A stretch of 64,000 nucleotides of DNA from Craterostigma plantagineum (Eukaryota > Streptophyta > Magnoliopsida > Lamiales > Linderniaceae): contig JAPQWV010000001.1 of assembly GCA_027422505.1 (NCBI GenBank), forward strand, positions 1,736,001-1,800,000. Reading direction: 5' to 3'. Made by a program: the position numbers and the translations under genes. Position 1 is the stretch's first letter; the number at the start of each line of letters is the position of its first letter. Below the pieces are notes generated by a model, which saw nothing but the letters and a program-made list of their open reading frames with translations, was not told the DNA's origin and made no database searches. Positions 1 through 64,000 of this stretch are shown piece by piece.

Positions 1-323
1 CATTATAGTCGTGTACATGTTTCTCAGTAATTCACAAATGCTTATTTTATACGTTAAAAATAATCTGAGCGAGGAAACATGTTTTGCAGGTACACGACCG
101 AGTAAGATTTCTCAATAAAGGTAGTTACTGACTACCGTTAGAACCGGCTCGTAATGCACGACGGTCTCATTTTAACAATGCGTAAGACTGCTCGTGTAAT
201 CCAGAATCGTAAGACCGCATAAAGAAGCCATAATGGAATTATAAATATAAGCAGGCAAATCATAAGGACATAAGGTTGCAAGACAGTAAGACCGAAGGCG
301 CCACACTGATGGCCATTTATTCG
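1..323. other. Non-coding left edge
   Basis: I see no gene. The stretch has short interspersed motifs such as GTCGTGTACATG near 9 and GTACACGAC near 91. It probably lies inside the large Helitron-like block, because no element terminus is visible. Confidence 0.4.
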
Positions 324-908
324 CTATTTTCTGAGAAGGTGATACCCCACTTCGTAAGAAACAAATGCATCGATGCAGGCATACTCGATTTGAGCGAAGT
401 TAAGATATCTGTTCTCCCAATTGCTCATAGTCACGTGCTTGGGTTTCCTCATCACCATGCCACAAAGTACCTGGGCCAGTTCTTTTAATCCTGGCCCACG
501 GAAATGTCCGGCCGGCAACAGTGCTTTTGCGACAGCCGCCACGTCGACGAAATTCCCACAATTAAGTAATCCGTTGTCGCGGATGAGCTTCGCCATGTCT
601 TCCCCGACTGCAACGCCGACGAATGTGTTGTTTGGGTTCAACATGAAATCCCTGAGCGCTTGACTGATTTTGTCGAGGTAAGCGAGCTGTATAATGATAC
701 ATCTACAGCCGATGCACAACTGTAGAGTGGCTGCTTTGTTAACGACTCCGCGAGTCCAAACCGGTCTGCACTCGACGTCGAGTCCAACCAGCGTCGGGAC
801 AGAGCCGTCAACTTCCCGTAGCCATTCCGTTACAACGGCCGACTCGTTGGTGACGGTTGTTACAATGATCTTGTCACTGAAATGCACATTAACTATACTC
901 GTACTCAT
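324..908 (-). CDS. WRN-like DEDDy 3'-5' exonuclease
   Basis: This is an intact single-exon ORF of 194 codons. It resembles the small plant family of Werner-syndrome-like 3'-5' exonucleases, which remove nucleotides from DNA or RNA 3' ends with two metal ions. The DEDDy residues are all visible: Asp44 and Glu46 in LDVEC (ExoI), Asp104 in GVAVGEDMAKL (ExoII), and Tyr176 with Asp180 in YACIDAF (ExoIII). The family-like phrase KPKHVTMSNW is near residue 157. There is no helicase domain, signal peptide or membrane segment. The start is the first Met ahead of the conserved block. It lies 1.4 kb beyond the second ULP1 gene, on the same strand as RepHel. It may be a gene captured by the Helitron or simply a neighbouring host gene, since the element border is not in the window. 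Confidence 0.82.
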   Translation of the reverse strand: MSTSIVNVHFSDKIIVTTVTNESAVVTEWLREVDGSVPTLVGLDVECRPVWTRGVVNKAATLQLCIGCRCIIIQLAYLDKISQALRDFMLNPNNTFVGVAVGEDMAKLIRDNGLLNCGNFVDVAAVAKALLPAGHFRGPGLKELAQVLCGMVMRKPKHVTMSNWENRYLNFAQIEYACIDAFVSYEVGYHLLRK

Positions 909-2276
909 TGTTTATATCTGATAATACCGATTCCCCACGTAGCTCCTTTTTTTATATTCGGCACTTTTGTTTGCCTTGCTTGTAAAGTTGACATATTTAT
1001 AGGCAAAATCGAGGGAAACGAAGAGATATCATTTGTAGGTGACCCTTGTTGTCCATCTATTAATGAGATATGGAGGCGCACATTTTGGTCGCGACTTTTC
1101 AGATGCAGTCGTTGGTCGATATGAGTACATGTACACCTATGTTATGGGTTGGATGAGTAAGAATTGACACAGCCGTATCGTTTAATGCTACATAAATGTC
1201 CATCAACAATTAATTTTTTTACGCAAATTAAACCGCAATATGTTAATATGACTTTCAATCCATCTACAATGTTAGTCAGCAAATTATGCGTACTGTTCTC
1301 AAAGGAGTACGAAGAGTCACAACCGACTTTTGCTATGCATTGATTAATATGTCGTGGACACATGAACCTTGGATGCGACCATCCGAATTCAGCTTTCAGT
1401 GGGTACCGTTACATGCATACTCATAGCTACGTAAACAGCTTACATCTTCATAGCTTAAATTAAAATATGCAATCAATGTTATTCAGTGTATTTTATACTC
1501 ATTGCGCCACTCAGTTCCGCGATTTTGACGGGCATAATGATAAACGGTGCTGCATACATACCCCTAGGCAAACATATGAAACGCGGAGCGTGTATAATAA
1601 TAACATCTTCTATTATAATGAAAACAAACAATTAATAGGGATAATGGTAATATGGGAGGCGCACGTAGCAGAGCACTACACATATCACTCCGGACACAAA
1701 GGGCCGTTGTCGACTAAATATAGTCACAAAATTATTTAACAAAAAATCAAAGCATTAATCATCAGAAAATAGTTGTATCTCAAAAACCTTACATGGAAGG
1801 AGAGACTGCGCGAGGATTTTGGAAACGACCGCGGAATTATCAAAATATTACTAATTACGTGGGAATTATGAACTCCGCAAATGGAGCGGGGACACTGCAC
1901 ATGGACGGAATAAGACTGCGGAAGACTGCACATAATAGTTTCATTAAAATTGAATTATATTCCCAAGATTTATTCATAATCAGATCGCGGGCAACCATAG
2001 TGTTAATTTTACGGTACTTGTGCTCATTTTTATTCCGGTTACACAACCTAATGCAAATAAGCACATATGTAAATTGTTTATACAGGTGGAAAGTGCATGT
2101 ATGAATATTTTTTTTGGAGCCTGCTAAAGCGTTCGGGTTCGAAGGAAGACTACGCCATACGTTTAGATAGCACTTGTAACGAACTGGTTTGTTAGCCTCT
2201 GGACGGCTGCACTGTTGCACGCGTAATATTTGGTACTATGCAAAAACATTTGTTAAACGGATCAACTTACTAAAAA
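909..2276. other. Intergenic, no supported gene
   Basis: Several short ORFs occur on both strands, but none shows a recognisable domain, a splice pattern or sustained coding bias. The stretch is AT-rich and separates the exonuclease from the end of the first ULP1 gene. Confidence 0.5.
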
Positions 2277-3713
2277 TTACCATTTGTTCAACAGAACAGA
2301 AACAGTGAGATAACGTCTATATTGTTCTATGTCTTCTGCAGTAATTTGCCTTATGTCATCCCCTGGAAACATCAGTGACATGGCCGATCTGAGCATGTAC
2401 ACCCCACACTCACCACCACTGTTAAATGCACAACGTCATATTGTGAGAACCTACGACACAATGTCCAACAAAACCAATATCCAAGTAATCGCAATACCTT
2501 TTCGGCTGTATGGGGAATTCAACATCTCTCAAGATTGTAAGCTCGAACATTGAGTCTGCCATGCCCAGATCCATAAGTATGTATGGAATTGTAAGCTGTG
2601 TGTTCCTAAAGGACCGGGCGAAGAATCGCATGTCCCTGTCCACAGAAGGGTCAGAGTCATGGATGATTAGAGAACGCCTCTTCAAATCAACGATACACAT
2701 AACCCAATGACATTTGTTGACATTTACTGGGACAACGATAAGGTCCGCCTGTTTCCACGGGAGAGATGGCCAGTTCTCTACCATACCCAGCGCATAAGGT
2801 CTAAGATGCGTCAAGTCTATTTGTCCATCAGCTCGATATTCCGTGGAGGCGATTTGATTAAACGTTGTGCTCATGAATGCGACACGGGAGGATGACAGTC
2901 GTCGCCCCTGTTTCTCGATAAATCCTCGGAGACACTCGTCAATGTGCTGCCACAAACAATCATATTAATCATCCGTCAACATGCAGGTCTGACCGATATA
3001 GACATATTTAGTTACCGAATCGCGAAGCCACGTGCCCTTTGTCAGTAGTTCCTCGAAGAATTTTCTATTTCTTTGTTCATCCAAGATGGTTCTGATACAG
3101 TCATTCTCTCCCATTTGCACAATAATTCTCGATACACGCGGTAGCATTTTCAAAGTATTCTTCAACTCGCAGTCCAGGACTCCGTCGGAAGATTGTAGTT
3201 TTTCGGGTACATCAGTCGCCTTAGGAGCACTCTTGTTTGGACCTGTACGTCGTTTCTGCGATTCAACACCCGAGGGGTCTACTGAAACAGAGGGCTGTTT
3301 GCGTTTTGAGACATGCCCGGTTCCAATATTGGTGTCGAACGCAGCACGACCGACATCTGGTCGGACATATGGATTCGAAACAACATATTGCACGATCGTA
3401 ATACCCCACAACGCTAAAAAAGAAAAGGCTGGACTGAGGAAATTTGAAAGACAGGAAAATTATTCTCACCGAGTTTCTTCTCAATTACAGACAGTCGTTC
3501 ATTTATTTGAATATAATGTCCGCTGATACTATTTGTTAAGGCGTTCAGTACATCCATCTGCACATTAAAACGCGTATGCAGTTCGTTGATTCGCTGAATG
3601 GAGCGTTCCGCGCACCCATCGATCCGGACTTCTATTTGTTCTACTAAATGTTCGACTGAAGCCCGGACCTCAGCTACGGCATCGTTCAAACAACTTTGCA
3701 CTTCACCCAACAT
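2277..3713 (-). CDS. ULP1-like C48 cysteine protease, copy 1
   Basis: This is a multi-exon gene for a SUMO-protease-like (C48/ULP1) protein. In order it encodes a coiled-coil segment (3713 to about 3470), a charged linker (3411-2965) ending in FFEELLTKGTWLRD, a catalytic exon (2946-2498) and a final exon (2418-2277). The catalytic His is in NKCHWVMC and the Asp in LIIHDSDP. The Cys is in SGGECGVYML, reached only after splicing a 79-nt intron (2497-2419, GTATTG...TTAACAG). Read through, that intron stops the frame. The same intron position and size occur in the copy at 13 kb. I found no DUF1985 domain upstream, so the N-terminal part may be lost or lie in exons I cannot recognise. Proteases of this kind are common in plant MULEs and also occur near Helitrons. 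The triad looks functional. Confidence 0.75.
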
Positions 3714-4979
3714 TTGTTGTCCTGCAAAATATACGCACGACTGGAAACGTTTCGATGTAAAAATAAAACTTGCGGTAAACTAACGCGGGAAGTTCCTATA
3801 AATAGCAAGATATAGCTAACAAATGTCGAGATACGTACCGTTTGGCATTCCGCGATTGATGTATGGTTTTATGCACGTAATGTCAATTTGTTTAAGAAGT
3901 AAACAACCAAACGTTTCGGCTGGATAGCGGCACGCCTATTGAGGAGTACTGAGACCAATTCCGATAAGGTGCGGAAAAACAAACTTAATGGAGCGACCAT
4001 TAATGGATTCGCGTTAATGATTCCAGCCGTCAGTTAATGCAAACCCATGCGCATTAGGAGATACAATGCACAATAATTCGTTAAAGGCCAATACATCCAA
4101 CTCATACGGAATGTGAAATTAGTCATACATGTATTCACTACAATAACTTAATTAGATTTAATATTGTGGACACCATTAAATTGCATATTATAGGCGCCGT
4201 AATACAGCTTGCATATTTTCATTGTAAAATGAGACGGTAATTTATGAATTTTCTTTTATTAGATTTGAATAATCTTGTCATCACGGGTCGTTTCTAGAAA
4301 ATGTGGCACGATTTAGTTAGATGTATTATTATATGGAGCAACACGTATTTTCCGCGTACAATTGTCAACGTTTCTATTTCTTACAATGTGGAACAAATTG
4401 ATTATTAAATATGGCGGAGACCATTGTTGACTGGCTACTGTACCCTTATTAGAAAAGTAAAATAAATGGATGCTATTTTAATTTCTCCACCCACCCATCC
4501 ACTCTCTATGCTTCAATTAAGTTATTCCTGAATTGAATCATATAGTTTTTTTTTCTTAGATAACCTTAGTGGCAATCGAGCTAATCCTCGTAATCCATGC
4601 AACCTGTGATTGAATTCACATAAATATCAATCGTCTATTTAATGAGTCAAACATCATTCCTACATACAAATAGTTGCATCGCATGGCAAGGCAGATCCAC
4701 GGTATCACGATAACATAAAAACTCACATGATTATTATTTCGGTATGAGAATCTGTTTACACGATGGATTTTAATGGTAATCGACCAATCAGATGCACGAC
4801 TGACTGGGCAGGATCCAATCTTCCAATAACGTTTGCTGCTGTATTACAGTTTCGTTAAAATTCAACGGTATAACAATTTTCGTGGTAAATTCTATGCAAA
4901 CGCTGCTCTCTTAGATTATCCCAGAGGCTAATTCACAAGTTTGTAAAACGGATTTCACATGACAATAAACTTCAATATT
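3714..4979. other. Intergenic between ULP1 copy 1 and RepHel
   Basis: The stretch is AT-rich with no ORF of note. A DUF1985-like domain, expected upstream of a full ULP1-family transposon gene, was not found. No Helitron terminus was recognised. Confidence 0.5.
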
Positions 4980-7900
4980 CTAAATATTGTTGAATACTTC
5001 ATGGAAAACTACATTTACAGTTTCATCATCGGACGAACCATCTTCTTTGACACTAATTATCTTGATTCCAGTCGATGATGTTACCCTAGACAATGCAACG
5101 TATAACTGACCATGCGTGAAAACCGGCTTTGGGAGATAAACACCAACCCTTTTAAGACTTTGACCTTGGCTCTTATTGATAGTCATTGCATAGCAAACCT
5201 TCACGGGGAACTGTCGTCGACGCAGCTTGAATGGCCACGTTGTGTCCGATGGGGAAAGAATTATCCTTGGTATGAGGACCTTTGCGCCAACATGCGTGCC
5301 CGTCAGAACTTCTGCTTCTACGACGTTCTTCCCAAGTCGTGATACAATGAGCCTTGTTCCATTGCATAAACCTTCTTTCTGATTTATATTACGCAACAAC
5401 ATTATGGGTATGTCCGTTTTCAGTCGTAGACTGTGGTTTGGAATACCAGGAAATTCAAGCATGTTCAGGAACTCCACTGGATATAATGTACTTGAGTTCA
5501 TTTCCAATTCTGATTCCAACTGCACACTGTCTGAACTTAGGTATTCAGTTTCATGTCCTGGCACTACCGTCAACATAAAGTCATTTATCTCGTCAACTGT
5601 CTGATTTCGAGGAGTGAGTATTGCCCTTTCTCTGATATACTCATGTCCTGACATGCATTCTTCAAAGTCAGAATATACATAGTTTGATATATCGCGCACA
5701 TTATCTCCCTGAGAACTGATGTACATATCCTTTGGTATCTTTACTGTTTCCATGGCAGACTCATGAGGATTTCCATCTCCAACTCGCAAAATCCAGTTTG
5801 AAAACTCGATTTCGGAGGCATGAAGCCTCATATTCTGCGTCAGGCTGTAGACTCGACAGTCATCCCACAAGTATGAACGGTTGATTGCCGACTCAACAGT
5901 ATCTTGTCTGCTGCCCTTTGGTATTACGGGGAGAATCTGTCTGAAATCTCCGCCCAATAAGACCGTCTTTCCTCCAAAGGGCTTGTTATCCGCCATCGCA
6001 TCCGACTTAGACAATAAATCTCTCATTGTTCTGTCCAAAGCTTCAAAGGCAAATCGGTTAGTCATAGGAGCCTCATCCCATATTATCAAACTCGTTTGCA
6101 TAATTAGCTCGGCTAGCATCGTTCCATGCTTTATATCACACATAGAATTTTCCTGAATATTTATAGGAATTTTAAACCTCGAATGAGCCGTTCTGCCACC
6201 AGGCAGTAGCAGCGCCGCTATACCAGAGGATGCCACGGGTAGGACTATGAGAGATTCGGATCGCAATTTTGAGATTATAGTTCTGTATACGTGAGTTTTG
6301 CCGGTGCCTCCAGGACCGTAGAGAAAGAACATATGACCTAAGTTGTTGTGGACTGATGCAATAACATCGTCAAACACTTGTCGCTGATTCTGATTCAACG
6401 TCTCAATCAGACGTTGAGATTCAACTTCACTCTCCTCGACACTGTAGCATCTTTCTTCCATCAACATTCTATTATTAAGTTCTTTCAGCATGTTTTTAGG
6501 CGGCAACGGCATCGGTGGGAAATCTGACAGGGTCTTCGAGCTCTGCATCAAAAGCTTTTCGATTTCTGCAAGCGTGTAATTCTTTATCTGTTCGTCGTTG
6601 AGATGTAAATCCGGGAACCCAAACAGTCTCTTCTGCCTCAGAACTATATCTTCAGAGAGGAATTTCCAGAAACTGTTCCACAAGTTCAATGGATTGCTGA
6701 CCTCACAAAAAATCAAAAGCGTCACAAAGAGTTGACGAAGCTGTTTGGGAGACGCCCAATGAGTTGATTCGTTAATAGCTTCATACCACTCGGAGTCTCC
6801 ATCCAATAATCCCATTCGATTGCAAGCTTCTTTGAACGTTGGGCATATTTCTCCGCCAACCGTCCGTATGTCTTCGTAAGACGTAGGGCCCTTAACGATC
6901 GTCAGCAACATTCTCATATAATATAAATCACCTGCTGTTGGATGTATATTCACTATCCTACCAATAACAAACCCCCTCTTACGCGGAGTCCAGGCCTTTC
7001 TAGAAGAATCCCAGACAAATTTTGAAGGAAACTGAATGTAAGTCAACTGCCTTGCCTCTTCGCTACACTTGTTAGACTCCATCCATTCAGTGAACATAGA
7101 CTTCCGTAAACCCTCCCTCGACATTATATTTCTGAGGTCAACAGTATCGTCGTACACCAGACTTTGCTGCCCTTCTAAGTGCAGTGGTAATCGTTGCACG
7201 GCTGGTTTTCTGTAGTGGACGTCGAATGAAAAAATCCTCCACATTGCCTCACAAGCAGATAAATATCTGCAGTCTAGATACCTTCTTATTTCGTCGTCGT
7301 TCGTTGCAGCCATCCCACCAGAACGTGGGGTCGAAGATACTTTATCTTCGATTATCATCGTTGCCTTGTCGACACCCTTCGTGATATATTTAAATAGGTA
7401 TTTTATTGCCCTTGTCGTGTTGCACCACTCCACATTTATATGCGCCTGATATTTCTTCAGCATCTGTAAATTATGAGGGACTACAAATCTGTTATCCATC
7501 ACGATATTTTTTTTGATAATGTATCTTTCATCTTTTCGTCTGCGGTAACGAACGTGGCCGGATTCGTCCACAGTAGTGATCTCGTTGAACTGCCTTGGAA
7601 ATTTCTTCACACACCTGTTATTTTCCATGCACGGCGAACTCGATCCATCAAACCCACAAGGTCCATGCATCATAAACTGCTCGACCAATTTATACCCTTC
7701 TTCGTCACGTTCTCTGTCAGGAATTTCCGCACAAATAACTTCATCAACCTGGCCTGGCGTCGGCTCAGCAGAACTTCCACTTAGCCATACCAAGATGTGT
7801 GCATGTGGCAAACCACGCTTCTGAAACTCGATTGTATATAAGACTGCAAGAGAAACAAAAACATGAGCTCGAGGATATGGAAACACATCACAAATAAATT

Positions 7901-9464
7901 CCACAAACATACCTGCTCTACAACTGTCAAAGAAAATACCACGTCGAAGGTCTGCTATGAGCTGTTCTAATTTCACCTTGAACAATCTGCACTGCAGGTC
8001 TGGCCTGTCATTTGAAATGTCGTTTCCATACATTCTAAGGTGGCCACCAATTTCTTCCCAGTTCGGATTCGCTGTAATGGTTATGAATAGTTGTGGGTTG
8101 CCATACCACCTACAAACTGCAAGTGCATCGTGATAATTTTCAACCATATACCTCGGAGATCCCGTAAATGATGACGGGAGTACAATTTTTTTGCCAAGAG
8201 ACTTGGCATTTGTCTCTCCCCTAGATACTGCATCGCAAATGTTATTATAAATATCTGCTCTAAGCGTTTTCTGGTTGCTTCTAATCCAACGCAACCGTTC
8301 TTGCTCTATGGCCGTATATGCGTCCACAACATACTGATGAAACAGTCTGCCGCCTCTTATGATACCTTTTCCTTCAGACAACCTCGTCTGTAACTGATAT
8401 GCGTAAAATTCTCGCATCGTTATGAATTTCCTCTTCAACTTACAATTTTCCGTGTCATTGTAAGGTATCTGGTCGTGGAAACCAGACTCTCCGAATGGAA
8501 ATAAGATTGGATATTGCATGGACATGAAAGACGGATGCAACTCACTTATTCTCTGGAGTTGACCTGTTTTCATCTGGACAATTATATCCCTCTGGCCATC
8601 CGTCATGGAAAAGTCACCAACTATCAGCCCGGCAATTTCGTTTGTGGCAGGTAAGTCATACTGTTTGTCACGACGGTTGCGACCCACCAACCTTATCGAA
8701 AATTCCTCTGTTAGGCCTGCTTCGTACCTGTCTCGAGCCATCCTAAAAACTTTCGCAAGTTCATTGTTTCTATCCATAATTTTTATGAGCTCTGCAACTA
8801 CGGATGCATCAAGACTTCCCGAACCATCCCTTGACATCGTACTAATTCTGTTACTAACTTCATTGGCAGTATCATAGATATACAGCTGAGCAAATTTGGG
8901 GCGATCGCCATCCGCCGGAAGCAGTGATCCAATATTATGGTAATTCTGACCGTGAATTCTGTAAACATAAGCACCCGTTCGCTGCTTCACCGAGGTGTCA
9001 ACTTTTGCACCCATCGACGTAAAGGCAAGTATAGAGTTGTAAATTCTGATATTTTGTCGGAAAGACTGCTCGGAAAACATATTCAATAGATACTGCGGCG
9101 CATGCCTCAAGGGTGGCAATTTAATCCTGCCCTGACCGCAGCAGATAGAAAAGCCACAATTCCCAGTCCGTACTTTGGTATTGGTTGATTCTGCCTTCCA
9201 TACTATTGCGTCGCAGAAACAACAGTGAACCGATTCTTCTTTATGATACTCTTGTGGAACAAACGATGTTACACATTTCTTATTGATGCGCCCTGTAACG
9301 GACGACAGCATAGGAAACCTCAGTTCGGGGAATAAAACATGGGATATACTAATATAGATAAGTCCGCAATGAACAGAGACCATACCCCGTGGGCTGGAAA
9401 CTTGGTTGCTATACACTGATGCGCCGTTGTTTCCGAGTCTGGTGCAGCCTATTTGTAACAACAT
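4980..9464 (-). CDS. Helitron RepHel transposase (Rep/PIF1-like helicase)
   Basis: This intact 1494-codon ORF encodes the replication-initiator/helicase that moves Helitrons by a rolling-circle mechanism in the nucleus. A Cys-rich N-terminal segment (HCCFC near residue 80) precedes the Helitron-like N domain. The HUH nuclease motif is in RGLPHAHILVWL near residue 551, and the tyrosine motif YLFKYITKG is near 690. The SF1B/PIF1 helicase follows: Walker A GPGGTGKT near 1050, IIWDEAPM near 1128, GGDFRQILPVI, and TINKSQGQS near 1428. A 69-nt stretch (7912-7844) just before the HUH motif has GT-AG borders and breaks the conserved block, so it is probably an in-frame intron; the spliced protein would be 1471 aa. 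There are no stops or frameshifts, so the copy is young or still selected. The start Met fits the usual N-terminal layout but could lie further upstream. Confidence 0.95.
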   Translation of the reverse strand: MLLQIGCTRLGNNGASVYSNQVSSPRGMVSVHCGLIYISISHVLFPELRFPMLSSVTGRINKKCVTSFVPQEYHKEESVHCCFCDAIVWKAESTNTKVRTGNCGFSICCGQGRIKLPPLRHAPQYLLNMFSEQSFRQNIRIYNSILAFTSMGAKVDTSVKQRTGAYVYRIHGQNYHNIGSLLPADGDRPKFAQLYIYDTANEVSNRISTMSRDGSGSLDASVVAELIKIMDRNNELAKVFRMARDRYEAGLTEEFSIRLVGRNRRDKQYDLPATNEIAGLIVGDFSMTDGQRDIIVQMKTGQLQRISELHPSFMSMQYPILFPFGESGFHDQIPYNDTENCKLKRKFITMREFYAYQLQTRLSEGKGIIRGGRLFHQYVVDAYTAIEQERLRWIRSNQKTLRADIYNNICDAVSRGETNAKSLGKKIVLPSSFTGSPRYMVENYHDALAVCRWYGNPQLFITITANPNWEEIGGHLRMYGNDISNDRPDLQCRLFKVKLEQLIADLRRGIFFDSCRAGMFVEFICDVFPYPRAHVFVSLAVLYTIEFQKRGLPHAHILVWLSGSSAEPTPGQVDEVICAEIPDRERDEEGYKLVEQFMMHGPCGFDGSSSPCMENNRCVKKFPRQFNEITTVDESGHVRYRRRKDERYIIKKNIVMDNRFVVPHNLQMLKKYQAHINVEWCNTTRAIKYLFKYITKGVDKATMIIEDKVSSTPRSGGMAATNDDEIRRYLDCRYLSACEAMWRIFSFDVHYRKPAVQRLPLHLEGQQSLVYDDTVDLRNIMSREGLRKSMFTEWMESNKCSEEARQLTYIQFPSKFVWDSSRKAWTPRKRGFVIGRIVNIHPTAGDLYYMRMLLTIVKGPTSYEDIRTVGGEICPTFKEACNRMGLLDGDSEWYEAINESTHWASPKQLRQLFVTLLIFCEVSNPLNLWNSFWKFLSEDIVLRQKRLFGFPDLHLNDEQIKNYTLAEIEKLLMQSSKTLSDFPPMPLPPKNMLKELNNRMLMEERCYSVEESEVESQRLIETLNQNQRQVFDDVIASVHNNLGHMFFLYGPGGTGKTHVYRTIISKLRSESLIVLPVASSGIAALLLPGGRTAHSRFKIPINIQENSMCDIKHGTMLAELIMQTSLIIWDEAPMTNRFAFEALDRTMRDLLSKSDAMADNKPFGGKTVLLGGDFRQILPVIPKGSRQDTVESAINRSYLWDDCRVYSLTQNMRLHASEIEFSNWILRVGDGNPHESAMETVKIPKDMYISSQGDNVRDISNYVYSDFEECMSGHEYIRERAILTPRNQTVDEINDFMLTVVPGHETEYLSSDSVQLESELEMNSSTLYPVEFLNMLEFPGIPNHSLRLKTDIPIMLLRNINQKEGLCNGTRLIVSRLGKNVVEAEVLTGTHVGAKVLIPRIILSPSDTTWPFKLRRRQFPVKVCYAMTINKSQGQSLKRVGVYLPKPVFTHGQLYVALSRVTSSTGIKIISVKEDGSSDDETVNVVFHEVFNNI
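7844..7912 (-). other. Predicted 69-nt in-frame intron in RepHel
   Basis: The donor reads AGCAG|GTATGT and the acceptor TTTCTCTTGCAG|TC on the minus strand. The length is a multiple of three and contains no stop, so the ORF reads through. The encoded 23 residues are hydrophobic and interrupt a well-conserved Rep segment directly ahead of YTIEFQKRGLPHAH. Splicing restores the family spacing. Confidence 0.7.
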
Positions 9465-9669
9465 TACATTATCGGCATCACACGATAAAAAACATTAAGG
9501 TTAAATGGCAGTGCAACTACCCATAATCAACAGTACGAACCTCCATCACCCAAATTAAAAGCACTCTGCTGCACGCGCAAACGACGCTTATTCCTTAGTA
9601 CTTCAATTCGATGTTTTCTTGCATACTTGCCCCTGGAGACGTTTTGTTGCATACCTGCCCCATGGTCTG

Positions 9670-10029
9670 TTAATGAAATGAACACTGACTACATCGTAAA
9701 AAGAGGCACGAAATGATACTATTTGATACACACGAATATTTTTCTATATTCGTTCGTGATGGGTGAATTAAGAAAAGAAATTTACCAATCGTATCATTCA
9801 CGTTTGATAACTTTGCGTCGATTGAAGCAAATCGACGTGTCAAAACAGACATTGTCTGTGCCAGATGACCAGTAAGAGCAATGTAACTCTCCTGCGACGT
9901 TTTGAATACCATTTCTTCACATCTTGTGCAGGAATTAATCTTATCATCCATACTCTCCACGATGTGATCAAACGTAATACTCAGACCGTCGAGGTGCTCT
10001 TGCAAGACTGGTCGGAGAAATTGTGCCAT
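9670..10029 (-). pseudogene. Coiled-coil exon relic of a ULP1-family gene
   Basis: The ORF encodes a heptad-rich segment whose end (IDAKLSNVNDTIG) resembles the ends of the coiled-coil exons in the two ULP1 genes (INERLSVIEKKLGE at 3.5 kb and LGIMNETIKKFG at 14.3 kb). All three run into a plausible splice donor. No protease exon follows on this strand, because RepHel begins 200 bp further on. It looks like a leftover of a third copy. It could also be an unrelated small gene. Confidence 0.4.
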
Positions 10030-10084
10030 AGCAACAATTTGTTACAGCACACAATATCACAAGTCCCGTGGAACTAACACTATA

Positions 10085-10180
10085 GTCTGGGCATGGCAGA
10101 CTCAATGTTCGAGCTTACAATCTTGAGGGATGGTGAATTCCCCATACAGCCAAAGAGGTATTGCGATTAGTTGGATGTGG
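10085..10180 (+). pseudogene. Inverted ULP1 catalytic-exon fragment
   Basis: About 95 bp on the plus strand match the minus strand of 2478-2572 (part of ULP1 copy 1, including its splice donor) with about six differences. The match ends abruptly near 10180. The fragment lies in the opposite orientation to all nearby ULP1-type exons. One substitution turns the Tyr codon after TATTGCGAT into TAG. Confidence 0.8.
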
Positions 10181-10907
10181 GTTATTTTCGTCACTGTTGA
10201 GGGTTAATTTAGTTAACATACTTAATCGCGACCGGAACCTAGGTAGAAATACAGCGAATAGTCTGTTTACATTACCGAAATAAATATTTAAGCGCAATAC
10301 AATCATTCAGTGCCGCCATTAATTTCCTTCAATGCATAAACAATTCATGCGGTCTTACATATATAGTGTTGACTAATTTTTTAGCGTGCACGACTCCTTA
10401 GTACCTCACGTAACTATTCCGCAATCGTACAGTAAATGCACCTCATATAAAATAAAAGCCAATTTATTTTTCTAACTCGTACATTTACAGAAGTGTTTTA
10501 ACTGTGTTTCTAAGTATGCGGAACTGACTTACTCCATCACGAATTTTAGTAACTCAGCCAGATTGCATCCGCTTAACTAACCGCGAATATAGCATGTACC
10601 GCAACAGTCTTCTCATGTTATATAATGCATCGCGCATGACCGGTCAATATTGTCATTTGTAATGAGAATATCTCAGATTTCTGCTTTACCCTACGCCAAT
10701 AATCCGTCTAAATGAACTGTATACTTAGTTATTTTCGATGTGTTTCTAAGTTCTCACCGACAATTAAATAACAGATTTAGACATACGACATGCCAAACAA
10801 ACAGAACACATAATATAACAAAATGCTGTCCAAACACCTAAATAGACAGAGAGGAGACTAACTACAGGCAAAAAACATAATTCAAGATCAATTTTCCTAA
10901 AGGCACA
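10181..10907. other. Intergenic, no supported gene
   Basis: Only short ORFs are present. The motif GTGCACGACT near 10386 recurs at about 17466, and a related GATGCACGACT lies near 4791. These are the only repeated features I noticed. Confidence 0.4.
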
Positions 10908-11547
10908 TCAATTAACAGTCCGCTTTCCTTTGTACGTCCCTTTCACACTGGGAGGAGCACTGTTATCATTCTCATCATCCTGGGCGGGTTGGGGAGCGAT
11001 GACAAATTGCTCTTTTCCGCCTGCTAGCGGGCCACCCACTATCACCCGCCGGGAACTAAGAAACATCTCCCTCATGTTTTCACACTGCGCGGCAAACATT
11101 ATTAGATACAGAAGAATAAAAATAGTTCTTGTAGTCATTTAAGAGGACTGGAAAACTCGGATAGAGATTACCACAGCGATCTGTCCTCTCAAGAACTGCA
11201 GTTTCTGGAGCAACTCAAACTTCTCTTCCATTAAGCTATCTATCTGCCAGAATTCAATGTTCTATGAAATTAGATTCTAAATTCATAAATAGTCGCAACA
11301 AACAACGTACCTTCTTCTGCGATTCGATGTACATCTTTTTGTAGCTTACGCCTCCACCACTTCCACCCAAGCCAACGGCCTCATCGGCCTTTGCCTTTCC
11401 TTCAGGGGGTGTACATTGAAGTCCGTCCTTTTCTTCGATGCCTTCATCACAGTTGTAATAAACATCCTTTTCTCTACGACCATCGCCCTTGCTGCTTTCC
11501 AAGGGGTCAGCAACGAACCCCTTCTCCTGCTTGGAATTTGGCACCAT
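10908..11547 (-). CDS. Hypothetical Helitron-block gene
   Basis: I do not recognise this gene. A first exon (11547 to about 11311) encodes a hydrophilic, Gly/Glu/Lys-rich segment ending in SYKKMYIESQKK, followed by a GTACGT donor. A middle exon near 11236-11180 (IDSLMEEKFELLQKLQ) is predicted after the acceptor TTCTGGCAG. The last open segment (11138-10908) encodes a short hydrophobic stretch followed by GGPLAGGKEQFVIAPQP and a basic C-terminus. The exon joins after the middle exon are uncertain. It shares strand and spacing with the flanking Helitron genes. Confidence 0.35.
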
Positions 11548-12412
11548 ACTCGGGGAATTTAGACGACTTGATCTTCGAAAATTTGGGTTTGAGCTTGTCC
11601 CGCCGCGATTCGAGGCTGAACGCTAACGTTGCGAATACAATTAGTCAGGCAGTTCGCATTTAAAGATGTTGAAATTTAGCAGACCTAATCGTGCCAGTTA
11701 CATAAGGAACCAATTATACAAAACCTAGAACAACACTAAACCCTTTCTGCACAAAATCAACTGAAATTCATCCTACTGAAGCTGGGTTTCCACTAATTCC
11801 TCTTAACGAACATGCATACATCTTGATGTTACTCATAATTGCACACACTCGTGCGCGATTAAGGACGACGAAGTTGCAATTACAAATCATTAAACAACCA
11901 CCATATACTTGCGCATCTAGGAGCCCAGTAAAACAGAGTAGATTACACAACCAAACAAACGTAACTGCTTACATCTATGCCAGAGGCGACATTTCGCTTG
12001 ATCTTCCTGACCATTTCGTGCTACTTCGTTCCCAAAATATGCAGCACTCCTCAGGCAACTAAATGTTGGAAGCCAACACGTTTTTACTTGAGCGGGTTGC
12101 GCGTTTTGGTCACCGAACGTTTTTAATGATTCTATTGTCATTATTATGAGTTTATGACTTAATTAGTTTAATTCCATTTGTTCCTGGCCACCAAGAGCAA
12201 TCAATTTATTATACCGAGATCGCACATAGGGATTAGTATAAACAAAACAAAAGAACACCAAGAGTCAACAATGCTCGGTTTGAGAGAACATTATTTGTAA
12301 TCAATTGCGATCTATGCAAACAGAGCTATATATACGGTGCATTCAGTCGTATATCAATAGACACCACACGAAATCGTGCTTCCCATACCCGTTCAGAACC
12401 ACTAACCATAAA
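11548..12412. other. Intergenic, no supported gene
   Basis: No conserved coding segment was seen. The right part probably holds the promoter of the plus-strand GRF gene. Confidence 0.4.
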
Positions 12413-12799
12413 ATGAGTTCTTCACCAATAAACATCGGAAGAGGCGACTTAAGATACAAAGAGCACAAGTGCAAATGTGGAATGGAATCCGATATCAAGA
12501 TCGTGGGACCGACGAACACAAGAGAAGGTAAATTATTCTGTATTTGCAAGAGTGGATACTGCGATTTCTTCATGTGGTTTAATCCAGTAGACATCAATCT
12601 TAACGACGACGGAGAAATGCCAGACGCGGAGGTGTTCATTCCGAAAAGATGTAATATCGACGCCGAACATATGGGAGACCTGTTTTCGACGTGCGATCAG
12701 TTCGAAAAGAGAATAGCGTCGCTTGAGAAGACGGTGAAAATGATGAAAATTAGCCTGACAGGTGCTCTGATTGTTATATGTACAATCCTATGCAGGTAG
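12413..12799 (+). CDS. GRF-type zinc finger, tail-anchored membrane protein
   Basis: The ORF encodes 128 aa from the Met at 12413; an in-frame upstream Met at 12305 precedes a non-conserved leader. A GRF-type zinc finger is visible: CKCG at residues 20-23, then TREGKLFCIC and GYCDFFMWF near 36-55, giving the Cys ligands and aromatic residues of that family. GRF fingers bind single-stranded nucleic acid in APE2, TOP3A and related proteins. A short coiled coil (about 92-108) is followed by a C-terminal hydrophobic segment (ISLTGALIVICTIL), as in many small plant GRF proteins. It is the only clear plus-strand gene in the Helitron block. Whether it serves the element or was captured is unknown. 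Confidence 0.75.
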   Translation: MSSSPINIGRGDLRYKEHKCKCGMESDIKIVGPTNTREGKLFCICKSGYCDFFMWFNPVDINLNDDGEMPDAEVFIPKRCNIDAEHMGDLFSTCDQFEKRIASLEKTVKMMKISLTGALIVICTILCR

Positions 12800-13057
12800 C
12801 CATTCATTTACAGCTACTTCTAACGTACTATTGTCAAAGGAGTCGATCATTTTGTACAACAGCTTTTACCTTCTAACTGTCTACGTTATACAACTCGTAC
12901 CCGGGGTAAATTCACATAGAATACAAACCCAGAAACACAGCAGGTAAACCTCAGGCACATGTGTAATTCAGCAAAAGACTCCCATGAAAACAGTCTTCCA
13001 AACAACGACCCCACCATTTCACGACACAACACCAAAAAAAAAACCCCACCAACAGAA

Positions 13058-16000
13058 TCAAACGACGACGGACGGTCTTTCATTCCAAGGAGGCCAATGC
13101 CAGTATCTGTAGAAAACAGACGCAGCAAGATACCAGCGGAACTCCGTCATCTGAGAGGGAAGGAAATCATGAAGTTTGTCATTGCGAAACATTGTGGAAA
13201 ATGCATTCCGGAGCACATGAATACCGCATTCGTCCCTGCATAAAGCAAACAGAGACACGTTCAGTCACATCACAATGAGAAGGTCTGTCAATAGATGAAT
13301 CAACCAGACATTACCCAATTCCCTGTTGAGGAGTTCTACCGTCCCTTCCAACTTTAAAACTGAACTCAGAATTTACTACCCCGATGACCTTCAACGCTAG
13401 CGTGATAACATCAACAGCACTTCCCAGCGAGGTACGTATGAGCCGCATATCAGGGTCATACTGCACGTTCGAATCAACAACAGCAAATGTCCTTCGCTCA
13501 GGCACGGCAGCACACAGGACCCAGTGCTCGTCATTCACATTCAGCGGGAAAACTATAATCCTGGCGTTCTTCCAGTTACATGACGGCCAAGCAGCAAACT
13601 GCCCCATAATGAACGGCATAACATCACTCAAATCAGCCACCCCGTCTCTCACAGGTATTTTCGTCACAAACTGACTGAACGCCGTATTCATAAATGCAGT
13701 TCCCCTCATTGGATGGATACACAGACTTTGCATCTCTATGAAACCACGCAGACACTCATCAATATGCTGCAATATTTATTTAAGAAAACCCTCACGATGC
13801 TTTCAACAACCAACGACAAACTTACATTGAAATTAGATTTATTATAAACATCTATGGAAAACTCACAATATCACGCAGCCGCGTCCCCGGTTTAATGAGT
13901 TCATTGAAAAAATCGGATTTAAGGCTCTCACCCAACAGACCCCTTTTAAAATACTCTGGCCTCATCCCTCTTATGCACCTCTCTGCATCAGGCCACATCC
14001 GCAGCTTGTACAAAACATGCTCGTCGATTGCATGGTTCTTGTACGGCACCCTCCGACTATTTGGAACCACAGACAAACTTACTTCATCCAACCTGCGCCT
14101 CTTTGCAGACTGGATCCCTTCAATCGACTCCTCCTCTGCATCCATTACAATTAATAACGTATAGGAGAGAACAAAAAACAAATCAAAATAAACACAGAAC
14201 TAATGTATTGGGAAAAAAAACACCGAATCTCGGAGGGCTTCAGCAGAAGGTAGCCTACATACCAGTTTGAGATTGGCCGAACTTCTTTATTGTTTCATTC
14301 ATAATACCGAGCTGACTTCCAACCCACCCCAGTAGGTTCTCAACAGGTTTAATTTTCCGATCAAACCACTCCTCTTGAACATGAATACTGTCAACCGCTT
14401 CTATGTTCGACAACCTCTCATTAACTTCAATGAACGATGTTTCCATCAGTTTTTTCATACACAAAACCTGTTCAGCATGGTAATCAACCATACTCCCCAC
14501 ACCAGCAACTTCGTTTAAGATGTCAAGACCTCGTGGACCGATTTCGTCGCAAACATGATCTTGGCCAGCTTCAACTCCAACTCTCGCTTTATTCAAATTC
14601 TCTGCTCCTTCAGCAAAACCAGTGAGAACATTTGGTATGATCGCTTCTTCAACAGCCACATGCGGATGACTTGTTATCACATGTTCATTATCTTCATCAG
14701 AGACGTCAGAAGAGACCTCAATAGTATGAGTTACGGGGGACAATCTGGACCGACTATCGCCACTCAACCGCCCATCAGAAACATGATGCTCACTCATCAT
14801 CTGATCTGCAGATCGGAAATCACCAATAAAGCACGCCTCCTGATGAGGGCATCGGCCATCTGGCCCTCCAACATCCAACACATTTTCCTCCATTCGACCC
14901 ATCGGCAAAACAGACTCCTTCTCCCTAACGTCTAATGGATCCATGACTGTATCGATAGCAAGCTGCGCACCGATGCCACTGACTATTACACCCGCACCGA
15001 AACATTGATCACCATTTTGAGCGGTTCTGGACACGTCTTCTTCAGGATGCAGGCCGCTCACACCAGCATGTGCATAGTTAGGACGCTGCTCCTCACTTCG
15101 AACGATCGGATCCTCCCGCACAAAGCCAGCATAAGATGACGTGTTACCAGACTCGGGTACCCCACCAACCCCCCCCATTTCCAACTGCAAAACAACATCC
15201 GGAGATGCCACCCGACGGTCAACAGAAGCTTCCTTGCCATAAGCCCTTTTTTCCTTCAACCGGGCCGGCCGCAGCTCATTCAACAGTTCATACAGAGTTT
15301 TTGATTGCCAACCGGCGTCACCAGATCCAGCCATCGAATCACAAGAAATTACAGCATCCGATTGGAAGCAACGATCACTCCCATAGTCACGCTGCTGTTC
15401 TTGAGGACGCCCAATTTCGCCGTCGAAAGCAGACTCAGAGGCTGATTCATTTTCGCTCGATGACGACAGAGTAACGCGCACGGGAGGTGTGTTCTGAGTC
15501 TTTTTTTGGATACGATGAACCTCTTTCCCCTCAGTCGTTTTCTCACTATTTTTCTGGCCGTGATGCGAGGCCCTCCTGCGCGAACGTCCGCCAGCCAGAC
15601 ACTGAGAGACACTCGGTGGATCCGTTTCAGTCACCACCGGCCGCTCATCACAGCCATCGAAATTAGACTGAACATGAGGCATGCAGACAAACTTGACACC
15701 GTTCAATAAATATTCCGTTATCCTCTGGATAACTTCAGAAGTGCGAGTCTGTTCAAAGATACTTCCTTCAAAGAACTCTGACTTACGCTCAGATGCTGTA
15801 GGCTGCAAAAGCCCTTTCTCGACACCAAATTTTGAAACTGCCTCAATTACTTGGTCCATCCTCGGAGACGCCTTACAGCTCCACTGTTTTGTCTTCCACA
15901 AACACATGCGAGGAACCACCCGTTCTGGCCTATTCACGGCAACAGCAAAGCTCTGTGCAATACCAGGAATGCATTCATAAGCAAGAACCTGCGCAACAAA

Positions 16001-16961
16001 GGATCAAAGACGCACCGTCAATTCGCCTCAGTCTTGCAAAAAAACACTCTACGAAGAAATACTGATCTCACGTACAATATAACAGCTAATTATACCTGCA
16101 AGGGATGGACGAATCCACCGAGAGTCAGTCCCTTATATTTCTTATTCGCACCTGACCTATTGACAACCGTACGCCGAGAAACGTCTTTTCTCAACGACTT
16201 GAGAGCGTCCCTATACGCAATGGTTCCCCATGGATAATCATTGAATCTGGCAAAGTCATCCACTAAAGAGAAAATTTCTGGCCTGACTATGACATTTTTC
16301 CGAGAGCTTCGCTGTTCTAGTACCGCAACAACGAATATTACGCAGGCTAATTTCAACTTCTCCACATCAATCCTGTCCGATGGACTTCGCCTGCATCGTG
16401 AGAACCGTTCACGAACGTCATCCAGGTGTATGGTACTCTTCCCAGGAAAGTGCCTTGAAACAAACCCACTGTCATCGGCAATATCCGGAAGAGGACCAAA
16501 CTTCATACCCGTTAATAAGCAGTACTCCAAACACGAAAATCGAATGGGCGATTTATCGACAACCATCCACAGCTCGTTCGATTCGCTCACTGCAACCTGC
16601 GACTTCATCAAATACCACAAAATCTGCCCCGATACGCAGAATTGATCGGCACACTTAATGAGGTTTCCAAATTGAGTTCGAGAAACAAGCTCTTCAAGCT
16701 CAATATTGTTCAATTTACTGACGATGACCTGGCTAATCGTCTGATAATCAGCACACAACGTCAGCTTACAGGGCACAAACACGTCTGGAGGAACTTGAGT
16801 TTCAAGAACTTCCTGAAAAGAACAAAGCAACCCTCGAACATAAGCAGCCCGCACCCATGCACACACGCAGCACTCGAACATAAATACAACAAAACAAAGG
16901 GCACGAAGAGGAAGCTAACCCTGATAACTATGGCATTAATATCAGCTTCGGTGGACGCCAT
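13058..16961 (-). CDS. DUF1985-ULP1 cysteine protease gene, copy 2
   Basis: This is a multi-exon gene of the plant DUF1985/ULP1 type. Exon 1 starts at the Met at 16961 (MASTEADINAIVIR). Exon 2 (about 16816-16090) is the DUF1985 domain, with LVSRTQFGNLIKCADQ, FSCLEYCLLTGMKFGPLP and YPWGTIAYRDALKSL. Exon 3 (about 15986-14255) begins VLAYECIPGI and continues as a long, probably disordered acidic/Ser-rich linker with a C-terminal coiled coil. Exon 4 (to about 13858) has basic KRRR and ends FFNELIKPGTRLRD, matching copy 1. The protease exon (13766-13315) has His in NDEHWVLC and Asp in FAVVDSN. After a 79-nt intron (13314-13236), the last exon gives Cys in GDECGIHVLR. All three triad residues are present and no disabling mutation is obvious. 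The role is probably SUMO/ubiquitin-like deconjugation, inferred from the family. Confidence 0.75.
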
Positions 16962-17661
16962 TCTTGAGCTTTAGAATTGTAAAACGCGGTAATTTCTTGT
17001 TTTTTTCAGGGAAGAACCGTGAGTAGCAGTGAGCTATTCGAATTTATTAGTCAAGAAGCATGTAATAAAGAACCCAATTTATTTTCAATTTGGGTAAACT
17101 GAAATTCCCCTCAACAGTGAGGAAAATAACCCTTGTATAAGGGGTAAGTCCTAAAATAACACAATAATCGAAACGGGGACCGGGTTTAATTAATTGGTCA
17201 AACTACATGGTACACACACCAATAATCTTAATAGAAGCCTACTATTTAACTATACAAATATAACATATTTTCCCGATACCAGTAGTAAAATTTACATGAC
17301 ACAATCCCGAATTTCACAATAATTAGGGCCAGAATATAAGATGGCAACAGTAGTAAATCACGTTCAATAATCGATACGGGGGACACAAAAGGATAGCAGA
17401 TCATACCAGGTGAGCCTACATTCTACGCAATACTGACATAACAAAACAATACTAAACATTTAGCCGTGCACGACTGGGCAGTGACGCACCAACCAACCAA
17501 CTAATTAGACCACATTCGCATCAAATTTCAATAGATAGACGACAAAGACATGCAAAACATCGGGCCGTTAATAACCAGTAACCGGATGAGGCGAGCAGCA
17601 TTGAAAGAAACAACCAAAACATCCCGACAATCATAGGTTAAAGACACACACATCATCATAA
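16962..17661. other. Intergenic between ULP1 copy 2 and RPA
   Basis: AT-rich, no gene seen. It should contain the promoter of the ULP1 gene and the 3' end of the RPA gene. Confidence 0.4.
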
Positions 17662-19977
17662 TCACGTTTTACGCTTCTTGTAAACACGATCAAGATTCAC
17701 ATGCTCCTTATTCGGGCGGCCGCCGGTGCCCTTTGCAACATCGCCGGCCATGCCGTGCGCGACGACCACACGCGAATCGGGAGCGACTTCTCCCGCACGA
17801 ATAGTCTGGGTACCAACACAATCATTCTCACTTTTCACAGCCTTTTCATTGTACACAAGCCCACGGTTCACGGCAGCATTGGTCGGAACGACATCGAGAG
17901 ATCCGGAAGACAAACAACCCATCAAAAGACCGGAACCAGGTGAAACATTAGAAACCGAAGCATCAGTCTGCAAATCAACCTAATCAGATAAGGACGGAGG
18001 GGAATTATAAGTCAGTAAGTGAAAGATGAGGACACGATCGACGATTAGAATAAACATAATCCATACCAGGGACACCGCACAGTCGTGCGGGACACCTTCT
18101 TCAGTCATACGGTAAACGGTAAAACTTCGGTACATGCTTCGAAAGTCGAATGGTTTCACTTTCACATAGAACTTAAAGGTCCTGCCAACTAACCCCAATA
18201 TACAGTCCGGCACATTAGCCAGGCCCGACTCATCAACGGAACGCTTCTCAACCTGATCACAGTGCAAAACGGAGCGTGTGAAAGACGTGTAAAGAAACAT
18301 AAACAAACATAAGGGTACGATGAAGACCGTTGAAGTCACCAATTCCTCAGCGGTCGTGCATGTAATTTTTCGCCCAGGCCCATCAAAAATAACAAACGTT
18401 GCAGTGTCAGAACCATCTTCAACTACGACTTCTATGCGAAACCTGTCATCAGCAGTCGGAACGATATAAAGCGAATATGAAAACCGTCACATAAGGGACT
18501 AATGAATGGTAATACCGCAGGATGCCAACTGCATTGGCGTTGGAACACCTAGCGCAGTTCAGAGCAATCCCAGTTTTATCGAGCTTGCTCGAGCATCTAG
18601 AACACGATATATAGTACCAGCCATTCCGACCAAGAACCTCGTTTATGTTTGCAATGCATACGAAATCCTTCACCTACAGGAAAATTGTCGCCGTGAAGAG
18701 TGGACGACCACAATACAAATGCGTTACACACATATAAAATGCACCTGCTCAGTCTCGCTGTATAAAAAATTGTGAATCGCGGAGATAGGGGACACCGGGA
18801 TGTCAGACCGAACCATCGTCTGGAAAACCGTTTGCGGCAGTTCGGTAGCGACCAACCTGTCATTGTAATACGCGTAAGCTTATAAAAGCGGGTGATCGTA
18901 GCATAAAGTGTCATGACAACTACAACTAACCTCCTGCGAAGCACGTCGACGTCATCAACATCATAATCAAGGTACAACTTCGACGAAGTCGTTGTATTCA
19001 AATACAGGCTACCTGCGGGATGATATTCGGTGAGGGCAGACGCAATACAGACAAAACCGAGAAGTTCCATATACCTCCAAAATACTTTGGGTTGACAGAC
19101 GTTACGATGGCAACGACATTTTGGGTACCGGCAGAACGGATATCGCTGCAAAACTCCAGTGCCTTCTCAGCCCAAACTGTGACGAACGCATCTTTAAAAC
19201 TGCAAGGAAACCACCAATCGAAACATTACCTGTCGAGAACGAACAATGACCGATATAAGAAACCACAGTACGCATACCCCTCCATAATGAGTTTGAGAAC
19301 AGCTCTTCTTGCAACGCCCTTGTCGGCAGATTCTGGCTCAATTACTTGCGTAAGCAAGCCAATAACATCTGCGAACATACCAAGGGACCATTTAACATAA
19401 AAGGAGAGGGTATGACGGAAACATCAAAGCACGACTCAAGCATACCAGGTAACTCCTGATTACGACCGGCTAGGGTAATAAATGCATCGTAAGAACGAAA
19501 GCGAAACTTGTGGAGGCCTATAGAATTAGAATCTCCAGCGAGCGCACGAATAGTAGTATTCTCATTGAACCTCATCATGAAACGGTGATCAGTAATACGG
19601 TAGCTAGTAGGTGCGTTCACAACCTCAAAGTTTGTTATAGAAAATAAAAGACCATCCTTCAAAGAACCCTCGAACTTGTGGGCCATCTGGATTTGAATTG
19701 TAGCTTGCATCATCGTGTCCTGTCCCAAATCAGCGATAACTTCAGAATAGTCGACAACCACGACAAAATTAAGCGACAGTTAAAAAGCTTGACTAACAAA
19801 ACAAAAAATAAGCCAACTAACCATCTCATCCAATAGAATGAGATCAAGACTCATGGGCGAACCATTTCTTCGCAAGTTCCTCGACGTCCATGAACGGAGG
19901 AGTCGCACAACAACAGAGACTAAACCGGACTTAGGGGTCAGCTCACCAAGGGCGCACGACTTCACTACATCACCCAT
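17662..19977 (-). CDS. RPA70-like single-strand DNA-binding protein (Helitron-associated)
   Basis: This is a complete multi-exon gene for a replication protein A large-subunit-like protein, the usual companion of RepHel in plant Helitrons; it would coat single-stranded DNA during rolling-circle transposition. The first five exons fit precisely: 19977-19822, 19719-19446, 19368-19230, 19199-19075 and 19012-18931. Later exons follow down to a terminal exon near 17981-17662 ending in a basic KKRKT. OB-fold signatures appear in order: RSWTSRNLRRNGSPMSLDL; ITNFEVVNAPTSYRIT; then, after splicing, ELPDVIGLLTQV and NVVAIVTSVNPKYF; and the zinc-ribbon fold WYYISCSRCSSK with NCARC. FRIEVVVEDGSDTATFVIFD belongs to the DBD-C-like domain. 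What first looks like a frameshift near 19380 resolves as a GT-AG intron (19445-19369). No disabling change was found. Confidence 0.88.
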
Positions 19978-20708
19978 GTTGATGGAACAATTAGCAAATT
20001 TTCGGAAAGTCCCGACAAAATAATCAGCGAGAAGGCTGAATTTATAGTGCGCGAAGGACGAAACGTTCCATGTTTAGAGCACGACGTACGCGCACTACTG
20101 CCAAGAAAAGTATGCAGCAAACCGTACGACTGAAACGACCAGGTACAATGGACAGTAAATAATGAAGCGACCTTAGCTGACTAAGAATACGAAACGTTCA
20201 GGACGGCCGGCAATCGAGCAGATACGACGAAAGGTGCAATCGAACAGTCAATCTTAAATGCCAGAAAGGGCAAGGAAACGAAACGGGAGACCAATAGTGA
20301 CCCCTTTAAACGGGGTGCACTACCGCCAATGCAGATGAATAGACTCATTAAATAAATACGTCCCAAACACTAACCAGGTACACTGACGAATACGATGCTC
20401 GACGACCCTTGGTGGCACAATGAATAAAGAGCACGACCGTCACAAAATACACGACCATCATTAAAGAGTAATAAATACTGCCATTCCGCCAGGTACAATG
20501 AACGCATCTACTACAAAGACGATTGGATAGGACTAACAGATGTTGCGTCTGAAAACATAACACAAACCGCTTAAAATAAGCGTGGGGACGCCACGTAGGC
20601 TAAAATTGTGGTAGGTAAACGGTCGTGCACCGTATCCGGACAAAATACCATATTTATGACAACAATCGAGGGGGGGGATTAATTTGCCGACGTGTCAGCA
20701 CAGTAGAG
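19978..20708. other. Helitron 5' leader region
   Basis: The stretch between the RPA start and the putative terminus has no supported gene. Short ORFs near 20180-20560 show no domain. Confidence 0.4.
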
Positions 20709-20709
20709 A

Positions 20710-21033
20710 CCCTGATCAACTTTTATATATATGATTATAATATGCAATAATAACGATGAGATAGTATATGCAACAACTCTACTTGGGAGGAAATAATATT
20801 TCTATTTATTATGATTGCTCATCGTGGGGACGACTAAACAATTGAATTATTACGAAAATAACCTTGAGCGTCCATATCGGAGTCCACGTCAGAATTTCAC
20901 GACGCGTCAAGCGGTTCAAGAACAAATCAACGCCGAGGAGACATTAAGATTAGGGGCACAAGGGACATTTAAGCTAAAATGTTTCGAGAAGCATGGAAGA
21001 TTAACGATTAAATTTTGTCCCACGAAAATAGAT
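20710..21033. other. Upstream flank of ARF1
   Basis: Unique-looking AT-rich flank between the putative Helitron terminus and the ARF1 TATA box. No gene is seen. Confidence 0.4.
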
Positions 21034-21044
21034 TTATATATAAA
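21034..21044 (+). promoter_or_regulatory. TATA box of ARF1
   Basis: TTATATATAAA lies about 30 bp ahead of a CT-rich leader (TCTCTCGCGC). The leader then carries an intron (21152-21786) with GT-AG borders, ending 16 bp before the start codon. Confidence 0.55.
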
Positions 21045-21781
21045 CCTGTTCGCGTAATTCTGAGGCGAACCCACGAATCTCTCTCGCGCACATACACATC
21101 GACAAAATCACCGTCTCTCTCTAGGTTGCAGTTTAGATCTCTCATCGTCAGGTATGGAGATGATTTCGATCGCCGTTTTATTTTTCATATGCGTGTTTTC
21201 TGCGAGTTTTTTTTTGGGCTTCGTTTATGTTGAGATGACACCCCGCTAGCTGCCGAGCTTATCATGTTTTCTATGTCTGATCTGGAAAATGATCGTTTTA
21301 GCTGTGTTGATCTCGTGGATCTAGGATAGAGAATATAAAACGGTGTTTTCAAATCTGAATGTTGGCTATTTATCGACAGCTTCTGCTGTTGAATTTTGTT
21401 GGTAGATCGAGTTTGATCTAGTTGATCTTTGATGTTGTTTCTCGGGACGCATATAAATATGCAGTTCATTATCTTGTTGTATATCTTGTTTTGTTAGATA
21501 AAGGATTTGTGAAGAATGAAATTTTAACGGAAATTGCACATCTTCTGGTAGAGTTTGAGGAGTTGTACTTGCCTATTTTGCGTTGTTCAAAGACACATCG
21601 CCTAATAAACTCTGTGATTTGATATCCTTGTTCTGTTTGAATCTCTGCCCAAATACTACATCTCCTATGAATGTTGATGTGTGCGGGAACGTTAGTGCTT
21701 GTGGACACTTATTCCATTGTTGAATCTGTTACTTTCTAGTTTCTATGACTATTTGTTTGCATCTCACATCATCTTTCTTAG

Positions 21782-22919
<1,138 letters not shown>

Positions 22920-22979
22920 CGTGCTTTATCGGGAGTTTGCCTTCAACGGTTGCGGCCATGTCTTGACCTAGTCTTTTAT

Positions 22980-24476
22980 ATCCTATATAATGGTTGGTAT
23001 CTGTGAACCTATGTTTCTTTTTATGATCTCATGATGGATTTGTTTTGATGAAGATGGTGCTTAGGAATTTTACATTTGGCTGTATAACAAAGCAGTGATT
23101 TCTTGCATGCATTTCTTAGTATCGAGTGTAACTTCGCTGCTGTCTGTATTTGATTTTCGTGCCTTTGTGCTGCCTGAACTATTTTACTTCGTATATTTTT
23201 CCGTTCACAAAACGCCTGAGGAAACATGTAAATCATCAAGTCGGAGAGGAGAAAGAACCTCATCTTCAATTAATCCTAGCTGATCTTCATACATGTATCG
23301 GTATATTTTCATATTATAGACAAATATATTTTAACTTATAGTTACGGAACCACTAGCCCATGAATCGCATCCCAAAATGGGGACCCCTTTTGCATGAACC
23401 AAAGCTATGGTTCCAATTACAGGCAATCTTTGAGGCATATATACGGATATAATTATAATATTTGTATATCGTGCCGTATTTCCTTTGAACAGTTGTGCAA
23501 GTTTGTGTGTCCTTCTGAATTTGTCTTTTGCATCATTTTGCAATGGTAGCGATAAAAAGGTTGAATATTCTATTCGGGGTTGGCTTGTTTTTTTGTGAAT
23601 TAATATTCTTTCTTTATTCGCAATTATATGTATCGAATCAATAAATGTATGTCCAGGTCAAGTCAATACATAAATGATATCGTATGCATTTCGTGGAAAC
23701 CAAGGAGTGCGAAATAAAGCGCCATATAATAAAGACAAGAAAAACATAATCGTTATGACATTAATCGTGATCATGATTTGCATGTCACACGATGATAGTC
23801 GTCTTACGTCCTCAAACATTTAGGTGGAGGTTATTTAAATGTTCTTTCCACAAACGTGTAATTTTTATAATTGGCTCACCGATCCATCCATCACATGTTT
23901 TAATTTGGATATACTACGTCATTTGGTTCAATTATTCAATCCACTATAGTGGCTTTTTCGACGAAGATAATGTTGAATTGAAAGGGTTGTACGTAGGGGG
24001 CTAAAAAATACATATGAATATATCTCTTTTCTAATGAATTCCAAATAGTTATTGGCTTCAGTTCTCTCCTATCTTCTCGTCCAATTTTCCTTATTGAAAT
24101 AAGATTACTCGGCCAAGATAATGCCAAATGAGAGTTCTAGAAAAACACTACCATAACGAATAAAAAGCGGAGAAGAATAAAAGCAATAGAATAATATAGT
24201 ATATCGTCCATTTCAATTGCATATTTCCACATTGTCCCCATCCTTCTGATAAGGCAACGATAACGAGATTAAAAAGATTTTGTGTAATGTGTTCACACTC
24301 CCCAATACTTTCTTTTTCCCCTACATATAAAACAGCAATGAAGATATTATTCACAAAAACAAAAATAAATAAATAAATACACCTAAACCAAATCCCACAT
24401 GCTAACATGCACGGATGTGCATTTGCATTTCATTTGGGGAGCATTTGAACCACATAATCACCTCACCTCTCTTCTC
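22980..24476. other. Intergenic between ARF1 and galactinol synthase
   Basis: The first 200 bp are probably ARF1 3' UTR. The rest is AT-rich promoter-side sequence with no supported gene. Confidence 0.5.
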
Positions 24477-24484
24477 TATATAAA
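24477..24484 (+). promoter_or_regulatory. TATA box of galactinol synthase
   Basis: TATATAAA lies 53 bp ahead of the start codon, preceded by a CT-rich stretch. It fits the position of a core promoter. Confidence 0.6.
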
Positions 24485-24536
24485 CCACCTCAAATCACCA
24501 TGAAAGAAGACGGTAAGGGAGAAGAACTCGACAAAA

Positions 24537-25830
24537 ATGGCGCCCGAGCTCAACGTCAACTTCCCCACGAAAATCACAGACAAGAAAAAAGCCTACGTAA
24601 CATTCTTGGCCGGCGACGGCGACTACGTAAAGGGCGTGGTAGGCTTGGCCAAGGGTTTAAGGAAGGTGAAGAGCTCTTACCCCTTAGTCGTCGCCATCTT
24701 GCCCGACGTCCCCGACGACCACCGCGAAATTCTCAGGTCTCAGGGCTGCGTCGTCAAGGAGATCGAACCCATATACCCGCCGGAAAATCAGGTCCAATTC
24801 GCCATGGCTTATTACGTCATCAACTACTCCAAGCTTCGGATATGGAACGTACGTAAGCCAAGCCCTTTTCAAGAAAAGAGATGGGATCTTCTTCTTCCTT
24901 TTTTTTGCATTAGTTTTGTTGTTATTACATACAACTGCTTCTCTGCACTGCACGCAGTTCGAGGAGTATAGCAAGATGGTGTACCTCGACGCCGACATAC
25001 AAGTGTACGACAACATAGACCACCTCCTAGAAACTCCCAACGGCTATTTCTACGCCGTCATGGACTGCTTCTGCGAGAAAACGTGGAGCCATTCGAAGCA
25101 GTACTCCATCGGCTACTGCCAGCAGTGTCCCGACAAGGTGGCCTGGCCCGCCGAGGAGATGGGCTCGCCGCCGCCGCCTTTGTACTTCAACGCTGGGATG
25201 TTCGTCTTCGAGCCCAGCAAGGCCACGTACGAGGATCTCTTGGAGACACTTCGCATCACCCCACCTACGCCGTTTGCCGAGCAGGTAATGAAAGAACTCG
25301 AATATTGGTTCCTCTGTTTTGACTTTTTTTGAGTGATTAAATATGGAAAAAGAAAATGGCGATCGTAGGATTTCTTGAACATGTTCTTCAACCCCATTTA
25401 CAAGCCAATCCCACTCGTGTACAACCTCGTACTGGCGATGCTCTGGCGCCACCCTGAAAACGTCGAGCTTGAGAAGGTTAAGGTTGTCCACTACTGCGCA
25501 GCTGTAAGTTTTCTTTTTCTTTTTTTTTTTCTTACAGCGAACTCATTCTTCTTTTCCCTCTTTTTATCAGTGAATTTAAGTGTTTATTTGATTGAAAAGG
25601 GATCGAAGCCATGGAGATACACTGGCGTTGAAGCGAACATGGACAGAGAAGACATCAAAGTGCTCGTGGAAAAATGGTGGGATGTTTACAACGACGAGTC
25701 ATTAGATTATAAGGCAGATGAAGAAGAAGAAGAAACTTCTGCTGCTAATAATAGCTTGTCGAAGCCTTCGATTATGGCTTCCATGCCCGAGCCTGCGATT
25801 TCTTACATTCCTGCGCCTTCTGCTGCTTGA
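24537..25830 (+). CDS. GolS: Galactinol synthase (GT8 family)
   Basis: Four exons (24537-24848, 24958-25284, 25369-25503, 25600-25830) encode 334 aa, normal for the family. The enzyme joins UDP-galactose and myo-inositol to make galactinol, the first committed step to raffinose oligosaccharides in the cytosol. The GT8 metal-binding DxD is in YLDADIQVYDN. Family segments KAYVTFLAGDGDYVKGVVGL, PPPPLYFNAGMFVFEP and GSKPWRYTG are all present, and the protein ends with the diagnostic APSAA pentapeptide. A TATA box lies just upstream. An ATG at 24500 is out of frame but only 16 bp past the TATA box, so it is probably not in the mRNA. GolS genes are usually induced by drought, cold or heat; no element was proven here. 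Confidence 0.97.
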
Positions 25831-26085
25831 AGAAGATTGGGTTTCCTTATTATATGTATGGATAGCATTTAAAGGAATGTAAGAATTCTGCTGCGAGTTA
25901 GTGCTTTGTTTTTTACTACATCAGTAATAAAGAAGATACCTAATACTTGCTCTGTTTCCCCTGTTTTTTCCTTAACATTCCAAAAGATTGTGTAGTAAAT
26001 TACAATTGATCACCAATTGTTTTGGTGATGCAAATTACAGGAGAAAAAAAAAACTTACAGACAAACCAAATTCTTACTCTTGACG

Positions 26086-26087
<2 letters not shown>

Positions 26088-26123
<36 letters not shown>
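26088..26123. repeat. (CAT)12 microsatellite
   Basis: Twelve perfect CAT repeats lie just beyond the stop codon of the minus-strand membrane-protein gene, probably in its 3' UTR, and form a likely polymorphic marker. Confidence 0.9.
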
Positions 26124-26138
26124 ATATCATCATAATCT

Positions 26139-26753
26139 TCATGCAAATCTGACTTGTGGCCTGAATTTATCACTGAAGCTTCGATGATCGGCCGGCCTGG
26201 GAATTCCTTCATTATCACCATGCTCGTCTGCAAATCTCACTTGCGGCTTGAATTTACCATTGAAGTTACTCTGACGATTATGATCATCGTGACGATGATC
26301 ATAAGGTGGATGCTGCTTTATATCATCGCTTTCCTTGTTATTACCATTCGCCTTATTACCAGAAAAATTCGTCTTCCTATCAAGACCAAACTCAATATCA
26401 CCATGATCCTTGAAGTTGGGCGACTTATGCCTCGATTCCCACTCTCGAGGGCCAAACCCGCCGTCGATCTGCCGCTGCTTTTCCGGCGGCGCCGCCCTAG
26501 CGTGGTGGTTCTCCGCCCTGACGCGGTGGTGCCGCCTGCTCAAGAATCGACCCAAGACGCAAGAACCCACGGAAATAGCTGCGATCACGGCCAACACTAT
26601 AAATACTTGAGAAAACGAACCGTTGCTGTTAGTGTGAGAAGTGCTGCTGCTCATCGTGGGCTGTGATCTTGTGAGAGGAATATATCCATTATATGGATAT
26701 AATTCAATAGGCTGATGTGACATTCTTATTGGTATTGAATGTTTCCTATTCAA
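26139..26753 (-). CDS. Small single-pass membrane protein, unknown function
   Basis: The ORF encodes 204 aa from the Met at 26753, or 194 aa from the second Met. A Ser/Thr-rich N-terminus is followed by one transmembrane helix (about 49-70) and a basic, His/Asn/Asp-rich hydrophilic tail. The tail carries a repeated motif, FKPQVRFA near 167 and FRPQVRFA at the C-terminus, which suggests a short linear binding site. No catalytic domain is visible. It is convergent with galactinol synthase, 308 bp apart. I believe the gene is real because of the ordered TM and tail-repeat structure, but I cannot name it. Confidence 0.6.
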   Translation of the reverse strand: MNRKHSIPIRMSHQPIELYPYNGYIPLTRSQPTMSSSTSHTNSNGSFSQVFIVLAVIAAISVGSCVLGRFLSRRHHRVRAENHHARAAPPEKQRQIDGGFGPREWESRHKSPNFKDHGDIEFGLDRKTNFSGNKANGNNKESDDIKQHPPYDHRHDDHNRQSNFNGKFKPQVRFADEHGDNEGIPRPADHRSFSDKFRPQVRFA

Positions 26754-27087
26754 GACTTCGGTTGAATAGCTTCCGATGAATTTAATTAGTTAAATGTTCG
26801 TTGAGTGGAAGCAAAGTAAAGATCACACATGAGATGAAGTATCGAGGGAGGAATGAAGCAAGGCTCACAGTTTTTGATTGCTTCGTTACTCGGTTTTTGT
26901 AGATATGTTCTTTATTTTATATTTAATCTATATTGTAATGTCAAAGAGGGAATATCAATATGTAGTACTTCTCTAAATTCAAGAGTTTTGTGCCAAACAT
27001 TTTTTAATAACAAGGAACGTTAATATTCTTCCGTGTTGAAGAGTAAAAGAAACATTTTGGGCTTTGGTGAAAGGTTGGTGTACAAAG
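26754..27087. other. Upstream flank of the membrane-protein gene
   Basis: Probable promoter and leader of the minus-strand gene. Nothing else is seen. Confidence 0.4.
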
Positions 27088-28289
27088 TAGGGGTGGTTCG
27101 GTACGGTATACCATATCAAAACTGTGATACCGTATACCGTACCAAAATTTGGGTATCGAAAAAATCATACCAATATCATACCAAAATTTCGGTATATCTT
27201 AAATTTCGAAACGGTATCATACCGAAATTTCGGTATGGTATCGGTATCATACCTTCTATACCATTCACACAGAGGGTTTTTTATCATGCGTGTCTCGTAA
27301 TTCGTTAATTCGTTGTTTTCGAATTTTTAGTCAATTCAAAATCCTTAGACCACAATAAGATGGATTATTAATGCCATATTTTTCAAAATAAAAAGATTTT
27401 TAATTCATAAAATAACATTAAATAATTTACATATTTTAGTCATCTCCTTGTAGGGCAAAGAACTTTACATAACCACAAAATACAACTTTATATACAAATT
27501 AATTAAAACGAAACGGCTATTTAAAAGAATTAGTGAAGATTAACAAAAAGTTGGGTATAGTTAATAATTTATGGGCTAATTAAATTTATGAAGATCCTTA
27601 TAACATTTTTATTCATTTTATATTTATTTGAAATAATATGATATATGTAGGTGTATATATATATAATATTAAAGATTTTGGTATTTCGGTATTTCGGTAT
27701 AATCGGTATACCTAATTTTTAAAATTTTCATACCATTACCGTACCGAAAAAATTTTCATACCATTACCGTACGAAAATTTTCGGTACGGTATCATACCTT
27801 ACCAAAAACTTCGGTATACCAAAATTTTTTATATTTCCGGTACGTTTCGATACGACAAGGACGGTATATCGGTATTTCGGTATGTTTCAGTGGCGACCCT
27901 CAATTCTAATACTAATTGTGGCGGATTTCCGCAACGTAAGCCGCGGAAGGCCCGTCTAATTAAAACTTTTCTAAAATAAAATATATTAATATACATTGGC
28001 CGTAGCCCCAAAATATCGAAATATTAAAACTAACGTCGATTCACAGGTCGCATCCATGTACGGCCCCGCCCTCAAAAGTCCGTGGAGCACCGCCGGCAGC
28101 CCGCCTCAGCCGCGACGCGCACCAGCGTCGGGCTCGGTACCTACAACACGTAAACTGAGCTCCTTGCCCAGTAGGTGAAACATGCATGTATGCAACGTGC
28201 GCTCGATCCCATCCCATGAACCTCACGACATGCACGCTCGACCCTGATCACGACCTATCACATCTCACAACTCGTGATTTGACAACTCA

Positions 28290-28760
28290 CACACTCGGGC
28301 GGCAAACTCAGGTCTCGCTAGAGTGGCACTCACCCAACGCGCGGGCGGCCAACTCAGGTAACGTTAGAGTTAGCTCTCACCCAACGCTCGGGCGGCCAAC
28401 TCAGGTCTCGCTAGAGTGGCACTCACCCAAGTAACATCATAACGCTCACTTCCATCGCTACCCTATCTTAGCTCCCTAGGTCGGACTATGCACCTCATAA
28501 CTGAACCTACAGCACCAACCGTAGAGTCCGAGCGGCACCAACCACTCATCTCGACGGCACTAACCGTCACCAGCGGCACCAACCACTGGTCATACCGGCA
28601 CCAACCGGTCACATAAAAATGGGGCGGCACCAACCACCCGTCTCGACGGCACCAACCGTCATCAGCGGCACCAACCACTGATCATACCGGCACCAACCGG
28701 TCACATAAAGCCGGGCGGCACCAACCACCCGCTCGACGGCACCAACCGTCAGGTGCACTA
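28290..28760. repeat. Tandem repeats inside the left LTR
   Basis: Two arrays are present. Around 28295-28430 there are three units of about 55 bp containing GGGCGGCCAACTCAGGT. From about 28500 to 28755 there are about 2.5 units of roughly 105 bp, built from subrepeats such as CGGCACCAACCAC. The right LTR has a different, shorter repeat region at the comparable place (31260-31460). Confidence 0.75.
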
Positions 28761-29109
28761 GTACCAACCTCAACTCGACTCAGAGTCGACGACCAAAATC
28801 GGTCACATCTACCCACTCACGCCTCGCGCCGACACCGTAAGGTGTCACCGTGCCAACACGGTCAACCTCTCACACTAAAGTGTCGTGCACATGCCATGCA
28901 GTGCAAATAACAGATATGTAATATCCAAAAATATTTAATACATAAATCATGTACTCCATGAGATTCAAATAATCATATAATCACGTAATCACATAAACAC
29001 ATAATTCACATAGCGTTTACGTGCCGTAGGTGAGTTTCACCTACTTGACATTCGAAGCTTTAACAGTCGATTGGTCTCCCTAACGAAATACCGAAGTCCT
29101 TGCAACGTA

Positions 29110-29374
29110 CTTCCTCCGTCCCACTTATTTCTTCCCATCTTTCTATTTCGGGCGTCCCACATAATTCTTCCCATTTCCATTTTTGGTAAAAAGTTATCCC
29201 ACTAATTAAACTAATTACACCATTAATATTAAAAAAAGTCTTCTCGATTTGCGTGTCTACTAATAACTTTTCTCTCTCCATACTTCAAAAGGTGTACTAT
29301 AATATTAAAATAACGTGATTTCTTAATCTCCGTGCCCACTAATCTTCGGGAACATTTAAATGGAACGGAGGTAG
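29110..29374. mobile_element. Stowaway-type MITE
   Basis: The ends read CTTCCTCCGTCCCA and, inverted, CTACCTCCGTTCCA, the Stowaway/Tc1-mariner signature. The element is flanked by TA at 29108-29109 and 29375-29376. It is 265 bp long, lies inside the left LTR only and has no coding capacity. Confidence 0.88.
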
Positions 29375-32300
29375 TAACTCAATGTTTTTCTCTACTGAAG
29401 TCAATAAATATAGGTCATTTAAGAAATGATTATAACTACCTATCAACATAACTTGATTAGAATAAATTTATCTCCTATTTTAATATTATTACTCATGATT
29501 AACGACAATTCTAGAGCACACTTAGGATTAGAGTGTAACATATTTTCATACATGTGGAAGAAAGAATCAATTATCGAGTGGTGGTATAAACCACGTTTGA
29601 TCAGCTGAAAGTATCTAATCATAAAGCATATATACATGTGTTCTTCGTACGTTTTTGGTATTTATACTAATAAACAAAATCATAAACTCTGAACAGTACT
29701 TACACGTTAAATACATAGAGCTGCTTAGGGTGAAGATACGAATGAACATAAAGTGTGGATGAAAGATGATGATCAAAGTTAAAAACGAGACTTATACATG
29801 CTTATTTGTATGAAATTTAAAAAGAGATTCAAATATTACTTAAACTCTTATGAACTCAAACCGCAACTCCAAATTTAAGGGTTTTCCATACCTAATAGAT
29901 TCGAACTCCTCCTATATGATTATCATGTAACCAAATAGAGACATGTGCATCGAAGTTACAAATTAAGCAAGTATATAGAGATCTTAGCATACCTTAAATC
30001 ATCAAGTATCTAAGCTCGTTGGAAACTCCTTTCTTCCTTAGTTGTTAATTTCGTGTTTTCCTACCCTTCAAATGAGGGTTTTGAGCGTATTGTACTTGAT
30101 ATATTATATTCAAATGCATAGGAGTTCGTGTGACATGACTAAGTGGTGATCTTTATTTTTCCTAAACCTCAAGTAACGTTTTTCATTGAACTTTATCTTT
30201 AAGCCTTGGCCCAACTTTTTGAAGATTTAGTTTGGCCCATCTCAAACCTTTCTATCAATATTATTTTTGATATTTCTTTGATTAGATTTTGAAATAGTTT
30301 TGGGCTATAGAAATTTATATTTTTACTTTGCAACTTATTTTCTTATCAAACATCCCATTACGCCGAATTGCATACTTAATTACATCAAAATTCCGTATTA
30401 AAATTTATGGGTCTTACAATCTCCCCCCCCCCCCTTAAAAGGAATTTCGCCCCCGAAATTCTGTGGTAGGGAGCTCGAATTCAGCTCTATAACTAGACTT
30501 GCCCATCTATCTACTATGTCATTATTCCTATTTAACTATGCTTCCGCTGCGCACTCTAACTAGCAATAGTAATTCCTCATCTACAATTAGTCACATAGAC
30601 AGGCACATTATTGTAATCACATAATTGCGTCAAACTTAACACTTACAGGTAAGGCTGATCCTCCACGCTTTTGAGCGGCCGTACATGGACAGTCTACAGA
30701 ATATATATCCTAAGCTCTGATACCACCTGTGACGATCCTCATTCTCTAATCAAAATTAGTGGCGGATTTTCGCAACGTAAGTCGCGGAAGACCCGTCTAA
30801 CAAAAACAATTTCTTAAATAAAATACATTGCAACTAACGTCATCTACACGTCATCCCTGGAACGGGCTGTAGCCCCAAAATATTCAAAACCCTAACGTCG
30901 CTCCACATGTCGCATCCATGTACAGCCCCGTCCTCAAAAGTCCGTGGAGCACCGCCGTCAGCCCGCCTCAGCCGCGACGCGCATCAGCGTCGGGCTCGTT
31001 ACCTACAACACGTAAACACTGAGCTATTGCCCAGTAGGTGAAATAGTGCACATGCACGTGTGACTCACTCACGTTCACTCACCCCCAATTCTCGCCAATG
31101 CAATGCCACTCATCATCACTCATCACTCATCACAACCGGGGATACACTCACCACCTCACAGCGGGCCCCGGACTTCATACTATGCACCATCACGCGAAAT
31201 CACTACCACGATCACGAACACAACCACAACACGATCACAACACTACGGCAGTGGCCTACACTGAGCAGCCTCCCTGAGCCATATCAGGTCACACTCTCAG
31301 GTCGCCTCTTCTGCCCAAATGCGGTGCCCACGCTGGTAGCCTATACCAGGTCCCGTAAGGGTACCCAGGTCGCACCCTCCAGGTCGCCTCCTCCCGCATA
31401 CGATAGCGTGGCCTACACTAGCTAGCCTACTTGGGGATGTCCCAAGTCGCTCCTTTCTAGGTCGCCCTCAATCTGCGGCATAATGTCCAACGGGCCAATG
31501 GCTCACCGTCACAGGCGCTGATGCACAGCAGATGCCCACACTCATGACTCCTCTACGGGTCGACAGCCAAATCGGCTACTCGCTCACTAGGTACAATACA
31601 GTACCACCGTTCCACCACGGTACACTTCATGAATGACGTGTAATGCAGATGCAAGCATTTAATGTGGTAATACATGATATCGTGACGCCACATAAAAATG
31701 CACGTAAACACATAAAACACATAATTCATCAAAGCACATAAATTCACATAGATACCAGTTATGTGTTTACGCGTTGTAGATGAATAATTCACCTACCTGT
31801 CCTCCGTAAAATTAGCAGTCAATCAACCTTGGTAAATCCCTAGGGTTTCGAATCTCTGAACATGAAAGCGTTATCACATCAGGATAATTGCTAAGTCAAG
31901 TAAGCCTAAAAATTCCGGAACCCTAATTATCGAAAACCCTAAAAATATCGAAAGTTGCTAAATACTGAAAACCCTTTGTATGCATGCCGAAAAATGTTTC
32001 CTAATAACACTTGAGTGCTGAAATCATGATGGAGAATGCCGAAACTTTCGGTTGAAATCCTCTGTCCCATAATCTCTGTCCCATTTCCTGTCTCACTCTG
32101 TTAAAATTGATTTTATAATTATCGAAAAATATATGATATGGATATCAAATCGATCGTCACTAAATAAGGAATAAATTGAATGTGTTTATTTATTTTAACC
32201 ATATAAATCCCATGCATTATCGACGATTTTATGGTTTGGTGGAATATAGGATTAAAAGAATTAATAAATAAAAAGAAATTTTGTGAACTGTCAGATTTAA

Positions 32301-33269
32301 ATTTAACGGATCTGATTATTTGGGACATAGAGGGGGACACAATTTGTGAGACAGATGATTTCATGCGCGAAACTTTTCCTTCAAGAATATTGAAAACTTA
32401 AACATACACTGCCGAAAACCGTAACGAGAAACCGTTGATAACCTAACATATCTAAAAGTGTATATGTCTATAAAATCTTCTTCATTAATTTGAAACACGA
32501 TAAAGCATCTTATAATGAGCCAGACCCTAAATCGAATGTTCAAATCTTTTAAGCATCTCATTAATTGTTCTAAGAAAACTAATAATCTAAGCATGAAATA
32601 GATGACTTCGAAATCTGGGACTTAAATTTCAACACACATGATTTCCGAGAATCTCCTATGGTCATCAAATAATGGCATAAGAATAAATATACATATTAAA
32701 AGCATATTAAGCATGCTAAACACGAGAACTTTTACATACCTCACGTCGGAAACTATGAATTTCAACCCTCTATGTTTATTGAACTCTCGTTGAGACTTAA
32801 ACACCCTCTGCTCGAAATTCTTCTTCGTTAATGAGGGCTTCTTCACGTATATGTTCAAGATATACATGAATTCTTCGTAGTGTGTGAGAGATGGGACAAC
32901 TAGGTGAATGGTGTTTGACGTGTTTTACCTTAGCCTTAAGTAATATGTTATGCCTTATCAAACTTTATTATTGTTGGCCTTTAATTAATTTGATTGGGCC
33001 ATTATCTTATTTAGTTTATTCATGGAGCTTAGTTTATTAATTTGTTGGGTTGAATTCCTTTGGGTAGGATATATATTTGGGCCGAATTATATACATTTTG
33101 GGCTTCAAGAAATATATATATTATTCAACTTCTATTTATATTTTTTTCACCCAAAATTTTGGATTAATATTTCGAAACTTCTAAGTTAAATTTAAATATT
33201 CACTCTGCTAAATTATATCAAAACCCCGTATTAAATTTTTTTACGGGTATTACAGTTTCCCCAGCCCTA

Positions 33270-34261
33270 GACTACCGTGTGAAAACTTTTACTTTGTTAC
33301 ATATTACAATTATAATATCTGTCACTACTATCTTTTGCTTGTTTGTGATGATTATGTTCTGAATAGTTCAAATAGATATATGTTTTCATCACTGTAAAGT
33401 TTCCGAATATTATCAATATCAATTATCATCCATCTCTTGCTTTAATGAATGGGCCCATTCATACATAATAATTAAACTGGCCCATTAATACAAGCCCACA
33501 TCGTGCTCGCATCACATTAGATGATTAGAAACGTGAAGACAAGTGCGAAGGTAAATTATTGCAAAAGTAAAAATTTGTTAATAGTCTAAACGGAATAATA
33601 GTGAATTGAGTTGCACACATTCCTTTTTTTATGTTCTTTTTACGTTGTGAGACTATGAATCAAGTAGGATAATGGGAATATGTCTTTGCAAAATGATTAT
33701 AGTAGTTATTTCACATTGCAAAAGGTATGTGAATTGGAAGCTTCTTCAATAATGGGAAAGGACTCAAAAAATTAATATTAGTATTGTTTGCATATCTTAT
33801 ATTGTGTGCATAAAATAGAAAAGGATTCGTTGGTGATTTTATTATTAATAATTAATATTTATTCAATAAAAAAGTAAACATACTAAATATAGAAATTGAT
33901 AGTTTTTATGTGGCTAATACTGGAATCATATTGTAATGCTTATTTTTAGTAATTATTCCATAAAAAATCCAATCGATTTTGAAACGATAGAGTCTGTCAC
34001 CTAATAAAATAGAAAGACGTGATAATGCAATGAAGTATTTATCGATAAAATAACAAGTATAATATTAATTGTGGACTAATTAAGTCCAAGTCCTCGTCAG
34101 CACACTGACGTGGTTCCCATTACTATCTTCGTCCGTAAGAAAAAATCAGGAATTGGCATAAACTATCTTTTACACTTTGCCTATTCAGTCATTGTGGTGT
34201 GATTATATACAGGCGAGCTTGCTCTTCTTCAGCGGTTGTGTGAAATCTTCACCTACGAGCC
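33270..34261. other. Upstream region of nucleoredoxin
   Basis: AT-rich sequence with no supported gene. The promoter and leader of the nucleoredoxin gene should lie in the last few hundred bases. Confidence 0.45.
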
Positions 34262-37200
34262 ATGGAGACCTCAGAAATCGTCGATCTTAGTGCTGTTTTG
34301 TGCTCCTCAAACAGGGACTTTCTTGTGCGGAATAACGGCGATCAGGTCAGCTGAAGATGTGGTTCCAATGGGCTAGTTACGAGCTCGTTCTAATCGGATG
34401 GATGTTTATCCTTTTTCTTAGTTTAATATTTTGGTTCGCTGTTCATATCATGATGCTGTGGGATCGGTTGAGAAACACCTATTGAAGTATATCAATTTTC
34501 TGAAGAACAAAGCTGTCGATGAATTTGCAGGTGAAAGTCGACGATGGTTTGAAGGGCAAAGTAGTTGGGCTGTATTTCTCTGCGTCATGGTGTGGGCCGT
34601 GCCACAGATTCACTCCCAAACTGGTGGAAGCTTACGATGAACTCCATCAACAAGGAAGCAATTTCGAGGTCGTCTTCGTTTCTGGCGACGAAGACAGCGA
34701 ATCGTTCGATTCGTACTTCTCTAAGATGCCTTGGCTTGCCATTCCATTCTCTGATTCCGAGGCCCGCGAACAGCTCAACGAACTGTTCGGCGTGAGTGGA
34801 ATTCCCCACCTTGTGATCCTCGACGAGGATGGTCGTATACTAACCAGCGAAGGGGTCGAAGTCATCCATGAAAACGGATCAGAAGGCTACCCTTTTACCT
34901 CAGAACACATCGAGAAACTGAAAGGACAAGAAGAAGAAGCTAGGAGGAATCAGTCGCTGAAGTCCTTACTCTTGTCCAAATCTCGGGACTATGTGATTGC
35001 AGCAGATGGGAGAAAGGTCCCAAAACTTCTCCGTTCGTCTGCTTTGGTCGTTTTCGTTCTGTGACTGAATTTTCTTTTACATCGTCTTACGTATTAGGTA
35101 CTTATTTCTGACCTGGAAGGTAAAACGGTCGGCCTCTATTTCGCCTTGCTGACTTATCGAGGATGCATGGAGTTCAACTCAAAGCTCGCCGACGTTTACA
35201 GAAGCTTGAGAGAATCTGGCGAGGAATTCGAAATCGTGATGATACCCCTCGACGAGGATGATTCATCTTTTAAAGAAGGATTCGAAAGCCTTCCATGGCT
35301 GTCGTTGCCCGTCAAGGATAAGCTCCGCGATAAGCTGCTTCGATACTTCGAAGTCAACAGCCTCCCCGCCGTTGTGGTAATTGGGCCCGATGGCAAGACG
35401 CTTCACTTGAACGTCGGCGAAGCTATCGAGGAACACGGCGCCAAGGCCTACCCTTTCACGCCCGAGAAATTCGCCGAGCTCGAAGAATTAGACAAGGCAA
35501 AGCTTGAAGCGCAGACCCTAGAATCTATCTTGGTGTTGGGCGATCTTGATTTTGTGATCGGAAAAGACAGCGTTAAGGTAAGAAAAAATCCATAACCCAT
35601 ATCTTCTATAACGCCAAAAATTCAAGAAATCGAAGAAAAACTTCAATTCATTCGTAAAGCTGACTTCTTTATTAATGTGTTCAAGTCAATTCAAGCCAAG
35701 CCATTCATTTTTCAGGAGAGAATTACGTAAATAGTGTTATTTTGATAATCTAATTACAAAACTAGTTGACTTTTTAAAACTATTACAAAACTAATAAACT
35801 TTTTAAAGTCTAACTATCATTATTTTCATTTGTACCACAAAATATGTAAAACTACAAATTAATATTATCTTAAACTAACATAAAATTTGTTAATAATACC
35901 AAACTCATTTTTACCAAACTCATTTTTTATTTTTTATCCAAATATAATTAACTAAAGAAATAAATGAAATGAAAATAAACGTAATCTAACTTACACTCCC
36001 ATGTGATTAAAATAAAATAATAATTATTTTTAAAAACATGCTTTTACTATTGTTTTATTAGTTACAATCAACGAAAATTAAAAATCGAACAATCTCACAA
36101 TTACATGGACAACGAGTGTTCTTGTTCCTGGTAAACCATACCGTCCCCTCAAGTTAATCATGCCAGTCAAGTATATTATTATTTAATAATTGCTGTATTT
36201 TTTTTAGGTTCGCAAGTATTTGGAAGTTCAGTTAATATGCTCCAAATGATTTTAAATTGAAATATTAGAGACAATGTATTCTTCCCGGTTTGAATTTTCA
36301 TTAAGGGATCATGATGGAAGACTCTTTTTCATTTGGTAAAAGACAAAAACTGGACGTAATCGAACATGATGGTTTCTAGATTAAATAGATCGAAAGACTC
36401 ACAAGAAACGTTCAGGGTAATGTTGATAGTTGTCAAATCTTTCCGCAAAATTAATCTTTATTACATTACGATTATTTGAATATTTTGAGGATTATGAATT
36501 TTTTATTTATTTATGCGTTAATACTACTTTTCAAATATTAAGCAAAAATAATAATTATTATAATAACAATAATATAGTTTAGTTGAAAGTAGTATCTTTT
36601 ATTCACGTCGAAATTTGTTGTATACATGTTAAATTTTTTGTCGTTAAAAATGAATTGTGGTGAATTATATAATTATTAGTAATTATGTTACTAACTTAAA
36701 CTAATAACTGTGAAAATATTGTAGTTTTGAAGAGTTTTGTAGTGAAAATGAAAAGAATAATAATTAAAATTAAAAAGTTTATTAGTTTTGTAATAGTTTT
36801 AAAAACTCAACTAGTTTTGTAATTAGATAATCAAAATAACACTATTTACGTAATTCTCTCCATTTTTCAGGTCCCCATTTCTGACCTCGTCGGAAAAGAC
36901 ATACTCCTCTACTTCTCCGCCCACTGGTGCCCGCCGTGCCGTGCGTTTCTCCCTATGCTCAAAGAAGCCTACCAAAAGATCAACGAAGAACACAACCAAA
37001 AGCTCGAAGTCATATTCATCTCCAGCGACAGAGACCAAGCTTCCTTCGACGAGTTCTTCGCTACGATGCCATGGCTAGCCCTACCCTTCGGCGACCCAAG
37101 GAAGCAGTCGCTGAGCCGCCTCTTCAAAGTCAAGGGAATCCCAATGGTCGCCGCCGTCGGCCCGACTGGGAAAACGGTGTCGACGGAGGTTCGTGAGCTC

Positions 37201-37536
37201 ATCATGTACCACGGCGCGGAGGCTTACCCCTTCACCCGCGAGAGGATTAAAGAGATCGAAGATGCGCTGGAGAAGATGGCCGACGGCTGGCCGGAGAAGG
37301 CGAGGCACGAGTCCCACGACCACGACCTGTCGCTTATAAAGCGTGAGATCTTCAACTGCGATGGCTGTGGAGGTGCTGGGCGGGTTTGGTCGTATTACTG
37401 TGAGGAGTGCGACTTTGATCTCCACCCCAAGTGTGCTTTGGCCGCCGGCGGCGGCGGCGAGAAGGAGGTGGGTGAAGGTGGGGAGGAAGAGAAAGGGTGG
37501 GTTTGCGATGGGGACACGTGCGTTAGAAGTGGGTGA
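34262..37536 (+). CDS. NRX1: Nucleoredoxin (three thioredoxin folds plus DC1 finger)
   Basis: Four exons (34262-34345, 34531-35016, 35098-35577, 36871-37536) encode 571 aa, normal for plant NRX1, a redox protein that reduces or protects targets such as catalases in cytosol and nucleus. Domain 1 has the active site SASWCGPC. Domain 2 keeps the fold but lacks a CxxC ([10 protein letters not shown]), as in the family. Domain 3 has HWCPPC. The tail holds a DC1-like zinc finger ([24 protein letters not shown]). The donor of intron 2 (AAG|GTCCCA) is weak. Intron 3 contains a 1.1 kb MULE-type element whose target-site duplication supplies the present splice acceptor. The gene looks functional. Confidence 0.95.
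35716..36860. mobile_element. MULE-type non-autonomous element in NRX intron 3
   Basis: Terminal inverted repeats start GAGAGAATTACGTAAATAG at both ends and match with only two or three differences for about 95 bp, then degenerate for another 75 bp. The 10-bp duplication CATTTTTCAG lies at 35706-35715 and 36861-36870. Length is 1145 bp, AT-rich, without coding capacity. Long TIRs and a TSD of 9-10 bp point to the Mutator superfamily. Confidence 0.85.
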
Positions 37537-37843
37537 ATTTGCTGATGAGATTATTACAATGTGCTTGATGATTTATTTAGGTATGAATAAACGTGTATTT
37601 ATGTGTGTGGTTTGGTAATTTGTGATAATTTTATGCGTCTTGTTGGGGAGGAACTTGTACTTGCATAGTTGCGTATGCTTTTTAAAATCACAATTAAATG
37701 TTCTACGAGATTCTTGGCGTTTTCGAATATTTTTCGACGTCCCAAAAGAATCCAGTCATATCTACGCAGTATGAAAGTATGGGTACATATATTTAAGGGT
37801 TTGTTTACTTATAACATAGCAAGTCATTACTACTGGGAAATCG
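37537..37843. other. 3' flank of nucleoredoxin
   Basis: Probable 3' UTR followed by spacer leading into the LINE. No gene is seen. Confidence 0.4.
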
Positions 37844-38431
37844 GTGGAGAAGAACCAAAAATCTCGGCCCCAAACCATCCCCAACTCTAGCTCTCCTACA
37901 TCAACACAAGCATTACCTATGCAATCAATCATGAGCAGTTCCTCCAAACTGTTTCACCCAATAGTCAAACTATCCCCCCGTATAACTTTATCCAAACCAT
38001 GCAGCCCCAAACCATTGACTAACCCTACGATCCCTAAGCCTACCCAGATCTGTAGCCCTCATACTCAAATAAAGCCATTTTCCCCCAAGAAAATCCTACT
38101 TAATCCAAAAATACCCCAGCCGAAATTCCCCAACGAGAACTCAAACCCTAACCATGCACCATGCTTTAATCATCAGACCCACCTTGAACCCGTCAAATCC
38201 CTTCGAGCAGTTAAAACTAGGCTACGTACGGTGAAGCTTGAGCCTATGGAACATGAGGAGGGTATTAATACGGCATCCACACACTGCCCCTCTATTAACG
38301 GAAAGCGTAAAGCTCACTACTCAATCCAAGAAGAAAATCCGTTGAAGAAGGTTATGACTGCTCAACCCGATTTCATGGACCTTGGTGATAATTCGGCGGG
38401 ACCTGCCAGTCAGGCCCGCCGATCATTATGA
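37844..38431 (+). pseudogene. LINE ORF1 remnant
   Basis: An open frame of about 195 codons rich in Pro, Ser and Lys ends in an ATGA overlap with ORF2 (TGA at 38429). It lacks the DUF4283 and CCHC zinc-knuckle domains of plant L1 ORF1 proteins, so only the C-terminal tail remains. It starts with GTG, not ATG, which fits a truncated coding region. Confidence 0.6.
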
Positions 38432-41400
38432 ATTGCCTAAGTTGGAACTGTCGGGGTCTAGGTGGTGCCCCGACAGTTCATCATATCGGATATCTTATCC
38501 GATCGTTTGGTTTGGACATTCTTTTCCTTATTGAGACGAAGTGTCGCAGTAATCGTCTCAACTTTCTAAAAAATTCACTCGACATGCATGGTTTCACATT
38601 GACGTTCTCATCGAAACTTCACAACCATGTCTCTCTTGGCGCCTTACAGGTTTCTACGGGGACCCCAACACGGGACAACGTAAGAATAGCTGGAATCTCC
38701 TTCGTCGTCTTAAGGAGCCTCACTATACCCGTTGGTTATGCATGGGAGATTTCAACGAAATTTTGTCCAACGATGAAAAACAAGGTGGTAATCTTCGGTC
38801 CACTAGGCAAATTGCGGACTTTAGAGAGGCTCTTGAAGAGTGTGAGCTTCACGACCTGGGATCCACTGGTCCACAGTTTACATGGTCCGACAAAGCACGT
38901 CACCCTTATGCTATCTTGGAGAGGCTTGATCGGGCATGTGCTTCTGTTGAATGGATGAATTTATTCCCACTGCATCAGGTTCTCAATGTTCCTACATTTG
39001 CTCGGACCACTCAGCCATTATTATTAAGCTCCAGCCGTCCCACTCCTCCCCCCGTCGTCTCAAACATATTTTCCGTTTTGAAGCCAAGTGGACGACCGAT
39101 GATGAATGCGCTTCTATTATACAACGTTGCTGGGAGGATAGAACTATTTCTCGGACAACAAATGAACTACCGGGGCACATTCGACAATGTCAAAAGGAAC
39201 TTCAAGAATGGTATCGACGAAAACGAAGAAATGTTAGAGAAGAAAAAGAGATAATCACAAAGAAGTTGGACCTCTTGTCTGTGTATGAGATTACCACCAA
39301 TACACAGCGTGAGGAACATAAACTACGTGTGCGCTTGAACGAAATATTAAATCAAGAGGAGCTTTATTGGAAGCAACGAAGCAAAACCGAATGGCTTAGA
39401 GAAGGAGACCGCAACACAAGATACTTTCATCGAAAAGCTTCAACCCGTAAGGCTCACAATAACATTGCCCGCATTAAAGATAAACAGGGGGTGTGGCGCA
39501 ATAATTCCCAGGAAATTGAGGATACTGTTTGTTCGTATTTCGCTGAGTTGTTCAGCCTCAGTTTCGCCGCAATCTGCTATTGATAAAGCCGCAAACGCTA
39601 TTTCAAAAAGGGTGACGGACGAGATGAATCAGACGCTTTTACGACCGTACACTGAGGATGAGGTAAAAAATGCTCTCTCATGTATGTTCCCATATAAATC
39701 CCCGGGTCCGGATGGTTTTCCCCCCCTTTTCTATCAAAAATATTGGGATATCGTTGGCCGTAAAACCACCCGTTATATTCTTGATTTTCTTAACTCCGCT
39801 GCCTCGTTTTCCTTTTTTCATAACACTCGCATCATCTTGATTCCAAAAATAAAAAACCCTGAAACTGGCTCACTTTCGACCGATTAGTTTGTGTAATGTT
39901 ATATATCATCTCGCCTCTAAATGTATAACTAATCGCTTACGTGCAGTGATGGATGATATAATATCTCCAACACAATCAGCGTTTATACCTAACCGTCTCA
40001 TTACAGATAATGTCTTACTTGCCTTTGAACTTAATCATGCCTTTGAGACAGAAAAGACGAGGTAAAGAGGGATTTTGCTCCCTTAAACTGGACATGAGCA
40101 AAGCGTATGATCGTGTTGAATGGCCTTTCCTTGAAAAGGTAATGAGCCAACTTGGTTTTCATTCATCATTCGTGAGTCTTGTTATGAAATGTGTTACACA
40201 AGTTTCCTACGATTTTACCCTTAATGGCAACGTTTTTGGTAATCTTATTCCCTCACGAGGTTTAAGGCAAGGAGACCCGCTCTCTCCTTATCTTTTCCTT
40301 TTTTGCACGGAGTCTTTTTGTAGCTTGTTACAGGAGGCTGAACAATCGCGCCGGTTGAAAGGATTTAACATTCGTCGAAGTGCACCCCCCATGTCGCATC
40401 TTCTATTTGCCCATGATACCATTATTTTTTGCCAAGCGACATGCGAAGCGATGTCAACACTCAATGAAGTCTTGGAGGTATACGGATCAGGTTCAGGCCA
40501 ACAAGTAAATTTCGACAAATCGTTAGCATCATTTTCGCCCAATGTAGACGAACAAATCAGGGAACAGTGCTGCCACACCTTGGGGCTACCGAAATTTAAC
40601 CGCCAAAACCTTTACTTGGGGCTGCTCACTGTTGTTGGCCGAACTAAGAGAGAAGCTTTTTCTTACATTACAGATCGTGTCTGGTCAAGAATCAAAGGGT
40701 GGTCTGAGAAACTATTATCTCAAGCGGGACGCGAAACACTTCTAAAATCGGTAATCCAAGCAATTCCGACTTATGCAATGAGTTGTTTTTTATTACCTCT
40801 TCAGGTTTATAATGACATTCAAAAGCGCATGGCGAGATATTGGTGGAGCGCGACGGATCAGTACAAGATGCATTGGCTTGCGTGGACCAAGTTAACTAAA
40901 TGCCTAAGTGGGTTTTCGTGACCTTAAAACCTTTAATTTGGCCCTCCTCGCAAAACAGGGATGGCGCCTTATGAATCGCCCTTACAGCCTCTTGGGAAGA
41001 ATTCTTAAGTCGCGTTACTTCCCTGAGGTACCGTTCGCGAAAGCCAGCCTTGGTCGAAGCCCTTCAATGACATGGCGTAGTATTATGGCTGCAAAACCTC
41101 TGCTTGATGCTGGCGTTCGCTGGCAAGTTCGTTCTGGAAAAAGCATCAAATTGTGGGGTGATCCTTGGCTGAACCGACCCGTATCTTTCAAACCAGTGAC
41201 CCCCATCAAACAAGAGCTTAGTACTTGGATGGTTTCTGATATTCGTATGCATGGGTCTGGGCCTTGGAATGAGACGCTGATTAAATCACTGTTTTTTCCT
41301 ATCGATGTGGATCTTATTTTAGGTACCCCGCTGAGCTCGAATATGGGGCAGGACAAGCTAATTTGGCATTATTCAATGAATGGGGTGTTCTCTGTTAAAT

Positions 41401-42398
41401 CAGCGTATCGTCTTGGGAGAGACATGGAGTCTAGGACGGCAGCAAGCTCGAGCTCGCCAAAATGCTGGAAATTCCTATGGAGCGCTAACGTCATTCCGAA
41501 GGTAAAAATCTTTGCATGGCGCCTATGTCGTGATGCTCTCCCCACAGCAACGAATCTCACTGCCCGTGGCTGCCTCGACAGCCCCCATTGCCGTAGATGT
41601 GGCTCTCCCTATGAGGACTCTAAGCATATCTTCATGTCATGCGGAAAAACACGGCAGATATGGAAGGCCTCGGGTATAAGGTATGATGTCGAAGCTTACT
41701 GGGTTGTTTCTACAGAGACGTGGCTTAGTAAAATCTCTGAGGTCATGAACCAACAAGAATTTGCAATGTTCCTTAATCACCTATGGGCAATCTGGGATGC
41801 ACGTAACAATTTGACGATGAAAGGAACCCGCATCCCATATCAGGTTTCTATTTCAAAGGCTGTTGACATCACATTATATCCCGGCAACCAAGTGAACGAA
41901 GCTACTTCCCCCATACCAGTTCGATGGAATTGTCCCCCTCCAGGCGTTATCAAGCTTAACTTCGATGGAGCTATTCATTCGCAACGCTTCGGGGCTGCTA
42001 TAGGAATTATAGCTAGAGACGAAGTTGGTAACTGCCGCGGATGGTGTACGAAATTCTTTCGTGGCTCTTTTGACCCGGAAGTCATTGAGGCTTTAGCAGC
42101 GTTTGAGGCGATGCTTTTTGCTATTCGGAGGAATTGGCTATCAGCAATCCTTGAAGGAGATTGACTTACTGTGGTGGAAAAGCTATCCAAGAAGTCGTCG
42201 GAATCAACAAAGATAGGAGATATCCTATACGACTGCATGCATCTTTTGAAATCGTTTTCCTCTGTTTCGTTCTCTTTTATTAAGCGTCATTGTAATGAGG
42301 TCGCTCACTATCTAGCTAAAGTGTTTGGTTGGGATGGCGAGGGACGTCTCCCACCCACACAAGCCTTAGCAAATTTGATTTCGGCCGACCTACTATAA
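38428..42398 (+). pseudogene. LINE ORF2 (EN-RT-RNase H), multiply frameshifted
   Basis: It begins MNCLSWNCRGLGG, the start of an APE-type endonuclease domain. The frame then shifts several times (near 38740, 38950, 39550, 39890 and 40910), and part of the endonuclease appears deleted near 38630-38700. The reverse transcriptase shows SPGPDGFPPLFYQ, LDMSKAYDRVEW and LRQGDPLSPYLF. Its catalytic box reads FAHD instead of FADD, so the enzyme is dead. An RNase H-like segment (KLNFDGAIH, PEVIEALAAFEAM) is cut by a TGA at 42162-42164. Each break is independent, so this is an old copy. Confidence 0.88.
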
Positions 42399-42437
42399 AT
42401 AAAATGTTTCTTTGCTAAAAAAAAAAGAAAACCAAAA

Positions 42438-43048
42438 AGAGCAACGCTTCAATTTGGACAGCATTAAATTATCGACAGATAGGACCCTTATTTGTGATAA
42501 TAATATATACCAAGCTGGTCCTATTTGTGGGCTGACCCTCTCATAGCCATCACACCCCATAGTCTTACCAAATAACAGCTGTTTTTCGTAACACATTTCA
42601 TTTCTTGATTTATTAGGGTCCATTTTCGCCTCCTTCTTCACCCAGTTTTTTATTGATCATTGATTTGACACAAACAAGAAACCACATTGTGAATGGATGT
42701 ATAAGTTTTGAAAATATAACCCATACTATTATAGTTTAGTACCTCTCTAAAGGTTCGTACCTATTGTGATATAATCTTGGCCCCCCACTACAAAAAGGCT
42801 GGACTTTACAAAATCTGTCGTTTCCAAACCCACATTCTGGATGGATGGATTCGATGGACATACTACAATACAATATATAACATTTTCAACTGCTTTATAG
42901 TTGTTCAAACGTCAACAAAAAATTAAATGAGATTTCCTACCAAATGCATATCCAGCTTGCTACAACTAAGCTAATAAAGTCCCCCTTCTTCATATACAAC
43001 ACTATGCACTATATTTTTTCTTTCAACACAACTTCCACATATACTTCC
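42438..43048. other. Promoter-side flank of XTH
   Basis: AT-rich, no gene. It contains the upstream region and leader of the XTH gene. Confidence 0.4.
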
Positions 43049-44234
43049 ATGGCAACTTTGCATGAGATTATATCCTTCTTATTACTAATCCTTTCGTTTT
43101 ACCCAACTACAGCATTCTCTCGTGGGCCAATCTACACACCGCCCAACGTCGAGCGCTTAACTGATCGTTTCAGTCGAATTTCGGTGAACCGAAGCTTCCA
43201 AGTTGCTTTCGGAGGATCGAACATTCGATCGAGTAATAACGGGACAATCGCCGATCTAACTTTGGACAAAAACTCAGGTAATAACTTACTAATATAAGCA
43301 GAGTGTTATCCTCCGATCAATGATCATCATCATTTAGTTGCTCTTCTTTCTGTGTATTTACTGTGCGAAGGTTCGGGCTTGGTTTCGAAGAGTAAGTACT
43401 ACTATGGATTCTTCAACGCTGCACTTAAGTTGCCCCCTGGCTTTACATCAGGCGTTGTAGTAGCATATTATGTAAGAAAAATACTCTTCAGAGAAATATC
43501 CTTTTTCTCAAATACTGTCCAAGTATTGCTTATCATATTGTTTTTATCAGCTATCGAACGCTGACGTTTACCCTCATAACCACGACGAGATAGACATCGA
43601 AATCCTAGGCCACGAAAAGAGGCGACAATGGGTACTTCAAACTAACATTTACGGCAATGGAAGCGTAAGAATGGGAAGGGAAGAGAAGTTCTACCTATGG
43701 TTCGATCCCACCGAAGGTTTCCATGACTTTAGCATCCTATGGAACAGCCATCACATTGTGTAAGTAAAAAGTACAGCTTAATACATACTTTCAATGTGTA
43801 ATAATAATCAAGAATTCTTCGGGCGCAGGTTTCTAGTGGACAACATACCTGTAAGAGAAGTGGTTCGCAGCACCATAACTTCATCTGCGTACCCATCGAA
43901 GGCGATGGCCGTCTACTCTACGATATGGGACGGGTCGGAGTGGGCGACCCACGGAGGAAAGTACGGCGTAAATTACAGATATGCCCCTTTCGTCTTGTCG
44001 ATGAGGGGGGTCGAAATGGAGGGCTGTGCTTTGACGTTGAATAACAGCTCGAAGGATGTGTCGTGTTCTAAGAGCAATCCTTCGAGCTTGGATCCTATCG
44101 ATGGAGAACAGTTTGCGAAGCTTTCGGGCCAGCAGATTGCGGGCTTGGATTGGGCTCGAAGGAAGCATATGTTCTACTCTTATTGTCAGGACAAGGCTAG
44201 GTATAAGGTTCTTCCTCCCGAATGTAATAAGTGA
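43049..44234 (+). CDS. XTH: Xyloglucan endotransglucosylase/hydrolase (GH16, group III-like)
   Basis: Four exons (43049-43277, 43371-43471, 43551-43759, 43829-44234) encode 314 aa. The enzyme cuts and rejoins, or hydrolyses, xyloglucan in the cell wall. An N-terminal signal peptide ([17 protein letters not shown]) directs secretion, and the start at 43049 places it exactly; an in-frame Met at 42944 would add a non-signal leader. The catalytic motif is HDEIDIEIL near residue 121, with both Glu and the Asp present. The Ile residues replace the Phe/Leu of group I/II enzymes, which together with [16 protein letters not shown] suggests group III (XTH27-32-like). The C-terminal XET segment with paired Cys ([11 protein letters not shown]...PPEC) is present. 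All introns are GT-AG. Confidence 0.95.
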
Positions 44235-44816
44235 GTTATTGATTCGGGCCTTGGTTAAGGCCCGACCCTAAACCGAAGGCATTCATTCAATCAGAAATCA
44301 GCCCACGGATATGCATTGTCCAACTAACGAAGGTTGTTTTTTCAAATTTTATATTGTAATCCATTAAACTATCAAAACGAATGCAATATTATATGTATGT
44401 ACAGGTTAATTATTACTTATAAGTCAAGAAACAAATGGTTCTTCTCTTTTGATGATGAGCATGTGTGCCTTTTTTTTAAAAAAAAAGGCGCATGAAGTTA
44501 GGAAATAATTGGAACCCTTTTGAGTAAATCATATTGTTTATTCTTTTTATGGGAAAAATTGTGATTATTTATATTTAATGGGGTTTTTCAATTTGGTGCT
44601 ATTTCTTGCGTCATCGAGACTATGACTCGGTTGAAGGACAAAATGATACGTTGCAATCTCTAATTTAGGTCATGAAAGTTACTAGACAGCCATAAAAGAA
44701 AGTTTTAACGCCCATCCATCTATGTTTTAATTTACTTACATCATAATTCATAAGTTGGGAAACAATGCGGAAAAAAGGACAACTACCATTCAACATTGGA
44801 TTAAATGGAATTATTT
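44235..44816. other. 3' flank of XTH
   Basis: Probable XTH 3' UTR followed by AT-rich spacer. No gene is seen. Confidence 0.4.
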
Positions 44817-44821
44817 TTCGG

Positions 44822-45585
44822 TGTTACTCCCGGGTTTTCACCCCTAACGCAGCAAAACACCCGATTGCCGGTAACCGACACAACACCCCCACCTAGCCTA
44901 TCGGGACATCCCGACAAGGAGGATGCACCGCTCCTGGCCAAGTAGGGATTGAGCCTATCGCCCCTCGGGATACATGAACCAAGGTCCACTTAGGGATAGC
45001 ACTCGAAAAGATCCCGACTTGGCATAAGGCAAGGACGCACGATCCTGATGAGGTGTGCGCAAGGGATATTCGCCCGAACTGAGAAGCATCAGAGTCCCCG
45101 AAGACCACTATCTGGCAGGAGCACCCAAGGCCCTTAGGGAGTCGCGGGGAAAATGCCCGAGGGCAGCTGCCCCACTCCCACAGATCGTGCGCTAATTCCG
45201 GCACGTACGCCCAGACGTGGGGAAAACGGCACAGGGTCGAGCTCAGACGCGTCAAATACGGGGGAAACCGCCAAAACGTGGGGAGCGCGGGGCATAACCG
45301 TCGAAGGACGGGCATGTCCTTCCTCAATCCAAAAAATACCCTCAGGAATCTCAAGAGCCAGGTACGTTTTTCAGATTGCACATCGTTACTCTGCCATTTT
45401 TACACCACACTTTTTCCTTTAGCTCACTACCTTAAACGGAATTACCCTCTTGACCAAGGCAAGAGGGCAAACGACCCCCAAAATCACCCTGTTTCTACAG
45501 TCTCCGGCGACGGCACACGACGATATTCAAGTGGGGAGAAGCCCATCAGTCTATTTCCGCGGTAGGTCAATTTTCGACGGCATCA
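44822..45585. mobile_element. Solo LTR with TSD TTCGG
   Basis: A GC-rich 764-bp block begins TGTTACTCCC and ends GACGGCATCA, with the 5-bp duplication TTCGG at 44817-44821 and 45586-45590. There is no PBS, PPT or second LTR, so it is the product of LTR-LTR recombination. The superfamily cannot be assigned from the LTR alone. Confidence 0.85.
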
Positions 45586-46569
45586 TTCGGCATACAGGAC
45601 AAAAGTTCGTATTTAATACGAGAATACGAAAGTCTTCTTTGAAGTCGTATTCATATCAATATTCAAATCTAATCACAATGGTCCGTAATTTGAAACTCAT
45701 AATCACGTTTACTTCAAATTAAATGAAGAGTAATTTAGAGAAAACTACCTAAATAGAGTTTCACATTAGAAGTCAGTACCTGCACGATTTATTTTGTGAA
45801 TAAGTACTGCCATTAGGCAGAATCTTACTTTTAACTCCCTTATACCACATTTACAATTATACCCTTTTCTTCTCAAATAAGAAATACTAAAAAGACAATA
45901 CCTGAAACTCACGGTGGAGCAGAGAGAAACTCAGACGTTGGGAAAGTTAGAATTAGGGTTTTGACGTACACAATAAAGCGCACAAGAATTGGCTCGCTGG
46001 TGGTTTTGATCTGGGACGGGCTGAGCACAATAGTGAGGTCAAGCTGGCGGCTCGATTGTGTGCCCCTCGTTGCTACACAACACGTGTGGGGTCCTCGGGC
46101 TCCCCTGCTCTTCGCGTCCGTCGTGCTCCTCGCGTCTGCCGTCACAAAGACGATGAAACCCAATTTAGTATGTCTGCCTGGTGATGCTTGGGCAAGAAAT
46201 TAAGGAGGTGAGTCATGTCAGTGCTCGTAAAGCAACTAGGGAGGGGTCATGAGTTTGACCCATGGATCGTAGTTGGTTAAGTCTCTCACGTGAGCTTCCA
46301 AGTAACACTCTTTTTTCGGTTTTGAGAGCTGCAAAGCCATCAAAACAAGCGAGCTCGATGATATGGTGTGCATGCTTTCGAGTGATGCGATTCTTGCCAT
46401 TCTTGCATTAGGTGACATCGAGCAAGCCCTGCAATAGATGATTCAGAGGCCATTTCGTCGACTTGTCTTGGAACAGACAACTCTTCTGCTAAGGTAGCTG
46501 GTATGGGGAGATGGACTCATGCTTTAGAGGCTCATGCATGATGAAATGACAGTTTTACTCCCAGATGAA

Positions 46570-48560
46570 TTGCTGAAATCAACATTTATTTTCTACTTAA
46601 ATTTAGGTATTTCATGCCCAAAAGTCAGTATTTTTGTTCCGATTGTGGTATTTTAGCTACGAAATCAAGTATTTGACGAGAAGCTATTGTTTTAGTCTTA
46701 GATGAATTTCTCAATATCACATGTATTTTCTGCTTGAGTTTACGTATTTCTCGCCCAAACTTGAGTATTTTTGTTTGCATTAAGGTATTTTAACCCCAAA
46801 ATTAAGCATCACATCGAGTGAGAACATGAGTTGCGAGTAGAGAAGCATTACCTATATTGGTGGTGATGAATGTCAACCATAGGCGATGTTTGATGAGAAA
46901 CTATCTATCATTTAAGTTGAAGATGAAGGTTCCAACAAAAATCTAAGGCTAAAACGGGTTTTTGTAAAATACCTAAATTAAGGCGAAAAATACTCGAATT
47001 GAGCATCAAAATACCTAAACCGATAATAAAAGTACCTAATTTTAGGCGAAAATATCGATTTTTATGAATAAAATACTTGTGTATATGGTCGAGTTATCCA
47101 TGTCTAAAATGATGGTTTTTAATCAACATCTTACATATTAAGGACATTTCTCATCACCAACAACATAAAAAGAGTTTTTTAGCAATTTCACATTCATTCA
47201 AGGTCAAAAATACTCGAGTTGAGCATCAAAATACCTAAATCGAGAACAACAGTACCTAATTTTAGGCGACGAATACCGATTTTTATGAATAAAATACTTG
47301 TGTATATGGTCGAATTATCAATGTCTAAAATGATGGTTTTTAATCAACATCTTACACATTAAGGACATTTCTCATCATCATCAACAACATAAAAACCTAA
47401 TTTCTAGCAACTTCACATTCATTCTAGTATATTGAAGATAGAGTTATTGCCGAATTCAAGTATTTGTCCGTGAATGAATGTGAAATTGCTAGAAAACTCA
47501 TTTTATGTTGTTTGTGATGAGTAATGTCCTTAATATGTAAGATATTGATTAAAAACCATCATTTTAGATTTAGATAACTCGGTCATATACACAAGTATTT
47601 TATGCATAAAAATCAGTATTTTCGGCCTTAAATTAGGTACTTTTACTATCGATTTAGGTATTTTATTGCCAAATTCAAGTATTTGTCCGCGGATGAATGT
47701 GAAGTTGTTAGAAAACTCGTTTTATGTTGTTTATGATGAGTAATGTCCTTAATATGTAAGATGTTGATTAAAAACCATCATTTTAGATTTAGATAACTCG
47801 GTCATATACACAAGTATTTTATGCATAAAAATCAGTATTTTCGGCCTTAAATTAGGTACTTTTACTATCGATTTAGGTATTTTATTGCCAAATTCAAGTA
47901 TTTGTCCGCGGATGAATGTGAAGTTGTTAGAAAACTCATTTTATGTTGTTTATAATGAGTAATGTCCTCAATATGTAAGATGTTGATTAAAAACCATCAT
48001 TTTAGACTTAGATATCTCGACCATATATACAAGTATTTTATGCATAAAGTCAGTATTTGTGGCCTTAAATTAGGTACTTTCAGTCCCGATTTAGGTAGTT
48101 TTTGCTGAATTCAAGTATTTTACGTAGTTTTTCATGTTGGTGATGGTCAATGCCAATACTTGCGAGTTATACATGATCATCTCCAATATATCAAAGAATT
48201 TTTTATGCTACTTCACTTTCAAACTCTACCAACTACTTGAATTTAGTTGATAAATACTTAAAATTGGAAGCAATACTTAATTCGTGGCAAATAATAAGCT
48301 TTTAAATGAAAAATACATCCAAATACGGGCCAGTTATGCAACACTAAAATGATTGCTTTGAACCTTCATATCATTGATGCTAGTTATATTCATCATCTCC
48401 AAGGCAAAAATGAGTTTGCACTCAACTTCACTTTCAAACTCTACCAAGTACTTGAATTTAGATGGTAAATACTTAATTGGGAAAGAAAGTACTTAATTCG
48501 TGGAAAATAATACCGGTTTTTAAGTGAAATATACATCCAAAAAATACGAGTGAAAAATAC
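46570..48560. repeat. Inverted array of ~220-bp tandem repeats inside the MULE
   Basis: The left arm holds two units with a 220-bp period (for example GAGCATCAAAATACC at 47001 and 47221). The right arm holds three units of 219 bp in the opposite orientation (GAATGTGAA at 47476, 47695 and 47914). The centre is near 47430. Units are built from short motifs such as TTAGGTATTTT and TTCAAGTATTT. Degenerate related repeats extend outwards on both sides, including two units of about 140 bp near 46550-46800. A transcript would fold into a long hairpin. Confidence 0.85.
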
Positions 48561-49056
48561 ATCCAACATCCCTGATCACAATCACAAACATACTACGATT
48601 TGGTTCTTCAAATTGGCATCAAATGATTCTTGAACTGTAAAGTCATCTAAACTCCAAGAACAAATGCATTTTCTCAACTCCAAATACACGTACAAATAGC
48701 CTCCATTGAAGCACTCTAAAGACTCCATAGCTTTTGATACTCCGTCGAGAGTTCAGAACAACAGTTGTTGCTACAATATTAAACACAAAGGCAGATCAAT
48801 TAAATTCCATAATCTTTAAATCACTTTTCATTTATTGAATGCAATAATCAACCAACCGTCCACATCAAGGGTGCTTAATCTGCGGAGAGGCAACTCCCAT
48901 TGGCGAATGGTTTGAATCGTATAGACCTGGGCGATCAGATGTGTGAGCAGCAGAGATGGCAGGGTAATTGACTGAAGAATTAGTGCGATTTTTGTCCTCT
49001 GCCCTCATAGCAAGCTAAGTGCAGATACCGGCGTTAGGCTCGCCGGGAGATGCATC

Positions 49057-49500
49057 CTAACCGACATGCCTCACCATTTCTATCAATAGAGCGAGTAGGT
49101 TCAAAAATGCGTAATCAATATTCATTGCCAAAGAAGAACTCTTTGCTACAATCAAGAACATGACAAGGTTCAAGACGAGCACACATAACGAATTTGTCCC
49201 GAAAACCACATAATTGAAATGAAAGCTCGAGTTCTCGTTATGAACTGGGAATTCCACGAGAACCCATGCCACATAGAAGACAATAAAGCAACATAATCGA
49301 GAGAAGTAATAGAATTCACTGTGATAGCCTGAGAAAAAGCAACACCTGAATCATAACAAGCCTTGAGGCCTTGAAGGCAACAACACCTAATTCGAGAATC
49401 AGACTCCATGTATTGAAAAACACCTCGCCGTAAGCTACGATTCCCATCTCAATGGAGATTGAGACCTTATTGCCATCGTTTCATAGCTAAAAGTCTCCCT
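49057..49500 (-). pseudogene. Triose-phosphate-translocator (DMT)-like gene fragment
   Basis: Three minus-strand segments in different frames line up with a plant sugar-phosphate/phosphate translocator of the drug/metabolite transporter superfamily. They are AYGEVFFNTWSLILELGVVA (near 49440-49380), VNSITSLDYVALL (about 49320), and VAWVLVEFPVHNENSS followed by NSLCVLVLNLVMFLIVAKSS (49275-49110). The order matches the middle of the family: an AYGE helix, then NPITSLYY-like, W-LLEKP-like and LCxxxLNxxxFLV-like segments. At least two frameshifts and several stops disable it. It lies within the MULE, consistent with a captured gene fragment. The family assignment rests on recalled motifs only. Confidence 0.6.
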
Positions 49501-50185
49501 GAATATCATTCTGATGGAGTATACATCCACAACCACAATGATAGGGAATACAATCGGCTGATCAGAACCACCATGAGGTAGAGACTTGATCATTGGATCC
49601 ACGACCTCGAAGACAACAACGAGCAACTAAACAAGCGAGGAGCAAACAGACGTGATGCGAATCAAGTGAGCTGTGATAGTGTACTGTACCTCTTTTGATT
49701 GACTATGAACTTGTGCACGATGACAGTGAGGAAAACGAAGATCCATATGGCCACAAACGTATACGGGAGGATGATTTCGCTCATACCCCCTCCCCCCGCG
49801 GATTTCTCCTTTTTATAGATCTCTCTCTATCAATCTCTCTCGTGCTCTCTTCCTCTAAATATAAAATAAGCTCGGCTCCATAACCTCTCTTTCGCTCTCG
49901 GAAACGCCGTCCATCGCCGGAAATATCATCATCAGACCTTCACCGTCCCTCTCGCTAGGGTTTTTTACTAGTGTTTTCTACTGTTACGTTTTACACCCAA
50001 TTTGTTTTTTCTTTTTGTTATTTTTATCAGGAAAGCCAAAGGATATTATTATTCTTTAACGTGAGGGAGTGGAAATTAACTTTTTGCCTAGTGGCAGTAC
50101 CTATTCACAAAGCAATTCTGTTAGGGACTGATTTATAAGTTAAACATTGGACTAGGGATTTTTCTCCAAAATCCCCTTAAATGAA

Positions 50186-52109
50186 CTTTGTTTTTTACGG
50201 CTTGAAGAGTAAGTCGCTTTATTTTTCCTATGGCCTAGAAATTAATTTTCTTGCATTGTCTAACGTGGCACGTATAAAGACCATAAGGATTTTGAGATGT
50301 GAAGTTCAATTGATCAGAAGTCAACATTTAGGCTAACTTTCAAAGCAAAACGTGAGTCGCCCATTAATTACTTTTCAAGCACGTTTTATTGTAAAAGCCA
50401 CTTTAAAGTCGATTTAATGAAATTGATAAATGACAGAATATCAAGCCCGGCCCATTCTCTTTGGAGAAGTTAATGCTGAAAATCAAAATAAACAATTAAT
50501 ATAAAAAGCAAATCTTTTGACAATAATCCCATGGAAAAGGTACTCCGTACATTGATAACTTGCTTTTTACTGACAAAGTAAAATTATTTTGAGTCAATGT
50601 TTCACATTACAAGGCTGCGTGTTGAAATATGCACTCCATTTGTTTACCTATTCTAATTTATTTGCAGTTTAGTGTGTAATTTAATTAATTTAATAAGTTG
50701 TCATTTCAAGTCTAAGTTTCTTAGATATTGTAATTATACCCCAACATATTAGTTTTCAAAATTTTAAAACTATATTTCATTATTAAATATTATAAATATC
50801 CAAATTGAAGTACTTAAACATAATTATATTTTTAAACACATAGAAGGGTACGTAAAATACTAGTGATATATTACCAGTTTATTTCCCAATATTACCTTGA
50901 CGTGGCATCTATTTCACCGCTTACTTGGGAAGGAAGCCCCCATATATGTTATTACTTAACCAAATACATTTAATCTGGATTTTAAACTTTTAAAATGGTG
51001 ATTATTTAAGGTCTAAACCAATTGCCAACTGGCCTTCGTAAGCAAATATTTAAACAAAAAATTGGTATACCTGCTACGATTATCTATTCATATACGGAAT
51101 AAATCACCAGAAAACTTGTTACGTGCAATTCTTTTAATCATCAACTATGGTGGATATCAAAATTTATTAAAACCCCACGTTGCACCACACAAAATTGGAA
51201 ACACGCGATAATATATGTACATACACACACGTTCACATTAACACACACCAAGTAGAGATGTGATATATATAATTTACATACATCAGTGATGCGAATAATT
51301 TGATTTTTCTTTTTATACATATGCATGTTACAGTACCACTTTATATAAAAAAGTTAATATTTCTCCTTTTTCTACTCCATCATTCATCAATACAAAGAAG
51401 TTGGTCATACCACGCAAGTCGTAGCAGTAAATATAATTACATTCAATAGTCAACCACTTCGCAACACATGGTCGAACGTTTTGAAGTTTAATATATCTAA
51501 AAATAAAATAGTTAAAAGGCTGTTTATTACAACATACATATAACGAAGATCTAAATCTAAATCCAAATCTCAAAAACTCTCCCTTTTCTTCCTTTTTCCA
51601 ACTTCCTTTTTTTTTCACGTAAACTGTCTGCTGTTTTACACGTACCCCCCACACACAGACCTGGGCAAGAAATAAGTTATCAAAAAACTACTCAGAAACG
51701 CAGATTAACCAAATCCAAACTTTACTTTGAAGAAGAAAAATCAGATAATAAGGTCTGCGTAACTATAATATAAGCTATCTATCTAACTCTTCCTTTTTAC
51801 TGTCTTATCCACGCTGATCTCAATTGCCAACCTTTCTCCGTCAGCTTTTTTTTTTCTGTTTAGTTTATAATCATATTACAGCACTGCTCGTGTTTTCTTC
51901 CTATTTTGTTACTTCTTTTTTTCTTCCTATTGAGGTTGTTCAACTGTGTCCCCGACACTGTTAGCTACCCTTTGACCAGAAAGCTATCTATTCATGGCAT
52001 AAAGTTTTCATTTTTATCCTTTAACACCATTGCAAGTTTCTTGGAATTCTTGAATTAATACTTGCGGTCCAAATGATATTCTTGAACTTGTGAGGGCAAC
52101 AATCTTCAG
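50186..52109. other. Upstream region of the KUP/HAK gene
   Basis: AT-rich sequence with short CA-rich and T-rich runs. No supported gene is seen. The last few hundred bases should hold the promoter and 5' leader of the potassium transporter. Confidence 0.45.
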
Positions 52110-55100
52110 ATGGATCTTGAAACTGGGATTCGACAGAGCCATGTAAAGGCAAGTTTTCTCTTTCAGAAAATCTCATTTTTATTGATAAATCTGATCCTAG
52201 AAAATATTTATTGTTATTTGCAGAGAGAGTCTTGGAAGACAGCATTAACGCTAGCTTACCAAAGCTTAGGAGTCGTATACGGAGATTTGAGCACATCTCC
52301 ACTGTACGTATACAAGAGCACCTTCGCCGAAGACATACAGCATTCTAACACGAACGAGGAAATCTACGGAGTTCTTTCACTAGTCTTTTGGACGCTGACC
52401 TTAATCCCACTGTTAAAGTACGTCTTCATCGTCCTCAGAGCCGACGACGGCGGCGAAGGAGGAACATTTGCACTGTACTCACTCCTATGCAGACACGCTA
52501 AGGTAAATCCACTGCCCAGCTCTCAAATATCATCAGACGAAAACCTCTCTTGCTACAAATTAGACACCAAAAGCCCTTCGCCTTCAACCCTCGGCGCAAG
52601 GCTTAAATCCACCCTAGAAAAACACAGAGCCCTTCAGACAGCCTTGCTTGCGCTGTCCTTGCTCGGCGCTTGTATGGTGATCGGCGATGGCATCTTAACT
52701 CCTGCGATTTCAGTTATCTCTGCACTTTCTGGGGTAGAATTTGCCATGGCGAAGGAGCATCATAGATGTAAAGCTTTGAATCTTGATTGTGATTATTATG
52801 TTCCGTATTATCTCTTATTATTATTACTAACATGGCTTTTGCTTTGCTCTGCTTTCTTTTCTTGCCAGACGTACAAGTCCCTCTTGCCTGTGTAATTTTG
52901 ATAGCTTTGTTCGCCCTACAGCACTATGGGACCCACAGGGTCGGGTTTTTATTTGCGCCCGTCGTCGTCGCCTGGCTTCTATGCATCGGCTCGATCGGCC
53001 TATACAACGTATTTCGATGGAATCCTCACGTCTACCGAGCTCTCTCTCCTTATTACATCTACGTGTTTTTAAGGAAAACTCGGGCCGGTGGATGGCTCTC
53101 CCTCGGGGGAATCTTACTCTGCATAACCGGCAAGTTCGAAAATAATAAAAAAAAATTCCATCATCATATTGGCTCAAGAATATCATTCTTCTTTTTTTTT
53201 CTTACAGGTTCGGAAGCCATGTATGCCGACCTCGGACATTTCTCGCAGCTTTCGATCAAGGTAATAATAACATGCCGATAGCTTAGCTTAAGGGTGCGTC
53301 TGGTACGAGGGAAGGGAAAAGCGTACTGGTACGACTCTTGAGGCGTAACGTACAATGGTTCGATGAGCTTACTTAGGCTCCGTTTGGTTCGTGGATTTCG
53401 CGTGGAAAAGAAAAAAAAGTATGATTGTACGACACGTGAATCATAATGTACAAATTCTGCATGCCAAAGGGGCGCTTTTCTTTTCTTTTCCGCGTCGATT
53501 TCCGCGGACCAAACGCACCCTTAGTTTTCCCTCGTCTTTTCCACGCACGAATTCTGCATGCCAAAGGGGCGCTAAATCTTTTCAATTTTTCGATTTCTAA
53601 CAAGTGGGGGAATCTTTCTTTTTCCCTAGATAGCGTTTACGGCGTTCGTATACCCATCGCTGATCCTCGCGTACATGGGACAAGCTGCTTACCTTTCTCG
53701 CCATCACGACATTCAAAACGGTTACAGGGTCGGGTTTTACGTGTCGGTCCCAGGTACATATTTTTGGTACTCAGAATCTAACGATTTCTTCTTAAAACGA
53801 AGATCGATTTGATTCCTCTTCGTTGTCTTAAAAGAGAACCTAAGATGGCCGGTCCTAGTCGTCGCCATCCTAGCCGCGGTCGTCGGGAGCCAAGCCGTAA
53901 TAACTGGGACCTTCTCCATCATAAAGCAATGCTCGGCCCTCGGCTGCTTTCCCAGGGTCAAAATCGTCCACACTTCTTCGAAAATTCACGGGCAAATATA
54001 CATCCCCGAGATCAATTGGATTCTCATGCTCCTATGCCTCGCCGTCGCCGTAGGCTTCAACGACACCAGGCGGCTTGGCAACGCCTCAGGTAAGAAATGC
54101 ATTATTATAGCTGGATTAATTATTTTTTTCGTCATATAATTCAGGGGTGGTGTCATCACAGGGACAACGAATTTACGGAAAATAATTTGTAAAATTAAGC
54201 AACTTAAGGTTATTATACGCTGAAGCCCTAGATTTTGCCCCAAATTATAGGATACCATTGAATTTGTAGGGTTGCATTAGAATGACAATAACATTCAAAA
54301 GTAAGTAACTTTGGGACAAAATCTAGGGTTACGGCGTATGATATCCCGAAATTGCGCAACCCTCAAAGTAACCGTCCGTATGGTATCACACCCTAAATTC
54401 GTTGTCCCTGTAAGCCACCCGCACAAAATAATCTAACCCTATTCGAGCTGACCTAAGTTTTTACGATCTCATAAGGTCTGGCGGTCATAACCGTCATGCT
54501 GGTCACCACGTGCCTCATGTCCCTCATCATCGTCGTATGCTGGCGCCGAACGGTAACCCTAGCCGTCTCCTTCATCCTTCTCTTCGGCGCGGTCGAATCC
54601 CTTTTCCTAACCGCCTCGCTCATCAAATTCCTCGAGGGCGCGTGGGTCCCGATCGCGCTCTCCTCCGTCCTCATGCTAATCATGTGCTCGTGGCACTACG
54701 GAACCCTCCGAACCTACGAGCTCGACGTGCAGAACAAGGTCTCGGTCGACTGGCTCCTGAGCCTGGGCCCGAGCCTCGGTGTGGTTCGGGTCCGAGGCAT
54801 CGGGCTCGTACGCACCGAGCTAGCCTCAGGAATCCCGGCCATCTTCTCCCACTTCGTCGCCAACTTGCCCGCCTTCCACCAGGTGCTCGTCTTCCTGTGC
54901 GTCAAGTCCGTCCCCGTCCCCCACGTGAGGGACGAGGAGAGGTTTTTGGTCGGGCACGTGGGGCCCAGTGAGCACCGTGTGTATAGGTGCGTGGTCAGGT
55001 ACGGGTATCGGGACCCGCGTAGGGACGACGTGCAGTTCGAGGACGATCTTGTAAATAGCATAGCTGAGTATGTTAGGACGGGGCGGGCGGTGGGGCCCGA

Positions 55101-55392
55101 GGGCGAGGGCTCGAAGGAGGTGGAGAATAGTAAGCGGGTGAGGTTTGTGGTGCCCGAGGGTGGTTCGGAGGCAGTGAGGGAGGAGCTGAGGGATTTGTTG
55201 GAGGCGAGGGAGGCCGGCGTGGCTTATGTTTTGGGGCATTCTTACGTTAGGGCGAAGAAAGGCTCGAGTTTTGTGAAGAAGGCTGGTGTTGGTTTGTATG
55301 AGTTTTTGAGGAGGAATTTTAGGTCTCCTAGTTATGGGCTTGCTTCTCCTCATGCTTCGACTTTGGAGGTGGGAATGGTATACAATGTATGA
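52110..55392 (+). CDS. Potassium transporter, KUP/HAK/KT family
   Basis: Seven exons (52110-52148, 52224-52767, 52869-53129, 53208-53260, 53630-53753, 53835-54089, 54476-55392) encode 730 aa, a typical length. The protein moves K+ across the plasma or vacuolar membrane with about 12 helices. Signature segments are [80 protein letters not shown] and [15 protein letters not shown]. The long C-terminal cytosolic domain ends in MVYNV. Introns 1 and 3 are best read as GC-AG (AAG|GCAAGT and CG|GCAAGT), because only those joins restore the conserved HVK-ESW-like and ITG-SEAM junctions. Introns 4 and 6 hold MITEs. The gene is convergent with the ATL gene, 168 bp away. Confidence 0.95.
53376..53520. 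mobile_element. Tourist/Harbinger-like MITE in KUP intron 4
   Basis: The ends GGCTCCGTTTGGTTCG and, inverted, GGGTGCGTTTGGTCCG extend as about 38 bp of imperfect TIR. TTA flanks both sides (53373-53375, 53521-53523). A 24-bp direct repeat beginning AATTCTGCATGCC occurs inside the element (about 53452) and just beyond it (about 53549). A partly similar GGGTGCGTCTGGTACG lies at about 53292. Confidence 0.75.
54159..54410. mobile_element. MITE in KUP intron 6
   Basis: A perfect 17-bp TIR CAGGGACAACGAATTTA occurs at both ends of a 252-bp AT-rich element. CAGGG ends suggest hAT, but no 8-bp duplication is preserved. An inner inverted pair based on CCTAGATTTTG lies near 54228 and 54318. Confidence 0.75.
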
Positions 55393-55560
55393 TTTCGTTT
55401 GTGATTTGGGAAAATGGGTATAGATTAGCTCCTGATAATGTTAACTGTAATGTAAGTTAGGGTCAGTTGTACACTTGTAAATATTATGATTATCAATGGA
55501 TAAACTTGTTAGATTAAACGAATACTAACTGCATAGTCAGCTTATACTTTATTATTGAAG

Positions 55561-56457
55561 TCAAGGTAAATCAAGACTTGACGAAGGCTGGCCTTTCTTG
55601 GACCACAACCATATCTTTGAAATAGAAAAGCTTTCGCCTTTAGTAGCCCCACTGTTTATCTTCTTCCCAATCCCATCTCCGTCGTCGATTGTGATATTAC
55701 CTAAAAGCCCTTTCGATGGCTGCTGCCTCTCAGCAGCCACCTGAAGATCCATACCGGCGACGACATACTGAAAAGAGCCCATCGAGTAACATCTCCGAGC
55801 ATCCAAGTGGCCGTCGTCGCCGAGTTGTTCATCCTCACGCCGCCCACAGTCTGCGATTTTCTTGAACTTTCCGAGCCTCACTGAGAAAACCCTCTTCTCA
55901 GAAATCGCAGAGCTGCTGCTATAGTCCGCTTGATTGCCCCGAATCACGGCCAAAAACCCAGCATTTGCCGTGCCCGCCGTGTCCTCTCCTTCATTCGAAT
56001 CGTCGAAGTCTCCGCCGACATGGTTCTCCGGCGGCGGTAGAATCACGCCTCTGCAGAGGGGACACGAGGCGTTGGAGAGCAGCCAAGCGTCGATGCAGCC
56101 GACGTGGAAGGCATGTCCGCACATAGGCAAAAGCCTGAGCTTGTCTACTTCCAAGAACTCGCACAAGCAGACAGCGCAATCGAAAGGCTCCGTCGAACCG
56201 CCGGCAACTTCCTTGTAAGAGAAAATTGGGAGAGAATCGACGTGGGCTTGGTCCAGGCCAGAGTCGTGTAATTGGAAGAGCTGCTGTAGTTGCCTCTGAA
56301 ATGCAGCCGAAGTGTTCGACCTATTGTCGGCGGAATTGGATATCGATGTTTGCTTTAGGCTAAGATACCTTGCAAGCAAGAGAGGGAGAGCAGCGGCGAT
56401 GAAGAACACAGCGGCCAATGCGACGACGGCGATGCAAAGGATCAAAATCCAGTGCAT
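55561..56457 (-). CDS. ATL-type RING-H2 E3 ubiquitin ligase
   Basis: The intronless ORF encodes 298 aa from the Met at 56457, which places a transmembrane helix (about 4-28) at the N-terminus as in ATL proteins; an in-frame upstream Met at 56517 gives an unlikely Lys-rich leader. The GLD-like motif (SGLDQAHVDSLP) is near 67-76. The RING-H2 finger has all ligands: C94, C97, C113, H115, H118, C121, C132 and C135, with the conserved Trp (DAWLL) and Pro (CPLC). The C-terminal half is Ser/Asp/Gly-rich without domains. It would act as a membrane-anchored E3 ligase passing ubiquitin from an E2 to an unknown substrate. Lack of introns is typical of the family. Confidence 0.92.
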   Translation of the reverse strand: MHWILILCIAVVALAAVFFIAAALPLLLARYLSLKQTSISNSADNRSNTSAAFQRQLQQLFQLHDSGLDQAHVDSLPIFSYKEVAGGSTEPFDCAVCLCEFLEVDKLRLLPMCGHAFHVGCIDAWLLSNASCPLCRGVILPPPENHVGGDFDDSNEGEDTAGTANAGFLAVIRGNQADYSSSSAISEKRVFSVRLGKFKKIADCGRREDEQLGDDGHLDARRCYSMGSFQYVVAGMDLQVAAERQQPSKGLLGNITIDDGDGIGKKINSGATKGESFSISKIWLWSKKGQPSSSLDLP

Positions 56458-56854
56458 CTTTTTTTTTTTATTGGTGAATGAATAGAAGATGAGTTCTTGG
56501 TTGGTTGATTTGAACACAGAATATGTCTTTAATTTGCAAATTTGAATAAAGAGATATAAGCTGTAGATATGAAAGTAAGAGATTATTTTGGTAACGAGTT
56601 ATATTCGTGTTACCAGGGAATAAAGGGAGGGAGAAAAGCACAGCTGAAAGAAAGATGAAAAGAAAAAGATAAGATAACGTGGATTTGAACTCAAAACAAA
56701 AGCATAGAGGTCTTCCTTCCTCTTCGGGCACATTATTCAAATTTTATTTTTTCAGAACACCAATAATTTTTCTGTTTGTAATGGGTCGAACGGCGAGTTT
56801 GGTGCCATTTAATATTTCATCATATTCAAATCTAAGACCAATCTCCCATACTAC
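56458..56854. other. Upstream region of the ATL gene
   Basis: Probable leader and promoter of the ATL gene, with A/T runs just upstream of the start. No other gene is seen. Confidence 0.4.
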
Positions 56855-57490
56855 GGCAAACGCAAACGCAAAAATGCATCAGTACTGCAAACGCAAACGC
56901 AAAATGCGTTTTTTGCTTTCTCTCCTGTTTCGAACGCAAATTTGCGTCTGAACGCAAAAATGCGTTTGATGTTTTAAAAATAAATAAGCCATTTACTTGT
57001 ATTGATTATTAAATCGAACATATAAAAATATATTAAAGAATTTGAAAATTGTATACTACGATTATATTGATATAATAAATAATTATTTTAACCGTGACAA
57101 TTATTTTAGTAGTATTTTTATATCTTATTATTATTCTTTTTATATTTTTTATATGTAATATAATTAAATATTGTTTTGACCAAATATAATTTTTTAGATT
57201 TTATTTGTACGACGTGTATCTCAATGTATTTCAATTGTTTGTTGTGTAATTTTGATATTTTTAATTTGTATAAATAATGACTTCAAAATTAAAAGAATAT
57301 TGTTGTTAGTTTGTAAATAGTAAAATATATGGGTGATATTGAAAAGTTATAAAAGTTGGTATGAAATGGAATATTACAGGAATATTCTTTTGCATTTGCG
57401 TTTGCAGTTGATTGTTGGAGAACAGTTACTGCAAATTATGGTTGTTACTGCAAAATGCTTTTGCGTTTGCGGTTGAACGTTCGAGAAGGT
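56855..57490. repeat. Foldback element with GCAAAC-rich ends
   Basis: The left end carries repeated ACGCAAACGCAAAA units; the right end carries the same units inverted (TTTTGCGTTTGCGG). Both arms also carry a CAGTACTGC/CAGTAACTG-like subrepeat. The interior is very AT-rich and non-coding. It resembles a hAT-type MITE, but no clear duplication was identified. Confidence 0.5.
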
Positions 57491-58288
57491 CTAAATACTT
57501 GGTGCAACATATCTCTCTTAGACCGTTGAAATATTGTTTAAATTAGTGGAAAGGATTATGTTATAAACTTTTGTGATCTATCATATGCGTTTGTTTAACT
57601 GCATTGGATTACGCCTGCTTTTCGTGGTCTGATGTTTATGGCGAAACGTTTTTCTAACGTAATTCACTAATTAAAATATTATATGATTTTCAACTTAGCT
57701 CTGATCGATCCTCATAATCTTGGAAAGCACAACAATTATTTTTAAATGGCATGCCCATCTCATGCTCATAATTTGCCTAGAAGAATCTTGGCACCTTTCT
57801 TTTTTTGTAATACACAAGTAAATTAGATAAACATACCAACTTAATTCTTATATTTATTTTTTGGTCCTAAATGAAAACCATATTTTTTTTCTATTCTTAA
57901 TTATAATTTTTTTCAATGTTTGTAGCATGTACGACAATAATTGGCATGACAACATTCATAGAAGGGACAAGGAAAACTACTATCCCACCACGCACATGTT
58001 TCACTACGTTTTACGCGTTTTGTCCCCTTCATTGTCATTCATTGAACGGTATGTAATAACAATAAGGACATAAGTTCGCTTGAACCAATGCATGTCTTGT
58101 ACTTTGTAGAATATTACAAGCTATATAATCTCGAGATCTGCACCGTAACTATCGTGTAATCGTGTCCCTAAAGATGCTTATTAATTATTTAATTTTCTAA
58201 TCATCTATTTTCAATTGTAAATAAAACCATCGTTTTATGAAATTAATTTATTACAACAACTGATAATCCCTGGCAAGAGTCTTTAACT
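57491..58288. other. 3' flank of the MYB gene
   Basis: AT-rich spacer with no supported gene. The part near 58288 is probably MYB 3' UTR. Confidence 0.4.
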
Positions 58289-59146
58289 TTAAAGAAGCTG
58301 CAGATACTCATCATACATGGTGTCTACCAACTCACCACCACATAACAACGGCATGATGTTGATGTCATCACTCACGTCATCATCACAGAAGCCACCAAAA
58401 TAACCACAACCATCATTCACCGTCGGCTCAGAGAGGGGTTGCTCCGCCGCTCGTCCGCCGCCGCCGGCGCTGGCCAAACTGTCCAAGCTATCCCTCCTCG
58501 GCAAAACAAAGCTAGAAACTCTCACGGGCTTGGGAAAATAAACTTCAACCTTTTGAGGACCATCTTCCTTATCGCCATTGTTAGAAGAGCATATCTTCTC
58601 TATCTCAGACTTGTCTTGGAGCACATCGATCTTCTTATTAATAATAGGACGGCTACTAAGACTGATCCCAGCTGAGTAATTTTGGAGTTTCTTGAGGAGA
58701 TGAGTGTTCCAATGATTCTTGATCTCATTGTCCGTACGATTGGGTAACCTGCCGGCGATTAGAGACCATCGATTTCCCAATAGCCTCTGCAACCGTACGA
58801 TGAGATCTTCTTCGTCTTCGGTTATGTTTCCCCTTTTGATCCCTGGCCTGAGATAGTTCATCCACCTCAATCTGCAGCTCTTACCACATCTCAACAACCC
58901 TATACTTTGTATGAATATTATATATGCAGTAAATGGAATGTAATGGATGCAAGAATAAATGCAAAAGCTAGCGTAATAGGGTTGTTTGTGTGCAATATAT
59001 AAATAAGACAAACCAGCTTTCTTGGGAAGAGAACGCCATTGACCTTCGCCGTGTTGGTGAATGTAATTGGTGAGGAGTTGGTCTTCTTCGGTCGACCATG
59101 GACCCCTTTTTAGCCCAACTTTCGAGCAACACGGCGCTCTTCCCAT
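58289..59146 (-). CDS. R2R3-MYB transcription factor with bHLH-interaction motif
   Basis: Two exons (59146-59014 and 58899-58289) encode 247 aa. The start [17 protein letters not shown] is standard for R2R3-MYBs. R2 spans about 13-63 and R3 about 66-114, with the regular Trp spacing. The R3 segment [20 protein letters not shown] fits the bHLH-interaction signature, so the protein probably works with a bHLH partner in flavonoid or epidermal-type regulation. R2/R3 resembles MYB5/TT2-type proteins, but the subgroup is not certain. The intron (59013-58900, 114 nt) is in frame and stop-free; unspliced, it would insert 38 residues inside R2. The usual second MYB intron in R3 is absent. A TG/AG microsatellite lies in the leader. 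Confidence 0.93.
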
Positions 59147-59184
59147 TATATTGTCAATTCTGATAACACCTCTCTCGCAATAAA

Positions 59185-59192
59185 TATATATA

Positions 59193-59228
<36 letters not shown>
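59185..59228. repeat. Compound TA/TG/AG microsatellite upstream of MYB
   Basis: A run of TA, then TG, then about 12 AG dinucleotides lies 40-80 bp upstream of the MYB start codon, probably in its 5' leader. Confidence 0.9.
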
Positions 59229-59268
59229 TTTTTGGCTCATGGACAGCCACGTAATGATGGGGTATGGG

Positions 59269-59530
59269 TTTTTTTTTTTTTTTTTCCGAAACGATAGCTT
59301 GCATTAATAACAAAGATACAGGGCTAAATAGCCCAAGGGTCTCACCGGTACATCATTAACCGGGAGAACAAAGGCTCACAAAGGAGCAAAACAATCCCAC
59401 AATGGGAAACAAACACTCCCAGCATGGGAGAAAATGGTCCACAAGGGACAAAAAAACCGACAGAAAACAGAACACCATTATCTACGACCAAGAACTAAAG
59501 AACATATAACAGAAAAAGCGGTTAGGCTAA
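59269..59530 (-). mobile_element. Truncated LINE 3' end
   Basis: A T-run on the plus strand (about 59269-59285) is followed by sequence whose complement (TTAATGCAAGCTATCG then A-run) looks like the 3' end of a plant L1 LINE. Short degenerate repeats (CCACAATGGGA, CCCAGCATGGGA) follow. No ORF remains, and the 5' limit and TSD are not clear. Confidence 0.4.
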
Positions 59531-60745
59531 ATCTACGATACTCTTCACTTTGACCTGGTCTTCGACTTCTGGGTTTTGTTTTCATCGGACTGAAGGCTCC
59601 ACAAGGGAGAACAAGGTCCCGATCCAAGGGACGGGAGAAACGAGATCCACTACGGGACGCTCAAGGAAAGCGAACTGGGACAGTCGATGGCGGACACCGG
59701 CCCAACGTTGGAGGATGGAGAGACGGTGGAGTAAGACGAGCGGGCTGACGGCCGGTGGACAGCGGGCGGGCTGATGGGCGGGTGGGCTGGCGTCGATTGG
59801 ACGGCAGACAGCTTCCTGCGACAGCGGGCAGAGGGCGGCGGACAGCAGCGGGCAGTGGGCGTCGACACTGGAGGGTGCCGTCGATGGATTGAAGCAAGAT
59901 ATATATATATTTTAAAATAAGAGAAAGCTGAAAAAAGAAAAGTAAAAGGGCTCCCCCAACCTCCACTAATGGAGGCGGGGGAGGAGTTTAGAGGGTGGTG
60001 TGGGACTGTTGTTGGAGAAAATGATATAGTAATGATGATAATAATTGTAGTTATCGTTCATTATTGTGATAAATGAGGAAAGTGGTGTTTCCATTTATGG
60101 GAGTGATTGACCAATTATTCTAACTAGTATATAAGCACCTTCTATGCATTATTGTTAAAGTAATTATAAGTTTAGTTTTATCACAAGTTTTATCATGTAT
60201 AAGAAAATTGATTTGATGATATAATTGTAATATATTAATGATGTTATGTGTAAACTTAATTATAGTTGACACACCAAAAGAGTTAGTTGCTATAAGCCTC
60301 TTTCACTTGATAAAATAAAAAGATATGGACATTCATATGCTATTTACGGCCGAGTTCCAACTAAGTGCGTTGGCTATATTCCTACTATGAGGTTTGGTAT
60401 ATTTTATATTTATATTTTTGTGGACATTTTTCACAATCGTGCGATAAAAAAAAAACACATTTATGAAAAAACAACAAAATCATCCGCGTTCAACACTAAC
60501 TTTTAAGGGATCAATTATATACGTCTTGCAAATGTTAATTATATGTATATATTTACTTACACGACTTCATTCAACTCATTTATTTTATTTTTACTTGTAC
60601 GACATGGAACGGCTCCCGAGTGTTTCAGACATGGAACGAATGTTATCGGAGGATCTTCTCATGATTGTCAGAAAATAATTTTATATATCATAGTTGTGTA
60701 GTCCACCTAATTTTTTGAACTTTCTTAGCATTCATCTAAAAACGG
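59531..60745. other. GC-rich then AT-rich spacer
   Basis: 59640-59880 is rich in GGCGGAC/GGGCGG repeats with open frames on both strands, which look like composition artefacts. The remainder is AT-rich with no gene seen. Confidence 0.4.
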
Positions 60746-61271
60746 TATCCCACCCACGTTGAAAATGAATCTGAATTTTTTATTTGATTGGGGATTCGAT
60801 TCGAAATTCTAAATGCGAATTCGAATATTTCAAATATGAATAAAAATATTTTTATTATTAAAATCCGATTACGAATAAAATATAACAATATTCGATTCAA
60901 ATATTTATCGAATAATTCGATTCGAATGTTTCATATAAAATATAGTATAATTCAATATATATTTAAATACAATATATGACAATTCAATAAAATTTTAATT
61001 TAATATATTGATTCAATATATGTTTAAATATAATTTATTATAATTCAATATATATTTTGAATATAAATTGTTTATATTCTATTAATAGATAATAAGGATT
61101 ACTTTGAATACAAATATTCGATATTCGATTCGAATATTCGAATGAGAATCAATTTTATGATTCGATTAAATATTCGAATAACCGTATACGTATTCGATTG
61201 TCATCCGAATACGAATAGAATATTGTGGTAGTCGACTCGATTCGATTCGTTTGCATCCCTATCCCACCCAC
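60746..61271. repeat. Foldback element with CGAAT-rich sequence
   Basis: Dense GATTCGATTCGAA and CGAATATTCGAA motifs fill both ends. The right end reads inward TAGGGATGCAAACGAATCG, a hAT-like terminus. The 12-bp direct repeat TATCCCACCCAC lies at 60746-60757 and 61260-61271, longer than a hAT duplication, so the exact borders are uncertain. Confidence 0.5.
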
Positions 61272-62090
61272 TTCAAGCTGGAATATAAGAAAAAGGGCAA
61301 AAAATGTCGTGTATATATATATATATATATACGTGTATACATAATACATATATTTAGTTACGTACATTACAAGTGATGAATAACGTCTTCTATTTTTTCA
61401 ATCAAACGTTGCCGTCCGTCTATTTTCAATCATGATTATCTATGTGGCGTGTGTGTTTTACTGTTTTCTTCACGATTCCACTTCGATTAGTCATATATTG
61501 TTAGGTTCTACGAACTATAGAGATTTTAATCCCTAGAGAATTTTTTATTGAATATGGGAATTAAGACATCAAATTAATTTATAAAAACAATGTCTTGGGA
61601 TGGTTTGGCGTATGTGCGCTAGCATATTCTTTACGCTTCTAGAAGATTTGGACATTTATTCCCGAGTAGTAGAAGTATGTAATGCATAGAAGAGAGTTCA
61701 TGATTTGCATGTAATACATCTTTTCTTAATTTGCATGAATATAACGCGAGACGACAATAATGAATGGACGGGAGGACCAATTCATCAATACGCACAAGTT
61801 CTTATAATAATTGAAATAATAGCATGTGCTTGCATTGACAATCATAGAGAAACAACGACCAATCCATACGATATATTGCTCACCACCTCATTTACGTATA
61901 GAGAGTGAGTGAGTAATTCCCATAATTTATTAATTAAATAATTTGTCGAAGCTTTCCATTTATACGTAAAATGGTCGCGTTGGCGCAACTTACACCTTTT
62001 ATCATGTTTCATATCAATTTCCTTATTTTCTGGTCGATGTCTTCGTCACGTGCAGGGCGTTTTTTTCATTTATGGTGGCCCTGTTACGTG
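61272..62090. other. AT-rich spacer with (TA)10 at 61312-61331
   Basis: No supported gene. A TA microsatellite of about ten repeats is present. Confidence 0.5.
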
Positions 62091-62098
62091 GGCCCCAC

Positions 62099-62675
62099 CA
62101 AGGTTCTGAAACCGGGTTTTCGAACCGGACCGAAAATTTTAGTGGTTTAAGGTTTAGTGGTTTAACCGTTGTAAAACCGGAATCAAACAGAAGTCGAACC
62201 GGTAGCCATAAAAATAATAAAATATATATCTTATGTAATAATTAAGCAAATAATAAAGACTTATGTACATGTTTATTTATAAACTTTACCAAACAGACAT
62301 TCTATAAAATTAGGGGTCAAAATTAATTAATTAAATTGTGTTGGTGGTTAAAAATTTAAATATACATGGGTTGATATAACTAAATCTTTAAACTTGGGGT
62401 CAAAATTAAATAAAAACAAAATATTGGGTTTGAAAATAAATATATTTTGAGGCTATTGAGAATTGAACCAAAAACCTTTGGGTAAAAAGCCCAATGCGAC
62501 TTGTACCAAAGCAATTAATCTGCTGATTTCATTCATTTCTGGAATTTATTCTGTTTCCGTTATTTTTCTTTTTTTTTAATTAACGCTAAACCGGACCGGA
62601 ACCGAACCGGAAAACCGACCGGTTCACCGATTTTCGGTGGAAACCGGCCGGTCCGGTCCGGTTTTCAAAACCCTG
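62099..62675. mobile_element. hAT-type MITE with TSD GGCCCCAC
   Basis: The ends CAAGGTTCTGAAA and, inverted, CAGGGTTTTGAAA flank CCGGTT/AACCGG-rich arms. A perfect 8-bp duplication GGCCCCAC lies at 62091-62098 and 62676-62683. It is 577 bp, non-coding. Its interior holds a short tRNA-like B-box sequence (complement GGTTCAATTC, near 62460). Confidence 0.9.
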
Positions 62676-62683
62676 GGCCCCAC

Positions 62684-63034
62684 GACTCATTGGCCCTTCT
62701 AAAAATTGGCTCATATGTGGCCCTATTAATAAAATTCTGCCTTTTACTAATTTATTTTATATTGGGCCTAGTGTTTGAAAATAAGCCTCCATCGTAAATA
62801 AGTACCAGTGTTCGAAAATAAGCCCTTATATTATAAACGAAAAAAAATTGGGGCCCTATATAGACTGGGCCGAATTTGTGGCCCTGTGCCGTAGGTCTGC
62901 TTGCACAGGCCCAAATCCGGCCATGGTCACGTGGATCGATTATTGTAACATGAATAAATAATTCATTAAGACTTCGTAAGCTTTGGGAAGAAAGCGAAAG
63001 TAAGAAAGAAGTAGAACAGAAAGCAGCCTTTTAT
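62684..63034. other. Spacer between two MITEs
   Basis: No gene is seen. Confidence 0.4.
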
Positions 63035-63995
63035 TTAGGGGTGGCAAAATTCCCACGGTGAACCATCCCCGTCGGGACCCAATGCTATTGAGGTGAGGAA
63101 TTCCTAGTCAAAATGGGGATGGGGAGTTGACGGTGATTCCCCGTCGGTGAAAGAGTGGGGATGGGACGGGGATGGTAGTTGTTAAAAAAACTCAGATCTA
63201 TATAATATTTAACAGATATAATCCAAAGATAACGTGTAGCTGATACGCAGACACAAATAATAACATCAAACAACACAAACAATTGAAGAATGATACAGTA
63301 ATACACAAGGCGTGCACTGTTCTTCAATACCAGCAAACAGAAAAGGGAGATTAGAGGATTAATTTCCAGTAGAAGATGAAAATGTGCGGAGAAGAGAGAG
63401 TATAGTGTTGTGCGGCGTGAGGATGATTTCTCCTGTGTCTCTCCCAAAACCCTATCTGCCCCTTTTAAGTAACCCTTCCAAAATTGCATCCAAGTCCTTC
63501 CATTTTATCCCTCCTTATACTTTGAACCATAGAGCCTTCCAGAACATGGCTGTCTTTGTTCTGTTAATAGCCCACTTAACTTAGTGAGCACAAAGAATGA
63601 TTGGGTCATGGAGTCCTTTTAACAGTAATCATGTTTCCCACCCATCCCGTCCCCGAACCCGGCCCCATTTGAGTCAAATGGTGATTCAGCATTCCCCGAA
63701 TAGATTTATTAATAAATAATATGAAAACTAATTTGACTCAAGAATTTTCATAGATCATCCTTTCATATTCAAGACCGTAAGAATAAAAAAAATTCAACTC
63801 TCTATAGTTCTTCACAATACACGCATATTTCAATCACATATTTATATCAATTTTTAATACTCCAATATCATATTTTACATATTAATTTGTTTGTATTACT
63901 TATTTTATTTTTAGTTTCAATGGGTTACATGAATATGGGGAACCCGTATCTCCCACGGGAAATCCGGTCCCCGAACGGTGATTAGCAGCCCCCAA
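63035..63995. mobile_element. hAT-like foldback element (GGGGATGGG-rich), split by a solo LTR
   Basis: The left end TAGGGGTGGCAAAATTCCC starts at about 63035. GGGACGGGGATGG-type repeats continue to 63179 and resume, inverted as CCCATCCCGTCCCC, after 63630. The right end, read inward GGGGGCTGCTAATCACC, lies at about 63990, so the last few bases may be outside. It is interrupted by the solo LTR at 63180-63624. Confidence 0.55.
63180..63624. mobile_element. Solo LTR, TSD GTAGT/GTAAT
   Basis: A 445-bp block begins TGTTAAAA and ends TTTTAACA, with 5-bp flanks GTAGT (63175-63179) and GTAAT (63625-63629) differing by one base. The short length and TGTTA...TAACA ends suggest Ty1/copia. The 134-codon minus-strand ORF across its left border is not a gene. 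Confidence 0.7.
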
Positions 63996-64000
63996 CCCGC

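Follow-up and report, generated by a model that had tools for sequence, protein, structure and literature searches.

Among MULEs, ULP1 genes of the Kaonashi/KIU type were reportedly described by Hoen in 2006. In the parts of the published accounts drawn on here, DUF1985 is a domain of the VANC proteins of VANDAL MULEs (PMC5735166), KIU genes are VANC copies with Ulp1 (PMC13317346), and the non-coding parts of VANDAL21 contain a short motif that is bound by VANC21, which causes loss of DNA methylation (PMC5735166, PMC10398659); sequence-specific anti-silencing by transposon proteins is thereby already known from VANDAL MULEs (PMC5735166). The KIU copies of Arabidopsis transposons show low or undetectable expression, and the portion of the report used here holds an action on SUMO to be unlikely (PMC6117577). 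For Helitrons, the corresponding part of a study in rice describes nine sequences, 8.1-15.5 kb long, that have an RPA homologue with a gene next to it, a Mothra sister element in which RPA and RepHel are both present, and an RPA-only Helitron; Helitrons with RPA and RepHel are a known plant type (PMC4683698), in agreement with the statement of an earlier, sequence-only reading of this DNA that the two genes typify plant Helitrons. Many plant Helitrons, though not all, have both genes. The sequence-only reading had also remarked that DUF1985-ULP1 genes are better known from MULEs, which fits the occurrence of DUF1985 in VANC (PMC5735166).

The locus described here lies in a 64-kb window (the whole stretch of DNA analysed, which is plant DNA), of which positions 1-20709 are referred to as the block. 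Like the Mothra sister Helitrons, the block holds RepHel together with a multi-exon RPA gene (10 exons are modelled, against 8 for RPA in the Mothra mother element), and its span up to the RepHel stop, 15.7 kb from position 20709, is similar in length to the rice family; unlike the rice elements, as covered by the excerpt, it has a DUF1985-ULP1 gene that separates RPA from RepHel, another ULP1 gene beyond, and no recognisable 3' end inside the 64-kb window (PMC4683698). With VANDAL MULEs it shares, as far as the excerpts go, a DUF1985 gene and, as a candidate, a short motif enriched in non-coding DNA (PMC5735166, PMC10398659), but it has RepHel, none of its 17 ORFs of at least 120 aa contains a MULE transposase domain (Pfam), and its motif is dispersed, without tandem arrays. 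With the Kaonashi/KIU genes of MULEs it has in common a VANC-type gene with a C48/ULP1 domain (KIU would carry DUF1985 by extension from VANC), whereas the carrier is Helitron-like and not a MULE (PMC13317346, PMC6117577). Fungal TET/JBP Helitrons offer a further likeness, a cargo gene thought, in the part of the paper considered, to aid escape from DNA methylation, with another enzyme family and in another kingdom (PMC12730594).

The best reading of the locus, to which we give a probability of about one half, is a Helitron with RPA and RepHel that has a DUF1985-ULP1 gene in its span; the co-orientation of RPA, the DUF1985-ULP1 gene and RepHel behind a candidate 5' end, together with a motif on both sides, makes such a ULP1-carrying Helitron plausible. 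The block would then comprise the 5' end and the middle of a large plant Helitron that reads leftwards, from an end near 20709 through RPA and the DUF1985-ULP1 gene to RepHel, its 3' end lying outside the window or being no longer recognisable as such. In such an element RepHel would nick and unwind, RPA would coat the single strand. The DUF1985-ULP1 protein, acting like VANC or KIU of MULEs, may bind a scattered short non-coding motif, for which GCACGAC is the candidate, and so counter the silencing of its own element.

Genes of the block

The features of the block, from its right border leftwards, are the following; the RPA, ULP1-2 and ULP1-1 models rest on manual splicing without transcripts.

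20060..20709, minus strand: candidate Helitron 5'-terminal non-coding region, with the candidate terminus TCTCTACTGTGCTGACACG at 20709 and an A/TC alternative at 20715
17662..19977, minus strand: RPA-like gene, 534 aa, 10 exons, hand-spliced GT-AG model
13058..16961, minus strand: ULP1-2 with DUF1985 and C48 (ULP1), 1127 aa, 6 exons, hand-spliced GT-AG model
12413..12796, plus strand: small ORF with a sub-threshold GRF zinc ribbon, from the Pfam score
10908..11547, minus strand: possible three-exon ORF of 161 aa (frame translation, exons joined by eye), for which Pfam gave no match
10086..10197, plus strand: inverted DNA copy, 112 nt, 89%, of part of ULP1-1
9784..10029, minus strand: open stretch of 82 aa upstream of RepHel (frame translation, tblastn), coiled-coil-like by eye, without a match above cut-off in the Pfam scan
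4980..9464, minus strand: RepHel, 1494 aa, intact by domains and catalytic motifs
2277..3848, minus strand: ULP1-1 with C48, 416 aa, 5 exons, hand-spliced GT-AG model
324..908, minus strand: WRN-like DEDDy 3'-5' exonuclease, single exon, 194 aa, PF01612
156..20628, either strand: dispersed motif GCACGAC, 13 copies, starting at 156, 3344, 3735, 4794, 10388, 17468, 18082, 18353, 19429, 19954, 20079, 20431 and 20622

All main genes share the minus strand, the exception being the small GRF ORF on the plus strand; the sequence-only reading had likewise placed the genes mostly on one strand. RepHel was rightly called intact there, since its ORF (4980-9464) runs through 1494 aa with the catalytic motifs kept: matches to PIF1 (E=4e-88) and Helitron_like_N (E=4e-48) are accompanied by one HxH (residue 554), Y-x3-Y-x2-K (689), GPGGTGKT (1050) and WDEAP (1129), giving the HUH, two tyrosines and PIF1-like helicase of a plant Helitron. 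Its closest relatives among the matches listed are from Brassicales (Tarenaya, 58%), and a search of IMG/VR yielded 13 pattern matches and no relatives. In the best 120 of 951 RepHel relatives, RPA domains occur in the same protein in eight (counted by eye), and C48, DUF1985 and PF01612 in none, in a comparison that makes fusions visible and neighbouring genes not. The RPA gene (19977-17662) is likewise intact, although as a 10-exon GT-AG model and not as a single long ORF, with DUF223 at 60.7 bits (cut-off 24.6) and Rep_fac-A_C at 30.0 bits (Pfam cut-off 28.5); it lies on the same strand as RepHel at a distance of about 8.2 kb, with ULP1-2 and a composition break in between.

Of the two ULP1 genes, ULP1-2 combines DUF1985 (E=8.5e-15, 55.4 bits, cut-off 35.1) with C48 (E=7e-11) and its catalytic residues, the features of a KIU/VANC-type gene; a search with its spliced protein scored 7991 candidates, of which none passed. 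ULP1-1 matches C48, shows no match to DUF1985 in the Pfam scan, and aligns with yeast Ulp1 (1euv, E=1e-4); it is a diverged second ULP1 gene, with 31% identity to ULP1-2 (133 of 427 aligned columns), and its N-terminus is uncertain because the modelled first exon has only 10 nt. Both proteins have the C48-site residues His, Asp, Gln and Cys, which bears out the intact triads claimed for them. In each gene the catalytic Cys is found in the last exon, downstream of a short intron, so that a single-ORF reading would overlook both cysteines. The copy at 10086-10197 corresponds, inverted and at 89% over 112 nt, to 2458-2569 in ULP1-1; as it includes the start of the last intron, the copying took place at the level of DNA and not of RNA, and DNA-level shuffling has thus occurred within the block.

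The GRF zinc finger of the sequence-only reading holds less well: the ORF is there (12413-12796), on the opposite strand to the main genes, and its score of 22.0 bits stays below the cut-off of 25.9.

Candidate ends and the break near 12.9 kb

The Helitron-like 5' terminus that had been placed at the right of the block is retained as a candidate at 20709, and the evidence for it is mixed. The word TCTCTACT, found there on the minus strand, is not rare (4 in the 64-kb window against 1.3 expected) and is preceded by G instead of A, an A/TC reading being available at 20715; as a Helitron 5' end it is weak. Indirectly, a border near 20709 is indicated by two further observations: the A+C strand excess of the block stops at a change point at 21112, about 400 bases outside 20709 (20716-21130 still has +0.08), and the last GCACGAC of the block, at 20622, lies inside the candidate border. 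For the opposite end, neither a strict scan for hairpin, CTRR and T nor a relaxed scan for hairpin and CTRR gave a convincing candidate on the minus strand left of 4980 in the window (nothing in the strict scan, none scoring at least 8 in the relaxed one, which covered 1325 CTRR on both strands, 121 of them with a stem of at least 5). The best minus-strand 3'-end candidate in the block, at 7318, falls within the RepHel ORF and the next, at 18066, within the RPA gene; both were set aside, and neither scan, run on both strands, yielded a usable 3' end. Within the window the block shows a single end, itself doubtful, and its left end may lie outside.

Segmentation by A+C places a change point at 12889, between ULP1-2 and RepHel, with a log-likelihood gain of 42; A+C amounts to 58.2% in 12890-21112 and 51.7% in 1-12889. 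At fourfold sites on the sense strand G+T makes up 343 of 505 positions in ULP1-2 and 317 of 597 in RepHel (P=6e-7), and the difference between G+T and A+C is 0.36 in ULP1-2, 0.27 in RPA, 0.06 in RepHel, 0.03 in ULP1-1 and -0.03 in the exonuclease. A gradient of strand bias along the rolling-circle strand was considered and dropped, as the thirds of RepHel are out of order (0.02, 0.25, -0.06).

A break of this kind fits two elements or two histories, or else one element that is unevenly transcribed. If two or more elements are present, side by side or nested, a unit of Helitron end, RPA and DUF1985-ULP1 (12.9-20.7 kb) would adjoin a separate RepHel-bearing element; such a unit would possibly be semi-autonomous, without RepHel, comparable to the Mothra mother element, and the RPA-only Helitron in the part of the rice study used provides a precedent (PMC4683698). 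The change point, the fourfold sites and this precedent speak for such an arrangement; against it, no convincing 3' terminus is seen near 12.9 kb (the nearest listed, 12750 and 12051, are weak), GCACGAC is enriched on either side of the break, and the skew could also stem from a bias linked to transcription. The two sides are further connected by an inverted repeat of 39 nt at 85% (10179-10217 and 17094-17132), which spans the break and whose 22-base core (10182 and 17108) was matched in 0 of 100 shuffles and occurs, allowing up to 3 mismatches, at two sites only in the 64-kb window. We consider two or more elements rather unlikely. The sequence-only reading's single 20-kb Helitron accordingly stands in part: RPA, ULP1-2 and RepHel are co-oriented, but the break at about 12.9 kb and the want of a convincing 3' end count against it.

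The motif GCACGAC

A VANC-like function of ULP1-2 predicts a motif. GCACGAC was spotted by eye and was then subjected to an unbiased ranking of k-mers, to shuffles and to controls with real DNA. Among the words of the non-coding DNA of the block, GCACGA ranks first at k=6, GCACGAC at k=7 and GTCGTGCA at k=8; GCACGAC is seen 8 times against 0.53 expected when the whole RPA gene is counted as coding. None of 300 dinucleotide shuffles contained any 7-mer as extreme, and at k=6 one did. The motif occurs 13 times in 1-20709, and two copies are present in the 42,870 bases of host DNA (Fisher P=2e-5). Within the block, with RPA introns counted as non-coding, 9 copies fall in 8029 non-coding bases and the remaining 4, which lie in exons, in the other 12,680 (P=0.04). 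Both sides of the break contribute, with 4 non-coding copies against 0.35 expected in 1-12889 and 5 against 0.26 in 12797-20709, so that the enrichment is suggestive of a link between the two halves of the block.

The controls narrow this result. In three of five host stretches there are 7-mers whose raw enrichment matches or exceeds that of GCACGAC, and which are clustered in the cases checked; GCACGAC is spread over 20.5 kb in 11 clusters, against 1 to 4 clusters for the nine host words examined. When each cluster in the whole block is counted once, with a spacing of 250 bases, GCACGAC retains a modest lead at k=7 (10.2 against 8.7 and 6.9), as does AGTCGTGC at k=8 (12.4 against 9.5 and 10.3). 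With a spacing of 500 bases GCACGAC scores 5.4, tied fourth in the block and under the best host words (8.4, 6.9), and AGTCGTGC remains first (12.4 against 8.3 and 10.3); at k=6, counted by clusters, both GCACGA and CACGAC are outside the top five. Tandem arrays, as found in VANDAL targets, were not detected by TRF left of 25.5 kb in the window. Given the modest margin over real DNA, the want of tandem arrays and the single locus, GCACGAC is a lead and not a result.

GCACGAC may also be read as a promoter element, a site for RepHel or RPA, or a chance word, with the ULP1 genes as inert captured cargo; we regard this as a serious possibility, falling somewhat short of even odds. It is compatible with the anatomy of the ULP1-carrying Helitron proposed above, so that the confidences given to the two need not sum to 1. 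The enriched words of host stretches and the lack of tandem arrays agree with it, as do the low expression and doubtful SUMO action of the Arabidopsis KIU copies, within the scope of the excerpt cited (PMC6117577); against it stand the intact catalytic residues and splice sites of the six-exon ULP1-2 and the dispersal of the word in 11 clusters, unlike the host words checked.

If the ULP1-carrying Helitron is nonetheless the correct reading, its VANC/KIU-type gene is possibly an anti-silencing module specific to its own element, and by analogy with VANC and KIU an anti-silencing role would be likelier for the ULP1 genes than a role in SUMO metabolism. A five-gene Helitron that controls SUMOylation and DNA-end processing, as had been put forward from the sequence alone, is improbable. 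The fuller proposal, that a plant Helitron acquired a VANC/KIU-type DUF1985-ULP1 gene and established GCACGAC throughout its non-coding DNA as a target code of its own, is speculative and in our estimate unlikely. Were it true, an anti-silencing system would have crossed from Mutator-like to rolling-circle transposons, and anti-silencing modules would move between unrelated transposon classes; GCACGAC would provide a concrete, testable motif for Helitron anti-silencing. No description of a DUF1985-ULP1 Helitron was found in open-licence papers, as judged from titles and the openings of abstracts. In Amaranthus palmeri a Ulp1 gene shares a 297-kb cassette with three predicted Helitrons, and in the part of that paper considered no placement of the Ulp1 gene inside a Helitron was found (PMC5240378).

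The exonuclease and the flanking DNA

The DEDDy exonuclease at 908-324 (minus strand) is, as had been proposed, a real and intact gene: PF01612 is matched with E=3e-16 and the DEDDy residues are present, D44, E46, D104, Y176 and D180 being conserved in 117, 115, 120, 119 and 120 of the best 120 relatives. WRN is its best solved relative. Its gene family is an ordinary one in plants; the best 120 of 236 relatives show PF01612 only, and the named ones among the matches listed are from plants of many orders, many of them called 'Werner syndrome-like exonuclease', some relatives being unnamed. No Brassicales appear among the named rows of these 120, whereas the best relatives of RepHel are Brassicales. 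Its codon usage leans weakly towards the host set: it scores +3.2 log units, while the other five block genes scored are all negative (RepHel, the ULP1 genes and RPA -13.8 to -98.2, GRF -3.2). The test is soft, as negative values were also obtained for 3 of 7 host genes. At fourfold sites it has C at 28 of 91 positions, against 285 of 1564 in four element genes (P=0.005). The exonuclease is thus probably a captured or neighbouring host gene, a passenger that is not needed for transposition.

These properties weigh against a single Helitron of exceptional gene content that carries both ULP1 genes and the exonuclease as functional cargo. We hold that reading to be distinctly improbable, even though every frame is intact and only the small GRF ORF departs from the common strand. 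The exonuclease may still lie inside the element, given that GCACGAC occurs beyond it at 156, with a near-match at 93; this is one copy in the 323 bases of 1-323 (P=0.03). The k-mers shared between this left edge and the right 5' region are not significant. Among 17 block segments compared in the same way, the highest value belongs to 4497-4820 (z 3.0 at k=8, reached in 4 of 300 shuffles), and the highest z among 61 host segments is 2.4.

Between 21 and 60 kb the window contains what we take, from translations read by eye, to be Arf-, galactinol synthase-, nucleoredoxin-, HAK transporter-, RING- and MYB-like frames. An element of LINE type, with endonuclease-like and reverse-transcriptase-like frames (again from a translation read by eye), occupies 38392-42164, and tandem repeats of 219-221 bp, with copies in both orientations, extend over 46980-48531.
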